A DNA stretch of 64,000 nt from Caenorhabditis elegans (Eukaryota; Nematoda; Chromadorea; Rhabditida; Rhabditidae), in assembly GCF_000002985.6 (NCBI RefSeq), contig NC_003283.11, forward strand, positions 3,906,001 through 3,970,000. The letters run 5' to 3'. Numbering within the stretch: the stretch's first letter is position 1; every line of letters begins with the position of its first letter. The notes beneath the pieces were generated by a model. It worked only from the letters and a program-made list of their open reading frames with translations, did not search any database and was not told the DNA's origin. Made by a program: the position numbers and the translations under genes. Below, one piece after another: positions 1 through 64,000 of the stretch.

Positions 1-119
1 CCCACTTTCATTCTCTCTCCCGCAATTTTCTCTCTATCTCTGCGTTTCCATGTACTTTTTCTATCTCATCGTGTTTTCTGACACCAGACATTTTTCACTT
101 TCCATCGACCATTTATTGG

Positions 120-128
120 TATTTTCAG
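120..128 (+). promoter_or_regulatory. Possible SL1 trans-splice acceptor before the nuclear receptor
   Basis: TATTTTCAG lies 13 bases before the ATG at 141 and follows a pyrimidine-rich stretch with no obvious 5' splice site. This is the usual form of a nematode outron acceptor. It could instead be the acceptor of an intron whose first exon lies before the window. Confidence 0.4.
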
Positions 129-140
129 ATATTGTAAAAA

Positions 141-2381
141 ATGCAAAAATCCTCATTAATAAGCCATCGATTCTCGTTCTGCAAAGTTTGTGGCGGGAAA
201 GCCAATGGAAATCATTTTGGAATTCAAAGTTGTCGGGCGTGTGCTGCTTTTTTCAGGTTTTTTTCATAATTTTAAAATAAGTTAAAATAATTTAAAATCT
301 AAAAATTTTTAGAAGAGCAGCAAACTCAAAGTGGTCATCAATGAAATGCACAACTTTTGGTTGTGCGGACATGTTGTAAGTGTTTTTTAAAAATAAAGTT
401 CATATAAAATAACTTTTAAAAAAATTAAGAGTCCCTTGCAAACCATGTCGACTGAAAAGGTGTCAGGAGCAAGGAATGAGCACAACTAGTGAGTTTTTTT
501 AAATTTAATTTCTAAATTTTTAAAAATTAAGATTTTCAATTCGACCGTGATGCCCTGAAACGACTTTTAGTTCCAAAATCTGTGGAGAAATTTGTAGGAA
601 GGCCTGAATCTGTAATTTTTTGTGACATGACAGAAAGTACTTCGAAAACTTTTATCGATATTCGACCACTTATTGAAAAGACTTCTAATATCCTGAAAAA
701 TGGAGCAGAGGGTCCGATTTTTGGTAGAAATCAACTTCAGAAGCTGGCGAATGGATTCGAAAATTACACCAATGAGATTTCTGTGAAAATGATCAAGAAA
801 ATCGGAAAAAGTGAGACGGCGGATTGCTGGGAGTATTATATTACGACAACTGCCAAATGGCTTAATTATTTCAATGGATTCAAGCTCTTGTCACACGAAT
901 TACAGGTTGGAAAATATGTGTTCTTTATTGAAATTTTTTCAAAATAATCCAAATTTCTTCATTAAAAAATTTTGTGGTCTTCAAAAAAAACGATAAGTTT
1001 TGATAAATGAGCTATAACAAAACGGTTAACTGAGTACCTGTTAGCAATTAAAAATCACTTATTTTTTGATTTAAAGATTTTTGATCTGATACCTGGTTTT
1101 GGAGTTACATGCAAAAACATGAAAAACTAGGATTTTTTGAAAATTGGACCAAGCTCACTTCTATCGACTGTAACTCAGAAACATGAGGAGATCCAACGTT
1201 GCACTAAACTGATAAATTGTAGCCTATAATATGCACAATAATGTTGTAATGCATTACTTTTGTATATCTCTCATGGTTTCAAAGTTAGCACCGCTCAAAA
1301 ATAAAAAAGGCAATTTTGCAAGCGTTTTAGGCACTTTCAACAGATGTAGCGCTACCAATAAGCTATGCCTGAGTCTTAAAATTTCCAGTTTCATTTAACT
1401 AACTATCTAATACATCTACGCATACAAAGTTTTTGATTTCATGAGGAAATAAAAAAAATCGAAAAAAAATTTTTTTTTTCGTTGTCATAGTTCGGAGTTT
1501 TAAATAACCTGGAAGTTGACCGATATGGCTGATATCGTTGGGCTTGTCATTACTAACAGTCTTCTATACTACCACCAAAAAATATCTAAGAAAAAATCAA
1601 AACTGGAAAAAAACAACAAAACTTATTGACTGACCTAATAACACAATTTTGGAATACTCCATTTTTGATTTTCTTTTATCCTAAAAATTCTAAAAATCAT
1701 CAAATTTCCAGCTAAAAATCACACTTGCCGTCTGGCACGTCTGGGGTCGTTTGGAGAAGCACGCCATCACCGCACTGCTCAGAAAACAGAAAATGTTCAC
1801 TGATCGGCAGTCTATCGTAGTTGGACGAAATCTACTTATCAATTTGGAAGTATTCCTATACGATCACACCTGGCTAACTAAATATGAGCCTGAGCAAGTT
1901 GAATTGTGAGTTTTGCACTTTTAAATGAATTAAATGTAACAACTATATGATTATTCAGCTTCACCGGAGTTAAATCATTGGAGCTTGATGAGGTCATCAG
2001 TTGTCTAGTAGACTTGGAGCCAACTCACGTGGAACTCACTTATATGCTGGCTCAACTGAGCTTTCAGTATGCTGGTCAACGATTTCAAGGCGAAATTTTG
2101 AAGGCCACTGAAAAATTTCAACAAATATTATCAGATGATCTTCATGAATATTATACCAATGAACTCGAAAAACCAAGATACTCGGATAGAGTTGCCAAAA
2201 TGATGAAGTGTAACAATATAATTCAGGTGATTAATGAACTAATTTTTGAAACATTTAAAACAAAAATTTGTTTCAGAAACACATTCGAGAAATCCGCCCG
2301 CGTGCTGACTTGGCCAGAACTTTCGAGATTTTCTGTGTGGAATTTTCGCATCCCGAAGTGTTCCATGATACAGGATTTTAA
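141..2381 (+). CDS. Nuclear hormone receptor (nematode-expanded, HNF4-like class), 392 aa, 7 exons
   Basis: Ligand-regulated transcription factor of the expanded nematode NHR family, acting in the nucleus. Exons: 141-256, 313-375, 430-488, 532-905, 1712-1905, 1959-2226, 2277-2381; they join in frame to 393 codons. The N-terminus carries a C4 DNA-binding domain: finger 1 has Cys14, Cys17, Cys31 and Cys34 with the canonical 2-13-2 spacing, followed by FFRR; finger 2 has Cys51, Cys56, Cys63 and Cys66, ending [10 protein letters not shown]. Finger 2 starts C-x4-C instead of the usual C-x5-C, as in some nematode receptors. The rest is a divergent helical ligand-binding domain ending EVFHDTGF. The ATG at 141 is chosen because it opens the frame 13 residues before Cys14, and TATTTTCAG just upstream could be a trans-splice acceptor. 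Intron 4 (906-1711) is unusually long. The specific nhr number is not recognised. Confidence 0.88.
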
Positions 2382-3097
2382 ATAATTCAATTGTTAATAT
2401 CTTTTTCAAATATTGATTTTAAATGAAAATTTTGTATTTATTGAAAAAAAAAGAAGTTCTATATTCCAAAAAATTACTATAGCCAACTACTTTGATAATT
2501 TAATAATTACGGTAGGGTGCAAAAAAAGTGTTTTTGACAATTTTGCAACAAAAAAAAATCAAAGAGAGTATTTTTAGATTATTTTTAAATTCCTGCGCAA
2601 GCCAGTTTAGTCTTACATTTAATTTTTTTAAAGCAGTCGAAATCACAAAAAAAGTCGAAACCACAAAAATTTATCGTTAAAAAAATTAAATTTAAGAAGA
2701 ACAAGCCAGTTTTGAAATTTTCCGTTTTCCGGTAAAAATATTCTGAAAAATCCTGGAATAAGCACCGCAGTTCTTGGTTCGATCTGTTTTCTTGTTACTA
2801 GGAAAAATATAAAAAGGAAGATAATACTACGTACAAGCTATTTATCAAGTTTTACTAGAATCTGTGTAATTGTCACTTTGTGAATATTTTGATCTACGCA
2901 AAAAAATATATTTTCAACAATAGCTTTTTATGACGAATCTATAATATTAATTGAGCATGTTTTTTCTTGGGTGTTTTTCTTGTAAGCTAAAGAAAATTAA
3001 GCAGAATTCAAAAAATCTCGTCTAATTTTGTGAACAGCGCCGTTTGGGACTATATAAGTAGAATGAATCTACCATTAGCTCTGGATATCTGCAAAAC
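2382..3097. other. Intergenic, AT-rich; TATA box of the next receptor
   Basis: I see no coding signal or repeat unit here. ACTATATAAG near 3050-3059 is a TATA-like box about 40 bases before the ATG of the SRX pseudogene. Confidence 0.6.
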
Positions 3098-3739
3098 ATG
3101 GAGGCAGCAAATGAAACAACATACGCTTTAATACCTGTGAGTTTTTGAATTAGAAAAAAAAATTAAATTTCCATTTCAGATAACACTTATCGGCGCTACT
3201 TTAAACATTTCAATCGTGTATGCTTTTCGGAAACTTCCATCATTGAATAACTCTTTCGGATACCTTTCCGCAAACCAATCTCTCGTAGATGCTTTTCATT
3301 CCATCATTTTCTTAGTTTACTTCTGTCCAATGGTTCTTTTGTAAGTCGAAATCACAAAAATTTATTGTTAAAAGATTTAAATTTAAGGAATCAACAAATC
3401 ATGAAAGACTATTCATATTTTATGGGCTTCGGTCTTGTTTTCTGCTACGAATTGTCTGTTCTCACTCATTTAGTAATCACCATTAATAGATTTGTGGCGG
3501 TGTGGTTTCCATTGAAGTATAAAATATGGTTTAGTGTGGAAAACACCAAAAAGATGATTGCTCTATTGTGAATTTACGAGAGCATAATGGCAACGGTGTT
3601 TTATCAAGGTACGTGTTTCAGGTTGAGTAACAGAGGTGAAATTGGTTTGGCGGGTTCCATTTTTCGTTTTTTATTGTAGCTCTGGTTTATATGGTTATAG
3701 TCAAGGTGGTATTTATGTCTTTCACAGGTGCGTGACTTG

Positions 3740-3900
3740 TGGCGGCGTGACGGCAATTGTCGCTCGGCAAAATATTTTTTCATCAATATCGGCAAATCGG
3801 CAATTTGCCGGTTTGTCGATTTGCCGGAAATTTTCTTTTTCGGCAAGTTGTCGATTGGTCGTTGGCCGGATATCAATTTGCCGGAAGCCGGAAAAGGGTT
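3740..3900. repeat. CGGCAA/TTGCCG-rich repeat in a pseudogene intron
   Basis: Imperfect alternation of CGGCAAAT, TTGCCGG and TTTGCCGAT units, a dispersed Caenorhabditis repeat. Similar sequence occurs near 26215-26340 and 47598-47680. It creates several overlapping spurious reading frames on both strands. Confidence 0.65.
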
Positions 3901-4033
3901 TTTTTTTCAAAAAAATTTTCCCTTTTCTTTAGACATTTCTACAGAATTTGCTTACTTTTAAAAATACATCTAGGCACATTTATAGGATGCGTACAATTTT
4001 ACAGATTAAAATTGAAATTCTGAAATTTCCAAA

Positions 4034-4077
4034 CTCACACCATCGCCTTTCTCGACTCACACCATCGCCTTTCTCGC
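4034..4077. repeat. Two-copy 22-bp tandem repeat
   Basis: The unit ACTCACACCATCGCCTTTCTCG-like occurs twice head to tail inside intron 3 of the SRX pseudogene. Confidence 0.7.
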
Positions 4078-5162
4078 TTGCACACAAGCTATAGTTCCCG
4101 AGACTCGCGAAACGTCGGCCGCAGTACTCAGAGTGTTACGATTTTTTTGGAAGACGCGCCCGTCCCCAAAAAAACCCTTAAAACTTACAACTTACAGACC
4201 TAAAAAGCGCTAAACAAAGAAACATTTAAAGCATATGTGTCCGCAGAAATACCACTTTACCTGTGCAGTTTTTTTCCAACAACTGTTCTGTTATATTATT
4301 GGAATCAATTTATTTGAATCCAAACTTTATTTCAAATTCAAAAATCTTTTTAGTTCTCTGCCACGTGGCATTCTTGGAAGAAATACATTTTATTCAATTC
4401 ACAAATACCGTGTTCTGTGGATACATTGGATGGTATGAAGACTTTGTGAAAAACGCCGTAATTGTGATTATCATTGTGCTTCTCGATATTTCAACCATTT
4501 TTCGTGTTCACCAAGCATCCAGAAATGTTTGTCAGAACTTACATTGCCCTTTTATAAATACTCATTTTCTTCAGTCGTCTGCGCATCGTGGAGAAGAAGG
4601 GAAAAAGTTATCGGCACGCGATATGCGATTTCTTCAGCAAACTGTTTTTCAAGGAACTATATTTTTGGTGGAACTATTGGCATATTTTTTCTTTTCCAAG
4701 TTTTTTTGAAAACCCATGGATCATCTTTTTCGCGACTTCGTTTGGATGGGTAGCCGTTCATGCGATTGATGGGTAAATTGCAACTGTTTCAAAAGTTAAT
4801 CTGACTTTTCTGATTTAGAATGATAGTGATTGTATGTAATCCGGAAGTCAGAAATTATTTGATTGGAAACAAGAAAGTGGGCAATTCTCAGAGCGTGTCA
4901 AAAGCAACGGATGATGGGAAATCTGAACCAGGGCGTCAAGCATAGCCTGCAAATTATCGAATATTTTCTCAAGAAATTTAAAATTAGATTTTTGTTGCTT
5001 TATTAGAAACTAACCGCGTGGTCATTTGATCAATGTTTTTTGTTTACCAATCGTGTTTTGCAAATAGAAAACTAGTTTTCTTTGTATTTCAACAACCTTC
5101 TGTATTTATACCATAATGTTTTCTCGATAAATTTGTAAATTGGTCAATTTCCAAGTTTCAAC

Positions 5163-5321
5163 ATGAAAACACTTTCCTTCATTTTCACTGTTTTGCTAAT
5201 ATTCTTGTCAAACGTCATTATTGCCCAAATCGTACCACCACCACCACTTCCGCATAGAGTTGCCCGAGAGTTTTGGAATCCAATGCAAGGACCGTTCGGA
5301 GCGGCGAAAGATTCGGCATAA
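5163..5321 (+). CDS. Small secreted peptide, 52 aa, single exon
   Basis: An ATG-to-TAA frame encoding 52 residues. Residues 1-21 form a clear signal peptide: Lys2, then a hydrophobic core LSFIFTVLLIFLSNVII, with likely cleavage after the Ala of IIA-Q. The mature peptide of about 31 residues starts QIVPPPPLPHR and ends GPFGAAKDSA. It is proline-rich at the start and has no cysteine, so it is not a disulfide-rich defensin type. TATTTATA lies about 55 bases upstream and AATAAA-like sequence (GATAAATATT) follows the stop, which supports an independent short gene. The family is not recognised. A nematode-specific secreted or neuropeptide-like peptide is possible, but no dibasic processing or amidation site is seen. 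The evidence is the signal peptide, the gene punctuation and the lack of any overlapping alternative. Confidence 0.62.
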   Translation: MKTLSFIFTVLLIFLSNVIIAQIVPPPPLPHRVAREFWNPMQGPFGAAKDSA

Positions 5322-5870
5322 GTTATTTGTAGATATTTTAAATGATTTTTTCTTTTTTTAGTTTTTTCGATAAATATTAACTTTTACAGTCTTGATATTA
5401 TTTATAAATTTACCTTACTTTTATTATTTTTATTATTTCGAAAATGTCAATTTGACAGTATTTCTGTTTTCAGTGTGATCTTTTAAATTTAATGTAGAAA
5501 ATCGAAAAATGTCAAAATTTTTAGTTTTTCCGCATCTTTTTATGAACCTGTTTCAAGCTGAAACCTGAATATTATTTTCTAGGCTGTTGTCAACGTTTAC
5601 CGGCAATTGAAAAAGCGATGGGCTCGCCCACTACGACCGATGCACCATGCCTAGTTTGACAAATTTCAATCGCACTCTATTGAACGCTTTTTCTCTTTTT
5701 TATTTTTAAACTTGAAGTTTTTAAGAGAAAAATTTACCAAATCACTTTCAAGAAATTTTCGGAAATGTCTAAAACAAATTTGGATCGTCTGCGTTGAACT
5801 TTTGATAATAGCCTACAAAACTGAACTTTCGCATACTACACGTACAATTATTTGATTTTTTAATTTGCGT
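5322..5870. other. Intergenic, AT-rich
   Basis: No gene seen. A GC-richer patch at 5581-5655 begins CTAGGC and ends GCCTAG, which may mark a short degenerate foldback element. Confidence 0.4.
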
Positions 5871-5880
5871 CTATAAAATA
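5871..5880 (+). promoter_or_regulatory. TATA box of the small cysteine-containing ORF
   Basis: CTATAAAATA lies 35 bases before the ATG at 5915, a normal TATA-to-start distance for a short nematode 5' UTR. Confidence 0.45.
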
Positions 5881-5914
5881 GGTTCATTTGAAAAGCAGTC
5901 CAAAAGAGCAGACA

Positions 5915-6166
5915 ATGTCTACTCAACTCGGAAAAACAAGATCTTCCAATTTTCGTCTCGTTCTAATAGATTTATATTTCGAAGCACCGACTGCGGGAAC
6001 TTACTATACGATGTCTGATATATGTGCGTGTTATAGCAGGAAGACCGGATATTATTGTACAATTGATTGTACTGTTGTTTTTGGAAAATGTGTTCCGCTG
6101 AAGGCAAGAACTTTGATGCAGTCTGGAATAATACTAACTCCAAAATACAAGAAGAGTTCACAGTGA
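5915..6166 (+). CDS. Hypothetical small cysteine-containing protein, 83 aa
   Basis: Open frame from the ATG at 5915 to a TGA at 6164-6166. It is supported by a good TATA box upstream but has no signal peptide. The central part has five cysteines in the pattern C-x1-C-x8-C-x3-C-x6-C (CACYSRKTGYYC through CTVVFGKC), and the C-terminus is basic (KYKKSSQ). The clustered cysteines suggest a small disulfide or metal-binding fold. The lack of an export signal leaves three options: a cytosolic protein, an exon of a longer gene with an unseen first exon, or a decayed copy. The family is not recognised. Confidence 0.35.
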   Translation: MSTQLGKTRSSNFRLVLIDLYFEAPTAGTYYTMSDICACYSRKTGYYCTIDCTVVFGKCVPLKARTLMQSGIILTPKYKKSSQ

Positions 6167-6740
6167 CCCTTTGCTCACGTCGATAACTAGTAAAGGTTCA
6201 CGTTCCTATCCAACACTAACTGATTAATTAAATAACAAAGTTCATCGTGAAAAGTGAAAAATAATTGTGGATAATTGGATGTTTCAGACGATCGAAATTC
6301 GGTTTTGTATCTATAATTTAAATAGGAGCAAAGTTTTCGCTCCGCTTCTTTATGAGGTCAAGTTAAGCATTATGGTAGACGATCCATTATTCAAACACTA
6401 TGTACAGCTGGATGACTCTCTAAATTGCTAGCGGACACCACTACCGACTAAGCTATTGCTACTGAAGTTTAGCTAGCGTGATTCATCTCCAGGATTTGAA
6501 GAAATTTTCTTTTAGCTACATTAAATCTGACCAAAAAAAATTTCTAGAAAATTTGTCTGATTATGAGTCAGTGTTCTTCTGATTTCTCCAACTGTCATCA
6601 AAACTCATCAGCACCTTCACAAGTGTGCAAAAATGAGCATAATGGTGTCTATATTACAAAATACAATTTTGTTCCTAGACTCTAAGATTTTATGATTCTT
6701 AGAATTAAAGATACAAAAAGCTATTTACCACTTTGGTGCT
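6167..6740. other. Intergenic, AT-rich
   Basis: No gene or clear repeat seen. CTCTTATATAAATC near 6738-6751 is a TATA-like box about 60 bases before the ATG of the next SRX gene. Confidence 0.5.
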
Positions 6741-6808
6741 CTTATATAAATCAGAGCGAGACCTTCATTTTCCTGTCGCATTGAAATTAATTTCAAAACT
6801 AATTTCCG

Positions 6809-8491
6809 ATGGATTCATACCAAATCGTTTTTGCTCTGATCCCGGTCAGTTTATCCCAAATTCTAAAACACTTAAAATCAATTTTATGTTCAGATCACAC
6901 TTCTCGGATCTGTGTTGAATTGGAGCATATTCTACAGCATTCACAAGCTTCAGTCTCTCAACAACTCATTTGGATACTTGTCGGCAAACCAAGCGTTCTC
7001 CGATGCTCTTCACTCAACCACGTTCCTCCTGTATTTTTGTCCAATGGTGTTACTGTAAGTTGTGGTTTTTGTTTTTTTTTTGTTTTTTTGTCTAACACAG
7101 TTGTTTGCATTAATAAGCTTCAGATGGGCCCAAATGTGCAAAACCAGGCTTTGTAAAAATATTTGAAACTCCCGGGCGCTTCCGTGTCGCCTGCCTGAAA
7201 CCTTCTGAATTGACGCAGCTTTTTTTTTACTTTGTTGGGATTAAGCAGAATGCGCGAAAACGCCGCCTTGCGGCGACCCCCGCCTGCCTCGCGCCGCGAG
7301 CATCACCTTCTAAATAATGCGGAGCGGAGCCCGAAAAGTGTCGGCCGCGTCGAAAGAACCACTTTTCGCACTATGTGGCATAAATGCAAAGTCTTTGACT
7401 ACTCGCCAAAGTGTAGAAATGAGGCAAGAGGCCGGAGTGAGACAGGCAGGTGGGAGGCAGGCCCTGAAACCGCGCCTTCCTCCCATGAAAGCCATTGTCC
7501 GGGTACCGTAGTTTAGGGCCTAAAAATCCCGATAAATTGCATCTTAACCACAATTTCCTTTTTTCTTTGAAAACATACAAAATTTCCCTACTGTTAAAGT
7601 TTCAAACCTTTCAACAAACTTTAAGTTTCCAGTGACCACCCATTCCTGAAAGCTTACTCCCATCACTGTGGTTTCGTTATTCTTTTCTGCTACGAACTCT
7701 CCGTTTTCACCCATTTCGCCATTTCAATCAATCGATTTTTTGCCGTTTGGATGCCTCTCAAATACGAGTCCATGTTCAACATCAAACGTACCAGATGGAT
7801 GATAGTTTTCATGTGGATTTTTATTGGATCCATTGCAGTTCTCTTCTACCAAAGTGCGCTTTACCAGTTTTCGAGCATTATTATAAAACTGTGAGAAAAA
7901 TTCCAGAGTTCTGCTATCTCTACTACGACGAGGCAACTCATTTCTTCACGTTTACCAATACAGAGTTTTGCGGAATGATTGGGTGGTATGGGGATTTTTT
8001 GAAGAATGCTGTAATTGTTGCGGTGGTAGTTTCCTTGGACATTCTTACTGTTATAAAAGTGCGATTTTCCCGAAAAAAGGTAAACTACTTTTAAAAAACT
8101 TCTGGCAGGCTTTCAAGTTTGAATTTTGTTCAGATCCAAGCTAGAGTAAACCAGGAAAACCAAAACAAGCTTTCTCAAAGGGACATTCGTTTTCTCAAAC
8201 AGGCAGTCTTCCAAGCATCCGTATTCATGTTGGAGCTTTTGACATACTTCTTCTTTCCTCTCTACTTCCAAAACCGCTGGGTCGTTTTCTTCGGAACTTC
8301 ATTCGCCTGGGTCGCTGTCCACGCGGCTGATGGGTAAGTGATCAGAATTTGTAGTCATATATTTTTACTTCAATCTATTCAGAATGGTTGTTATCGTCTG
8401 TAATCCAGAAGTCCGAAAATTCCTGATGAACAAGAAAACAAATTCAATGAATTCAACGGCAAGCAGAACAACCAATTTGAACGACGTCTAA
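6809..8491 (+). CDS. SRX-family seven-transmembrane chemoreceptor, 299 aa, 6 exons
   Basis: Predicted sensory G-protein-coupled receptor of nematode class SRX (Pfam 7TM_GPCR_Srx type), expected in cilia of chemosensory neurons. Exons: 6809-6844, 6894-7054, 7633-7853, 7907-8079, 8134-8333, 8383-8491; joined in frame to 300 codons. Motifs: LNWSIFYSIHKLQS in TM1, NNSFGYLSANQAFSDALHST leading into TM2, FCYELSVFTHFAISINRFFAVW in TM3 and intracellular loop 2, FCGMIGWYGDFLKN before TM5, LSQRDIRFLKQAVFQ before TM6, AWVAVHAADG in TM7, then NPEVRKF. All exon lengths match the intact paralogues, and no lesion is seen. Intron 2 (7055-7632) carries a GC-rich repeat. The gene lies just upstream of a mariner and in the opposite orientation to it. 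Confidence 0.88.
7160..7512. repeat. GC-rich dispersed element in SRX intron 2
   Basis: The intron abruptly becomes GC-rich with CGCCTGCCT, GAGGCAGG and GGCCGCGTC units, unlike flanking AT-rich intron sequence. Similar units recur at 21595-21836 and 36601-36803. It looks like a non-autonomous DNA transposon. Terminal repeats were not resolved. Confidence 0.5.
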
Positions 8492-8743
8492 TTGAATCTT
8501 GATATAATACAATTATTTATTTTGATATCCTTCTCTTAAAATTGTATTCGTTCATTTTTGTATTTTAACAGACTAAAAATAATACATATTTATCCAGTTA
8601 GTAACAGTACTATTAGTTTTGAATTGCGTGGAGACCGAAGAAGCCATGTTAAAAATACAAAAAATATTTTAAAAAAAGGCAACAAACGAAATGGAAATCT
8701 GAAAATTGGTGAGATCAAAGAAAAAAAAAACATAAAATATGTA

Positions 8744-9985
8744 TCAGGTTGTCCCATAAGTTTTTGTACTATTTTTTTTTTGAAAAAAATTTATTTCTCT
8801 CAAGCGACAAGTAGTACTATTCACACAAGTATTCACCATTAGTGTCCACCACTTGTTGCCATTTACTAGGTAACATCATGATGCCACGGGAGAAGAAATC
8901 CGGCGAACGCGATGAGAAGAAAGTGGAGAGTTCAGTTTTGAGATGCTCTTCGTCGTCGAATTGCTTGTCGCGCATGTAGTCACTGAGAGACAAGAACAAA
9001 TGGTAGTCGGTTGGTGCAAGATCTGGAGAATATGGTGGATGCGGTAAAACAGTCCAACCAAGATCTTGCAGCTTTTGGAAAGTCTTCTTGGCGACATGAG
9101 GCCTAGCATTATCGTGAAGAAAATATAGTTTTTCATATTTTCCGTTGGTCTTTTCTGCAACTCGGTCCAATTGGGCACAATAGTAATCAGCAGTGATAGT
9201 TTTATTAGTTGGCAACAATTCCCAGTGCACGGGTCCTTGAACACCCCACCAGACACAGATCATAATCTTTTTTGGGTGAAGATCAGGCTTTGGCGTCGGT
9301 ATTCCTTTCTCACCGATCGGAAGCCATTGACGTTTTCTGGAATGGTTAACATAGAGCACCCACTTCTCATCTCCAGTAACCAGATTGTTCAGCCAATCGA
9401 ACTTTCGACGAAAAGTTAGAAGTTGAGTACAAACGTTGACCCGAGTGAGCTTCTGTGATGCCGAAAGTTCATGAGGCACCCAAGTTCCAAGTTTTGAAGT
9501 AAAACCAAGGCGACCCAAGTGACGTGCAATTGTGCTATGACAACACTCAAGCTTCTCTTCCATTTCACGAAGACTAAGACGAGGCTCTTCCTCCACCAGC
9601 TTCACTAGGTCTTCTTCATTTAACTCTACCGGTCGCCCAGAACGTTCTATTTCTTCGAGACTGAAGTCGCCGTTCTTGAACTTTTGAAACCAACTCTTTG
9701 CTGTATTATAAGAGAGTGCTCCCTCACCCATCGCACCGCATATGTTTCGTTCCGCTTCCATTGCTGAATGAACAAGACGAAATTCATAAAGAAGAAGCAA
9801 TCTAACGTCTCGACGTTCAAGTTTGATGATTGTCATCGTGGCAAAGTAGAAATGGATGAAATGAATCTTTTCTGAAAGGGGACGACCCGACCTTGACACG
9901 ACCTACGATGAAAAAATTTTAAAACTTTCTAGAAGTTTTGGAAAAATATTTGAAAAAAAGTACAAAAACTTATGGGACAACCTGA
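8744..9985 (-). mobile_element. mariner element, apparently full-length, 1242 bp
   Basis: Both ends begin TCAGGTTGTCCCATAAGTTT and remain identical for about 27 bp, so these are perfect terminal inverted repeats. The element is flanked by TA on each side (8742-8743 and 9986-9987), the standard Tc1/mariner target duplication. It encodes one intact transposase on the minus strand. It lies between two SRX genes and interrupts neither. Confidence 0.93.
8817..9836 (-). CDS. mariner transposase, intact, 339 aa
   Basis: Cut-and-paste transposase that binds the terminal repeats and moves the element between TA sites in the nucleus. An N-terminal double helix-turn-helix region (residues about 1-110) includes TAKSWFQKFKNGDFSLEE and SGRPVE. 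The mariner signature WVPHEL follows, then the catalytic triad: Asp in VTGDEKW, Asp in LHDNARPH, and a third Asp in YSPDLAPTDYH. There are 34 residues between the second and third Asp, giving the DD34D of true mariners. Length fits the family (about 340 aa). An upstream in-frame ATG at 9899 would add 21 residues. The start at 9836 is preferred because it begins where family homology does. No stop or frameshift is seen, so this copy could be active. Confidence 0.9.
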   Translation of the reverse strand: MTIIKLERRDVRLLLLYEFRLVHSAMEAERNICGAMGEGALSYNTAKSWFQKFKNGDFSLEEIERSGRPVELNEEDLVKLVEEEPRLSLREMEEKLECCHSTIARHLGRLGFTSKLGTWVPHELSASQKLTRVNVCTQLLTFRRKFDWLNNLVTGDEKWVLYVNHSRKRQWLPIGEKGIPTPKPDLHPKKIMICVWWGVQGPVHWELLPTNKTITADYYCAQLDRVAEKTNGKYEKLYFLHDNARPHVAKKTFQKLQDLGWTVLPHPPYSPDLAPTDYHLFLSLSDYMRDKQFDDEEHLKTELSTFFSSRSPDFFSRGIMMLPSKWQQVVDTNGEYLCE

Positions 9986-10055
9986 TATTTTAATAATCAT
10001 TTTCTTAAAAATAATACTGTCCGCAAATATTTTAACCAATTGTTAATTACTTCGT

Positions 10056-10122
10056 CTTAGTCTTAGGCTTAGGCTTAGACTTAGACATAGAACTTGGCCT
10101 GAGCTTAGTCAAAGGCTTAGGC
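10056..10122. repeat. Degenerate interstitial TTAGGC telomere-type repeat
   Basis: Contains one perfect tandem pair TTAGGCTTAGGC at 10063-10074, flanked by variants TTAGTC, TTAGAC, TTAGAC, TTAGTC and a final TTAGGC. TTAGGC is the nematode telomere unit. Degenerate internal blocks are known from C. elegans chromosome arms. Confidence 0.8.
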
Positions 10123-10198
10123 AGGGCTGGAATGGGGAGTGGGAGAAAAAATAATGTAAAATGCGCAATTTTTTTGCAAATTTAAAGCACAAAATACT

Positions 10199-10488
10199 GT
10201 ATCGGGTCTCGACACGACAAATTTTTGTTAAATATTATATGAATTGGTGCGTTTTTAGAGAGTACTGTAATTTCAAATGTTTATCGCTTTTAGAGTTTTT
10301 CTCAAATCTACTTCGTGTTTTTATCGTTTGAGTTAGCTTGAGATTTTTAATGAACGTGTAAATATATTTTTAAATTATAAAAAATCAATGAAAATCCCGC
10401 AACAACAAACGCTTGAAATTACAGTACTCTTTGAACGTACACACATGTTTTTAATTCAACAAACAATTGCCGTGCCAAGACCGGGTAT
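10199..10488. repeat. Palindromic foldback element, about 290 bp
   Basis: ATCGGGTCTCGACACGAC at the left is mirrored by GCCGTGCCAAGACCGGGTA at the right. Further in, AGAGTACTGTAATTTCAA matches the reverse complement near 10413-10430. Two arms with a short loop and no coding capacity fit a non-autonomous DNA element. The apparent reading frame over its right half is an artefact. Confidence 0.7.
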
Positions 10489-10838
10489 CTTTGGAGCAAA
10501 AATCACAACTTTCCGGTCTGGGCAATACTTCATCTTGAGCAACTGTTCATTTTCTGAAACATCACAAAAACTAGATGCATACATATCTAGTCAGAAGCCA
10601 GTCATCAAGGACATTTGCACCCTTTATGATTCATTGATTCTTGCCAGAGAGCATGTTCATGTTACCTCTAAATTTTTGAGGCTATGAGAATAATTAAACT
10701 ATAAAATTTGTCTCCTTTCTGTTTTTGTTAGATTTTTGAGACAATTATTCAGACAACTAACAAAATACATTTCTTGTTTATCACTGGTTCTCTTTTTTAT
10801 AAATACTGAAGAGTCGGTCAAAATATCAGATTTTGGAG

Positions 10839-12446
10839 ATGGAGTCTGGAAATCAAACTGCTATTGCGCTAATACCGGTATGTACCATTTTTAATTTTAT
10901 ACGTCAAACAAAATCAAAATGTCTTTTTTTAGAAACAATTGAAAACAAATTTGAGGCAGGCACGTAGTCTGATAGAGATTAGGTGCACAAGTACATGAAC
11001 ACGCAGGCTTGCGGAGGCACGTGGAAGTAGACACAAGGTGTAAGCATGTAGCGAAGACTTTTGTGCGAAGGCAGAGGTAGGCATGAAGAAGACAGAGAGC
11101 AAATAGGCAAGACACTTGGACGTAGGCAGAAGTAGGCAGGCAAAAGGCAGTAGTCCTGTTGACAAGATATTTAGTAGGCACATATCAAAGAATATTGGAC
11201 GGAGACAGTGGTAGGTAGGCATATGGCAGTAGGCAAATAGGCAAGCTTCTTGGTTTCAAGTAAAGGCTGGAAGGTATAAGGCAGTAAGCATGTAGGAAAT
11301 TCTTTTAAACGTAGGCAGAAGTCGGCAGGTATATGGCTGTAGGCAACTCTCTTGAAATCAGTTTCGTTGAAAAAAACTAATTTCAAACAAAAAATTCCAA
11401 ATAACATTCATTGGTGCAGTTTTGAATTGCTCAATTCTCTACGCAATTCATAAGCTTCCCCCTCTGAAAAACTCATTCGGATGTTTGTCGTTCAATCAAA
11501 CATTTGTTGATGCCCTCCACTCCACCATTTTCCTACTCTACTTTTGCCCAATGGTACTTCTGTAAGTCCCTCTATTATTAAACAACAGCCAAAAACGTTT
11601 ACTTTAGGGACCAACCTTTAATGAAAAAGTACTCATTCATCATGGGATGCGCTCTACTTTTCTGCTACGAGTCATCGGTTCTCACTCATTTCTGCATCTC
11701 CATCAACAGATTCTGTGCCGTCTTGGTGCCACTGAAGTATGACATATGGTTCACCATAAAAAATACGAAAAAGATTATCGCATTGTTGTGGATTGTTGAA
11801 ACAATTATTGCAGCCATTTTCTACCAGTGTAGGGGAACATGTTTTGTTTTATTTAAAATAATTTAAAAATTTTTTGAGATTTGTGCAATGTGTTCTACTT
11901 GGAAGAAATTCATTTCATACAATTCACCAGTACCGAGTTTTGTGGGATGGTTGCGTGGTATGAGGATTTTGTAAAAAATGCTGCAATCATCGCAATTATT
12001 GTGTGTTTGGACATCACAACTATACTTCGAGTTCATCATGTTACCAAAAAGGTTCAAAACTGAATCATACATTCTGAGAAAGTTTCTAAATTTTCAGGCC
12101 CGCGCCAACAGAGGCGAGGACGCTAATAAATTCTCCCCGAGAGACATCCGTTTCCTCCGGCAAACCGTTTTTCAAGGATCGGTGTTTCTTCTCGAGTTGA
12201 TCACATATTTCTTCATTCCACAATATTTCCAAAATCAGTGGATCATATTTCTCGGAACTTCGTTCATCTGGGTTGCAATTCATGCGATTGATGGGTATGG
12301 ATGATTTTTTAAAAATAATGTCATTATTTATTTTTAATTTCAGAATGATTGTAATCGTTTGCAACCCAGAAGTCAGAAACTTTCTCATCGGAGGCCACAA
12401 AGTCACCCAACAGACTGTTACTCAAAGCGATATGACAGCGGCATAA
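10839..12446 (+). pseudogene. SRX chemoreceptor gene with a lost splice acceptor (probable pseudogene)
   Basis: Six-exon SRX layout: 10839-10877 and 11401-11561 (approximate), then exon 3 from 11609, exon 4 from about 11879, exon 5 from 12098, and the last exon ending 12446. All family motifs are present without internal stops: KNSFGCLSFNQTFVDALHST, FCYESSVLTHFCISINRF, FCGMVAWYEDFVKN, FSPRDIRFLRQTVFQ, AIHAIDG, NPEVRNF. The exception is the junction before exon 2. Paralogues have ...TTTCAG before ATAACA, but here the bases are ATTCCAA, so the essential AG is AA at 11399-11400. The nearest AG acceptors give a frame break or a stop. The intron-3 acceptor is also weak (TTTTTTGAG). Either the gene is dead or it uses an unusual first exon. 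Intron 1 holds degenerate GTAGGCA-type repeat. Confidence 0.72.
10950..11350. repeat. Degenerate GTAGGCA-type repeat in SRX intron 1
   Basis: GTAGGCA, GGCAGG, GCAGAAGTAGGCA and CATATGGCAGTAGGC variants recur at irregular spacing through about 400 bp. It looks like an old, decayed tandem array. It generates long spurious minus-strand frames rich in Leu, Cys and Pro. Confidence 0.7.
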
Positions 12447-13588
12447 CCAAGCCCTCAAAATTTACAAAACAAATTATTATATTTTTTGTGTATATTTTTT
12501 GTATAGAAATAATTTATAACCAGATAACCAGAGAAAATAACCAGAGGTTTGGCAAAACTACAAAACAAAAAAAAAGCGTTGCAAAAAAAAATCATCAAGC
12601 TGGATTTTTTAAAAATCATACCAGACAAAGATTGACGTAATACTAAAATTATGATTTCCGGCAATTTTTTTTAGATTCCAAAGCATAAAAACTGTATATG
12701 TAGTTTTAAATAGCTTTATTTAAAATTTCACGAGCTCATAATATCGTGAAGAAATTTAATATTGGTTTTCAATAATTTAGACATAATAGGGACAACATGA
12801 AGTATATACAGATCTTTTTGTTTCTGTTATTGATGTTCTAGAAGACTCAAGATTCCAACTATTTCCGAGAAACGTGAAGGACCGAGACTACAGGTGCGAC
12901 AGTATTTTGGAAGAATATTCAAAAATCGGCGGCGTTCATGCTAAAATAAAGCAAAAAAATTGTAAGGCCTTCACGGGATAGGCGACACAGTTACTTCATT
13001 GGAAGACTTGACGCATTAGCGGAGACTTGTGGAAAGAGTTTTTGATTAATACAAGTTTTTTAACGAAAGGTTTGCTCATGCGAATTTTGAAAAAATCTCA
13101 TCAGAATAGTATGTCAGCTCACATTTAAACTTTCGAATAAAACATAATCATCTCAATTAGAACCTTTAAAATTGGTCTCTACAAAACAATAGCGACAGAA
13201 AAGCACTATGAACAAAAAAAAATCATTGAATAAAACATGAAATAAAATATTTGGGAGTACTGTATCTGTTGTTGATCGTTCACTTTTCCGAATTAAAAAA
13301 CCAGACAGCTACAAATCTTTGAAAAATAACACGTGTTCTGGCCAAATGAATGGTTGACTTTCAAAAAATGTAGTTTGAAATGAATCATCGTACCCACACC
13401 CGTTAAAAATTGAAATACAAAATGTTATAAATCACCAAAAAAATGAATGTACTGACAAATGGTCTCTTTTCAAAAACAAAAACTGCATACAAAAATCAGT
13501 GAAAAAGCATATAAAAAGCCGACAACTATATTTTTTTGTATTTTGTGGAGATTATCGAAAACAGTAACAAAACAAAATCCTTCATCCA
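12447..13588. other. Intergenic, AT-rich
   Basis: No convincing gene. Short ORFs at 12359-12664 overlap the end of the previous gene and simple A/T runs. GCATATAAAAAG near 13507-13518 is a TATA-like box for the next SRX gene, about 75 bases before its ATG. Confidence 0.5.
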
Positions 13589-14815
13589 ATGGCGAATACT
13601 GATCAAGTTTTGTTTGCTCTTGTCCCAATTTCCATTTTGGGATCTGTTTTAAACTGGTCAAGTTTCTATACTATTCGCAAATTGGCCTCATTCAAGCACT
13701 CATTTGGGTATCTGTCATCGAATCAGGCACTCGCCGATGCTCTTCATTCAACTGTTTTCTTGTTGTACTTTTGCCCAATGGCTTTACTGTAGGTTTTTGA
13801 AAATTTCACTAGAGAGCTCTCATCTCAAAAATTACTTTGAAATTTTAACTAATCAAAAATCAAATTGTGACTGAAAATAAGAACTGTAATAGTGAAAGAA
13901 GTATTTTCAGGAAATTGATCTGAAAAATGGAAAACTTTAAACAATTGTTTTTAAATTAAACTGTTGAGTTCTGATGTCCATATCTAAATAAATTTCCTTC
14001 CACTAATCTAAAATTTTCCAGAGACAACTCACTCATGAAGCAATATTCCCATATTTGTGGTTTCATCCTACTTTTCTTCTATGAGCTCTCCGTGCTCACA
14101 CACCTCCTGATATCTTTGAATCGTCTCTTCTCGGTTTGGTTTCCAATTGCCTACGATAAAGCTTTCAACCTGTCCAAAACCAAATACATGATTTTCATTT
14201 TGTGGATGTTTGAGCTTACTTTTGCTCTATGTTTTTACGAATGTAAGTTTGAAAAATGCTTGGCCTCCCAATAAAAATAATAATTTCAGACCTCTGTCAC
14301 TTCTACTTCGATGAGAAAATCCGTTTTCTGACCTTCACTAATTCTCCAGTGTGTGGAATTGTTGGTTGGTATGGAGATTTTCTAAAGAACGTCTTTATTG
14401 TCGCAATCATAATGACCCTCGACATATGTACCTTGATCAAAGTCAAGCTGTTATCCTGTAAACTAGGAAGTGGAATCAGTCCAGCTTCTGTCCGGAAGCT
14501 CTCTTCTCGTGATCGCCGCTTCTTGCGTCAAACTGTGATTCAAGGATCCGTTTTTATGTTGGAACTTCTGACATATTTCTTCATTCCACAATATTTTGAA
14601 AATCGATGGATTGTATTTTTTGGAACTTCATTTGCATGGGTTGCAGTGCATGTGGCCGATGGGTACGTAGTGGTTCGTGAAAACTATTGTGAAGAAAATT
14701 TATGTTTTTCAGATTAATTGTAATACTGTGCAACCCGGATGTACGCAACTTTATTTTCCGAAAGAAGAAATCTTATCAAGTGTCTACGACAATCCATGTT
14801 TCAGTCTTACAATGA
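13589..14815 (+). CDS. SRX-family chemoreceptor, 298 aa, 4 exons
   Basis: Intact seven-transmembrane SRX receptor. Exons: 13589-13788 (200), 14022-14242 (221), 14290-14662 (373), 14713-14815. It differs from the six-exon copies by lacking two introns: 200 equals 39+161 and 373 equals 173+200 in those paralogues, so the missing introns are absent to the base. Motifs: VLNWSSFYTIRKLASFKHSF, GYLSSNQALADALHST, LLFFYELSVLTHLLISLNR, GWYGDFLKNVFIV, LSSRDRRFLRQTVIQGS, FAWVAVHVADG, CNPDVRNF. The start MANTDQVLFALVP aligns with other four-exon copies. Closest neighbours in sequence are the genes at 15935 and 25626, suggesting tandem duplication. Confidence 0.9.
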
Positions 14816-15298
14816 AAGTAGTTAAACATCAAATGATTTGGAACAATCGATAATCTAAAACACGACGAAAAGAAAACGATTTTTACAATATAATTTATAT
14901 AAATCGCGTATGAGTTTTTACGTAAACGAAAACTGCGAGGCCAATCAGCACCTAACCACTCCCACTTCTCAACCAATCAGCGCCGTACCTCTCCGCATTA
15001 TCTCGGTATACTTCAGTTTTACAAGATAGTTCAATATACTGTTTAAAGTATTTTCATGTAGTTGAATCAAGTTGTAATCATACAAGTATATCACTAATAT
15101 TTATGTTCAAAATAAATAAAGATTCTCCATATATCATGCCTGTAGTACACAAGAACCCATTTTCTATTATAATACGCCTTTGTTCTTAACTTCAAAAATA
15201 AAAAAAAAAGTTTAAGACCACACAAGTTTCAGCCTATCATAATTTAACCCGAATATAAATGCGAACAGGTTTTGTTCTCGATCAGTCGCACTTATTAC
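14816..15298. other. Intergenic; first copy of a 60-bp duplicated flank at 15243-15302
   Basis: No gene seen. The block ACCCGAATATAAATGCGAAC...CAGTCGCACTTATTACTTAA ends here and is repeated with a few differences at 15731-15790, on the other side of the TTAA foldback element. Confidence 0.55.
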
Positions 15299-15732
15299 TT
15301 AAAGGTGGAGTAGCGCCAGTGGGGATTTAGTCAAAATGCACTTATAATGATTCAAAACAACCGAATATTATGATGAAACACTCCAAAAAAATTTAGATTT
15401 TTCATAATTTCCAGTCAAAGTTTTGGCAAATTGCAAATTGCCAAAATTTTGAGAAATACGAGCTTTTGAGGAAATTTAAAGAAATTTCGACCCCTACAAT
15501 GTTTTAATACAAATAACTTGAACAAAATTAAAATATAAAAACTGTCGAAAAAAATTTTTTTTTTGGTCGACTTCCAAAATTATGAGTGGCAGAAACTGAG
15601 TAATTGCCACTTTTTGACATTGCATAAAAAATTTCAAAAAGTTTTTGAAAAGTTTTATCATGATATTTGGTCATTTTAGGACCAAAAGAGTGGTTCTTAG
15701 CAATCTCCCCACTGTCGCTACCCCACATTTAA
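15299..15732. mobile_element. TTAA-flanked foldback (MITE), about 430 bp
   Basis: Left end TTAAAGGTGGAGTAGCGCCA and right end, read in reverse complement, TTAAATGTGGGGTAGCGACA form terminal inverted repeats. TTAA is present at both borders. There is no transposase. The same terminus occurs at 35410-35643, and a fragment lies near 23573-23591. I recognise this end sequence as a common C. elegans repeat. Confidence 0.78.
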
Positions 15733-15934
15733 CCCGAAGGCAAATGCGAACAGGGTTTGTTCTCAATCAGTCGCACTGATTGCTTAAGGTTTATTGAAAC
15801 AATTCCCAAAGCATATCTACATTCTTATAATGCATCTAGAAACGGACGAGATCCTAATTTCCGATGAGTGTTATTATGGCTCTAGAAACGTCGGTAACAT
15901 ACACTTCTATTCATTTTCAATCACTTGTTCCAAA

Positions 15935-16964
15935 ATGGCCGACGTTGACCAAATTCTTCTTGTCCTGGTTCCTATCTCAATTGTTGGAGCTGTTCTGAAC
16001 TGGTCCAGTTTTTACTCGATTTGCAAGCTAACATCATACAAGCACTCTTTTGGTTATCTCTCCGCCAATCAGGCTCTCGCCGACGCCCTCCATTCGACCA
16101 TTTTCTTACTGTATTTTTGTCCGATGGCTTTGCTGTAGGTTTTTGAATTTATTGTTTGTTTTTTTAGATTAAAAACCGTTCCAGAGATCATTCATTCCTA
16201 AAACAATACTCACATTTTTGTGGCTTCATCTTGCTCTTCTTCTATGAACTTTCAATCATGACCCACCTGGCTGTGTCTTTCAAAAGATTTTTTTCGATTT
16301 GGTTCCCAGTAATTTTCAAGAAACATTTTGATGTTCCGAGGACTAAAGTGGTGATTGGGGTACTCTGGTGTTATACATTGATCCAGGCAACTGTACTCTA
16401 TGAAGGTAAGAAGATAGAACCTTTACTTTTTTTGAATTTCAAATACAATATTTCAGTGCTCTGCTATTTCTACTTCGACGAAGAAATCCGGTTCCTGACA
16501 TTCACCAAAACCCCTTTCTGCGCTATCATTGGTACCTACGGAGATTTTCTGAAAAACACCGTGATTGTCACATTCATGATGTCCGTTGACATCTTGAATT
16601 TGATCAAAGTCAAAGTGAAGTCATATCAAATAAAGAACACGCTGACCAATGCAGCCATTGAGAAGCTCTCCTGTCGGGATCGCCGATTTTTGAGACAAAC
16701 TATAATACAGGGTTCTGTATATATGCTCGGCATGATAACATACTTTTTCACTCCAATATATTTTGAAAACCGTTGGATCCTGTTCTTCGGCACCTCGTTC
16801 TCCTGGGTAGCTGTCCATGTGGCAGATGGGTAAGAATTTACGGGGCTTCTTTAAAAATAATGAGACTTAATTACAGGCTAATACTGCTCATTTGCAATCC
16901 GGAAATACGCCATTACATATTCCACGTTAAAACAAATGTTCAAGTCGCAACAGTCACAATGTGA
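15935..16964 (+). CDS. SRX-family chemoreceptor, 293 aa, 4 exons
   Basis: Intact SRX receptor of the four-exon type. Exons: 15935-16134, 16185-16405, 16457-16829, 16877-16964; lengths 200, 221 and 373 match the 13589 gene exactly. The start MADVDQILLVLVP aligns with paralogues; the open frame extends further upstream without support. Motifs: VLNWSSFYSICKL, FGYLSANQALADALHST, FFYELSIMTHLAVSFKRFFS, FCAIIGTYGDFLKNTVIV, LSCRDRRFLRQTIIQGSVY, WVAVHVADG, CNPEIRHYIF. Odd points: Lys replaces the usual Asn before RF after TM3 (FKRF versus LNRF), and the acidic loop GWYGDF is GTYGDF. Confidence 0.9.
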
Positions 16965-17374
16965 ATTTTCAAGGAATTTAAATGCTTTAATTTTTGTTTT
17001 GAAATAAATCGACATTTCAGATTCATAATTAATATTTTAGGAAAAACATTGTAGATATATCACAATAAAACAATTCATAAATGTCTAGGTTTTTTCAAAA
17101 ATTTAAGTCAAAGTCTTGGTAAGTTGCTCCAATGCTCCAATAATGTGGATTTTTGAGAAACTTCGAGCACCCCTATGGTGTTCACAAAAGTAAAGAATTA
17201 GAAGTATACAAAATTTTAGAAAAAAATTTTATATGTGAAAACAAAAGTTTAGGTCACCTTAGCACCATGTAATTAAAAAATTTCTCCGCAGACAAAAAAA
17301 TTTTGTAAATTGTAAATAAGGAACATAGTTTTTATTCCAAAGGTTTTGAATGTAATTTCAAAAAATTCCAGGTT
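16965..17374. other. Intergenic between convergent SRX genes
   Basis: AT-rich, with no gene or repeat unit that I can support. AATAAA-like signals lie near 17002 and 17063. Confidence 0.5.
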
Positions 17375-18302
17375 TCAATTAATTGTATGACTTATGGAAG
17401 AGACATGATGTTTCACCTTTTGACACAGTAGGAATCCTCGAATCTCTGGATTGAAAACCACCACCACCATTCTGAAACAATTTCAATTTTCTTAAATTCC
17501 CCTCTGGTTTATGTTACCCGTCGATAGCGTGCACTGCGACCCAGGCAAATGATGTGGCAAAAAAGACAATCCATTTGTTATCAAAGTATTGAGGAACAAA
17601 AAAATATGTCAGAAGCTCTAACATAAAAACAGAGCCTTGCGTAACAGTCTGCTTGAGAAACCTAATTTCCCGTGAAGACATCTTGTGTTGTGCTCTATCG
17701 CTGATTGTCGGGGCAGCCTATGAATTGTTATGAAAAAGACTTGTTAGCTGTACTAATATTTTACTTTTCTGGTCATTTTGCGAACTTTGAGCACAGTTAA
17801 TATGTCGATAGACATTACGATTGCGACAATGGAGGCGTTTTTCAGAAAGTCTCCATACCAACCAATAAATCCACAGAGCTCGGAATTTGTGAAAACTAAG
17901 AAATGAATGCTCTCTTCATAGTAGAAATGACAAGTTTCTAAAAAAAATAAAATAACTTAAAAATATCCTGATAGCCACTTACTCTCATAGAAAAAAATAG
18001 CCATAGAACCAGTGAATAGCCAGATTATTCCAATAAAAATTTTGGTGTTCGTACTACTGAAAATGTTTTGATAATGATAGGGTAACCATACTGCGCAGAA
18101 ACGGTTCAAAGAAATTGCAAAATGAATCATCACTGAAAGTTCGTAACATAGAAGAAGAAGGAATCCGCAATGATGAGACATCGACTTCATTGTTGGCTCA
18201 TCCCTGAAAACTAAGTGCTAAAGTTGTTATCCAAATCTGTGACTTACAGTAAGACCATTGGGCTGAAATATAGTAGAAAAATAGTTGAATGCATGGCATC
18301 TA

Positions 18303-20416
18303 CAGTGCGCCCAACTTCTATAGCGCCCCCCTATTTTTTCTCATTTCACCACCTTCTGACATTTTTTACAAAAAACTGCTAATGCCATTCGATTCCAAAT
18401 GTCGAAAAACCCCCTGTCCAAAATTTTCATCAAAAAATTCAATAGACTGAGGAGACTAGGTCAAAAAGTCTCTAAAACGACCGGCCAACTTCTATAGCGC
18501 CCCCTCGAATTTTTGATTTTTTCTAATAAAATCCCCTTTTTTTGGCTTTTTCTAAGAACAACTTATTCATGACTTAAGTTCAAACTGATCCAGACATCTT
18601 GCAAATCAATTTTCAAAAGAAATTTATCCGTGGAAATTCGTAGGATCTCTAAAATTGTCCTGAAACGCCTAATTTTATGTTAGAGGGCGCTGCGCGGCGC
18701 CCAATACTTGAACCAGCACCAGAATCAACTAAGATGATCTACAACATCTATTTCATCGGTCTGAAATTTTTTTAAAGATTTGCAACTCTTATTTTTATTA
18801 TACTACTAGTACGAGATAGCACTACTGGCCTTCGCGCATTCACCATCCTCTAGAAATCAAAAAACACAACAGATTTTATTAACTTAGATAAAGTTCAATA
18901 TTTCGTAGGACCTCCATTCTTGGCGATGACCTCAAAGATTCGATTAGGCATCGAATTGACCAGATTTTTCATCTCTTCGGATATTGTTTTCCATTAGCGT
19001 ACACGAGTCTCACGAGGGAAGCCCACATATTTTCGATCGGATTGAGGTCCGGTGAACAAGCTGGCCATTTAAGGAGTTTAACTTTCTTGCTGCTGAGAAA
19101 GGCACGAGTTGAATTGGCTGAATGAATACTGGCGTTGTCCTGTTGGAACTGCCAGTTTTTTTTCGACGGGTGTCTCAAAAACTTCACTAAATCCTTGTCC
19201 AAGACTTGCTGATAATCTACAGCAGTCATTTTATGACTTGTAAATTGAATGGGGAGCTTCTTCTTTTCCGAAAAAGCGGCCCAAACCATCACCGATCCAC
19301 CACCGAAATTTCTTTTTGAAAAAACCATTGGATCTTTTCTCAAATCTCTCCAGTAAAATCTGTTTCCGTCCGGCCCATCCAAATTGAATTTCTTCTCATC
19401 GGAAAACACAATCTGCAAAGTAAATATGTTGTTTTTTTTTAATTGGATCCATACCTTTGTCCATGCGGTGCCCATATTTTCCTTTGCAAAATCTAAACGT
19501 TTGAGCATGTGATCGGGCGTCATTGATGGAGCCTTTTTTATTTTCTGTCGCACGATGGAAGGATTTTGACTGAGCATATTCAGGACTGTTTGTTTAGAAA
19601 CATTAAGATTCAATTCCTTGCGAATATCATTGGCAGATTTGAAAGAGTTCGATGCAGCCTTCACAATGTTGCGTTCCTCACGACTCGATAAAACTTTGCA
19701 TCTGGGAGCTCTTTTGGTTTGACCATAAGAAAGTGGACTATTGAGGTAATTGTAGACACATTTACGAGAGCGATTGATTTGGCGAGCCATTTCATTTGTA
19801 GAAATATTAAGATTCGCCATCACATCTAGCTTGGATCGTTCATCTCTTATTAGCTGGGGTCCTCGTGGCATTTCGAACAAAATTGATAATAAACACTACG
19901 TTTTCTTGAGCATTCGTATGCCACAAAATGACACGTAAGACGTGAAAAAAAATTTCAGACTGATGAAATAGATGTTGTAGATCATCTTAGTTGATTCTGG
20001 TGCTGATTCAAGTATTGGGCGCCGCGCAGCGCCCTCTAACATAAAATTAGGCGTTTCAGGACAATTTCAGAGATCCTACGAATTTCCACGGATAAATTTC
20101 TTTTGAAAATTGATTTGCAAGATGTCTGGATCAGTTTGAACTTAAGTCATGAATAAGTTGTTCTTAGAAAAAGCCAAAAAAAGGGGATTTTATTAGAAAA
20201 AATCAAAAATTCGAGGGGGCGCTATTGAAGTTGGACGGTCGTTTTAGAAACTTTTTGACCTAGTCTCCTCAGTCTATTGAATTTTTTGATGAAAATTTTG
20301 GACAGGGGGTTTTTCGACATTTGGAATCGAATGGCATTAGCAGTTTTTTGTAAAAAATGTCAGAAGGTGGTGAAATGAGAAAAAATAGGGGGGCGCTATA
20401 GAAGTTGGGCGCACTG
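18303..20416 (-). mobile_element. Tc3-type transposon, 2114 bp, with about 470-bp terminal inverted repeats
   Basis: The left arm (18303 to about 18773) and right arm (about 19945 to 20416) are near-identical inverted repeats starting CAGTGCGCCCAACTTCTATA. TA is duplicated at 18301-18302 and 20417-20418. Arms of about 460 bp are characteristic of Tc3 itself. The element carries a damaged transposase on the minus strand. The terminal sequence differs from canonical Tc3, so it is a relative, not Tc3 proper. It sits inside an SRX exon. Confidence 0.93.
18895..19880 (-). pseudogene. Tc3-like transposase with a C-terminal lesion
   Basis: Strongly Tc3-like protein. The start [18 protein letters not shown] sits three codons inside the open frame that begins at 19880. 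N-terminal paired-type DNA-binding helices span residues about 1-105, with [15 protein letters not shown]. Catalytic residues are all present: Asp in FSDEKKF, Asp in QQDNASIH, Glu in SPDLNPIEN, with 34 residues between the last two (DD34E). A 42-base intron (19413-19454, GTATGG to TTGCAG) separates TK from IVFSDEKK, as in Tc3. After NGKQYP the frame hits a stop at 18969. The usual last residues, ending in a NLVNSMPNRIFEVI-like stretch, continue in another frame down to 18895. A deletion of some tens of bases with a frameshift is inferred, so the copy is probably non-autonomous. Confidence 0.85.
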
Positions 20417-20642
20417 TACCAAAGCCTGATTGGCAGATAAGTACCCAAATGAATGATTGAATGATTGTAATTTACGAATCGCGTAGAGTATTGTCCAATT
20501 GAGGCAAGAACCAATTAAGGTAATCTTAAAAGAATTTCAATTGTATGATATACTTTCTTTTTTTATGGATAAAAAATACATTTTTGATTGTTACTTTTAG
20601 AAAACTTACTGGGAGCAATGCGTAAATAGTTTGATTGGCCAT

Positions 20643-21594
20643 CTCGTAGTAGAATGCACAAAAAATGTTTATGCTTTAAACACGAAAAATAATTTTGCAA
20701 AGCATACGCAATATATCGAAAAAAAAACTGCTAAGAATTTTGAGGGATTTTTCTGAATATTTCAAAATGATTTTTAAAATTTTGCAAAAAAAAAACTCAA
20801 AATAGCTTAATTCTTCTTGAATTGTCGCACAAATGAAGGATCTAGTTAAAAAAAAAATTTTAATCGATTTTTCATACCGGAATTCGAAAATATTTTCTTT
20901 TTCTTTTGCAAAATTTAATGAAAAAAATCAGTTGGAAAAGTAAAAATACATTTTTTTACTGGTATACTTAGTATATTGCGACTGTATCTTGATATTTTGA
21001 GCAAAAACCCACAGATTTCACTTCAAGTTATTTACAAACGTAACAATATGATTTGTGGTTTCTTGCCGTTTTTTTTTTCAAATTTTCGAGGGCTATATAT
21101 ATTGTGAAAATTTGAATAAAACACGAAACAGAAAGAAATGTTATTATAATGTTGTTTTCAAGTTATTTAATGTGTCCTAATTTTCAATGAAATGAATCAT
21201 GTTCTTTTCTTACAAAAACAACTCCGAATTGCGAGAAGCTTGAAAAAATAAAAGTTGTTTTTACAGAAACGTTTACAACTTTTCAATCAAAAGGGTTTTT
21301 GATGAACATTTTGGTTTCAAAATCAGAAATGTTTTTGTAGAAAGCAGAAATCATGATCACAAATTCATGCGCAATGATTGGCAACATAGATATCATAGAA
21401 ATTTACTTTTTAAAAATGTTAAATTGTTATTGAAAAAATCATTCAGATGGAAAAATTGTGCAAATTTTAAAAATTGCGGAATTTTTTGTGAGTCATCTTT
21501 TCTCGTCGTTAGAAAAGTTTTTGACAAATTCAACAACTTTTATAACTGGATTAACATTGGTTTTGTTTTTATCTCGTGGCAAAGAATTTCGATT
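20643..21594. other. Intergenic, AT-rich, between divergent SRX paralogues
   Basis: No coding signal beyond chance. It contains A/T homopolymer runs and part of the promoter of the disrupted SRX gene. Confidence 0.5.
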
Positions 21595-21836
21595 AGGGCT
21601 CCCTGGGTGAGGCGCGAAATGCGGGCCTCACGCCGGCCTCACGCCCGCCGGCCTCGCGCCGACGCCGCGCGCCGCTGTGTGCGTGAAATGAAATGCGAGA
21701 GGTAGTTATTTGAAGCGGCCGACACGTTCGCGGTTACGCACCTCATTATACATGCGGCGTGGATGACGCCGTGAGACCGGCGCGGCGACAGCTGAGGCCG
21801 GCGGAGGCGCCTTTGCGGCAACCTCATGGCAGCCCT
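21595..21836. mobile_element. GC-rich non-autonomous transposon, 242 bp, with 10-bp target duplication
   Basis: The insert starts AGGGCTCCCTGGGTGAGG and ends with the reverse complement of AGGGCTGCCATGAGG. The 10-mer AATTTCGATT flanks both sides directly (21585-21594 and 21837-21846). A target duplication of 9-11 bp points to a Mutator-like element. The interior is very GC-rich with GGCCTCACGCC repeats, unlike the host DNA. Confidence 0.8.
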
Positions 21837-21846
21837 AATTTCGATT

Positions 21847-23398
21847 AAAAACCACAAATGCACATGGATTTCAATGGAACGCATTCTCATAGTTGTGTTT
21901 CGTAAACAAAACTCTGTAGACTCAAGCTGCGATTTCGAGAAGGATTTCTGATGTTTTATTACTTGCAGTTTACCAAGTAGTAATAGCTTAACAAAAACAG
22001 TGCAACCCTGCCTCATGTGGATTTCGAAGCTGTTCGACTGGCAAAAATAGAAACAATTTTTTTTTGTTTCTATCGTAGCCAGTAGTAAAACACGTGACTT
22101 CCTAAAGTTCGACTACAATATAAGTTTATTTTCATTTTATCTAAGCCATTCCAGATCATTCCTGTCTATTTTTCACTGCATTGGTATTTGCACAGTTTAG
22201 ATTTATCAATTTTCAAATTCCTTGAAATTATTGTCACTTGTCAAAGTTATTAGGAATTTTAATTCGAATTTATATACCGCGATAACCAAGTTTATTTGGG
22301 AGCTTCAGCAAATTTTTTTGGCACCTTTGAAAAATCAGAAAAACTGAAAGACGGTATTTCACATCGAATAGTTTTTCAATCATGAATCCCCAATATGTTT
22401 AGCTAGTAAACGGCTCACATATAATACTCATATTTTTTATTTCCAGCAAAATTGAACAAATCATAAAAAAATGTAGAAAGATGTCATTCATTTTCACATT
22501 TATACTCGATCATTTTAGTTTTTTGTAGTTTAAAATAAAAATTCCAAACAATTCTACCTCTCACTTAAATTTGTTTTTTTTTAAGTTTTTGCAGACCGTT
22601 GCAGACAACTCGCTTTAAGACATCAGTTTTAAGATTACCCAGTAAGATCACGTACAAAAATAAAAATACAAAAAATATTTATTGATTTGGAGATTTTTTT
22701 AAAAGTAAAACAATAAGTCACACATTGAAAATAGATTATTGTCTTGACGGGCTTGTCTTTTTATTGCCATAATATTTTAGCGTTTAAGAAAATTTATAGT
22801 TTCAGTGAGACGTTCCAGGAATATTTTTGCGTATTATTCAATTACGCACAATTGTAGCTGTCTAGCAGTCTCAAAGTACGGTTATTCCATAGGGTGGGTG
22901 GTTACTCAGACACGACGATCGTGACGTCGTCTGAAGAACACCCACTATTATTTATTTTATAAAATCATGCTTTATGAACCAAAGTTCTGATTTTTTGCCT
23001 CTCCTGCCTAATTTACCGTTTTGTTAGTTTGAAAATATCTTCTATTAATTCACTTTCCATATCATATGTTCTTATTTCAGTTATTGTTTCAAATTATTAC
23101 CGTAAATACAATTTTCTGCCATTAACAGTATTAACTGTATGCAGTTGTATGTAATACTTCTTTCTTGAACTTTCTATTTTTTTTCTCCCAGTAGTTTAAT
23201 TTCATGACTAATAGTGACATTGATAGACAACTCTTATATTTCTGGATTTGATTTTTTGGTTTTCATAAATTTTAAAAATTCAATCCGCTAGTAGAGAAAA
23301 TTGTAGCATTATGTGAGGCGTGGTCTGTGACAAAACCATATACTATAAATATATTACGACGTTGTTTAATTTGGATAATTTAGCTTTGCCCGCAGCCA
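21847..23398. other. Intergenic; one strong hairpin, otherwise AT-rich
   Basis: No gene recognised. A 52-base hairpin at 22894-22945 is described separately. ACTATAAATATATT near 23341-23354 is a TATA-like box for the SRX gene at 23399. Confidence 0.5.
22894..22945. other. 52-base hairpin, possible structured RNA
   Basis: GTGGGTG at the start pairs with CACCCAC at the end, and an inner arm CAGAC-ACGACG pairs with CGTCGT-CTG around a short loop. It stands out from AT-rich flanks. No Pol III box or known RNA family was recognised, so it may be a transposon remnant. Confidence 0.3.
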
Positions 23399-24678
23399 AT
23401 GGATGACATTCATCAGCAAACGCTGTACGCATTACTGCCTGTAAGTAATAAATAAAAATAGTCTACTGAATTGAAAAACTTTTTGGAAATTTATTGCAAT
23501 TTCTCAAAACAGTTTTTTCTGCATGGCAATCTTATTTCAGCAAAGTTTGGCAAGTGCCAATGTGAATGTCACTTAAAGGTAGAGTAGCTTTCGAATAGTT
23601 CTTCATACTTTACAGATTTCATTGATTGGTTCAGTGCTAAACTGGGCAATTTTCTATGCAGTCAACAAGCTGGAATGTTTCAACCATTCTTTTGGATACT
23701 TATCTGCAAGCCAGGCAATAGTAGATGCCATGCACTCAACCACTTTCCTTATCTTTTTTTGTCCAATGGTACTTTTGTAAGTGAATTGGAAATTTTTCAG
23801 TTTCAGGTACTTGTAAGTTCTTGTTTTTAGAGACGAGCCAACATTGAAAGCAATGTCTCACCATTGTGGATTTGTACTTCTGCTCTGCTATGAGCTCTCA
23901 GTGATGATTCATCTCGCCATTTCCCTGAATCGCTTCTGCGCAGTGTGGGCTCCATACAAGTATCAAAATATTTTCAGTGATAGAAACACTAAAATATTGA
24001 TTGGTTTTGTTGGGACGGTAACTGGATCAATTGCTATATACTTCTATGAAGGCAAGTTACATATTGAGTTAATATTTTTCTCATCTTGAACTTTTATAGT
24101 TTCCTGCCATTTTTATTACGATGAGAAAATACATTTCTTAACGTTCACAAATTCCGAATTCTGTGGATACATTGGCTGGTATGGAGATTTCTTGAAAAAC
24201 GCTGTCATCGTGGCAATCGTTGTCTCAATTGATATTCTTACAGTTGTCAAAGTCAAACAAATGTCTAAGAAGGTAAATTTTTTTGGGTAGTATTATATTT
24301 AAACTTTTTAAAATTTTTGCAGATTAGCTCAAGCATTTCTGATCAGGCACACAGTAATCTAACTAGTCGGGAAATCAGATTTCTGAAACAGACTGTTACG
24401 CAAGGCTCTGTTTTCATGTTGGAGCTTCTGACATATTTTTTCGTTCCCCGATATTTTGCAAACAGATGGATTGTATTCTTTGCCACTTCCTTTGCCTGGG
24501 TTGCAGTACACGCCGTTGATGGGTATATTTAACTCTAAATTAGTCATTTAAGTTTTTTATTTCCAGAATGGTAGTGATTCTCTTCAATCCTGAAATTCGG
24601 AAATTCCTTCTTGGCAAAAAAGTCAAAAATGCTATAACTTCGACTAATCAAACGTCAAATAATAAAGCACATGCTTAA
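23399..24678 (+). CDS. SRX-family chemoreceptor, 302 aa, 6 exons, one GC-AG intron
   Basis: Intact SRX receptor. Exons: 23399-23440, 23616-23776, 23831-24051, 24100-24272, 24323-24522, 24567-24678. Exon 3 ends GAAG before GCAAGTTA, so intron 3 (24052-24099) uses a GC donor. This is fixed by the family-wide 221-base exon length and by the next exon continuing VSCHFYYDE. Motifs: FGYLSASQAIVDAMHST, LCYELSVMIHLAISLNRF, FCGYIGWYGDFLKN, LTSREIRFLKQTVTQGS, AWVAVHAVDG, NPEIRKF. Intron 1 contains a fragment of the TTAAAGGTGGAGTAG element. It is the closest relative of the transposon-split gene at 17375-20642 and is divergently oriented from it. Confidence 0.88.
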
Positions 24679-25625
24679 GCTCTCGGACAATCAATTTTTT
24701 CTGATTTTCGGCTTATTTATTTACATAGTATTTATATTTCAAATTAAAAGTTAATGTTAAACATAATTTTAATGTTTTCTAATTTTTGAAGCCATGAATT
24801 GTCAAGCAAAAGCCGACGCAACGATTGAACACCGGGCTCGAAAAATTGAACTCGGGGGTAGGTCAGAAAAGTTTGAAATTAAAATATAACTTTTCAAACC
24901 AATTTTATTCCGAAATCGATCGTTACCATTGGCGATCCTGCACTAATGTTACAGTTCCGTGTAGTAGTCGAAAATTAATTATACATATATACAAATAGGG
25001 ATGTAACGGCGCCGCTATTATTGAAAGAAAATACATTTCTGTAGCAGTTCTGAATACAAACCTTCCACAAAAAATACGTCAGACATATTCCGTCAAAATA
25101 TGTATGCAAATATTACAAGAATGACTACAAAATATACCCGCATGCTCCCTAATTTCCACAGGAAGTTCACAATATTGGAAATGTTCCACGTATTAAACAT
25201 AAAGTATGTAAACGTTGATATCTGTAAAATTCTATGCAAATTTGGAAAATTGTCGTCCAAGTTCATACTATGCTCAAAAATTTCCAAAACTTCTTTACAA
25301 AAAATTAAAGGAATTTTTGACAACGGGAAAACTGTTTTTTTTTCAAAATCAATTTTTTTCTGAAACAAAATCCATATATCAACTTAGAACACAGGACAGA
25401 CGGCTGACAAAAGCAATTGCAGTCCCAGAAGAATATCAGAAAAATAAACCACACAGAGAAAACACACCAAACATATTCCGTCAAAACATGCTTAATAGAA
25501 AAAATATATACATGCCTATATGTTCCTTAATTTCCGTAAAACTTTTCCATTATAAGAAAACTGTTCCACCTACCTATTCAACAATATTGTTCTGCCTTCT
25601 TTATTTTCACCATTCATTGCAATAA
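24679..25625. other. Intergenic, AT-rich
   Basis: Open frames at 25093-25625 on both strands overlap each other and have no recognisable domain, signal or gene punctuation. I treat the region as non-coding. ACAGAC/ACACAG-rich short repeats lie near 25390-25460. Confidence 0.5.
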
Positions 25626-27394
25626 ATGGCTGACAAAATTCAAACCTTGCTGGTTCTCGTGCCAATCTCTTTCACCGGAGCACTCGTGAACTGGACTTGT
25701 CTCTACGGAGTTCTCAAGCTACCAGTATTTAAAAACTCGTTTGGATATCTTTCAGCAAATCAAGCACTGACAGATGCGCTCCATTCGACTGTTTTCTTGT
25801 TATATTATTGTCCCATGATACTGTGGTTAGTGGTGGAAAACCGTCAGAGTACTTGAAAGCTGGGGTAGATTGAAATTTCGACAATTTAGGCAATTTTAGG
25901 CCAAAAAATTCCAGAAACCCATAAGTACCGGAATTGTAGAAAATGTGAAACTGCTAATTTTCATGTGTGTGTAAACTCTGTGAAACTGCTTATCTACCAA
26001 TTTGAATTGTGCCAAATTTCAAAGGCTTACACCTTTTCTGCAAAAAAAAACTCACGAAATACGGAAAGACACATTTCGCCAATTTTGGCAAGGGGTTGCT
26101 AAAATTTCAAAAACGGCAATTGTGTAAATTGCTGATGAAAAATATTTTTTAAAGTTGCTCTGTGAAATTGCTGATCTTGCAATTTAAAACTGTCTTAAGC
26201 CTTCTTCTTTTGAAAAATCGCCAGATTTGAAAGTTGCCTAAACTATTCGGCAATTATCAACATCGCTAATTCCGATAGTTTTGGCAATTGCCGGAAGCTT
26301 TGAAAATCGGCAACTGCCGGCATTGCCAATTGCCGAAAATTGTTAGGCTCATCTTGAGTAAGCGTTCAATGCAGTAACAAATGCCTGTCAAAATTTTCAA
26401 AATCTTGACACTTCAGGGATCAAAAGCTCTTGAAAGAATATTCCCACATTTGTGGATTTGTATTACTTTTTTGCTACGAGTTATCCGTTCTAACGCATTT
26501 GCTAATATCACTTAATCGTTTTTTTGCTGCCTGGGCACCAATATCATACCATAAAGTTTTTCATCTGTCACAAACTAAATGTTTGATTTTAGTCAGCTGG
26601 ATGTACTCACTTACTTATGCAGGTCTATTTTATCTCAGTAAGTTTTGTGAGCTTGAATTATAATTATTATTACTGTAAATTTTTTTAGGGATTTGTCATT
26701 TCCGTTTCGACGAGCAAGTGCAATTTCTAACGTTCTCGAATTCGAGAATCTGCATGATTGTCGGCTGGAATGGCGATTTTATCAAAAACTCGGTCATTGT
26801 CGCAATTATCATGTTACTAGATACTGTCACAATAATGAAATCACGACAGTTGCTGTACAAATTGAAAAACTCTGTGGATGCTTTAGCTGCCCAGCAACTT
26901 TTGTGTCGAGATCGTCGGTTTTTGAAACAGGCTGTGATTCAAGACACGGTTTTCATGCTGGAGCTTTTAACCTATTTCTTTATTCCAAAGTATTTTGAAA
27001 ATCGATGGATCGTATTTTTTGGAACTTCGTTTGCTTGGGTTGCTGTTCATGTGGCAGATGGGTATGTGTAAAATACATACTTGTGGGATATTTTTCTTCA
27101 AATTGCTAACAAAAAATCTCAGTACATCAAAGAATTTGAGAAAAACATTTGGTGCAAAAAGCCGAAACCAATAATCGAGCTGGGCGTATTTCGAAAACTT
27201 TTGCACCAATTTTTGCAATGTATCTTAATAAAGTCTCATTTAAATTTTTATGTGATTAGTTTATATTACTAATTACATTTTACAGAATTGTCTTGATAAT
27301 TTGTAACCCCGAAATGCGGAACATCATATTCGGCTGGCTACACGTGAAGATAAATAATGCAGTATCTGCACACGGTACTCCTAATCAGAATTAA
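25626..27394 (+). CDS. SRX-family chemoreceptor, 300 aa, 4 exons
   Basis: Intact SRX receptor of the four-exon class. Exons: 25626-25825, 26417-26637, 26689-27061, 27286-27394, with the same 200/221/373 lengths as 13589 and 15935. Exon 1 ends in a GTTAGT donor, giving Trp at a junction where relatives have Leu. Motifs: NSFGYLSANQALTDALHST, LFCYELSVLTHLLISLNRF, MIVGWNGDFIKNSVIV (Asn for the usual Tyr), LLCRDRRFLKQAVIQDT, FAWVAVHVADG, CNPEMRNI. Intron 1 (25826-26416) is enlarged by CGGCAATTGCC-type repeat. Confidence 0.88.
26215..26340. repeat. CGGCAATTGCCG-type repeat in SRX intron 1
   Basis: Units such as GGCAATTGCCGG, CGGCAACTGCCGG and CCAATTGCCG alternate in both orientations. Same repeat type as 3740-3900 and 47598-47680. 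Confidence 0.6.
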
Positions 27395-27959
27395 CAAATA
27401 AAAACACTGTATTTTTTGACTGGACTTTACTTGATTAATTTGTTTCTTCCTCTCTCTCGTGTGAAACTTTTTATTTCCAAATAATTTTTTTAGTTTTAAA
27501 TGTTTAAGTTGCTTTATAGCTAGTGTGATCTGTTTTATTTCAACTTCTTAGTTTCAGCTTAAACTTTCAATTTTTGTTCAGTGTTTTTTTTTTCAAAATT
27601 ATAACAGTTCATCACATTTTCTACGGGTCTTCGAAATGGTGAAAAATTCACTAAAGAAATTTCAGATCGCGTTTTCAGGAGTTTAGTTCCGCCGCTAAAA
27701 TTTTTGGGGTCGCCTGGTCTGAAAATAAACTTTCAAATCACATATTTACTGAATTTGTTATCAGGCTCAAAAATATAGCCTCATTTCCGTACAACGACAG
27801 TCTGTCTGGCTTTTCTAATTTACAGTTGTCAAAGTTGTTCCGCGTCTAAGTTGGGTTTTTGTAAGCTCTAAACATTAAAAAAAAGTTTTAAAAAAATGTG
27901 ATAAAGTTAGAAACCTTGGAATACAAAAATAAAATTTAGAGTACGGAAACCTTTAATAT
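27395..27959. other. Intergenic between convergent SRX genes
   Basis: AT-rich with no gene seen. The segment near 27655-27720 is slightly GC-richer and may be a repeat fragment. Confidence 0.45.
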
Positions 27960-28950
27960 TTATTGAAAAATCAACTTCCAGGATAAGCGTAAAAATTTAC
28001 ATTGACGGAACAAAATTTTAAAAATATATTTTCTAATTTCCGGGTTACAAATGATCAGTATTAAACCATCTGCCACGGGAACAGCGACCCACGCAAAAGA
28101 GGTACCAAAAAACACAATCCATCGATCTTCAAAATTCTGGGGAATGAAAAAATAAAAAAGAATTTCAATCAAAAACACGGATCCTTGAATAACAGTTTGT
28201 TTCAAGAAACGGCGATCTCGGCGGGACATTTTCAGAGCATTCGCACTGTTCACTTGATGTTTGATATGCCGGAAAGTTCTTTTCACTTTAATCAATGTAA
28301 TAATATCCAGAATTATAAATATCGTTACAATGGCACTATTCTTCAGAAAATCTACATACCAACCAACTGAATCGCATAACGGGCTATTTGTGAATGTAAG
28401 AAAGTGAGCGTCGGGTTTGTAGTAGAAATGACAAAGTCCTGAAATTTTCAGTTCTAAACTGAGTTTTAGTTATCGAACTCACTAATGTAGAACAAATAGG
28501 CGTTTACCAGGTTATACAACCACAATGAAATTACCATGATTTTTGTGTTTTTCAAAGTGAAAATTTTATTATAAGACAAAGGAGACCAGACGGCCAATAG
28601 CCGATTTATAGACACCAATAAGTGAGTTGAAACGGATAGTTCGTAGAAGAAAAGTAAGACAAATCCGCAGAAATGTGAATATTCTTTCAGGAATGGTTGA
28701 TTTCTACAATTTAGTGTTGAGTTCACATAAAATGGAAAACAAAAACTTACAACAACACCATGGGACAAAAGTATAGCAGGAAAACTGTAGAATGAAAACC
28801 TCCTGCGAATGCTTGAATAGAAGATAAATACCCAAACGAATGACTGAACACTTTCAGTCTATGAATACTGATGAAACTTAGCCAGTTCACGATAACTCCT
28901 AAAAAGGATAGTGGGGCCAAAAATAGTAAAACTTGATCGTTTTCTGCCAT
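27960..28950 (-). CDS. SRX-family chemoreceptor, 299 aa, 3 exons
   Basis: Intact minus-strand SRX receptor. Exons: 28751-28950 (200), 28483-28703 (221), 27960-28438 (479). The last intron conserved in every other SRX gene here (after ADG, phase 2) is missing, and VADGLILIICNPEIRKY reads straight through, so this gene has lost three introns relative to the six-exon form. The start is placed at the Met of MAENDQVLL by alignment; an upstream in-frame Met at 28971 would add seven residues. Motifs: HSFGYLSSIQAF, FFYELSVSTHLLVSINRL, GWYVDFLKNSAIV, MSRRDRRFLKQTVIQGS, FAWVAVPVADG. Variants include AGGFHST where relatives have ADALHST, and Pro for His in the TM7 motif. Confidence 0.86.
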
Positions 28951-29081
28951 TGAAAACTGCGTTACTATCATGCTTGGTTTTTGGGGGCGCTGGTATAGAA
29001 TATGTGCTCAAGGAAGTGCCGGATATCAGAAAACTGATAGTTTTGATCAAAAAGTTGTGTATGCCTGTCTTTCTGTCTGTC

Positions 29082-29619
29082 TGTTGACACTCCCTCCGAG
29101 AGGCAGCCAGAGCCTCAGAGTGACAAATGCGAACGGCAGACGGAATGGAGGAAAAGGATGAGCGGTGCTAATAACAGTACACAGTTTGACGAAAATCCAA
29201 GTTTATTGAGCAGGGCAGCTTTAAGCTGGGAATAAACAAGGCAAAAACGTAGAGAATATTTAGGGAATTGGGCACGAAGATCAGCAACGAGCAGCCATGG
29301 CGTTGGGAGAACGAAGAAAAGAAGTGAAGAATGGCTACATTTTAGGCCAGAATTAATATGAGCAAGGGAATAAACAGCGCGCGCTACGACACTCCGATGT
29401 GTACAATGGCGCGCGCTTGCATCCTTGGCGGCAAATTCAAATGAGAATTATTTAATTTAATTAATTTAAATGGTGGAATGATTATTAAAGAACGAACAAA
29501 CGGAATTGTGTGAGTAAATTACCGGCGGATGATTATCGCTGGATTGTGGGCAATTCTTGCCGATAATTATAATCCGCAAAGTTGGGGCGGAGGACCTCTA
29601 CTGAGGCCAAGTCACAACA
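29082..29619. mobile_element. Solo LTR of an LTR retrotransposon, 538 bp
   Basis: Starts TGTTGACACTCC and ends GTCACAACA, the TG...CA ends of an LTR. The flanks carry a direct 5-bp duplication CTGTC (29077-29081 and 29620-29624). The interior is GC-richer than the surroundings. There is no gag/pol next to it, so it is a solo LTR left by recombination. It resembles Cer-type elements of C. elegans, but the family is not identified. Confidence 0.82.
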
Positions 29620-29624
29620 CTGTC

Positions 29625-30395
29625 TACCGTCTGTCTATTCTATATCTAGAAGATGTCAACATTCAGTGGTTATTTTTTAGTAATAAAAGTGTAAAACAAA
29701 ACAATTCAGATCTGCAAAGCTGAAAAGTGATGAAAATTGATATCTTCAATTATAATTTATAGTACTTTTTTAATAATTACTCTAATTACACCCCACTGCT
29801 TTACTTTGAAATCTCATATCTCGCTCCATTCTGAAGTAGTCAACTAGAAACGGTAAAAAATCCATAGAAAATTGTTTTTCCAGGTGACAATTTTTAAATA
29901 AAAATGGGGTGCAATAGTAATAGAGCAATTATGCTAATTTTGTGAAACTGTAGTTTCAATACTTTAAACTCTATCTGTACGTTGTTCTCTATTGAAAAAT
30001 ACATACCAGATCAGTTATCAATTTCATTTCTCATATGTCAATCGCTATTAATTTTACTGATAAGAACACGCTGTGTCAGTTGTGTCAGTTGTAGTTGCAA
30101 CGAGAAATACAATTTCTTTTTGGGTTTCTTCTTAAGTTTCTCGGCTTGAATAATGGGAAAACTAATTAACAGTTGACTAAATTATTTAATTTTATTATCC
30201 CGCCCTTAAAAAGTTACCCAAAAAGATTTAGTGAAGTTATGTCGTTCTAATATAATACTTCGAACAACTTGTGTCAGTTGTAGTCAGTTGTTAAAATCTA
30301 AATTTGGTGATAAGATAGTCGTATCACTAGTTCTGCAACGTTATTATTTAAATAGCCGGAGATTGACAAAAATATTCATTCATAATTTTTAAAAA
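29625..30395. promoter_or_regulatory. Upstream region of the P450 array with intestinal GATA sites
   Basis: Contains ACTGATAAGA at 30056-30065 (the intestinal GATA-factor consensus known for ELT-2 targets), a second TGATAAG at 30308-30314 and an inverted TTATCA at 30016. The 9-mer TGTCAGTTG occurs in close pairs near 30073-30090 and in variant form near 30271-30290. TATTTAAATA near 30346 may be the TATA box. Which of these sites act is inferred, not shown. Confidence 0.55.
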
Positions 30396-32425
30396 ATGAT
30401 GTTCATCCTTATCGTTTCCCTAATTTTGACATGGTTAATTGTAAGGCAATACCAAAAAGTCTCAAGATTACCACCAGGACCAGTTTCTCTCCCACTAATT
30501 GGGAATCTACCCCAAATTGTGTATTACCTTTGGACAACTGGTGGTATTGTATCGACTCTTGACCTTTTCAGAAAAGTAAGTTTTTATAATAAGAATTCAA
30601 AAAAAAATCAAAGAAAAATTTGAAATGTTAAGAATGTATTATAAGACTTTCGAAAAATTAAATAATTATTTGTTAATGACAATCTTTCAATATCTGTCTA
30701 TATTTTTATTTATGAAGTTCTTGAGCGTGAGAAAATTCAATATTGTTTCTCATCGCGAGAACAGTTTCACATTTTTGAGCTTACACTGGAAAAAATTTAT
30801 GTGTCTTAAATTCTCCAGAGATATGGAAACATCTTCACCTTGTGGGTTGGCCCTGTTCCACACGTGAGCATTGCCGATTATGAGACTTCTTATGAAGTTT
30901 TTGTGAAGCAGGGTAACAAGCTTGCTGATGTTGCTCATTCTCCGGTGCTCAAGGAGTTCAGCCGTAAGTTGTCAACTCAATACATTTACAGCAAAAAATT
31001 TATCCAAAAAAAGTTGAAAAATTTGTTTTAAGGTGGTGTCGGCCTTATTCGATGCAATGGAGAGCACTGGCAAGTGATGAGACGTTTCGCACTGCAAACC
31101 TTTAGAAATATGGGCTTCGGGAAGGAGCCGATGGAAATCAAGATCATGGAGGAGCTGGATGCAAGGTAACATTTGAAAACAATTTTATAGCTCAGACTGT
31201 TCAATTTTTAGATGCGCTGAAATTGACCAGGCTTCCATAAATGGGGTCACAGTCACTTCGGCATCAGAATTTTTTGATTTAACGGTGGGAAGTATCATTA
31301 ACAGCATGCTCGTTGGAACACGATTCGAGGATCACAATAAGCAAGAATTTTTGGACATTAAAAACACTATGGAGGAGTCAATTGGAATGTTTTCACCGTT
31401 TGATCTGACAATGCCGGTTTGGATTATGAAATCGTTTTTCCGGAAAAGATATGACTTTCTTGTTGGTGCTCAGGAAAGCGCAAGAGTTCTGGTTGCATCA
31501 GAGGCATTGAAAAGGTATTTTTTGCGTTGTATGTCTGAAAGATTGAAATGATTTTTGCATCAGTAGTGCCTGAAATTTGAATTTTTTTTATTTCAGATAT
31601 GACGATATCAAGTCAGGAAAGTATGTGATTGACGAGAATAACTTGCAAGATTACACAGATGCGTTTCTGCTGAAAATTGTGAAAGGAGAAGACGAGAAAA
31701 ATTTTAAGTGAGTTTCAGTTAAACTATTTTTTAATTCCGTGTATTGAAATAGAAAAAAGTTAAATTTGCAGCATTCAAGCACTCAAAACTATGCTCTATG
31801 ACTTGTGGCTGACTGGTCAAGAAACCACGACAGTAACTTTACTCTGCGGATTTAATCACCTTCTTGCACATCCAGAGGTTATGGATAAGGCAAGAGAAGA
31901 GCTCCTGAAGATCACAGAAAACAGAGCCCGGTCTTTAAGTCTTTCTGATCGTCCAACAACTCCATATCTGAACGCAATGATCGGAGAAATTCAACGTCAC
32001 GCGTCAATTCTTAATGTGACATTTTGGAAGATCAATAAGGAACTCACATATATGGGTGGCCATCCTGTGGACTCTGGAGCTGTCGTTACAGCTCAGCTCG
32101 GCGCTTTGCACGTAAACGATACGATTTTCAAAAACCCGAGAGAGTTCGATCCAGAAAGATTTATTCGAGATGATACATTGCTTCAAAAGGTTATCCCATT
32201 CGGAGTTGGAAAGAGAAATTGCCTGGGAGAGTCTCTTGCAAGATCGGAGCTATATTTGGTAGGTGCATCTTTTTTTCCTAAAATTCATCCAATTTTCAGA
32301 TACTTGGAAATCTACTTCTCCGATATAAATTTGAGCCACATGGCAAGTTATCAACAGAGGAGACAATGCCGTACAGTATTGCAAAGAGAGCGTTCAACTT
32401 GGAAATGAAATTTGTTAAAATTTAA
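30396..32425 (+). CDS. cyp-35A5: Cytochrome P450, CYP35 family (probably cyp-35A5), 494 aa, 7 exons
   Basis: ER-bound monooxygenase of the nematode CYP2-related class. CYP35 enzymes are associated with xenobiotic response and fat metabolism. Exons: 30396-30575, 30819-30963, 31033-31165, 31212-31514, 31597-31707, 31772-32258, 32300-32425. Residues 1-17 form the membrane anchor, followed by the proline hinge LPPGPVSLPLIGN. Helix C is WQVMRR, helix I LWLTGQETTT, the helix-K motif EIQR, and the PERF-type motif DPERF. The heme loop FGVGKRNCLG has ligand Cys at about residue 441. All hallmarks are present. It is the most divergent of the four tandem genes and retains two introns the others lack. 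The symbol is my recollection that cyp-35A5 lies beside cyp-35B1-B3; it needs confirmation. Confidence 0.8.
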
Positions 32426-33126
32426 AGGAATTCACAGCTCAAAAAATAATAACTACCGGTTCAGAGATTTTAGTAAATAAATTTGTTTAATGGTTGCTTT
32501 GTATTGCAGATTTTGTTGTTCTCTACTAAAAAAACTCTCTTTTCTCATTTTTTATTTGTTTTTACAACACAGCTGATAAATTTTTTGGAGCTCCTCATTT
32601 CACGTCAATTCAGGCATGTTCAATGTTTTTATTATTATTTTAAACATATAGGTTTTTCGCATTTTAAAAAATGGGGTTTGTCGGTGGGATTTGTTTTAAA
32701 TACATTTTCAATACATTCCAAAATTTTTCAGAGTTTTCCAAATTTTCAGTCAGAGTTTTTGGTAAATTATTAAATTTTCGGTAATGTGATTTTTTCGTGA
32801 AGTGTTGAGTATTGAGCAATTTGTTGATATTTTAAAAATAATGTTACACATAAAAATTTTCTGAATTGAAAAACGGAAGAAATTATAAAAAAAAACCAAT
32901 TTGGCTAATTTTTATGATCAAATTTCAATTTACTCCCCTCAGAAATCAATAAACAGGTTTTGAAGTAACCTTCGATTTTCCCTTATCTTTATGACTAAAC
33001 TGTATGTGGGACAGAAAACAGTAAAACAAATTGAAAACAATTTTCTCGCCAAAGCGTAGTTTGTATTCAAAGTTTCCTACAAATACCCACTGGAAAATTG
33101 AATTCTTAGTTTGATTTCGTTCAGCC
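32426..33126. other. Intergenic between P450 genes
   Basis: AT-rich. CCTTATCTTTAT near 32981-32992 contains an inverted AGATAAG GATA site about 140 bases before the next ATG. No other gene is seen. Confidence 0.5.
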
Positions 33127-35184
33127 ATGATTTTCGTTTTGCTTCTGACCACATTTCTTGCTGTTTTAATAATCAGGCAATATCAAAAAGCCCGAAAACT
33201 CCCACCAGGACCTGTTTCTCTTCCACTAATCGGGAATATTCATCAATTGGTGTACCATATTTGGAATGAGAAGGGAGTTGTACCAGCTTTTGATTTATTT
33301 AGAAAAGTAAGTATTATAGTAATAAATTTTGGTGAAAAGTTAATAAATTTACAGAAATATGGAGACGTTTTCACTATCTGGCTTGGTCCGATACCTCATG
33401 TGAGTATTTGCAACTATGAAACATCACAGGAAGTTTTTGTGAAAAATGGAAACAAATACAAAGATCGCTTTCTCCCTCCTGTTTATCTTCATGTCAGTAG
33501 TAAGTACCAAACTAGTATTTATTTTTTGCAAAACAATTTTTCAGATAATCTTGGGTTATTCACCGCAAATGGGCCAGTGTGTGCCGAGATGAGAAAATTC
33601 ACGTTGTTGGCGTTTAGAAATATGGGAGTTGGGAGAGATTTAATGGAGCAGCGGATTTTGGATGAGCTGAACACGAGGTATTTATGGGGATTTGAACTGT
33701 TTTTGGTACAAAAAAAATTTTGCCGAACCTTCCGGAGAATTTTCAAATACCGTGAGAAATTTTTGAACTCTCAATTTCCAGTTCAAAACTTTGAAAAAAG
33801 TGTTTCGAGTTTTAGAAGATTCTCGTAAAAGTTAAAAAAAAACATTTCACTTCCATCTTTTTCAAATATTAATTTCCTCCGAACATTTTTTATTTCCCGC
33901 CAAAAATTTTTATCAATAAATTTGAATTTGCCGCATAAGGTTTTTTTTTACAAAACTTGAATTCTCCGCTTTTCTCTGAAATTTTAAATTCCTCACCAAA
34001 ATTTTTTCAAAAAATTTGAATTTTTACTGACCGCCGTAAAGCGAAAATTTGTAGCACTAGTTTCGATACCAATTCCAACAAATTTTTTTTCCAGATGTGC
34101 CGAAATTGATGCAGATGCTGTGAATGGAAAAACAATCGTTCACACTACAGAATTTTTCGATCTGACCGTCGGAAGTGTTATCAATTCTCTGCTCGTCGGA
34201 AAACGTTTCGAGGCCGAAGATAAGGATGATTTTCTAGAAATCAAGAGACTCATGGCAGAAGCCGCCGATTTATTCACAATGTTTGATTTAGTAGTTCCGG
34301 TTTGGTTTTTGAAATCATTCTTTCCGTCGAGGTTTGAAAGAGTAGTAGCAATTTTCGAGAAGGCTTTGAACTATTTATCTCGAGAAGCATTGGCGCGTTA
34401 TGAGAAATTAAAAACAGGAGAATATTCTGTAAATGCAGAGGATCCCCAAGACTTTGTAGAAGCTTATTTGGCAAAGATGGAGCAGGAGAGGCTTCGTGAC
34501 AGTGATACACCATATACTATGGAATGTTTGAAATTTGTGATTGGAGATCTCTGGTTAGCTGGTCAAGATACCACTTCAACGACTTTGGTCGCAGGATTCA
34601 ATCATCTTGTTAAAAATCCAGAAATTGTTAGAAAATGCAGGGAGGAAATTCTGAGGATCACAGAAAACGGGTCACGTCCACTTCAGCTAAAAGACAGAGC
34701 TGAATCTCATTACCTCAACGCTACAATTGCGGAAATCCAACGCCACGCTTCAATTTTAAATGTTAACTTTTGGAGGCTTGTTCATGAGCCGACAACTGTA
34801 CAGGGACATCCAGTGGACTCAGGTTCAGTGATTTGTGCTCAACTTGGAGCTCTTCATGTAAACGATGATTTATTCAAAAATCCCGACAAGTTCTACCCGG
34901 AAAGATTTATTGAAAACGAGCAACTTTTAAGTCAAATAATACCTTTTGGAATTGGAAAACGATCGTGTGTTGGAGAAAATATTGCAAAATCAGAGCTATA
35001 CTTGGTAAGAAATGAAGTTTTGAAAAATGTAGAATAATACATTTATTCTCAGATGATTGGAAATCTTATCCTGCGATATGACATTAAGCCACATGGTTCT
35101 GAACCTTCAACAGAAGATAAACTTCCGTATAGCGCTGGAAAAACTCCTGATAAATCTGTGAAATTGGAATTTGTTAAATTATAA
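33127..35184 (+). CDS. cyp-35B: Cytochrome P450, CYP35B-type, 499 aa, 5 exons; helix-C Trp replaced by Cys
   Basis: Second P450 of the tandem array. Exons: 33127-33306, 33355-33499, 33545-33677, 34095-35004, 35053-35184. It has a hydrophobic N-terminal anchor, KLPPGPVSLPLIGN hinge, helix I LWLAGQDTTSTT, EIQR, FYPERF and heme loop FGIGKRSCVG (Cys at about 444). In the helix-C WxxxR motif the codon is TGT, giving CAEMRK where all the paralogues have Trp. This Trp normally contacts a heme propionate, so activity may be altered. Intron 3 (33678-34094) is enlarged and AT-rich. Exon lengths 180/145/133/910/132 are identical in the next two genes. From remembered gene order it may be cyp-35B1; the number is uncertain. 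Confidence 0.85.
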
Positions 35185-36214
35185 AAATATTTGCTTGTAC
35201 AAGTTTTTTTTGTAAATAATAAAACATATTCTGGCAACTCCCATTTTTTATACGTTTCCAAGCTTGAAAGTTTGGAAGTTTAAAAAAAACCTGAAGCAAG
35301 TTTTAACATGTTTCCATTTTTCAAAAAAAACCACGAGAAAGCCTAAAAAGCTTTAAAAAAGTGTGATTTGCATTTTGTTTTTTTTCGAAAATTTGTCCTG
35401 TTAAACAGCTTAAAGGTGAAGTAGCAAATATGGTAAAATTGTTAAAAATCACTCTTATGGGGCAAAAATGTAACATTTTGAACATTTTTTTTCGTATAAT
35501 TTTTATTGAGAGTGAAAAAGTGACAATTATGTTTTTGACACTTTTTGTGAAAAATATAGCACTGTCGCTGTGTGCATATTGATCTGCGATATCCAAACAA
35601 AAATTGCAAAAACTAAGTAGCTACCACTTTTAAAACAAAATTTTAAAAATCTATAAAAATCTGCATTTAATACGCGTTTGGAATGTTCAGTTGTAATAAT
35701 CTGGTTTCTGGTTTTTCTGAAATTCTAAATATTTTGGTTTTTAGTAAAACAGAAAAATATTTAAGATCTCAATAATTTCGGAAGCTAAAAAATTGAAGAA
35801 AAAACAAGTATGAATCAAATATAGAAGTAGAAGCTAGAGTTCAGACAACTTCACAACATTGGAAGAAAAATTACAAAAAATCATATTTTGTGCTGGATCC
35901 GCCTACTTTCATATCTGATAACACTCAATTTTGCACAATGTAGTTTAGAAAATTTATTAGAGACCACGATTTGTCACATAATTTCATGACTTTTCATTTT
36001 TCCAAAACACACTATTTTTCTCAAAGCCTCACAATTCACTATTTTAGTCAACTCATCATAAAAATCAATGGAACACGTTTTTTGTCGACGATGCGAAAGC
36101 GTGCTTTGTAGACAAATAACAAAATCAAATTGATAACAAATTCGTATTTTCTAGTTTTTTGACTTCCTATATTACGGGTGAAGAAAATGGGAAAATGAAA
36201 TCGATCCAGCAATT
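35185..36214. other. Intergenic with a TTAA foldback element and GATA sites
   Basis: Holds the foldback at 35410-35643. Downstream, TGATAAC occurs near 35917 and again near 36129, the latter about 85 bases before the next ATG. No gene seen. Confidence 0.5.
35410..35643. mobile_element. TTAA-flanked foldback (MITE), 234 bp
   Basis: Left end TTAAAGGTGAAGTAGC and right end, reversed, TTAAAAGTGGTAGCT with TTAA at both borders. Same family as 15299-15732, with a shorter interior and no coding capacity. Confidence 0.72.
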
Positions 36215-38457
36215 ATGATTGTTATTCTACTTCTCACAACCTTGATTGCGTTTCTGGTAGCTAGACAATATCAGAAAGCGAAAAAACTTCCACCAGGGCC
36301 AGTATCTCTTCCACTTATTGGAAATATTCCTCAATTGGTTTACTATATTTGGAGAGAAAAAGGAGTTGTGCCAGCGTTTGATCTATTCAGACAGGTAAAT
36401 GCCCACAATTTACTGAGGAAAAACTAGTAATTTAGATTTATGGAGATGTTTTCACTATTTGGCTTGGCCCGATCCCTCATGTCAGCATCTGCGATTATGA
36501 TACGTCGCAGGAAGTTTTCGTGAAGAATGGGAGCAGGCTTATAGATCGGTTCCTCCCGCCTGTTTTCTTACATTTAAGCAGTGAGTTTAGACATATTGCG
36601 AGGGCTTCTATATAGGCGCCAAAACGGTTGCCTGCTTGGCCTCTAGGCAACACCCGCCGGCCTCGCGCCTTTTGTTAAAGCATAATTTGTTTTATTTATT
36701 ACCGTACTTGATTTTCATCAAATTTATTGAAAAGAGAAAATTATAGAAAGAGGCGAGAGATCAGGCGAATTACAGGCAGGCCATGAAGCCGCACAATAGA
36801 AGCTCATAAAAAATTATTTGAGTTTTTTTTTTCAGATAATCTTGGTTTGGTTAGTGCAAATGGCGAAGTGTGGGCTGAAATGCGAAGATTCACGTTGTTA
36901 GCATTCAGAAATATTGGGGTTGGGAGAGATTCGATGGAGGAGAGAATTTTGGAAGAATTGGATGCAAGGTAATTTTTGTTAGAGTCTCAATATACCAAAT
37001 AAAACTGAACATCAAAAGCTAGTTGACATTTTTGAGTTCTTCGGCTAAACTATATATTTTTGTTTTTTTTTTCAATTTGAAACTTAATTTACCACATTTT
37101 CAGGCATGATGAAAATTTGATAAGACGTAAGAAATTTGCAGAAACTCTAAAAAGACCTTTACGTTGACAATTTAATAATAATTTGAATTTTGTTCAGGAA
37201 AATTAGTAAAGCCGAAAAAATCATGCGGAAATTCAAAAATTATTTAGAACTTTGTATCTATTTTCGTTGGAAATAGATTTTTAGAAAATTCGAAAAGGGG
37301 CAACAAACCCACAGCCTTTAACACCACAAGTGATTAAAAAATGATTTAAATTAATAATTATTCAATTTAAGATGCGAGGAAATTGATGCTGATGCTGTAA
37401 ATGGGAAAACCGTTGTTCAAACTTCCGATTTCTTTGACCTTGCCGTTGGTAGTATTATCAACAACACTCTGATTGGAAAGCGTTTCAACGCACATAACAA
37501 AGATGAATTCATGAAATTGAAAAAGATGATGGACTCGGCTTCAGACTTATTCACTATTTTCGATTTAACCGCTCCGGTTTGGATGCTGAAGATATTAGTC
37601 CCAAAGAGATGTGAAAGGATTCTGGGAGTTCAGGAAGAAATTCTCAATTTCGTATCCCGAGAAGCTAACGAACGTTATGAGCAGCTGAAAAGTGGAGAGT
37701 ATACTGTGAACGCTGAGAATCCGCATGATTTCGTTGAAGCTTACTTTGCAAAGATGGAGGAAGAGAAACGGCACGGAGGACCTACGCCGTACACAATGAA
37801 ATGTTTGAAACATGTTATCGGAGATCTGTGGCTAGCTGGACAAGATACTACAACAACGACATTGGTTTCAGGATTCAATCAACTTGTTAACCATCCAGAA
37901 GTTATCAGAAAATGCAGAGAAGAAATTCTGAGAATCACGGAAAATGGCTCACGTCCACTTCAGCTAAAAGACAGAGCTGAATCTCATTACCTCAACGCTA
38001 CAATTACTGAAATTCAACGCCACGCTTCAATTTTAAACGTCAACTTTTGGAGACTGATAAATGAGCCCACAAATGTAAAAGGATACGAGATTGATTCGGG
38101 AACAGTCATGACAGCCCAACTTGGAGCCCTCCACGTAAACAACGATATTTTCAAAAACGCCGACAAGTTCTATCCGGAGAGATTCATTGAAAATGGAAAA
38201 CTTTTGAATCAAGTTATCCCGTTTGGAATCGGAAAACGATCTTGCGTTGGGGAGAATCTCGCAAGATCAGAATTGTATTTAGTAAGTTGGGAAGTTTGGA
38301 TATGCAAAATAAAATGTATTTTCAGCTGACTGGAAACCTATTGCTCCGGTATAATATCAGACCACATGGATCGTTACCTTCAACAGCTGACCAGTTGCCA
38401 TATAGTGCCGGAAAAATGCCCGATAAAAATGTTCATTTAGAGTTTGTTAAATTGTAA
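36215..38457 (+). CDS. cyp-35B: Cytochrome P450, CYP35B-type, 499 aa, 5 exons
   Basis: Third tandem P450, all motifs intact. Exons: 36215-36394, 36436-36580, 36836-36968, 37372-38281, 38326-38457. Features: N-terminal anchor IVILLLTTLIAFLVA, hinge KLPPGPVSLPLIGN, helix C WAEMRR, helix I LWLAGQDTTTTT, EIQR, FYPERF and heme loop FGIGKRSCVG. Several blocks are nearly identical at the DNA level to the preceding gene, for example around 37940-38000 versus 34660-34720, which suggests recent duplication or gene conversion. Intron 2 carries a GC-rich repeat and intron 3 is about 400 bases long. It may be cyp-35B2 by remembered gene order. Confidence 0.88.
36601..36803. repeat. GC-rich foldback fragment in P450 intron 2
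   Basis: Starts AGGGCTTCTAT and ends ATAGAAGCT in inverted orientation, with CGCCGGCCTCGCGCC and GGCAGGCC units inside. It is related in composition to 7160-7512 and 21595-21836. Confidence 0.55.
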
Positions 38458-39352
38458 TCTTTAATGATAATTTATGGGATCTGTATTTCTCTTTCTGTCA
38501 ATAAAAATTGAAAATGATTTTTACATTCTCAATATTTTCTAAATCATGTTTCGTGAAGCTGAAGAGTAAAATTCGACATTTAGAAGGTTTCGTTAGAAAA
38601 ATGAAAAGTGTAGTGCCAGAGGGGACTTTATCTAAAACAGGCCTGAAGGTTCGACCCGCGTTACAGTTCCAGTCTAAAGTAATAACACTAATTCAAAATA
38701 ATATATACGAAAAAAAAACACTTGAATATTATTTGATTTTTAAAGATTTTCAATTTTGAAATTATCAAATTTCCTTGAATTTGGGAATTTTTGAAGAAGT
38801 TTCAGATGCAGGTTTGAAATCCTAGAATGTGCAAGTATGAAAACTGAAACAAAATGTATTTATACGACTTTTTTGGTCACTGCCAAACTTATAATCGGTC
38901 AAAACTATGTTTGCACAAATTTCTAACATTAAAAATAAACGATTTTAATTTTTTTTTGAAAATTATGCCTGTATACATTTCAGCATTATAAGAGCGTTTT
39001 TAAGCGATTCCCTACTGATGATACTGTAGCATTCTAAAATTATTGTAGCTTAATAGCTATCTAATTTGTAAAATTAAATTTAAAAAAATAAATTTGAAGT
39101 GGATCTATTAGAACCTTCATACAATATTTCCTACTCTTTTAAATTTGAAATTTTTCGAGTCAGTGCTAGTGATAGATAGAATACATCCATTCCGTAGTTA
39201 TCTACGCTTTCCTCTTGGAATCAACACATCAAAACTCAAAGTACGCCTTTATTAAAGAACCGTGCTTTGTAGTTTTAAATTACTTGCTTCCATTGTTTGT
39301 AGCCTTTCCTTATAAAAGATAGCAGGTTCTGTTTAACTATCTCAATTTCAAA
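38458..39352. other. Intergenic between P450 genes
   Basis: A repeat-like segment around 38600-38680 (AGTGTAGTGCCAGAGGGG) resembles a common C. elegans dispersed element. CCTTATAAAAGATAGC near 39309-39324 is a TATA box with an adjacent GATA core, about 30-45 bases before the next ATG. Confidence 0.5.
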
Positions 39353-41044
39353 ATGATTATTTTGATCTTCATCACTACCTTATTAACTTTTCTGATAGTC
39401 AGACAAAACCAACTATCCAAAAAACTCCCACCGGGTCCCATAGCTTTTCCCATAATCGGAAATATTCCTCAAGTGGCTTATTATGTCTGGAAGACGGAGG
39501 GAATGGTGCCAGCACTTGATTTATTTAGAAAGGTAATTTATTTTTTGATTGGAGTTCTTAGTCTATAATTTGTTAGACTTATGGAAATGTATTTACAATT
39601 TGGCTCGGCCCAATCCCTCATGTGAGCATTTGTGATTATGAAACGTCGCAAGAAGTTTTTGTGAAAAATGGAAACAAGTTCAAAGACCGCCTTTTGCCGC
39701 CAATTTTTATTCATGTCAGTGGTATGAACTTTTTTTCTTCACTCAACAAATTAAAAGTTACATGTTTTTCCAGAAAATCTAGGATTGCTCACTGCAAATG
39801 GAGATTCGTGGGCAGAAATGAGAGGGTTCACATTATTGGCGTTCAGAAATATGGGTGTTGGTAAGGATTTGATGGAGAAGAGAATTTTGGATGAGCTGAA
39901 TGCAAGGTAAGATTGAATGAATTATATTTTTTAGGTTGTGGTTTTTCCAGATGTGCTGAAATTGATGCGGATGCTGTAAATGGAAAGACAATTGTAAAGA
40001 TTTCTGATTTCTTTGACCTAACTGTTGGCAGTGTTATCAATAGCACCTTGGTTGGAAAACGATTTGAAGCACATAACAAGGACGAATTTCTCCATCTCAA
40101 AAAAATAATTCATGTCTCATCTGATATTTTTACAACATTTGATATGACAGTGCCAGTTTGGGTGTTGAAGACGTTCTTCCCGGGACGGTTTGCTAGAAGT
40201 GTGGAAATTCAAGAGGAGGTTCTTAAGTATGTATCTCGCGAAGCTTCAAAACGCTATGACAAGATGAAACTAGGAGAATACACTCCTAGTTCAGAAGATC
40301 CCCAGGATTTTGTTGAAGCTTTCCTGGCAAAGATAGATCAGGAAGAACAAACTGGAGGTCCTACACACTTTACGATGAGGTGTTTGAATCAGGTTATTGC
40401 GGATCTTTGGCTAGCTGGACAGGATACTACCGCGACAACTTTGGTCTCTGGTTTCAATCAACTTGTTAACAATCCGGAGGTTATGCGCAAGTGTCGTGAG
40501 GAGATTATGAAGATTACAGAAAACGGTTATCGTCCACTTCAGTTGAAAGACAGAGCTGAAACTCATTACCTAAATGCAACGATTGCTGAAATTCAACGTC
40601 ACGCTTCAATTTTGAATGTCAACTTTTGGAGGCTTGTTCATGAGCCGACAATTGTGAATGGTTATGAAATTGACGCCGGAGCAGTTATCACCTCCCAACT
40701 TGGAGCTCTCCATGTAAATAACGATATCTTCAAGGATCCCTCCAAGTTCTATCCGGAGAGATTTATTGAAAACGGGAAACTTCTTAATCAAATAATCCCA
40801 TTTGGAATTGGAAAACGATCATGCGTCGGTGAGAATATCGCCAGATCTGAATTGTATTTAGTAAGAATTCTTATAATAGTTTATTAATCTTAATTAACTC
40901 GAATAATTTCAGATGATTGGAAACTTATTGCTCCGATATGACATCAAACCCCATGGCTCGTTACCTTCCTTAGATGACAAGCTGCCTTATAGTGTCGGAA
41001 AAATGCCCGATAAAACTGTTGAATTAGAGTTTGTTAAGTTGTAA
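39353..41044 (+). CDS. cyp-35B: Cytochrome P450, CYP35B-type, 499 aa, 5 exons
   Basis: Fourth and most compact tandem P450; all introns are short. Exons: 39353-39532, 39577-39721, 39774-39906, 39951-40860, 40913-41044. Features: anchor IILIFITTLLTFLIV, hinge KLPPGPIAFPIIGN, helix C WAEMRG, helix I LWLAGQDTTATT, EIQR, FYPERF and heme loop FGIGKRSCVG. It ends ELEFVKL like its neighbours. No lesion is seen. It may be cyp-35B3 by remembered gene order. As an ER monooxygenase it needs NADPH-P450 reductase, which is not encoded here. Confidence 0.89.
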
Positions 41045-41364
41045 TCATTTTTTTAGTACTGGTAATCAAACTTCAAAATAAAATTTGTTATTCCTAGTGT
41101 AATTTGATTTTTCCAATTTTCAAAAATTCATATAAAATTTAGAACAATTTTTTGAATTTTTACGATGTGGTACCACGGGCGTATATTAGAGCAATTTCTC
41201 CACTGGCGCTGCTCAACTTCAAAAAATATATAAGTTTCCTCGATTTCCAATTAATTTTATTTTATGCGACTTTCGTTTTTGATCCCGCATCTTCACCTGT
41301 TGCTCTATTGCGTGTCTAGCAATTTCTCAGCAATTAGTTATTTTCAATTCAGCTTATACATATA
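41045..41364. other. Intergenic
   Basis: AT-rich, with no gene or repeat identified. Confidence 0.4.
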
Positions 41365-42952
41365 ATGAACATTTCGCTTTCGAATTTCGAATATCTTCCC
41401 GATGTACTCATTTTTTCGTCAGAGGCATGGTTGACTCTTTTGATGTTATTATCATATCTAACTCTTCCATTTCATATATAGGTGCACAAAATTAGGCAAG
41501 GGGAAGAGGTTTGCGTGACAACAGTTTTCATAAATTACTGGAATGTTTTGAGAACTTTCGGAAAAATAGCCAAAATATAAGCATTTCTCAACAAAATAAA
41601 TTCGACCTTAAAGGTCGGGAGAAAAGTTCTAAAATCTCTGAATGAGCACAACAAAAATTTCATCTCAGTCAAACTTTCAGAGTTTCCCGCTAATAGTAAA
41701 TCAATTTCACAAAATGGTAAAAATCGCTTACTTTGCTTTTTTCATGTTGATTATGTTGGTGGTGGTAATGTGCTTGCTTCTTCTTTTTGGTACTCTTCTC
41801 AAGCAAAAATTTGCCTTACAACAACTTTTTACAGCTTGGTACGTACAACTTTTTTTTGGGATTTTTGAACCTCTTCTTTACAGGGTCATAATTATTTTTG
41901 GTATCGCTATAATATTACACATTCTGGTCTATTTTGTAACACTGCAGGTGTTTCATGTTTTATTATTCCTGCTAGCCATTCAAAACTTCTTGCGATTTTT
42001 TGTTTCATTGAGATTATTGTTTCTGCAGACCTCAATTCAAAAATATGTTAAGCGTATTTATATATTTTTCATTTTGAAAGACTTTGTTAGTTTTTTAATT
42101 TCGAAATTTGATAATAAGTTGCCTCAAAATGTTTGGCATGCCGGTCAGATTTTATACTTGGTAAGTGGATTGGATTGGGGATATTACTTGTGGGTTTGAA
42201 AGGTTGTGTAGCGTATGTGAGTTTTTCAACATAAATGGCAAAATACAGTCCCATTATACAAAATCCAACTGTGAAAATGTATATAATTTTTTTTCTATTT
42301 TTTTAAAATTAATGTTAAAATTTTGCAAAAAAAAAGAAGGGGCTGAAAGATTTTTGAATTCCCGCGCTTAATTTTCCGCCATGCTGACTGGGATTTTTCA
42401 TTTTTTCTTTGTTTAAGCATCAGACATAGTAATGCGCCAACAATAAATTGTCTTCAGCTTACGCGCCAATCAAACTTCACTAAAAATCTAATTTATAGGT
42501 AACATTGCTCATATTAAATTTACTACTTCCCATGATGTCTCCACTGATCTACACCCCAATAATTGTGAAAACAAAAATAAATAACACCGATATGTATTCG
42601 CAGCACCATGCTCATATTCATAAATATGTTTTCTGGCAAAATGTTTCGGTATTTTCGTTTAAAACGGTAGTAAACCCATTTGCAAAGACTGGATTAAATG
42701 TTCAAAAAATTTTGGATTCAGATCTCCTTGCCATATATATTTCAAGATCTCGACTTTGTCCAAATTATAGGAAGAGTATATATATACGATTGTTTCACAA
42801 CACCACTAATAATTCAGCTGTCATATTTATGGTGCAATCGACACTTTTTGTTCACCAATTTCCACTTCAAGACGTTTGTCAAAGTGTTGCTTGGTAAAGC
42901 TGAAAGTTCTGTTCACCCGATTTCAGCACCAATAGTGTTTTCTATAACGTAA
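41365..42952 (+). pseudogene. SRZ-family chemoreceptor with one nonsense codon
   Basis: Seven-transmembrane receptor of nematode class SRZ. Exons: 41365-41508, 41681-41838, 41884-42160, 42499-42666, 42722-42952; together 326 codons, the usual SRZ length. Family hallmarks: PFHI-x-VHK at the end of TM1, FPLIVNQFHKMVKIAYF, FHVLLFLLAIQNFLRFF, MSPLIYTPIIVKTK, HKYVFWQNVSVFSFK and, at the C-terminus, TTPLIIQLSYLWCNR. The only lesion found is TAG at 41479-41481, in the place of the conserved Tyr of the PF-x-I-Y-V motif. All splice sites are canonical and the rest of the frame is open. It is therefore a very recent pseudogene, a strain-specific null or a sequence error. Confidence 0.8.
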
Positions 42953-43033
42953 TAGCAGTTTTGAAAAATTATTGTTATTGTAGATAATATTACACTTCAC
43001 TTTTGTTCATTTTCCCACCGAATTCTCTAACTA

Positions 43034-43737
43034 GGGAACCGTCAGAAGGTGCCCATTGGAATTGCATATGAGACCTATGCCATTCGATAGCCCATGTCTT
43101 AAAACGGTTACTCGTGAATTTTTAGCTGCGAATCTCCAGAACCAAGCTCACGGCGAGCTCTCTAAGATCCTGAAATAGCACTGTAACGAAGCATTGAAGG
43201 GCCAATTTTCGAAATTAACTTTGGCAGCCCATATCTCCGCGGATAAATTTTTTACAGAAAAGTCATCAACTAATAAGTTGTTGATCTATTTGTAAAGAAC
43301 AAATTTGTAGTTGAAAGTTTTTATCAAAAAAAATTGTTGTTTCAGATAGAATCGCGTGAAGTGCGGTAGCTGTTGTTTATAGTTTAATACTGCTATTGCT
43401 TTTCTAATGATTTTATCTGAAACAAAAATTTTTTGGTGAAAACTTTCAACTACAAACTTGTTCTTTACAAAAAGATGAGCAACTTATCAGTTGATGACTT
43501 TTCTGTAAAAAAATTATCCACGGAGATATGAGCAATCAAAATGAATTAGGTAGATTGCTTCTTTTGATCGTTACAGTGCTTTGTTACAGTGCTATTTTAG
43601 GATCTTTGAGAGCTCACTGTGAGCTTGGTTCTGGAGATTCGCAGCTAAAAATTCACGAGTAACCGTTTTAAGACATGGGCTATCGAATGGCATAGGTCTT
43701 ATATGCAAGTCCACTGGGCACCTTCTGACGGTTCCCT
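43034..43737. repeat. Long palindromic foldback, about 700 bp, TA-flanked
   Basis: GGGAACCGTCAGAAGGTGCC at the left is mirrored at the right end by GGCACCTTCTGACGGTTCCC. The arms are about 310 bp each around a loop of about 70 bp. TA adjoins each end. There is no coding capacity, so it is probably a non-autonomous Tc1/mariner-type element. Arm sequence such as CTGCGAATCTCCAGAACCAA is highly similar in both halves. Confidence 0.8.
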
Positions 43738-44065
43738 AGTAAGATCAAAATGAACGAAGATAACGGGAGTAAAAAAAAAATTACTCTAAATTCTTTTTGA
43801 CTTTTTAAAATTGTTTTAAAAAGCAAAAACTGAAAACAATCTAAAAATCTTAATTGAAAGTGACATTTATTTAGAATCACAAGGAATTTTTCTTCCGATT
43901 ATCAAAAGACAAGTTCCTATTTGTTTTTGTCTGTAATTTGAAATAGAGGCGAGTACGGTGATGATTAACTGATAAGAACCACGAAAAGTCCGCCTTATTT
44001 TTTCATTTATTGTTCAAAAGTTTAAAAGAAAATTCTGTTTCACTTTCCGAACAAGTTACCAGGAA
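43738..44065. promoter_or_regulatory. Upstream region of the + strand CYP33C gene, with ACTGATAAGA
   Basis: ACTGATAAGA at 43968-43977 lies about 90 bases before the ATG and is identical to the site before the first CYP35 gene. It matches the intestinal GATA-factor consensus. Confidence 0.6.
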
Positions 44066-45963
44066 ATGCTTCTAATTTTATTATTTACTACTGTTCTGGC
44101 AATTTTGATAATTCATCAGTGGATTAAAAGAAGAAATCTTCCTAATGGTAAGTCTAAAAATAAAAATTAAATTAAACATTAATTATTTCTAGGACCAACT
44201 CCAATCCCAATAATTGGAAATTTACACCAACTTTTTTACCTTTACTGGAAACATGGAGGAGCTGTGTCAGCTTATCGTCAGTTGGAGCAAACTTACGGGA
44301 AAGTTTTCACTGTTTGGATAGGCCCACTCCCTACAGTCTACATTTCTGACTATGACCTGGCCCATGAAACTCATATCAAGAAATCCAATATTTTCGGAGC
44401 ACGATTTGCAGTTGGAGCTCTGAATTATATCAGAGAGGGCAGAGGAATTGTGGCTTCGAATGGAGAGTTTTGGCAAGAGCATCGACGGTTTGCACTGACC
44501 ACTCTAAGGAATTTCGGATTGGGAAGAAATTTGATGGAGGAGAAGATTATGGAAGAATATAGATATAGGTGAGTCTTGCCAAAACGTTCCAAAACTTGCC
44601 AAAGTTGGACCGTAAAAATTTTATTGTAATTTCGCAAAATATTTGGTACGCCATTTTAAAGGCACATGTTGTTTCTGTGAGTCAACTTGAGAAAACCCTA
44701 TTCTTAAAAACTCCAATTCAGATTCGCTCAAACCGGAAACGGCAACAACAACAAAAGCTCGATCGAAACCAATTCATCAATGTTTTTTGATCTCCTCATC
44801 GGCAGTATTATCAATCAACTTCTTATCAGTGAACGATTTGAACAGGTTTAGCAGTTTAATGTCATGCTCAAATTGAAAAATATGTTTGTAGGGTGACCCA
44901 GAATTTGAAAAACTGAAAGAGAGCCTGTCGATTGGTCTGGAAAAGTTTGGAGTTTTGGATATATTTTTGCCAGATTGGATAATGAATGCGTGGTGGATGA
45001 AATGGAGAATGGATGACATTTTAGGTCCATTTAGTTGGATTCATAGGCTTTCGCAAAGAAATGTGCAGAGAAGGTAAGGAAAAAAAACGTGCTACCTAAA
45101 AAATTTTTTTATTATAATTTTTCTAGAATGGAACAAATCGAAAGTGGTGAGCATGTCATCGATGGTGACGGTACTGATTTTATGGACACTTATATCAATA
45201 AAATCGAGAAAGATAAAAGAGAAGGCGTCGATTCTACATTCACGTATGTAATTTTTCTGTAAATCTTTCATCAAAAATTATATTTCCAGCCTAGAAACTT
45301 TGGCTATCGATATGTACGACCTGTGGATTGCTGGCCAAGAAACCACTTCTACAACTCTATCATGGGCCTGCGCCTGTCTTCTGAACCATCCGGAAGTTGT
45401 GAAAATTGCACGAGAAGAGCTGGTCCATTTGACTGGAGGGCATCGGAGTATTTCATTGACTGACAAAACTTCAACGCCTTATCTCAATGCTGTTATTAAT
45501 GTGAGAGATTTTTTAGTTCTCAACCAATTTATGTATTTTTGAAAAAATTTAGGAAGTTCAACGAATTGCTTCAATTCTCAACGTGAACATTTTCCGTCAA
45601 ACATCCGAGGATACAACTGTCAACGGACAACCTATTGCTGCAGGAACCGCTCTGACCACACATTTATCTTTAATTCATACTGACGAGAATCTGTTTCAAA
45701 ATCACACCGAATTCCGGCCGGAGCGCTTTTTGGAGAATAATAACCTGGAGAAGAAGCTGATCCCATTTGGAATCGGAAAACGTGCATGCCTCGGAGAATC
45801 ATTGGCTCGAGCTGAGCTCTACTTAGTAACCGGAAATATGATCTTGGACTATGATCTTCAGCCGATCGGAGAAGTTCCTCAAATCAAGACGACGTCACCA
45901 TGCGGAATTATGAAGCGGCCACCAGTCTATAGTCTGCGATTTGTACCTGTTCATCACGCGTGA
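44066..45963 (+). CDS. cyp-33C: Cytochrome P450, CYP33C-type, 500 aa, 7 exons
   Basis: ER monooxygenase of a second subfamily. Exons: 44066-44147, 44193-44568, 44722-44845, 44892-45073, 45127-45243, 45290-45500, 45553-45963. Features: anchor LLILLFTTVLAILII, hinge LPNGPTPIPIIGN, helix C WQEHRR, helix I LWIAGQETTSTT, VQRI (Q-R of the helix-K motif, E in EVQR), FRPERF and heme loop FGIGKRACLG (Cys at about 443). Relative to the minus-strand CYP33C genes it has an extra intron after ERFEQ and lacks the last intron: exons 124+182 equal the 306-base exon of the others, and LYLVTGN reads through. The region before MFFDLL has an insertion rich in Asn. By remembered map position it may be cyp-33C8. 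Confidence 0.86.
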
Positions 45964-46145
45964 AGTGACTTCCTTAATTGACATTTGTAATTGATCATGT
46001 TCTTGTCGGCGAAACAAGATAATTCCTTTGATTTGAACTACTGTGTTGTAAATTTGATAAACTTTTGGACATAGATCACAACTGAGTTAAAATTTTGAAA
46101 AATACGAAAGTTGACTAATGAAATAATGAATGATTATCAAAGCTA

Positions 46146-47070
46146 CAGTGTCGGCCAAAAGTAAATGCGTTTTGTTTTTCAGTGATTTTTCAAAATTTTC
46201 AAACAAGTATAACTCTGAAACTAGACATTTCGGCAAGAAAAGTTAAACTAACAAATTGTTGCTCTCAATGTTGCCTACACGATGACGTTTTTATTAGGAT
46301 TGTACAATAACCATGTCAATAGATACAGCGTCCGACATCTCGCGTGTCAATTTTTGACGACTATTCGTAAAACGCTTGTATGTCAAGAACTAGACGTTTT
46401 CATGAAAAAAGTTTTAGTAATAAAATAAGCCGCATTGAATAGTCCATTGTTTGCATCTAACTATTTAGTCCACAAGTGGCCAGCAGCTCAGATATTGACG
46501 TTAAAACTGGCCTCTCCCAAGTGGTCGTTTTGCACATATGTTCAAAAAGTGGGATACGTTTTTTCAAAAATCATTTTTTTTATATGTATCTGAAGTAACC
46601 AATGTAGCAATAAAATTTAATTCACATTCGAACTGAAAAACAATGTGGAAAAAAATTTTCCACCATCTTTATGAAACATGTTTAATCTTGACTATCAGTA
46701 GGTTATTTCGAACGTTGATATCTGAAATGCTGACCATTTGTAGACAAAATGGTTATATGCAAGCAATGTACTATTCAATATGGTTCATTTTATTACTAAA
46801 ACTTTTTTCATGAAAATGTCTAGTTCTTGAACTACAAGCGTTTTACGAAAAGTTGTCAAAAATTTACTCGCGAGATGTCGGGCGCTGTATCTATTGACAT
46901 TGATTATTGCCCAACCCTAATAAATATGTCATCGTGTAGGAAACATTGAGAGCAACATTTTGTTAGTTCAACTTTTCTTGCCGAAACGTATAGTTTCAGA
47001 GTTATACTTGTTTGAAAATTTTGAAAAATCACTGAAACACACAAAACGCATATACTTTTGGCCGACACTG
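46146..47070. repeat. Palindromic TA-flanked element, 925 bp, Tc1-like ends
   Basis: Ends CAGTGTCGGCCAAAAGTAAA and its inverted copy ACTTTTGGCCGACACTG, flanked by TA (46144-46145 and 47071-47072). The two halves are inverted copies over most of their length, for example AGAGCAACA..TTGTTAG on both sides. CAGTG termini are typical of the Tc1 superfamily. There is no transposase. Confidence 0.82.
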
Positions 47071-47284
47071 TATATAGTCTTTTCTGAAAATCTCCGGGAT
47101 CTTTGAAAGTCTAGCAGAAAGCAAGAAATTGTAGTTGCTCAGTTTTGTTGGTGATCTATACAAAACCGGTGACACAATCGAATTATTGAAAATTCCAAAT
47201 AACTCAGTTCGTTGAAATAATACATAGTTCCGGAGACCCCGAGCACTTTCTGTTATTTTTTGTTATTAAGACTAATATCGTCAC

Positions 47285-47997
47285 AGACAACCCGGCATAA
47301 AAACCAGTTCTGAGAATCTTTCTTAAATAATTACTTCCCGGCACATCTTTTGTACCATCGTAATAAAACATCAATTTCCGAGGAAATATTGTGTTCTCAT
47401 CAGACATGTCTAAAGCTTAACACTAGTGGTTTTTTTTTGTTGTAAAACCCAAATGAACACTTGATATTCATTTCGCATAGCTATTTTTGAAAGTGGAGAA
47501 ATCAAGAGAAGGTACAGCCAAAAACTGAATTCGGTCTTGTGGTTATATGCTTGAGTTGCTCAAACACTTAGAAAGTTAAGGTGCGAGCCAATTGCTGTTC
47601 GGCAAATTCGGCAAATCGGCAATTCGCTGGTTTGCCGGATTGGAATTTGACAAATTGCAGGAAAAATCGTTTGCCGCCCACCCCTGGTTTGAACAACGCA
47701 AGAAAATCACCGCAAAACCGTATATAATTTTGGCCGGCGTTGTTCGTTCTATCATTTTCTGAACTCTCAAAAAAAACACAAATAAATATCAAGTGTTCAT
47801 TCTGGTTTGTACACAAAGGAGACAACCACTTCCAATCAGAGAGCTTTACAAAGGAAATAGCCAGTCTGACAAGAACACAATTTTTTCGCCAGACCCATGT
47901 GACACCCTCCCGGAAATTGATGCTTTATTACGGTGGTACAAGAAATGTGCCGGGAAGTGATTGTCAAACTAGATTCTCAGAATATAAACCTGTGCCA
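47285..47997. repeat. Diverged inverted repeat pair of about 115 bp, spacing about 470 bp
   Basis: The reverse complement of 47285-47403 and the plus strand of 47870-47997 share GGAAATTGATG, TTTATTACG.TGGTACA, ATGTGCCGGGAAGT and AGATTCTCAGAA. Translation of both gives a similar LMFYYDGTKDVPGS / LMLYYGGTRNVPGS stretch, so they may be fragments of an old coding repeat. A CGGCAA-type repeat (47598-47680) lies between. Confidence 0.55.
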
Positions 47998-48038
47998 ATC
48001 TAACGATCAGTCTTGACGCAAAAAAAAACGGTGTGAAA

Positions 48039-49392
48039 ATGTTCTCAAGCTCTCGTGAAATTTTTCAACGAACTTGCGCGTTTTTTGGAATTTTTAACAA
48101 CTCCATTCTGGCGCTACTGATCTTGTATAGATCCCCAAAAAAGTTGGGCAACTACAAGTTTTTGATGATGTACATCTCGATTTTTGAAACCCTGTACTCC
48201 CTGCTAGACTTTTCGACGATCCCGGAGATATTCAGCAAAGACTACGTGTTTTTGATAATTATTGAAAAGCGATTGACAGTTTTGCCAAATTTTTTATTGC
48301 AATGCGCTTTGAGTAAGTTTGTGAAAGTTTGGGTGCTTGAAGTTTATCACTTGATTTTCAGTTATCTTCGGCAGTCTTTTCGGGATGTCCATGGCGATTT
48401 TCGCTATTCATTTTGTCTATAGATACCTAGTTATGACTGGGTGAGTTGTGCAAACTTTGGCCAACTTGGGGTAAAATCCGTCTCAAAATTCTAGTCCAAA
48501 TGGAACCCGTGAGATGTCTGCCGCTTCAACTTTTTACAGAGCGAAATTGATCAAACTTTATCAGTTTTTAAATGGCACGCACGCTTAAAAAGTTAATCTC
48601 TGTCTTCATTCCAGAAGCCAGTTCATCAAAACCCATCATCTTTTAAAAGTTCTTGGCCTAATTGGGTTCACACTTTGCATGGGCGTCGCCTGGAGTTTCC
48701 TCCACAGTTCATATCACCCAATTCCTCAGGCCGATATTTTTCTTGACGTGGAATATTTGAAACCAAGAAACTTACAACTTACCGAAATAAGCTACTCGGG
48801 CCCATGTTTTCAAGTTCAAGACGAGAAAGGCGTTCTCCGGATGAATTGGGATGTAGTTGGAACTACTGGAGTTATGATTCTACTCATTGTGAGTGACTAG
48901 ATTTTAACTTGAACTATTATCTTTAGACTCTAATGTTTCAGAGTCTCAGTTTTTCAACAGTCTTCTACTGCGGCATTTCCATCTACAAGAACATCAAATC
49001 AATGACTTCAATGAGATCCTCCCTGGACCAATCCCTCCAATCTCAACTGTTCTACGCCCTTGTATTTCAAACCCTCATCCCAGTTATCTTAATGCATATT
49101 CCTGCAAGTTTTGGGTTCCTTGTCTCAATTTTCGGTAATTCCATTCAACTCTTCGGACAGCTCCCTACTTTCTCAATTTTCTTGTTCCCAATGCTGGATC
49201 CACTCCCAAACTTTTTCATTATCCGAAGCTACCGCCAGGCTATTACAGGTAACGAAAAATTTTATTTTCAGAAATTCACGTACATTTTCAGAATTTTTCG
49301 GATGCATACTGTCTACGACTTCCAGCCATAAAACTGACTCAAATCATAAACTGGAAATGCGACCAAGAGCTGCTGCAATTGTTGTAAATTGA
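48039..49392 (+). CDS. Seven-transmembrane chemoreceptor of the Str/Srj group, 344 aa, 5 exons
   Basis: Predicted sensory GPCR of the Str superfamily. Exons: 48039-48312, 48362-48440, 48615-48888, 48942-49248, 49292-49392; 345 codons in frame. The N-terminal region has the family pattern: SRSPKKLGNYKFLMMYISIFE-like, with LGNYKFLMMY, between TM1 and TM2. Then comes AIHFVYRYLVMTG at the end of TM3, THHLLKVLGLIGFTLCMGV in TM4, a long extracellular loop, and FPMLDPLPNFFIIRSYRQAI in TM7 and the tail. The start is the first ATG before the hydrophobic segment; an upstream GTG is not used. Intron 2 (48441-48614) was placed by the phase-2 GG|A join. Subfamily (str versus srj) is not certain. Confidence 0.82.
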
Positions 49393-49765
49393 ATATGAAG
49401 ATTGCGGTGGAATTTAATTTTTTAAAAATTGTTCGTTAAAATGAATACTCTTAAGAATGAGAACTCCCTTTTTTTGTTGATAATTTTGATAATTTGTATT
49501 TTGTTAAAATTTTAGAAAAAAATTTAGAGCTACCCGTGATTAATAAATATTTGAAGATAAAGCCTTGAAATTGAGATAAATTTTCTTGAAAATTTTTATT
49601 TGGAATGTGGCTGTCAGGAATGGACTCGCAAGATGTCAACTGCTTCAAAATTTTCAAAATCAACAAGATGTCAATTTACACCTTCTGTTTTGCTTTTATT
49701 AAATTATTAATTTTTATTAATTTTTATTAAGCATTGTAGAGTAAAAGAATATGAAAAATCACACT
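49393..49765. other. Intergenic between convergent genes
   Basis: AT-rich; short ATTTTTATTA direct repeats near 49695-49730. No gene seen. Confidence 0.45.
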
Positions 49766-51682
49766 TTAATGAGAAACCGGAATCAATCTGATATTATAAT
49801 TAGGAGGCCTTTTCATCAATCCAAACGGCGTAGAAGTCTTGATCTCTGGTTTAACTCCGACTGCTTCCAAGTTGAAGTCCAAAACCAAGTTTCCAATTAT
49901 CTAAAAACAACATAACATTTTTTTGAGCTTTAAATGAGGTTCAATTACCAAATACAGCTCGGCTCTAGCCAACGACTCTCCGGGGCATGATCGTTTCCCA
50001 ATTCCAAATGGTATCAGCTTTTTATCCAAATTATTATTCTCGATGAATCTTTCCGGATCAAATTTAGTATGATCTTTGAACAAATCTTCATCAGTGTGAA
50101 TCATTGCAAGTTGAGTTGTCACGACTGAACCAGACGCGATTGGTTGTCCGTCGATATGAGAGTCTTCTTGGAGTTGACGGAAAATGTTTACATTTAGAAT
50201 TGAAGATATTCTTTGAACCTCCTAAAACGTGATGTGATCTCGAACATCAAACCCCTAAAACTTCAGAGACTCACATTAACAACCGCAGTCAAATAAGGAG
50301 TTTGTGCTCGATCAGTCAACGATACACTACGAGTTCCACCAGTTATTTGAATCAGCTCTTTCCTCAGCTTCTCTACAACTTCTGGATGATTCAGAAGGCA
50401 CGTGCCTGCCCACGTCAAGGTCGTTGAAGTTGTCTCCTGTCCAGCTAGCCACAAGTCGAACAGGTCAATAGCTAAGGTTTCCAGTCTGAATCCTTATAGT
50501 AAGATCAATTAAAATTTACGAAACGTTACGTGAAAGTGGAGTCGATCCCTTCCTTTTTGTCTTTCTCGATTTTAATCAGGAATGCGTCGACGAAATCATC
50601 ACCCTCCTCACTTATGACGTGGCTTCCATTTTTAATTTCGCTTGTTCTGAAATTAGCTGATTTTTGTCGTATAAATTTTTTGATTCAAAATAAAAATAAC
50701 CTTTTCTGAATTCCATTCTTGACAAGTTCATACACAAAATCGAATGGAGCCATCGTAACTTTAGTTCGCCATCTTAGAATTCTTGACTTTAACAGCCACA
50801 AAGGTGTGAACGAATCAAAAATTGAGAGTTCTTCCAGAGCCTTTGTAAGGTACATTTTTAGCTTTTCAAAATCCTGATCTCCCTGCTCAAATCGTTCAGA
50901 AACTAGCATACGGTTAATAATAGAACCGACAAGTAGGTCGAACATTGTTGTAGCATTCACCTCGATAACTCCGTTTTTACCGTGAGTTTTTGAGAAGTCT
51001 TGAATTCTGTAAAAAAAATTTTTTTTTGGGTAACTTTGTTGATGGTTTTTTCCAGGAATTTGGAAGTGTTCCTACATATTATATAATTCCAATTTTTTAA
51101 CCAATAATTGAATTTTTGACATTTGTTAATCTAGTTTTTGTGCTCCTAAATTCCAAAAAAAAAATCGAATCCACAAACCTGTATCTATACTCATCCATTA
51201 TCTTATCCTCCATAATATTTCTCCCCACACCAAAATTCCTCAGTGTAGTCAGTGCAAACCGCCGATGTTCCTGCCAAAAATCTCCGTTTGATCCAACAAT
51301 TCCCCGACCCTCTCTGATATAATCCATTCCTCCAATAGTGAACCTGTGCCCGAAAACGTTGGCTCTTTTCACATGAGTCTCATAGGCAATGTCATAGTCG
51401 GCAATGAAAACTATGGGAATAGGACCAAACCATAGCGTGAAGAATTTTCCGTAATGTTTTTTAAATTCCTGGAAACCAGCTACCATTCCACCAGTTTTCC
51501 ATGAATTATAAATGAGTTGATGTAAGTTTCCAATTAGTGGCAGAGGTAACGGACCTGAAAGTTAAAAAAAAAATTGGTTTCCAAAATTTTCTACACAAAC
51601 CTTTCGGGTTCCTTCGTCTGCCTCTCCAGAGATTAATTGAAAAATACGTCAGAATTGAGGTTAAAATTAAAATTAGAAACAT
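49766..51682 (-). CDS. cyp-33C: Cytochrome P450, CYP33C-type, 499 aa, 7 exons
   Basis: First of five minus-strand P450s. Exons in coding order: 51601-51682, 51179-51554, 50701-51006, 50530-50646, 50275-50485, 49949-50221, 49766-49900. Features: short N-terminal anchor FLILILTSILTYF, hinge NPKGPLPLPLIGN, helix C WQEHRR, helix I LWLAGQETTSTT, EVQR, FDPERF and heme loop FGIGKRSCPG (Cys at about 443). A TATA-like sequence (inverse of CTTATATG, 51723-51730) lies about 45 bases upstream of the ATG. No lesion. It belongs with R08F11/F41B5-type cyp-33C genes by memory; the exact number is not claimed. Confidence 0.87.
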
Positions 51683-52238
51683 TTTGATTTAATTGACTGA
51701 CAAAAATCGTTTTCTATCCACTCTTATATGTTTTTCTTCTAATCACTCTTCATTTTATTTGTTCAAAGTTAAAGTGACACAACAGGGAACAGAAAATGAA
51801 AATTACATTGAAAAAAAGAGAATTAGAGAAAGAAATTTTGTGGTTTGTGTTGACAACGATTTTTGTGAAGTTTATTTTTCGTATTTTCAAAAATAGTTAT
51901 GAAGATTTTAAAATAAATGTTGAAACATTATATCAAAAAAGTGGGCATAACCTGGGTCTGCTAGAATTATGAAAAGAAATATTCATAAATTGGCTCGTGA
52001 GATGTCGAGGTGTTCTTTATGAAATCCACAAATTCAGATACTGGGTTTTCCCAGATTTTTTCATTAGAAAAATGTTTTTCTGGTAAAATTCAGCATGCAA
52101 AGTTACCTTTCGGTTTCGATAGAATGTCTCAGATACTACATGCTTGGAGCACTTACATAGGGCCATTTTTGTCCAAAACTGAACTATTTATTGGTTTTTT
52201 TCTTATCTAAACTACAATTGGAAAACAGTCGAAGACTA
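51683..52238. other. Intergenic between tandem P450 genes
   Basis: AT-rich; the TATA-like box of the upstream gene is at 51723-51730. No other feature seen. Confidence 0.45.
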
Positions 52239-55189
52239 TTAAGAACGTTTTACAAATCGAATTTCATATGATGGTGGTCGTTTCAGTAACGAGAACGGCG
52301 TTGGGGTCTTCATTTTCGGAGTAGCGCCAACTGGTTCTATTTCGTATTCCATGACAATGTTTGCAATGATCTAAAATGTTAAGTTTTGACAGAAAATTTA
52401 AGTTCAAACTAACCAAATATAGCTCGGCTCTTGCCAAAGATTCACCGGGACAGGAACGTTTTCCGATTCCAAATGGAATCAGTTTTTTCTCCAAGTTATT
52501 GTTTTCCATAAATCTTTCGGGATTGAACTCTTTATGGTTTTTGAAAGTCTCATCGTCAGTGTGCATGGCGGAAAGTTGAGTGGCGAATGCTGTGCCCGCT
52601 GGCACAAGTACTCCGTCAATTAGAGCATCTTCTTCAAGAACACGTGGGAGATTGACATTGAGTATGGAAGCGATTCTCTGAATTTCCTAAAAATATTTGA
52701 GTAGTTGTTCACAATAGAAGATACGAGCTCACATTTATAGTAGCATTCAGGTATAATGTACTTGATCTATCGGCTAATGAAACACTACGCATTCCTCCAG
52801 TGACTTCTGTTAGTTCATTTCTAAGCTTCTCGACAACTTCTGGGTAATTCATCAGGCAAACAAATGCCCAACAAAGCGTAGTGGATGTTGTTTCTTGTCC
52901 GGCTACCCAGAGATCAAACAGGTCCACAGCAAGTGTTTCGAGGCTGAAAGACACATTTTTTATTATTTGCGAATTAATTGTTCGTTACCAAGTTACCAAG
53001 TTTTACCCAATGAAAACTAAGTTTTTCAAATTTAAATTCAACAAAGAAAATTGTTAAAATCATTCCTATCATCAAGTACCCTTGTGAAACTTTTCAAAAA
53101 TGTTAATAATTTCTAAAAGTTACTGTCAAAAAGCGGCAATTATTTACTTTAGTTTTAGACTACATTTCTAGTTCTGATTTGAAAAAAATATTTGGATAAT
53201 TTGGAGCTTGAACTTTTTACAATGTTGAGCCTGCAAAAAAGTTTTAAAAAGTCCGAAACTTCAAGTTGTTTTTGGAAATTTCGAAAAATGAAAAACCTAA
53301 AAACTGAAATAATATATTTTTGACACATTGAAAAACCAACAATTTGATAATGAAAATTTTGGACTTTCACTTGTGAATATAAGATGTATTACTAATTACG
53401 GGAAAATACGGTAGATTCATAATTTGAGAACGTACGTGAAAGTTGACTCGACTTCTTCTTTACTATCCTTCTCAATTTTAATTATAAATGCGTCTACAAA
53501 ATCGTCACCTTCTTCACTTAAAACATGTGTTCCATTTTCAATAGCAGCAACTCTGCAAGAAAAAAATAATAGTTGAACGGTATTTTTTTTTCTGTTAAAT
53601 ACCTTCTTTGAATTCCTTTTTGTCCGACCTCATAAATAAAATCGAATGGGGCAAATGTTGTCTTGGTTCTCCATTTCATAAATTTCGACTTTAACAGCCA
53701 TAAAGGCATTACACCTTCAATAATTGAACTGTTTTCCAATGCCATTGTAAGTTTTGTTTTCAGCTCTTCGAACTCTTTATCGTCTTGCTCAAATCTTTCA
53801 GAGACCAACAATTGATTGATAATGGATCCGACAAGTAGATCAAAAAACATAGAGGCGCTGACTTGAATAGCTCCATTTTTGAAATGAGTCTCGTGGAAAT
53901 CCTCAAATCTAAACTCTTACATTTCCAAAAAAAAAAATCATTTGTTACAAAAAAAAACTATTTACTCACCGATAATTATATTCTTCCATAATTTTGCCTT
54001 CTATAATGTTCCTCCCAATTCCAAAATTTCTAAAAGTTGTAAGCGCGAATCTTCTATGTTCCAACCAAAAATCACCATTTGATCCAATAATTCCTCTCCC
54101 TTCTCTGATATACTCTGTGGCTCCATGTATATATCTATTTACAAAAATGTTTGCTCTTTTGACATGTGTTTCGTAGGCAATATCATAATCACATATATTC
54201 ACCATTGGCAGTGGACCCATCCATAACGTGAAAACCTTTCCATATTGCTTCTTCATTTCTTTTATTCCCTCAACAATTCCTCCGAATCTCCAGGCATAGT
54301 AAAATAATTGATGGAAATTTCCAATGAGGGGAATTGGAAGTGGTCCTGAATAAGATACTTTATGTTGGGTCAGTTTGGCCTAGGCCATAAAATAGTAACT
54401 CGTTATGTTGTCAAGTGGTGCCAGGCTGTCCTATTACGGTTTGATCTATAAAAAAATGCGGGAATTTTTTTCCCGAAAAAATATGACGCCAGCACGTTCT
54501 TAACCATGCGAAGTTAGTTGAGAACTCTGCGTCTCTTCTCCCGCATTTTTTGTAGATCTACTTAGATCAATCCAAAATGAGACACTCTGGCACCACAAAA
54601 AAAAAACAATAGGAAAACAACAACAACAATATATCTAGAACTTGTCCAAAAAAAAGCAACACTTTTTTTAAAATATAAATTTATTATCAAAAAATAACAA
54701 TCGCACACGCCACGTGGATTTTGTTTTTTATTTGTTTTTTATTTAGGCTCCTCCCATGTTTGACCTTTAGTTCAATTTTTAAATTCTCTGTTAAAATAAA
54801 GTTGTGGGAGGAGCGTAAATAAAAAATAAATAAAAAACAAAAGCCACGTGGCGTGTGCGATTGTTATTTTTTGATAATAAGTAAAATGAATTTTAGCAAT
54901 CATGCTCCATTGATAAAGACTGCAAAAAATTTTCACGTAAATATATCATATTAGAACACATATTCCACAAACGGCGGGAATAAAATTATCATTATCAAAT
55001 ATTCGTATTTTGAATTTTTTTTTGTTGAGATATTAGTTTTTAGGCTATAATTGTTTGAAAGCTTTGAAAAGTTAAAAAATATCCCAAAAACTTTGAATAA
55101 AACTTACCATTTGGTAGTTTTCGCCATGCCCTCCAAATATTAACAGTTAATATTAATACTGTTGCAGTCAGAATTAGGATGAATAGCAT
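52239..55189 (-). CDS. cyp-33C: Cytochrome P450, CYP33C-type, 498 aa, 7 exons
   Basis: Exons in coding order: 55108-55189, 53970-54345, 53603-53908, 53436-53552, 52733-52943, 52414-52686, 52239-52370. Features: anchor LFILILTATVLILTV, hinge KLPNGPLPIPLIGN, helix C WLEHRR, helix I LWVAGQETTSTT, EIQR, FNPERF and heme loop FGIGKRSCPG. The residue after the last intron is IIANIVMEY where paralogues have II/TGN. Intron 1 (54346-55107) carries two foldback elements and intron 4 (52944-53435) is AT-rich and enlarged. AGATAAGAGG at 55307-55316 upstream is a GATA-type site. No lesion seen. Confidence 0.87.
54415..54596. repeat. Abundant C. elegans-type foldback repeat in P450 intron 1
   Basis: Begins GTGGTGCCAGGCTGTCCTAT and ends with the inverse, ACACTCTGGCACCAC. 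It contains AAAATGCGGGA and CCCGCATTTTT arms with TGACGCCAGCACGTTC between. I recognise this as one of the commonest dispersed repeats of C. elegans, and it is the best single clue to the species. Confidence 0.8.
54682..54879. repeat. 198-bp palindromic element containing CCACGTGG
   Basis: TATTATCAAAAAATAACAAT and its inverse bound arms reading CGCACACGCCACGTGG inward. The loop contains another partial palindrome (GGCTCCTCCCA...TGGGAGGAGC). It lies in P450 intron 1, and its high symmetry suggests a young MITE. Confidence 0.8.
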
Positions 55190-55759
55190 TATTTTAAAAT
55201 ACTGCTAGATTAGAAACTCGAAAATTAGAAACTAATATTTTTTATTAACTTTTCTTATACTAACTCAGCCTACCCCCAAAATTGAAAAGCGCGCGAATGA
55301 GACGATAGATAAGAGGTAGAAAAGAAATAAGACACACAACACAAAATGCGTGTTCTACGCTTTGAAAGTTGTTGACCACACTTTTTGTTTTTATTTTTAA
55401 GTTGTGTAGCATTTGAAGGGGGTTTGATATTAAAAAATTAAAAATATTTCAGATTTTCCAATCTTGTCAACAAATTTTTTTGATGTTTTGGAGAATTCTA
55501 GAGCATTGATGTAGGTTTAATTGGAACATAATTAAAATTTTTAATTCTTAAAAAAACATTTTTTCTGCAAAACCGGCAAGGAATTATAGAATAATTGTTC
55601 CAATTTGAGAAAATTTTCTATTAGAGTCTAATAAGTTTGCAGGCTTGCATTGAATTTGTCCGACCAGTCTCAGCCAAAGAATTATTGTACAAAACAATTT
55701 ATTGATTCAATATGTAGAAATACAATACGGTACATTCAGAAATACAATAATATTAATAA
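55190..55759. promoter_or_regulatory. P450 intergenic region with GATA site
   Basis: GATAGATAAGAGG at 55304-55316 lies about 115 bases upstream of the preceding minus-strand P450 start. The rest is AT-rich without a gene. Confidence 0.45.
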
Positions 55760-57815
55760 TCAATGGGCCCGAGAAATAAATCTGATATCATAAACTGGAG
55801 GTCTTTTCACTGGAGAAAACGGTGTTGGGCTTTCAATTTTTGGAATGGCCCCAACTGGCTTCAAATCGAAATCTATGACGAGATTTCCGATAATCTAAAA
55901 CATATCAATAATTTATTAACTTTTATTCATTCTGACTCACCAAATACAGCTCAGCTTTTGCGAGCGATTCTCCAGGGCAAGATCGTTTTCCAATTCCAAA
56001 TGGAATCAGTCTCTTCTCTAAGTTATTATTTTCAAGGAATCTTTCCGGAATGAATTCTTTGTGATTTTTGAACGTTTCCTCGTCAGTATGTAGCAAGGCA
56101 AGCTGGGTAGTAAAAGCTGTTCCAGCTGGCACAGGGTGTCCATCAATTACTGCATCTTCTTCCAAAATGCGTAGTAAGTTGACGTTGAGAATTGATGAGA
56201 TTCGTTGAACTTCCTGAAAAAAGATGGAAATAAAAGAATTGAAATTCAAGTGGTTTTTCTTAATCCGTAAGATCAGAATTCCAAAAAAATAACAGTTTGG
56301 GATTGTTTATTTTATGCTGCGAAAAAAATAAAAAGGGGAAAAAATCGGTATATAAAACTTACATTAATAGTAGCATTCAAATATGGAGTCTTGGTTCTGT
56401 CCGTAAGGGAGACTCCACGTGCTCCACCGGTAACTTCTGTCAGCTCTTTTCTGAGCTTCTCCACAACTTCTGGGTGATTCAACAGGCACGCACACGCCCA
56501 GGTCAAAGTTGTCGATGTGGTCTCCTGACCAGCCTGCCACAAATCAAACAAGTCGACGGCAAGTGTCTCGAGACTAAAACACACATTACAAATCAGCAAA
56601 AAATATGGTTAACCGAACATACGTAAAACTAGAGTCAATTCCATCTTTCTTATCTTTCTCCATCTTAACAATAAATGCGTCCACAAAATCGTCACCTTCT
56701 TCACTGAGAGTATGAGTTCCATTTTCAATAGCAGCAACTCTGAGATCAAAAAATAAAATTTGAACTGTATTTTTTTGTTGTTGTTAAATACCTTCTTTGA
56801 ATTCCCTTCTTCCCGACTTCAAAAACAAAATCAAATGGAGCAAATGTAGTCTTGGTTCTCCACTTCATGAACCTAGACTTCAACATCCACAGCGGCAATA
56901 CTCCCTCAATAATTGAACCATTCTCCAGTGCCATTGCAAGATTTGTTTTAAGTTCTTCAAATTCCTCATCGTCCTGCTCAAATCTTTCAGATACAAGTAG
57001 TTGATTAATAATGGAACCAACAAGAAGATCGAATAACGATGAAGCATTTACTTGAATTGCTCCGTCTTTGAAATTAGTCTTTTTGAAGTCTTCAAATCTG
57101 GAAATGAACACGAATAATTATGAAAATGAAAGTGTTCCTACGAACAGGTTTAGAAATACTTGGGCGATTTTCATTTAAAACATTGTTGTTCGAAACCGGT
57201 TTTCAGCTGTTTTTCAAGGGTTATACGTTTACGAAACTCATAATACGTTTGCAAAACTTTGAACAGCAAATTTTCAATTTTTTTTTGTTAGTACCTTGTT
57301 AGTAAACTTACCGATATCGATACTCTTCCATAATTTTGTCCTCTATAATATTTCTGCCAAGACCGAAATTTCTCAAAGTCATCAGAGCAAATCTTCTATG
57401 CTCCAGCCAAAAATCGCCATTTGATCCGATAATTCCTTTTCCTTCTCTTATATATTCCATGGCGCCAAAGGTGTACCGGTGCCCAAAAGTGTGGGCTTTC
57501 TTGACATGAGTTTCATGGGCAACGTCAAAATCACAAATCTGTACAGCAGGTATTGGACCCATCCACACTGTGAAAACTTTTCCGTATTGTTTTCTAAACT
57601 GATCGAATCCTGCGACAAGTCCCCCATATTTCCATCCATTATAGAATAGTTGATGGAAGTTTCCAATTATAGGTAAAGGAGTAGGTCCTGAAAAGATTTT
57701 TAATTTAAGTAAAGCTTAAAATCTAAAACCCACCATTCGGAAGTTTTTGTCTAGCCCTCCAAAGATTTACAGTTAATACAGCTGCAATTGCAACTAGAAT
57801 TAGAATTATAAGCAT
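55760..57815 (-). CDS. cyp-33C: Cytochrome P450, CYP33C-type, 499 aa, 7 exons
   Basis: Exons in coding order: 57734-57815, 57312-57687, 56792-57097, 56623-56739, 56363-56573, 55941-56213, 55760-55894. Lengths are 82/376/306/117/211/273/135, identical to the 49766 gene. Features: anchor LIILILVAIAAVLTV, hinge KLPNGPTPLPIIGN, helix C WLEHRR, helix I LWQAGQETTSTT (Gln in place of Leu/Val), EVQR, FIPERF and heme loop FGIGKRSCPG. The first intron starts GTGGGT. A TATA box (inverse of CTTATATAT, 57853-57863) lies about 40 bases before the ATG. It is closest in sequence to the 58867 gene. Confidence 0.88.
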
Positions 57816-58866
57816 TGTTTCTAGATGCAACTAAACTAGAGTTGTTCGCCAACTTATATATCTGAACCATCTCACAGAAACTACATTTTTAACTAATCGG
57901 TAGGAGGAGAATGAGACGCATCATAGAGAAAAAATCAAAAAGACAGCAGCAGCAGAAAAAGTATGCTTTCTCTAAGTTGAGGGTACAGACCACACTTTGG
58001 CTGTGTTGTGTTATTTGGTGTTTTCTTTGAAAGTTTCTGCTTTTGATTGACTGTAATTTTGTAAATTTATAATAAGTATGACTCTCTAAAAACTTTAATT
58101 ATTTGTCCTAAAAGCGCCTAGGCATACCTTCAACAAAAACTGAATTATGTAATAACTCAAATTAATGAGAGAACATGGTAAATTAGATTGGCTTGTATTA
58201 TTTTATAAATTACAGTTACTCCAAAAAAAGCCAACTTCACACTACATTTGAAAACATTTTACGGGCTTTCAAAATTTTGAAAAATGTCAAAATTTAATAT
58301 TTATGTTTTCTATTTTAGCTTAAAAATTATTTGCTTCAACTGCCAAAATTTGCCAAAATTTGCGAGGTTGTCCAAAATTTGTAGCATACTAGCTAATTTT
58401 TTTACACTGTAAAGACTTGTCTTTCGATAAAATAGAAAGTTTTTAAATATGCACTACAATTTTTTAGGAAATTCCCCACATCCAACTACCCTTCTTTAAT
58501 TACTCTTTTAGTTTGCACATTATGTTTTCTAAACACGGTATTTCAAATTTATTTTGAATGTTTTACTAATGCAATTTTGACTATTCTCGGCCGAACATAT
58601 TGACTCCATCTAATCAGATTTTTTCACATTCAATTCTATGTATAATTTCTTCAAAAAATATCTGTTTTATTTTTTAAACTTGATCAGAAATCACATGTGA
58701 TTTGGTTGATGTTGATCGACAAAACCCCAGTTTATTGAATTACGGTTGCCTGATAATTGAAAAAATAAGTATTTTTATTTTTCCTATTTTCAATTTCGAC
58801 CGAAAACCTTCATATATTTTTAACAATATAATTTATCACATGCACAAAATAAAAGATTTATTCAGA
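57816..58866. promoter_or_regulatory. P450 intergenic region; TATA box at 57853-57863
   Basis: On the minus strand AGATATATAAG is a good TATA box. AG/CAGCAG simple sequence lies at 57940-57960. The rest is AT-rich, with no gene seen. Confidence 0.5.
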
Positions 58867-61809
58867 TTATTGAGATCGAGGAACGAAGCGAATATCATAG
58901 ACTGGTGGTCTCTTCATTGGAGCAAATGGAGTAGTTGTCTCAATTTTTGGAAGAGTTCCAACTGGTTCTAGGTCGTAATCTAGGATCATGTTTCCGGTTA
59001 TCTGAAAAACTAACGTTTTTTTGAATTTCATATTGTAAATCGAATTACCAAAAACAGCTCAGCTCTAGCCAACGATTCACCAGGGCATGCTCGTTTACCA
59101 ATTCCAAATGGTATCAATCTCTTCTCCAAGTTATTATTTTCCATAAACCTTTCTGGGCGGAATTCTTGAGGATTTTTGAAAATTTCCTCATCAGTATGAA
59201 GCATAGAAAGATTGGTTGTGACTAGTGCCCCAGCTGGTACGGGCTGACTATCAATCGTTGTGTCCTCTTCGAGAACTCGGAATAGGTTGACGTTGAGAAT
59301 TGAGGCAATGCGTTGGAACTCCTTAAATGAAAAATTGTAATATTTTTTTCTGAATTTGCCTAAATGTGTTATAATTTTTTATTCACAAGGGAAGTATTTC
59401 AACTTAATCCCGGACTTCTGAATGAAACCTATGCCATTTTGAAGAAGATCCTTTAAGTAGGCCCCTACAAAAAATTTAGCGGCAGAGGAGCACTTTGACC
59501 TTGAAAAAAGTCGCTCTGAAAACTTTTCAATACATTTTTTTCACAACTTTCAAGGCCCGTAAAATGGCTCCAAACGTGAATTTTTATAGATTTTAGATGA
59601 TTTCTAGGATGCTCAGGGGCCGGAGAGCACTCGGAATTTTTTTCGGATTTTTTCGGAGTTCGGAATTTCGGATTTTTTTTGGAATTTTTAAAAATTTTCG
59701 AAAAAATCTGAAATTTTTTGAACCGGTCCATGGCAAAATTTTTCAGTGAATATAATTTTAAAAAAAAATTTCAGAAAAGTTGTCAAAGTTATTTAAGATC
59801 AAAACTGGGTGTTTTTACAAAATGAAAAATTTTTTGAGATTTTTCGGAACTGCAAAAACTAATTTTGGAAAAAATCGGCACCCGGAGTCGAACCCCAGAC
59901 TTAAAAAATATTAATCAAACTCGCTAACCACTCGGTGACGACAATTTTTCTTGTAAATGAAATAAATGACAAAATCCAGAAAACGTGACTCTTTGATATC
60001 TACTTAAATATATAGGGACGTGAGAAATAGGAAAATGAGAGAACGCAGAGAAAAATTTTCAGAGCGACTTTTTTCCAGGTCAAAGTGCTCCTCTGCCGCT
60101 AAATTTTTTGTAGGGGCCTACTTAAAGGGTCTTCTTCGAAATGGCATAGGTTCCATTCAGATTAAGTTGAAATACTTCCCTAGTCAGGTATTTTTTTGCT
60201 TTTGATAAATTCAAAAGTGAGAACTTTATGGCTATTCAAAATGTTGAAAAGAAATCCTTATAATAGTGGCAAGCTCAGATTTTGCAAGTTTGTCATTCAA
60301 CTGCAAGACGAAAGTTTACAAAATTTTAGATTGTTTGAAATGGTTGATTTTCTGAATACCAAGCCGCCATAAAAAGCTTTAAAAGAAATACTTGAGATGA
60401 CCCTATTTGCTAATTTGGAGATATTTTGATCTTGTTCGTTATCATCCCTTCAAATTAAAAGAAATGAAATTTAATTAAAAAATGTTTGACTGAAGAAAAA
60501 ATTCGCAACAAAAGAATTGTAGGTAATTGTAGGTATGAATAATTTTTGAAACTGTGAAAAATTGCATTTTATGATACTTACATTTATATTAGCATTCAAG
60601 TATGGTGTCTTGGTTCTGTCAGTAAGGGAGACTCCACGTGTTCCTCCGGTAACTTCTGTCAGCTCTTTTCTGAGCTTTTCCACAACTTCTGGATGGTTCA
60701 GCAAGCACACACACGCCCAGGTCAAAGTAGTAGATGTGGTCTCCTGACCCGCTTGCCAGAGATCAAACAAATCTATAGCCAGTGTCTCGAGACTAAAACA
60801 TGCAATAGAAAATTTTCGAATTATTGAGAGAACATACGTAAAACTAGAGTCAATGCCTTCTTTCTTGTCCTTCTCCATTTTTACAATAAATGCGTCTACA
60901 AAATCGTCGCCTTCTTCACTGAGAGTATGAGTTCCATTTTCGATAGCAGCAACTCTGAAATTTCTTGAAATTCACTTTTTCTGTCAATTGATTAAAAAAG
61001 TACCTTCGCTGTATTCCTCTGTTCCCCAATTCAAAAATAAAGTCAAACGGAGCGAATGTTATTTTTGTCCTCCACTTCATTAACGGAGATTTGAGAACCC
61101 AAAGCGGTAGAAAACCTTCGATTATTGATATATTTTCGAGTGCCTCTGCCAGACTGGTTTTCAGCTTTTCAAATTCCTGATCGTCCTGCTCAAATCTCTC
61201 AGAAACTAGCAATTGATTGATAATTGAGCCAACGAGTAGATCAAAAATTGATGAAGCATTTACCTGGATTGCTCCATTTTTGAAATGTGTTCTTTTAAAG
61301 TCTTTAAATCTATATCTATATTCATCCATTATTTTATCCTCCATAATTGTTCTTCCCACTCCGAAATTTCTCAAAGTCATCAGAGCAAATCTTCTGTGCT
61401 CCAACCAGAAATCTCCATTCGACCCAATGATTCCGCGACCTTCTCTGATATATTCCATACCACCTACTGAATATCGAGTTCCAAAAATATTCGCTCTCTT
61501 GACATGAGTCTCATGAGCAATATCATAGTCACAGATGTATACACTGGGCTTCGGGCCCATCCAGACTGTGAAAACTTTTCCATATTGCTTTTTCAATTCA
61601 TTGAATGCCGCCACCAAACTTCCAGTTTTCCAAGAAAGGTAGAACAATTGATGGAAATTGCCAATGAGCGGGAGAGGAGTTGGTCCTTATAACAATTCAA
61701 ATATTATTATTATTCCTTGAAATTTACCTTTCGGAAGTTTTTGTCTGGCACGCCAAAGATTTGCAGTCAGGACTGCCGCAACAGCCAACAAAATTAGTAT
61801 CAGTAACAT
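58867..61809 (-). CDS. cyp-33C: Cytochrome P450, CYP33C-type, 499 aa, 6 exons (one intron precisely lost)
   Basis: Exons in coding order: 61728-61809, 61004-61685, 60838-60954, 60582-60792, 59049-59321, 58867-59001. The 682-base second exon equals 376+306 of the paralogues, so intron 2 has gone without a base gained or lost (EYRYRFKDFKRTHF reads through). Features: anchor LLILILLAVAAVLTA, hinge KLPKGPTPLPLIGN, helix C WLEHRR, helix I LWQAGQETTSTT, EFQRI (Phe in the helix-K motif), FRPERF and heme loop FGIGKRACPG. Intron 1 and the 59322-60581 intron use AAG acceptors. The latter is 1260 bases long because it contains a palindromic element. A TATA box (61858-61866) and an AGATAA site (61870-61875) lie just upstream. 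Confidence 0.87.
59399..60180. repeat. Palindromic element of about 780 bp inside a P450 intron, with tRNA-like core
   Basis: GGGAAGTATTTCAACTTAAT at the left and its inverse near 60160-60180 bound long arms. For example GGCCCCTACAAAAAATTTAG and its inverse, and AAGTCGCTCTGAAAACTTTT and its inverse. The non-palindromic centre contains a tRNA-like segment at 59876-59942. No transposase. Confidence 0.75.
59876..59942 (-). other. tRNA-like relic (degenerate)
   Basis: On the minus strand there is a D-arm-like ACCGAGTGGTTAGCGAG and, 25 bases on, a T-arm-like GGGGTTCGACTCC. The acceptor stem and T-stem do not pair properly, so it is unlikely to be a working tRNA. It may be a tRNA-derived piece captured by the foldback element. 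Confidence 0.3.
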
Positions 61810-61857
61810 TTTTTCTCTGAAAAAAGAAAAACTTCAACCCATGTTTTTGACAGCCAC

Positions 61858-61877
61858 CTTATATACGGCAGATAATG
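61858..61877 (-). promoter_or_regulatory. TATA box and GATA site of a P450 gene
   Basis: On the minus strand CATTATCTGCCGTATATAAG places a GATA core directly before a TATA box, about 50 bases upstream of the ATG at 61809. Confidence 0.5.
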
Positions 61878-62233
61878 AGGGAGTGTGTGAGGAAAGCCGA
61901 AAATCGACGAAAGAAAAAGAGAAAAACCCAGAGAGTACGAAATCTGAGTAGAGTATAGGAGAAAAGCGTGGTCTCTGATTGAAAGTTAGAAACCACACAC
62001 TGCAAGTGGTTCTATGATTCTATGCGGCGAACGGCGAAAAAAAAAACAATGGTAAACAATGTTGTTACATATATTAAGGATATGAAAATTTGATTTTTTG
62101 ATTTTTTTTTCAAATTCGTGTGGATGTTTGTATATAAATCAAAATGTTTATGTATGACGAGATGGAAAAATATATGTATATATAGGTGTATGTATATTAT
62201 ATGTAGGTTCAAAAAACGAGGTGACAATGAAAT
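61878..62233. other. Intergenic; TATG/TATA-rich simple sequence
   Basis: Short ATGTATAT-type microsatellite-like sequence at 62125-62205. No gene seen. Confidence 0.45.
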
Positions 62234-64000
62234 TCATTTGGAACGAGGAATAAATCTGATATCATATGATGGCGGTCTTTTCATTAGTGCAAACGGAGTT
62301 GGTGTTTGAATTCTTGGGGCAGCACCAACCGATTCAAAATCGAAATCCAAAATCATATTTCCTGTTATCTGAAAAGAAAAAAACTCATTTAAAGTATCAA
62401 AAACACACATTTCACTAGCCAAATACAGCTCAGCTCTAGCCAGTGATTCGCCAAGACAAGATCTCTTCCCGATGCCAAATGGAATCAGCCGTTTTTCCAG
62501 ATTATTATTTTCCAAAAATCTTTCAGGTCGGAACTCTGTGTGATTTTTGAACGTCTTCTCATCGGTATGAAGCATGGCAAGTTGAGTAGTCAAAACGGCT
62601 CCAGCAGATATTGGCTGCCCCTCAATGATCGAGTCCTCCTCCATTAGGCGGAAAATGTTGACGTTTAGAATTGAAGCGATTCTTTGGATTTCCTGGAAAA
62701 ACAAAAAAAAACCTACTGAACTCAAAAAATACAGTTTGCAAAGTACCTAGATTGTCAAAATACAATTTCCATTTAAACAAATTTTACACACAACTTGAAG
62801 TTCTAATGGCAACTGATTTAATAACAGCAATTTGAGAACTTTCGGTTTTTGCAAAAATATAAATAGATTGGAGTCTATAAGCTTCACGCTTACAATTTTT
62901 ACAGTCTGTATTAAAAACTACACAATTAATTTATGGTTCAAACAATTTGAAATTACCTAGTTGACCTATGTAGGTTTTCATAAAAATATTTCAAAGGGTT
63001 CCCAGGAAATATAATTTTAGAAAATTTTGATTTGAAAAAAATCACAGAAATTTCAAAATAATGGCTAACACCTACATTGATAGTTGCGCCCAAGTATGGC
63101 GTCTTTGGCCTATCGGTTAGTGATAGACTTCGCGTTCCACCGGTAACCTCTGTCAATTCTTTTCTAATTTCTTTAACAACTTCCGGGTAATTTAAAAGAC
63201 AGGCACATGCCCATGTCAATGTCGTTGAAGTTGTTTCCTGTCCTGCCAGCCATAGATCATACAGGTCTACGGCAAGAGTCTCGAGGCTAAAATATAATAT
63301 CTTGTAAACTCACGAGGGCAAGGAATATTAAAACTAACTCAAAAGTAGATTGGATTCCCTCGTTTTTGTCCTTTTCCATCTTAATTAGGAATGCATCCAC
63401 AAAGTCTTCACCCTCTTCACTCGGAATATGAGTTCCGTTTTTAATCGCGGAGACTCTGAAAATTAGTTTAAATTCTAACAGAAAAATAAGAAAAAGCTTG
63501 TAGTTACCTTTTCTGAATTCCTCTTTCCACCAATCCAAAAATAAAGTCAAATGGCTCAAAAGTTGTTTTAGTTCTCCATCTCATCAATTTCGATTTGAGC
63601 ACCCAAACAGGCATGAATGCTTCAAAAATTGAAACTTTCTCGAGCCCCTTTGCAAGACTAGTTTTCAGCCTTTCGAATTCTTTATTATCCTGCTCGAATC
63701 TCTCAGAGACTAATAACTGGTTAATGATCGAACCGACAAGAAGATCAAAGCAAGATGACGCATTGACTTGGATACCTCCATTTTTGAAATGTGTGTTTTT
63801 GAAGTCTTTGAATCTGAAATGTGTCAATCAGTAAATACATAAGTAAGGTATGCAAATAATAACTCGTGGTCTCACAAAACATGTCAACATATTGATAAGA
63901 GACAAAATGATGACCACCTTCTTTTTGAATCAAGAAGATTGTAAGATCAAACATTAAATTTCTGTTCTAACCTATATCTATATTCTTCCATGATTTTATC
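62234..64000 (-). CDS. cyp-33C: Cytochrome P450, CYP33C-type, partial (5' part beyond the window)
   Basis: Fifth minus-strand P450. Exons in coding order: exon 2 (its last part, 63972 to the window edge), 63508-63813, 63339-63455, 63076-63286, 62420-62692, 62234-62368. Lengths 306/117/211/273/135 match paralogues. Features: helix I LWLAGQETTSTT, EIQR, FRPERF and heme loop FGIGKRSCLG. The last intron (62369-62419) has a GC donor (TTG|GCTAGTG) and is 51 bases with no stop, so retention would insert 17 residues in frame. The missing portion is exon 1 and most of exon 2, including the membrane anchor and helix C. Confidence 0.85.

Follow-up and report, generated by a model that had tools for sequence, protein, structure and literature searches.

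An interrupted SRX gene and its neighbours

The window analysed here, a 64-kb stretch of Caenorhabditis elegans DNA (contig 5, 3906001-3970000), contains an SRX-type chemoreceptor gene clustered with eight other SRX places (A to F, H, and I). The gene has six exons and is broken in exon 2 by a Tc3-clade transposon lying between two copies of its TA target. The features of the locus, and of the nearest paralogue F, are as follows.

17375..20642, minus strand: SRX-type chemoreceptor gene, six exons, broken in exon 2 (from the sequence and PF10328)
20610..20642, minus strand: exon 1 of the SRX gene, 33 nt
20417..20524, minus strand: 5' piece of exon 2, 108 nt, ending in the first TA; acceptor TTTTAAG, with A at -3
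18248..18300, minus strand: 3' piece of exon 2, 53 nt
17983..18203, minus strand: exon 3, 221 nt
17765..17937, minus strand: exon 4, 173 nt; weak donor AAA/GTAAAA
17518..17717, minus strand: exon 5, 200 nt; weak acceptor TTCATAG
17375..17471, minus strand: exon 6, 97 nt including the stop codon
18303..20416, minus strand: Tc3-clade transposon, 2114 bp, its transposase oriented as the SRX gene
20417..20418, no strand: TA target duplication, copy 1 (from the sequence)
18301..18302, no strand: TA target duplication, copy 2 (from the sequence)
18301..18773, no strand: low-side terminal inverted repeat with TA; 23-nt sites at 18308 and 18482
19946..20418, no strand: high-side terminal inverted repeat with TA; 23-nt sites at 20215 and 20389
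18969..19871, minus strand: transposase frame; HTH domains and DDE retained, C-terminus lost via a 55-bp deletion
23399..24678, plus strand: nearest paralogue F, an SRX gene with an open frame and no insert (from alignment)

The stretches carrying exons 3, 4, and 5 match the Pfam profile PF10328 (cut-off 23.8 bits) at 72.9, 54.1, and 69.9 bits, with E values of 4e-20, 2e-14, and 3e-19, respectively. The 49-residue piece on the exon 1 side matches no Pfam profile. The NR motif in TM3, a mark of SRX chemoreceptors according to PMC2576165, is present in exon 3 as ISLNRF. Rejoined, the two pieces of exon 2 give 108 + 53 = 161 nt, and across the join the flanks read GCT TTG GTA GAT GCC, the form that an empty TA site should have. 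The first-pass annotation had proposed an SRX gene interrupted in exon 2 by an element inserted at a TA, which the profile matches, the exon translation, and the TA copies bear out.

Paralogue F continues across the insertion site as CAGGCAATAGTAGATGCC, free of any insert, and when the genome (100,286,401 bases in 7 contigs) was searched for the empty site, allowing 3 mismatches at most, a single match was returned, which lies in F. The exact empty-site pattern has 0 matches in two collections of bacterial/archaeal and viral contigs, a result with no bearing on whether the insert varies among strains. Exons 2 to 5 have the same lengths in F and the target (161, 221, 173, and 200 nt), and the 755 nt that they comprise align without gaps, with 193 of 251 residues identical. 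The outer exons differ, exon 1 being 33 nt in the target versus 42 nt in F, and exon 6 being 97 nt versus 112 nt. The proposal that all six exons have family-standard lengths thus holds exactly, relative to F, for exons 2 to 5, but not for exons 1 and 6. Intron 3 of F has an apparent GC donor, AAG/GCAAGT (24051-24053), where the target has GT.

Lesions are also suspected elsewhere in the cluster. The SRX relative at 11399-12546 has AA where the AG acceptor of the first intron is expected and, in a mechanical model, a stop near 12061; it may be another SRX gene of the cluster that was broken in a different way. The relative at 3048-4888 shows two apparent frameshifts and one stop, likewise in a mechanical model. 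As the mechanical aligner gave an artefact frameshift in F, whose frame is open, the lesions that it flags in A and C should be taken as provisional, and its outer-exon models are unreliable. Outside the SRX genes, the C/D snoRNA family sn2524 has five plus-strand matches in the window (50514, 53420, 56604, 60822, and 63326), about 2.5-4.2 kb apart, which span 50514-63428.

The inserted element and its relation to Tc3

The element occupies 18303-20416, with the ends CAGTGCGCCC...GGGCGCACTG. Its inverted arms are 473 nt long including the TA and 99% complementary, and the first 40 bases are identical on both sides. An element of 2114 bp with repeats of about 470 bp and both TA copies visible, as first described, is therefore confirmed. 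Each arm contains two 23-nt repeats, 174 apart, which, as in Tc3, are presumably transposase binding sites; the inner site of the high-side arm carries two substitutions private to the window copy. The transposase has the domains PF11427, PF21517, and PF13358 (the Tc3 HTH domains and DDE), a DDE spacing of D-34-E, and a match to the Tc3 DNA-binding structure 1u78 with an E value of 9.7e-45. The window copy is not an autonomous transposon, since its transposase is frameshifted by the loss of 55 bp close to the 3' end of the coding sequence; read through an intron-like stretch, the frame reaches its first stop after 300 codons.

The genome holds seven near-full-length copies of the element, the window copy included, and chance is excluded because the other six lie elsewhere in the genome. 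Nine of 14 sequences were aligned, L027 to L031 being left out as diverged or fragmentary, and TA is found on both sides of the window copy and of all eight other trimmed copies. The transposase frame is open in two of the seven near-full-length copies (L019, 343 codons; L020, 358 codons), and in the four others the transposase stops at 158 to 268 codons. L023, L025, and L026 have their own, differing internal deletions (46, 347, and both 379 and 150 alignment columns, respectively), and copies therefore lose autonomy separately. More distantly, the 1.6-kb repeats L035 to L038 have arms that match those of the element at 72-80%.

The element resembles Tc3, a Tc1/mariner transposon of C. elegans, in its TA target, its DDE and Tc3 HTH domains, its long inverted repeats, and its internal layout, and Tc3A shares 203 of 329 residues (62%) with the transposase of the open copy L019. 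It differs from Tc3 in its ends (CAGTGTGGGA in Tc3, CAGTGCGCCC in the element) and in its length: undeleted members of the element family are mostly 2166 bp long, whereas the span of Tc3 is 2335-2338 bp in 19 of its 22 end pairs, and the one Tc3 copy that was read is 2337 bp. The 22-base query behind these pairs, which we take to be the Tc3 terminal sequence, occurs at 45 places in the genome (22 pairs and one lone end) and nowhere in the window element. Canonical Tc3 was ruled out as the identity of the element by these different ends and this different length. Because the canonical ends and end-pair spans differ, the element is, judged by its sequence, a separate family within the Tc3 clade, and its original designation as Tc3-type is upheld for the clade, through the HTH domains and D-34-E, but not for canonical Tc3. 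A literature search for a named Tc9-type relative returned no papers.

State of the gene and age of the insertion

Translation of the joined exons without the insert gives 294 open codons, free of internal stops and frameshifts, and each of the five introns has GT-AG ends, so that the absence of further stops, frameshifts, or lost splice dinucleotides noted at first pass stood up to checking. Splice sites were scored with a profile of 19 introns, placed by coordinates, from seven paralogues (B to F, H, and I), with the target and one GC intron excluded; several of the 19 depend on the mechanical aligner. On this profile the intron 1 acceptor TTTTAAG scores 4.6, the intron 4 donor AAA/GTAAAA and acceptor TTCATAG score 2.1 and 1.1, respectively, and the intron 5 donor CGG/GTAACA scores 1.9, with the remaining sites at 7.5 to 10.7. 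To call the gene "perfectly intact" is right for the open frame, but somewhat strong given that both intron 4 sites and the intron 1 acceptor are weak.

The target departs from the residues shared by the other window paralogues at 4 of 86 columns; in its own count F differs at 4, and five other paralogues differ at 1 to 17, the paralogue rows having been trimmed by hand (a misplaced start in H, the ends of E and I) and B rejoined at exon 4/5. This comparison also revealed a C63S change in TM2 of the target. Apart from the insertion, the sequence of the gene gives no clear sign of decay, with the weak intron 4 as the main caveat; C63S and the weak splice sites could reflect early decay or an earlier loss. 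Maximum-likelihood comparison of the target with F gives a dN of 0.154 and a dS of 1.90, the latter near saturation, and NG86 gives a dN of 0.160 and no dS value. As dS is saturated, these values do not isolate selection along the target branch.

In comparison with the six other near-full-length copies, 14 substitutions in 2111 sites are private to the window copy (2110-2113 sites when aligned to the five undeleted copies), and it is the second most diverged of the seven copies on which private changes were counted. The other six have 1, 1, 3, 4, 10, and 20, the 10 in L021 including a cluster that is perhaps a misalignment. Of the 14, seven lie within the transposase frame, and four of these seven change a residue. 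The terminal branch of the window copy is 0.0070 long by FastTree (0.66-0.70% overall) and is an upper bound on the age of the insertion, because part of it can predate the insertion. The mutation rate is near 2.7e-9 per site per generation, and with this rate the insertion is at most about 2.5 million generations old.

The first reading had held that the insertion must be recent, on the strength of the otherwise undamaged gene. At the full branch length, with 0.1-0.4 indels per substitution, the SRX gene would be expected to have gathered about 0.9-2.4 more disabling lesions, and the probability of none is 0.41-0.09; at half the branch it is 0.64 to 0.30. The wild-type ratio of 0.32 indels per substitution, as given in PMC8727991, is within the range used. 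Since few further lesions are expected even at that branch, the open frame says little about age: it agrees with a recent insertion and is no proof of one. The lack of further lesions is in keeping with recency, but the 14 private substitutions and the probability of finding no lesion mean that "must be" is weakly supported.

Consequence for the receptor and possible variation among strains

The sequence shows that a Tc3-clade cut-and-paste transposon entered a TA in exon 2 of the SRX gene and duplicated the TA. On translation, the SRX frame continues into the element for six codons and there meets a stop (...NQALVQCAQLL, then stop), and the product in the reference strain would be at most a 53-residue fragment. 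The SRX gene family was under purifying selection before the insertion, and the gene has gathered no other clear lesion; taken together, these make the insertion probably the only inactivating event in the reference strain. Having lost its transposase but kept matching termini, the window copy would be movable only by the transposase of another copy. Overall, it is very likely, from the sequence, that the transposon insertion at the exon 2 TA inactivated an otherwise open SRX gene, as an ordinary transposon knock-out in a large, fast-changing receptor family. The titles and abstract openings returned by a literature search on Tc3 insertions in chemoreceptor or srx genes did not name the locus.

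The gene may instead have been non-functional before the insertion, leaving the insert as a passenger. Such a loss would fit C63S and the weak splice sites of introns 1 and 4, but the open frame, the zero indels relative to F in 755 nt, and the conserved residues, which are as in F, make it improbable. It had also been suggested that the element may be spliced from the pre-mRNA; some receptor would then be produced. Tc1 offers a precedent for removal by splicing, and among 5 donors and 26 acceptors, the latter taken from exon 2b and the final 300 bases of the element, nine pairs are in frame and stop-free. Both of the best pairs rely on ATTTCAG, a strong acceptor within exon 2b, but remove 66 or 36 coding nt (22 or 12 codons) and with them most of TM2. 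Only one pair leaves exon 2 unshortened, and it adds 27 nt; its donor, at 2.7, is better than the two weakest donors of the SRX gene, whereas its acceptor, at -2.6, is below all acceptors of the gene (1.1 to 10.0). Skipping of exon 2 (161 nt) would shift the frame, and no in-frame pair among the 5 donors and 26 acceptors restores exon 2. Clean splicing out was rejected, with the strong options losing most of TM2; a working receptor through splicing is unlikely, and we give removal of the element from the transcript very little credence. A literature search on exon insertions that are spliced out likewise did not find the locus named in titles or abstract openings.

Somatic excision, the other route of escape suggested for the gene, would repair it in some cells, and is likewise very improbable. 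The first 40 bases of the element match at both ends and an open transposase frame is kept in two of the seven near-full-length copies, but the window copy's own transposase is broken and an empty template would be lacking in a strain that is homozygous and self-fertile. Tc3 excision leaves a footprint of four added bases, which would shift the SRX frame, and by this rule frame-restoring excision is unlikely.

Inactivation by the insertion is compatible with, and would be extended by, polymorphism among strains, in which some wild isolates have an empty, functional receptor allele. This is plausible and about evenly balanced on present analysis. The lack of other clear lesions in the SRX gene favours it, as does the base rate: in a survey of 152 isotypes, at least one strain lacks the transposon at 241 of the 625 sites of the reference (241 plus 384 monomorphic), and 209 of these 241 variable sites are DNA transposons (PMC5850821). 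Against it, the branch of the window copy (14 of 2111 sites; 0.0070) is long for a young insert, although it is an upper bound on age. PMC2576165 suggests that some single-defect chemoreceptor genes of the reference strain have functional alleles elsewhere. The present gene is like them in belonging to a large family and in having one apparent lesion with the remainder open; their usual lesion is a stop, frameshift, or small deletion, whereas here it is a transposon.

To transposon biology the element adds a copy, non-autonomous and bounded in age, from a small family related to Tc3. Single-lesion receptor genes in the laboratory reference strain are natural null alleles, and we tentatively suggest that the reference null may be a strain-level polymorphism, with a working allele in other isolates and the insert separating strains by one receptor. 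If so, the insert would be a ready natural knockout of one specific chemosensory receptor, and if wild strains retain the empty site, differences in smell or taste may be traceable to that one receptor.
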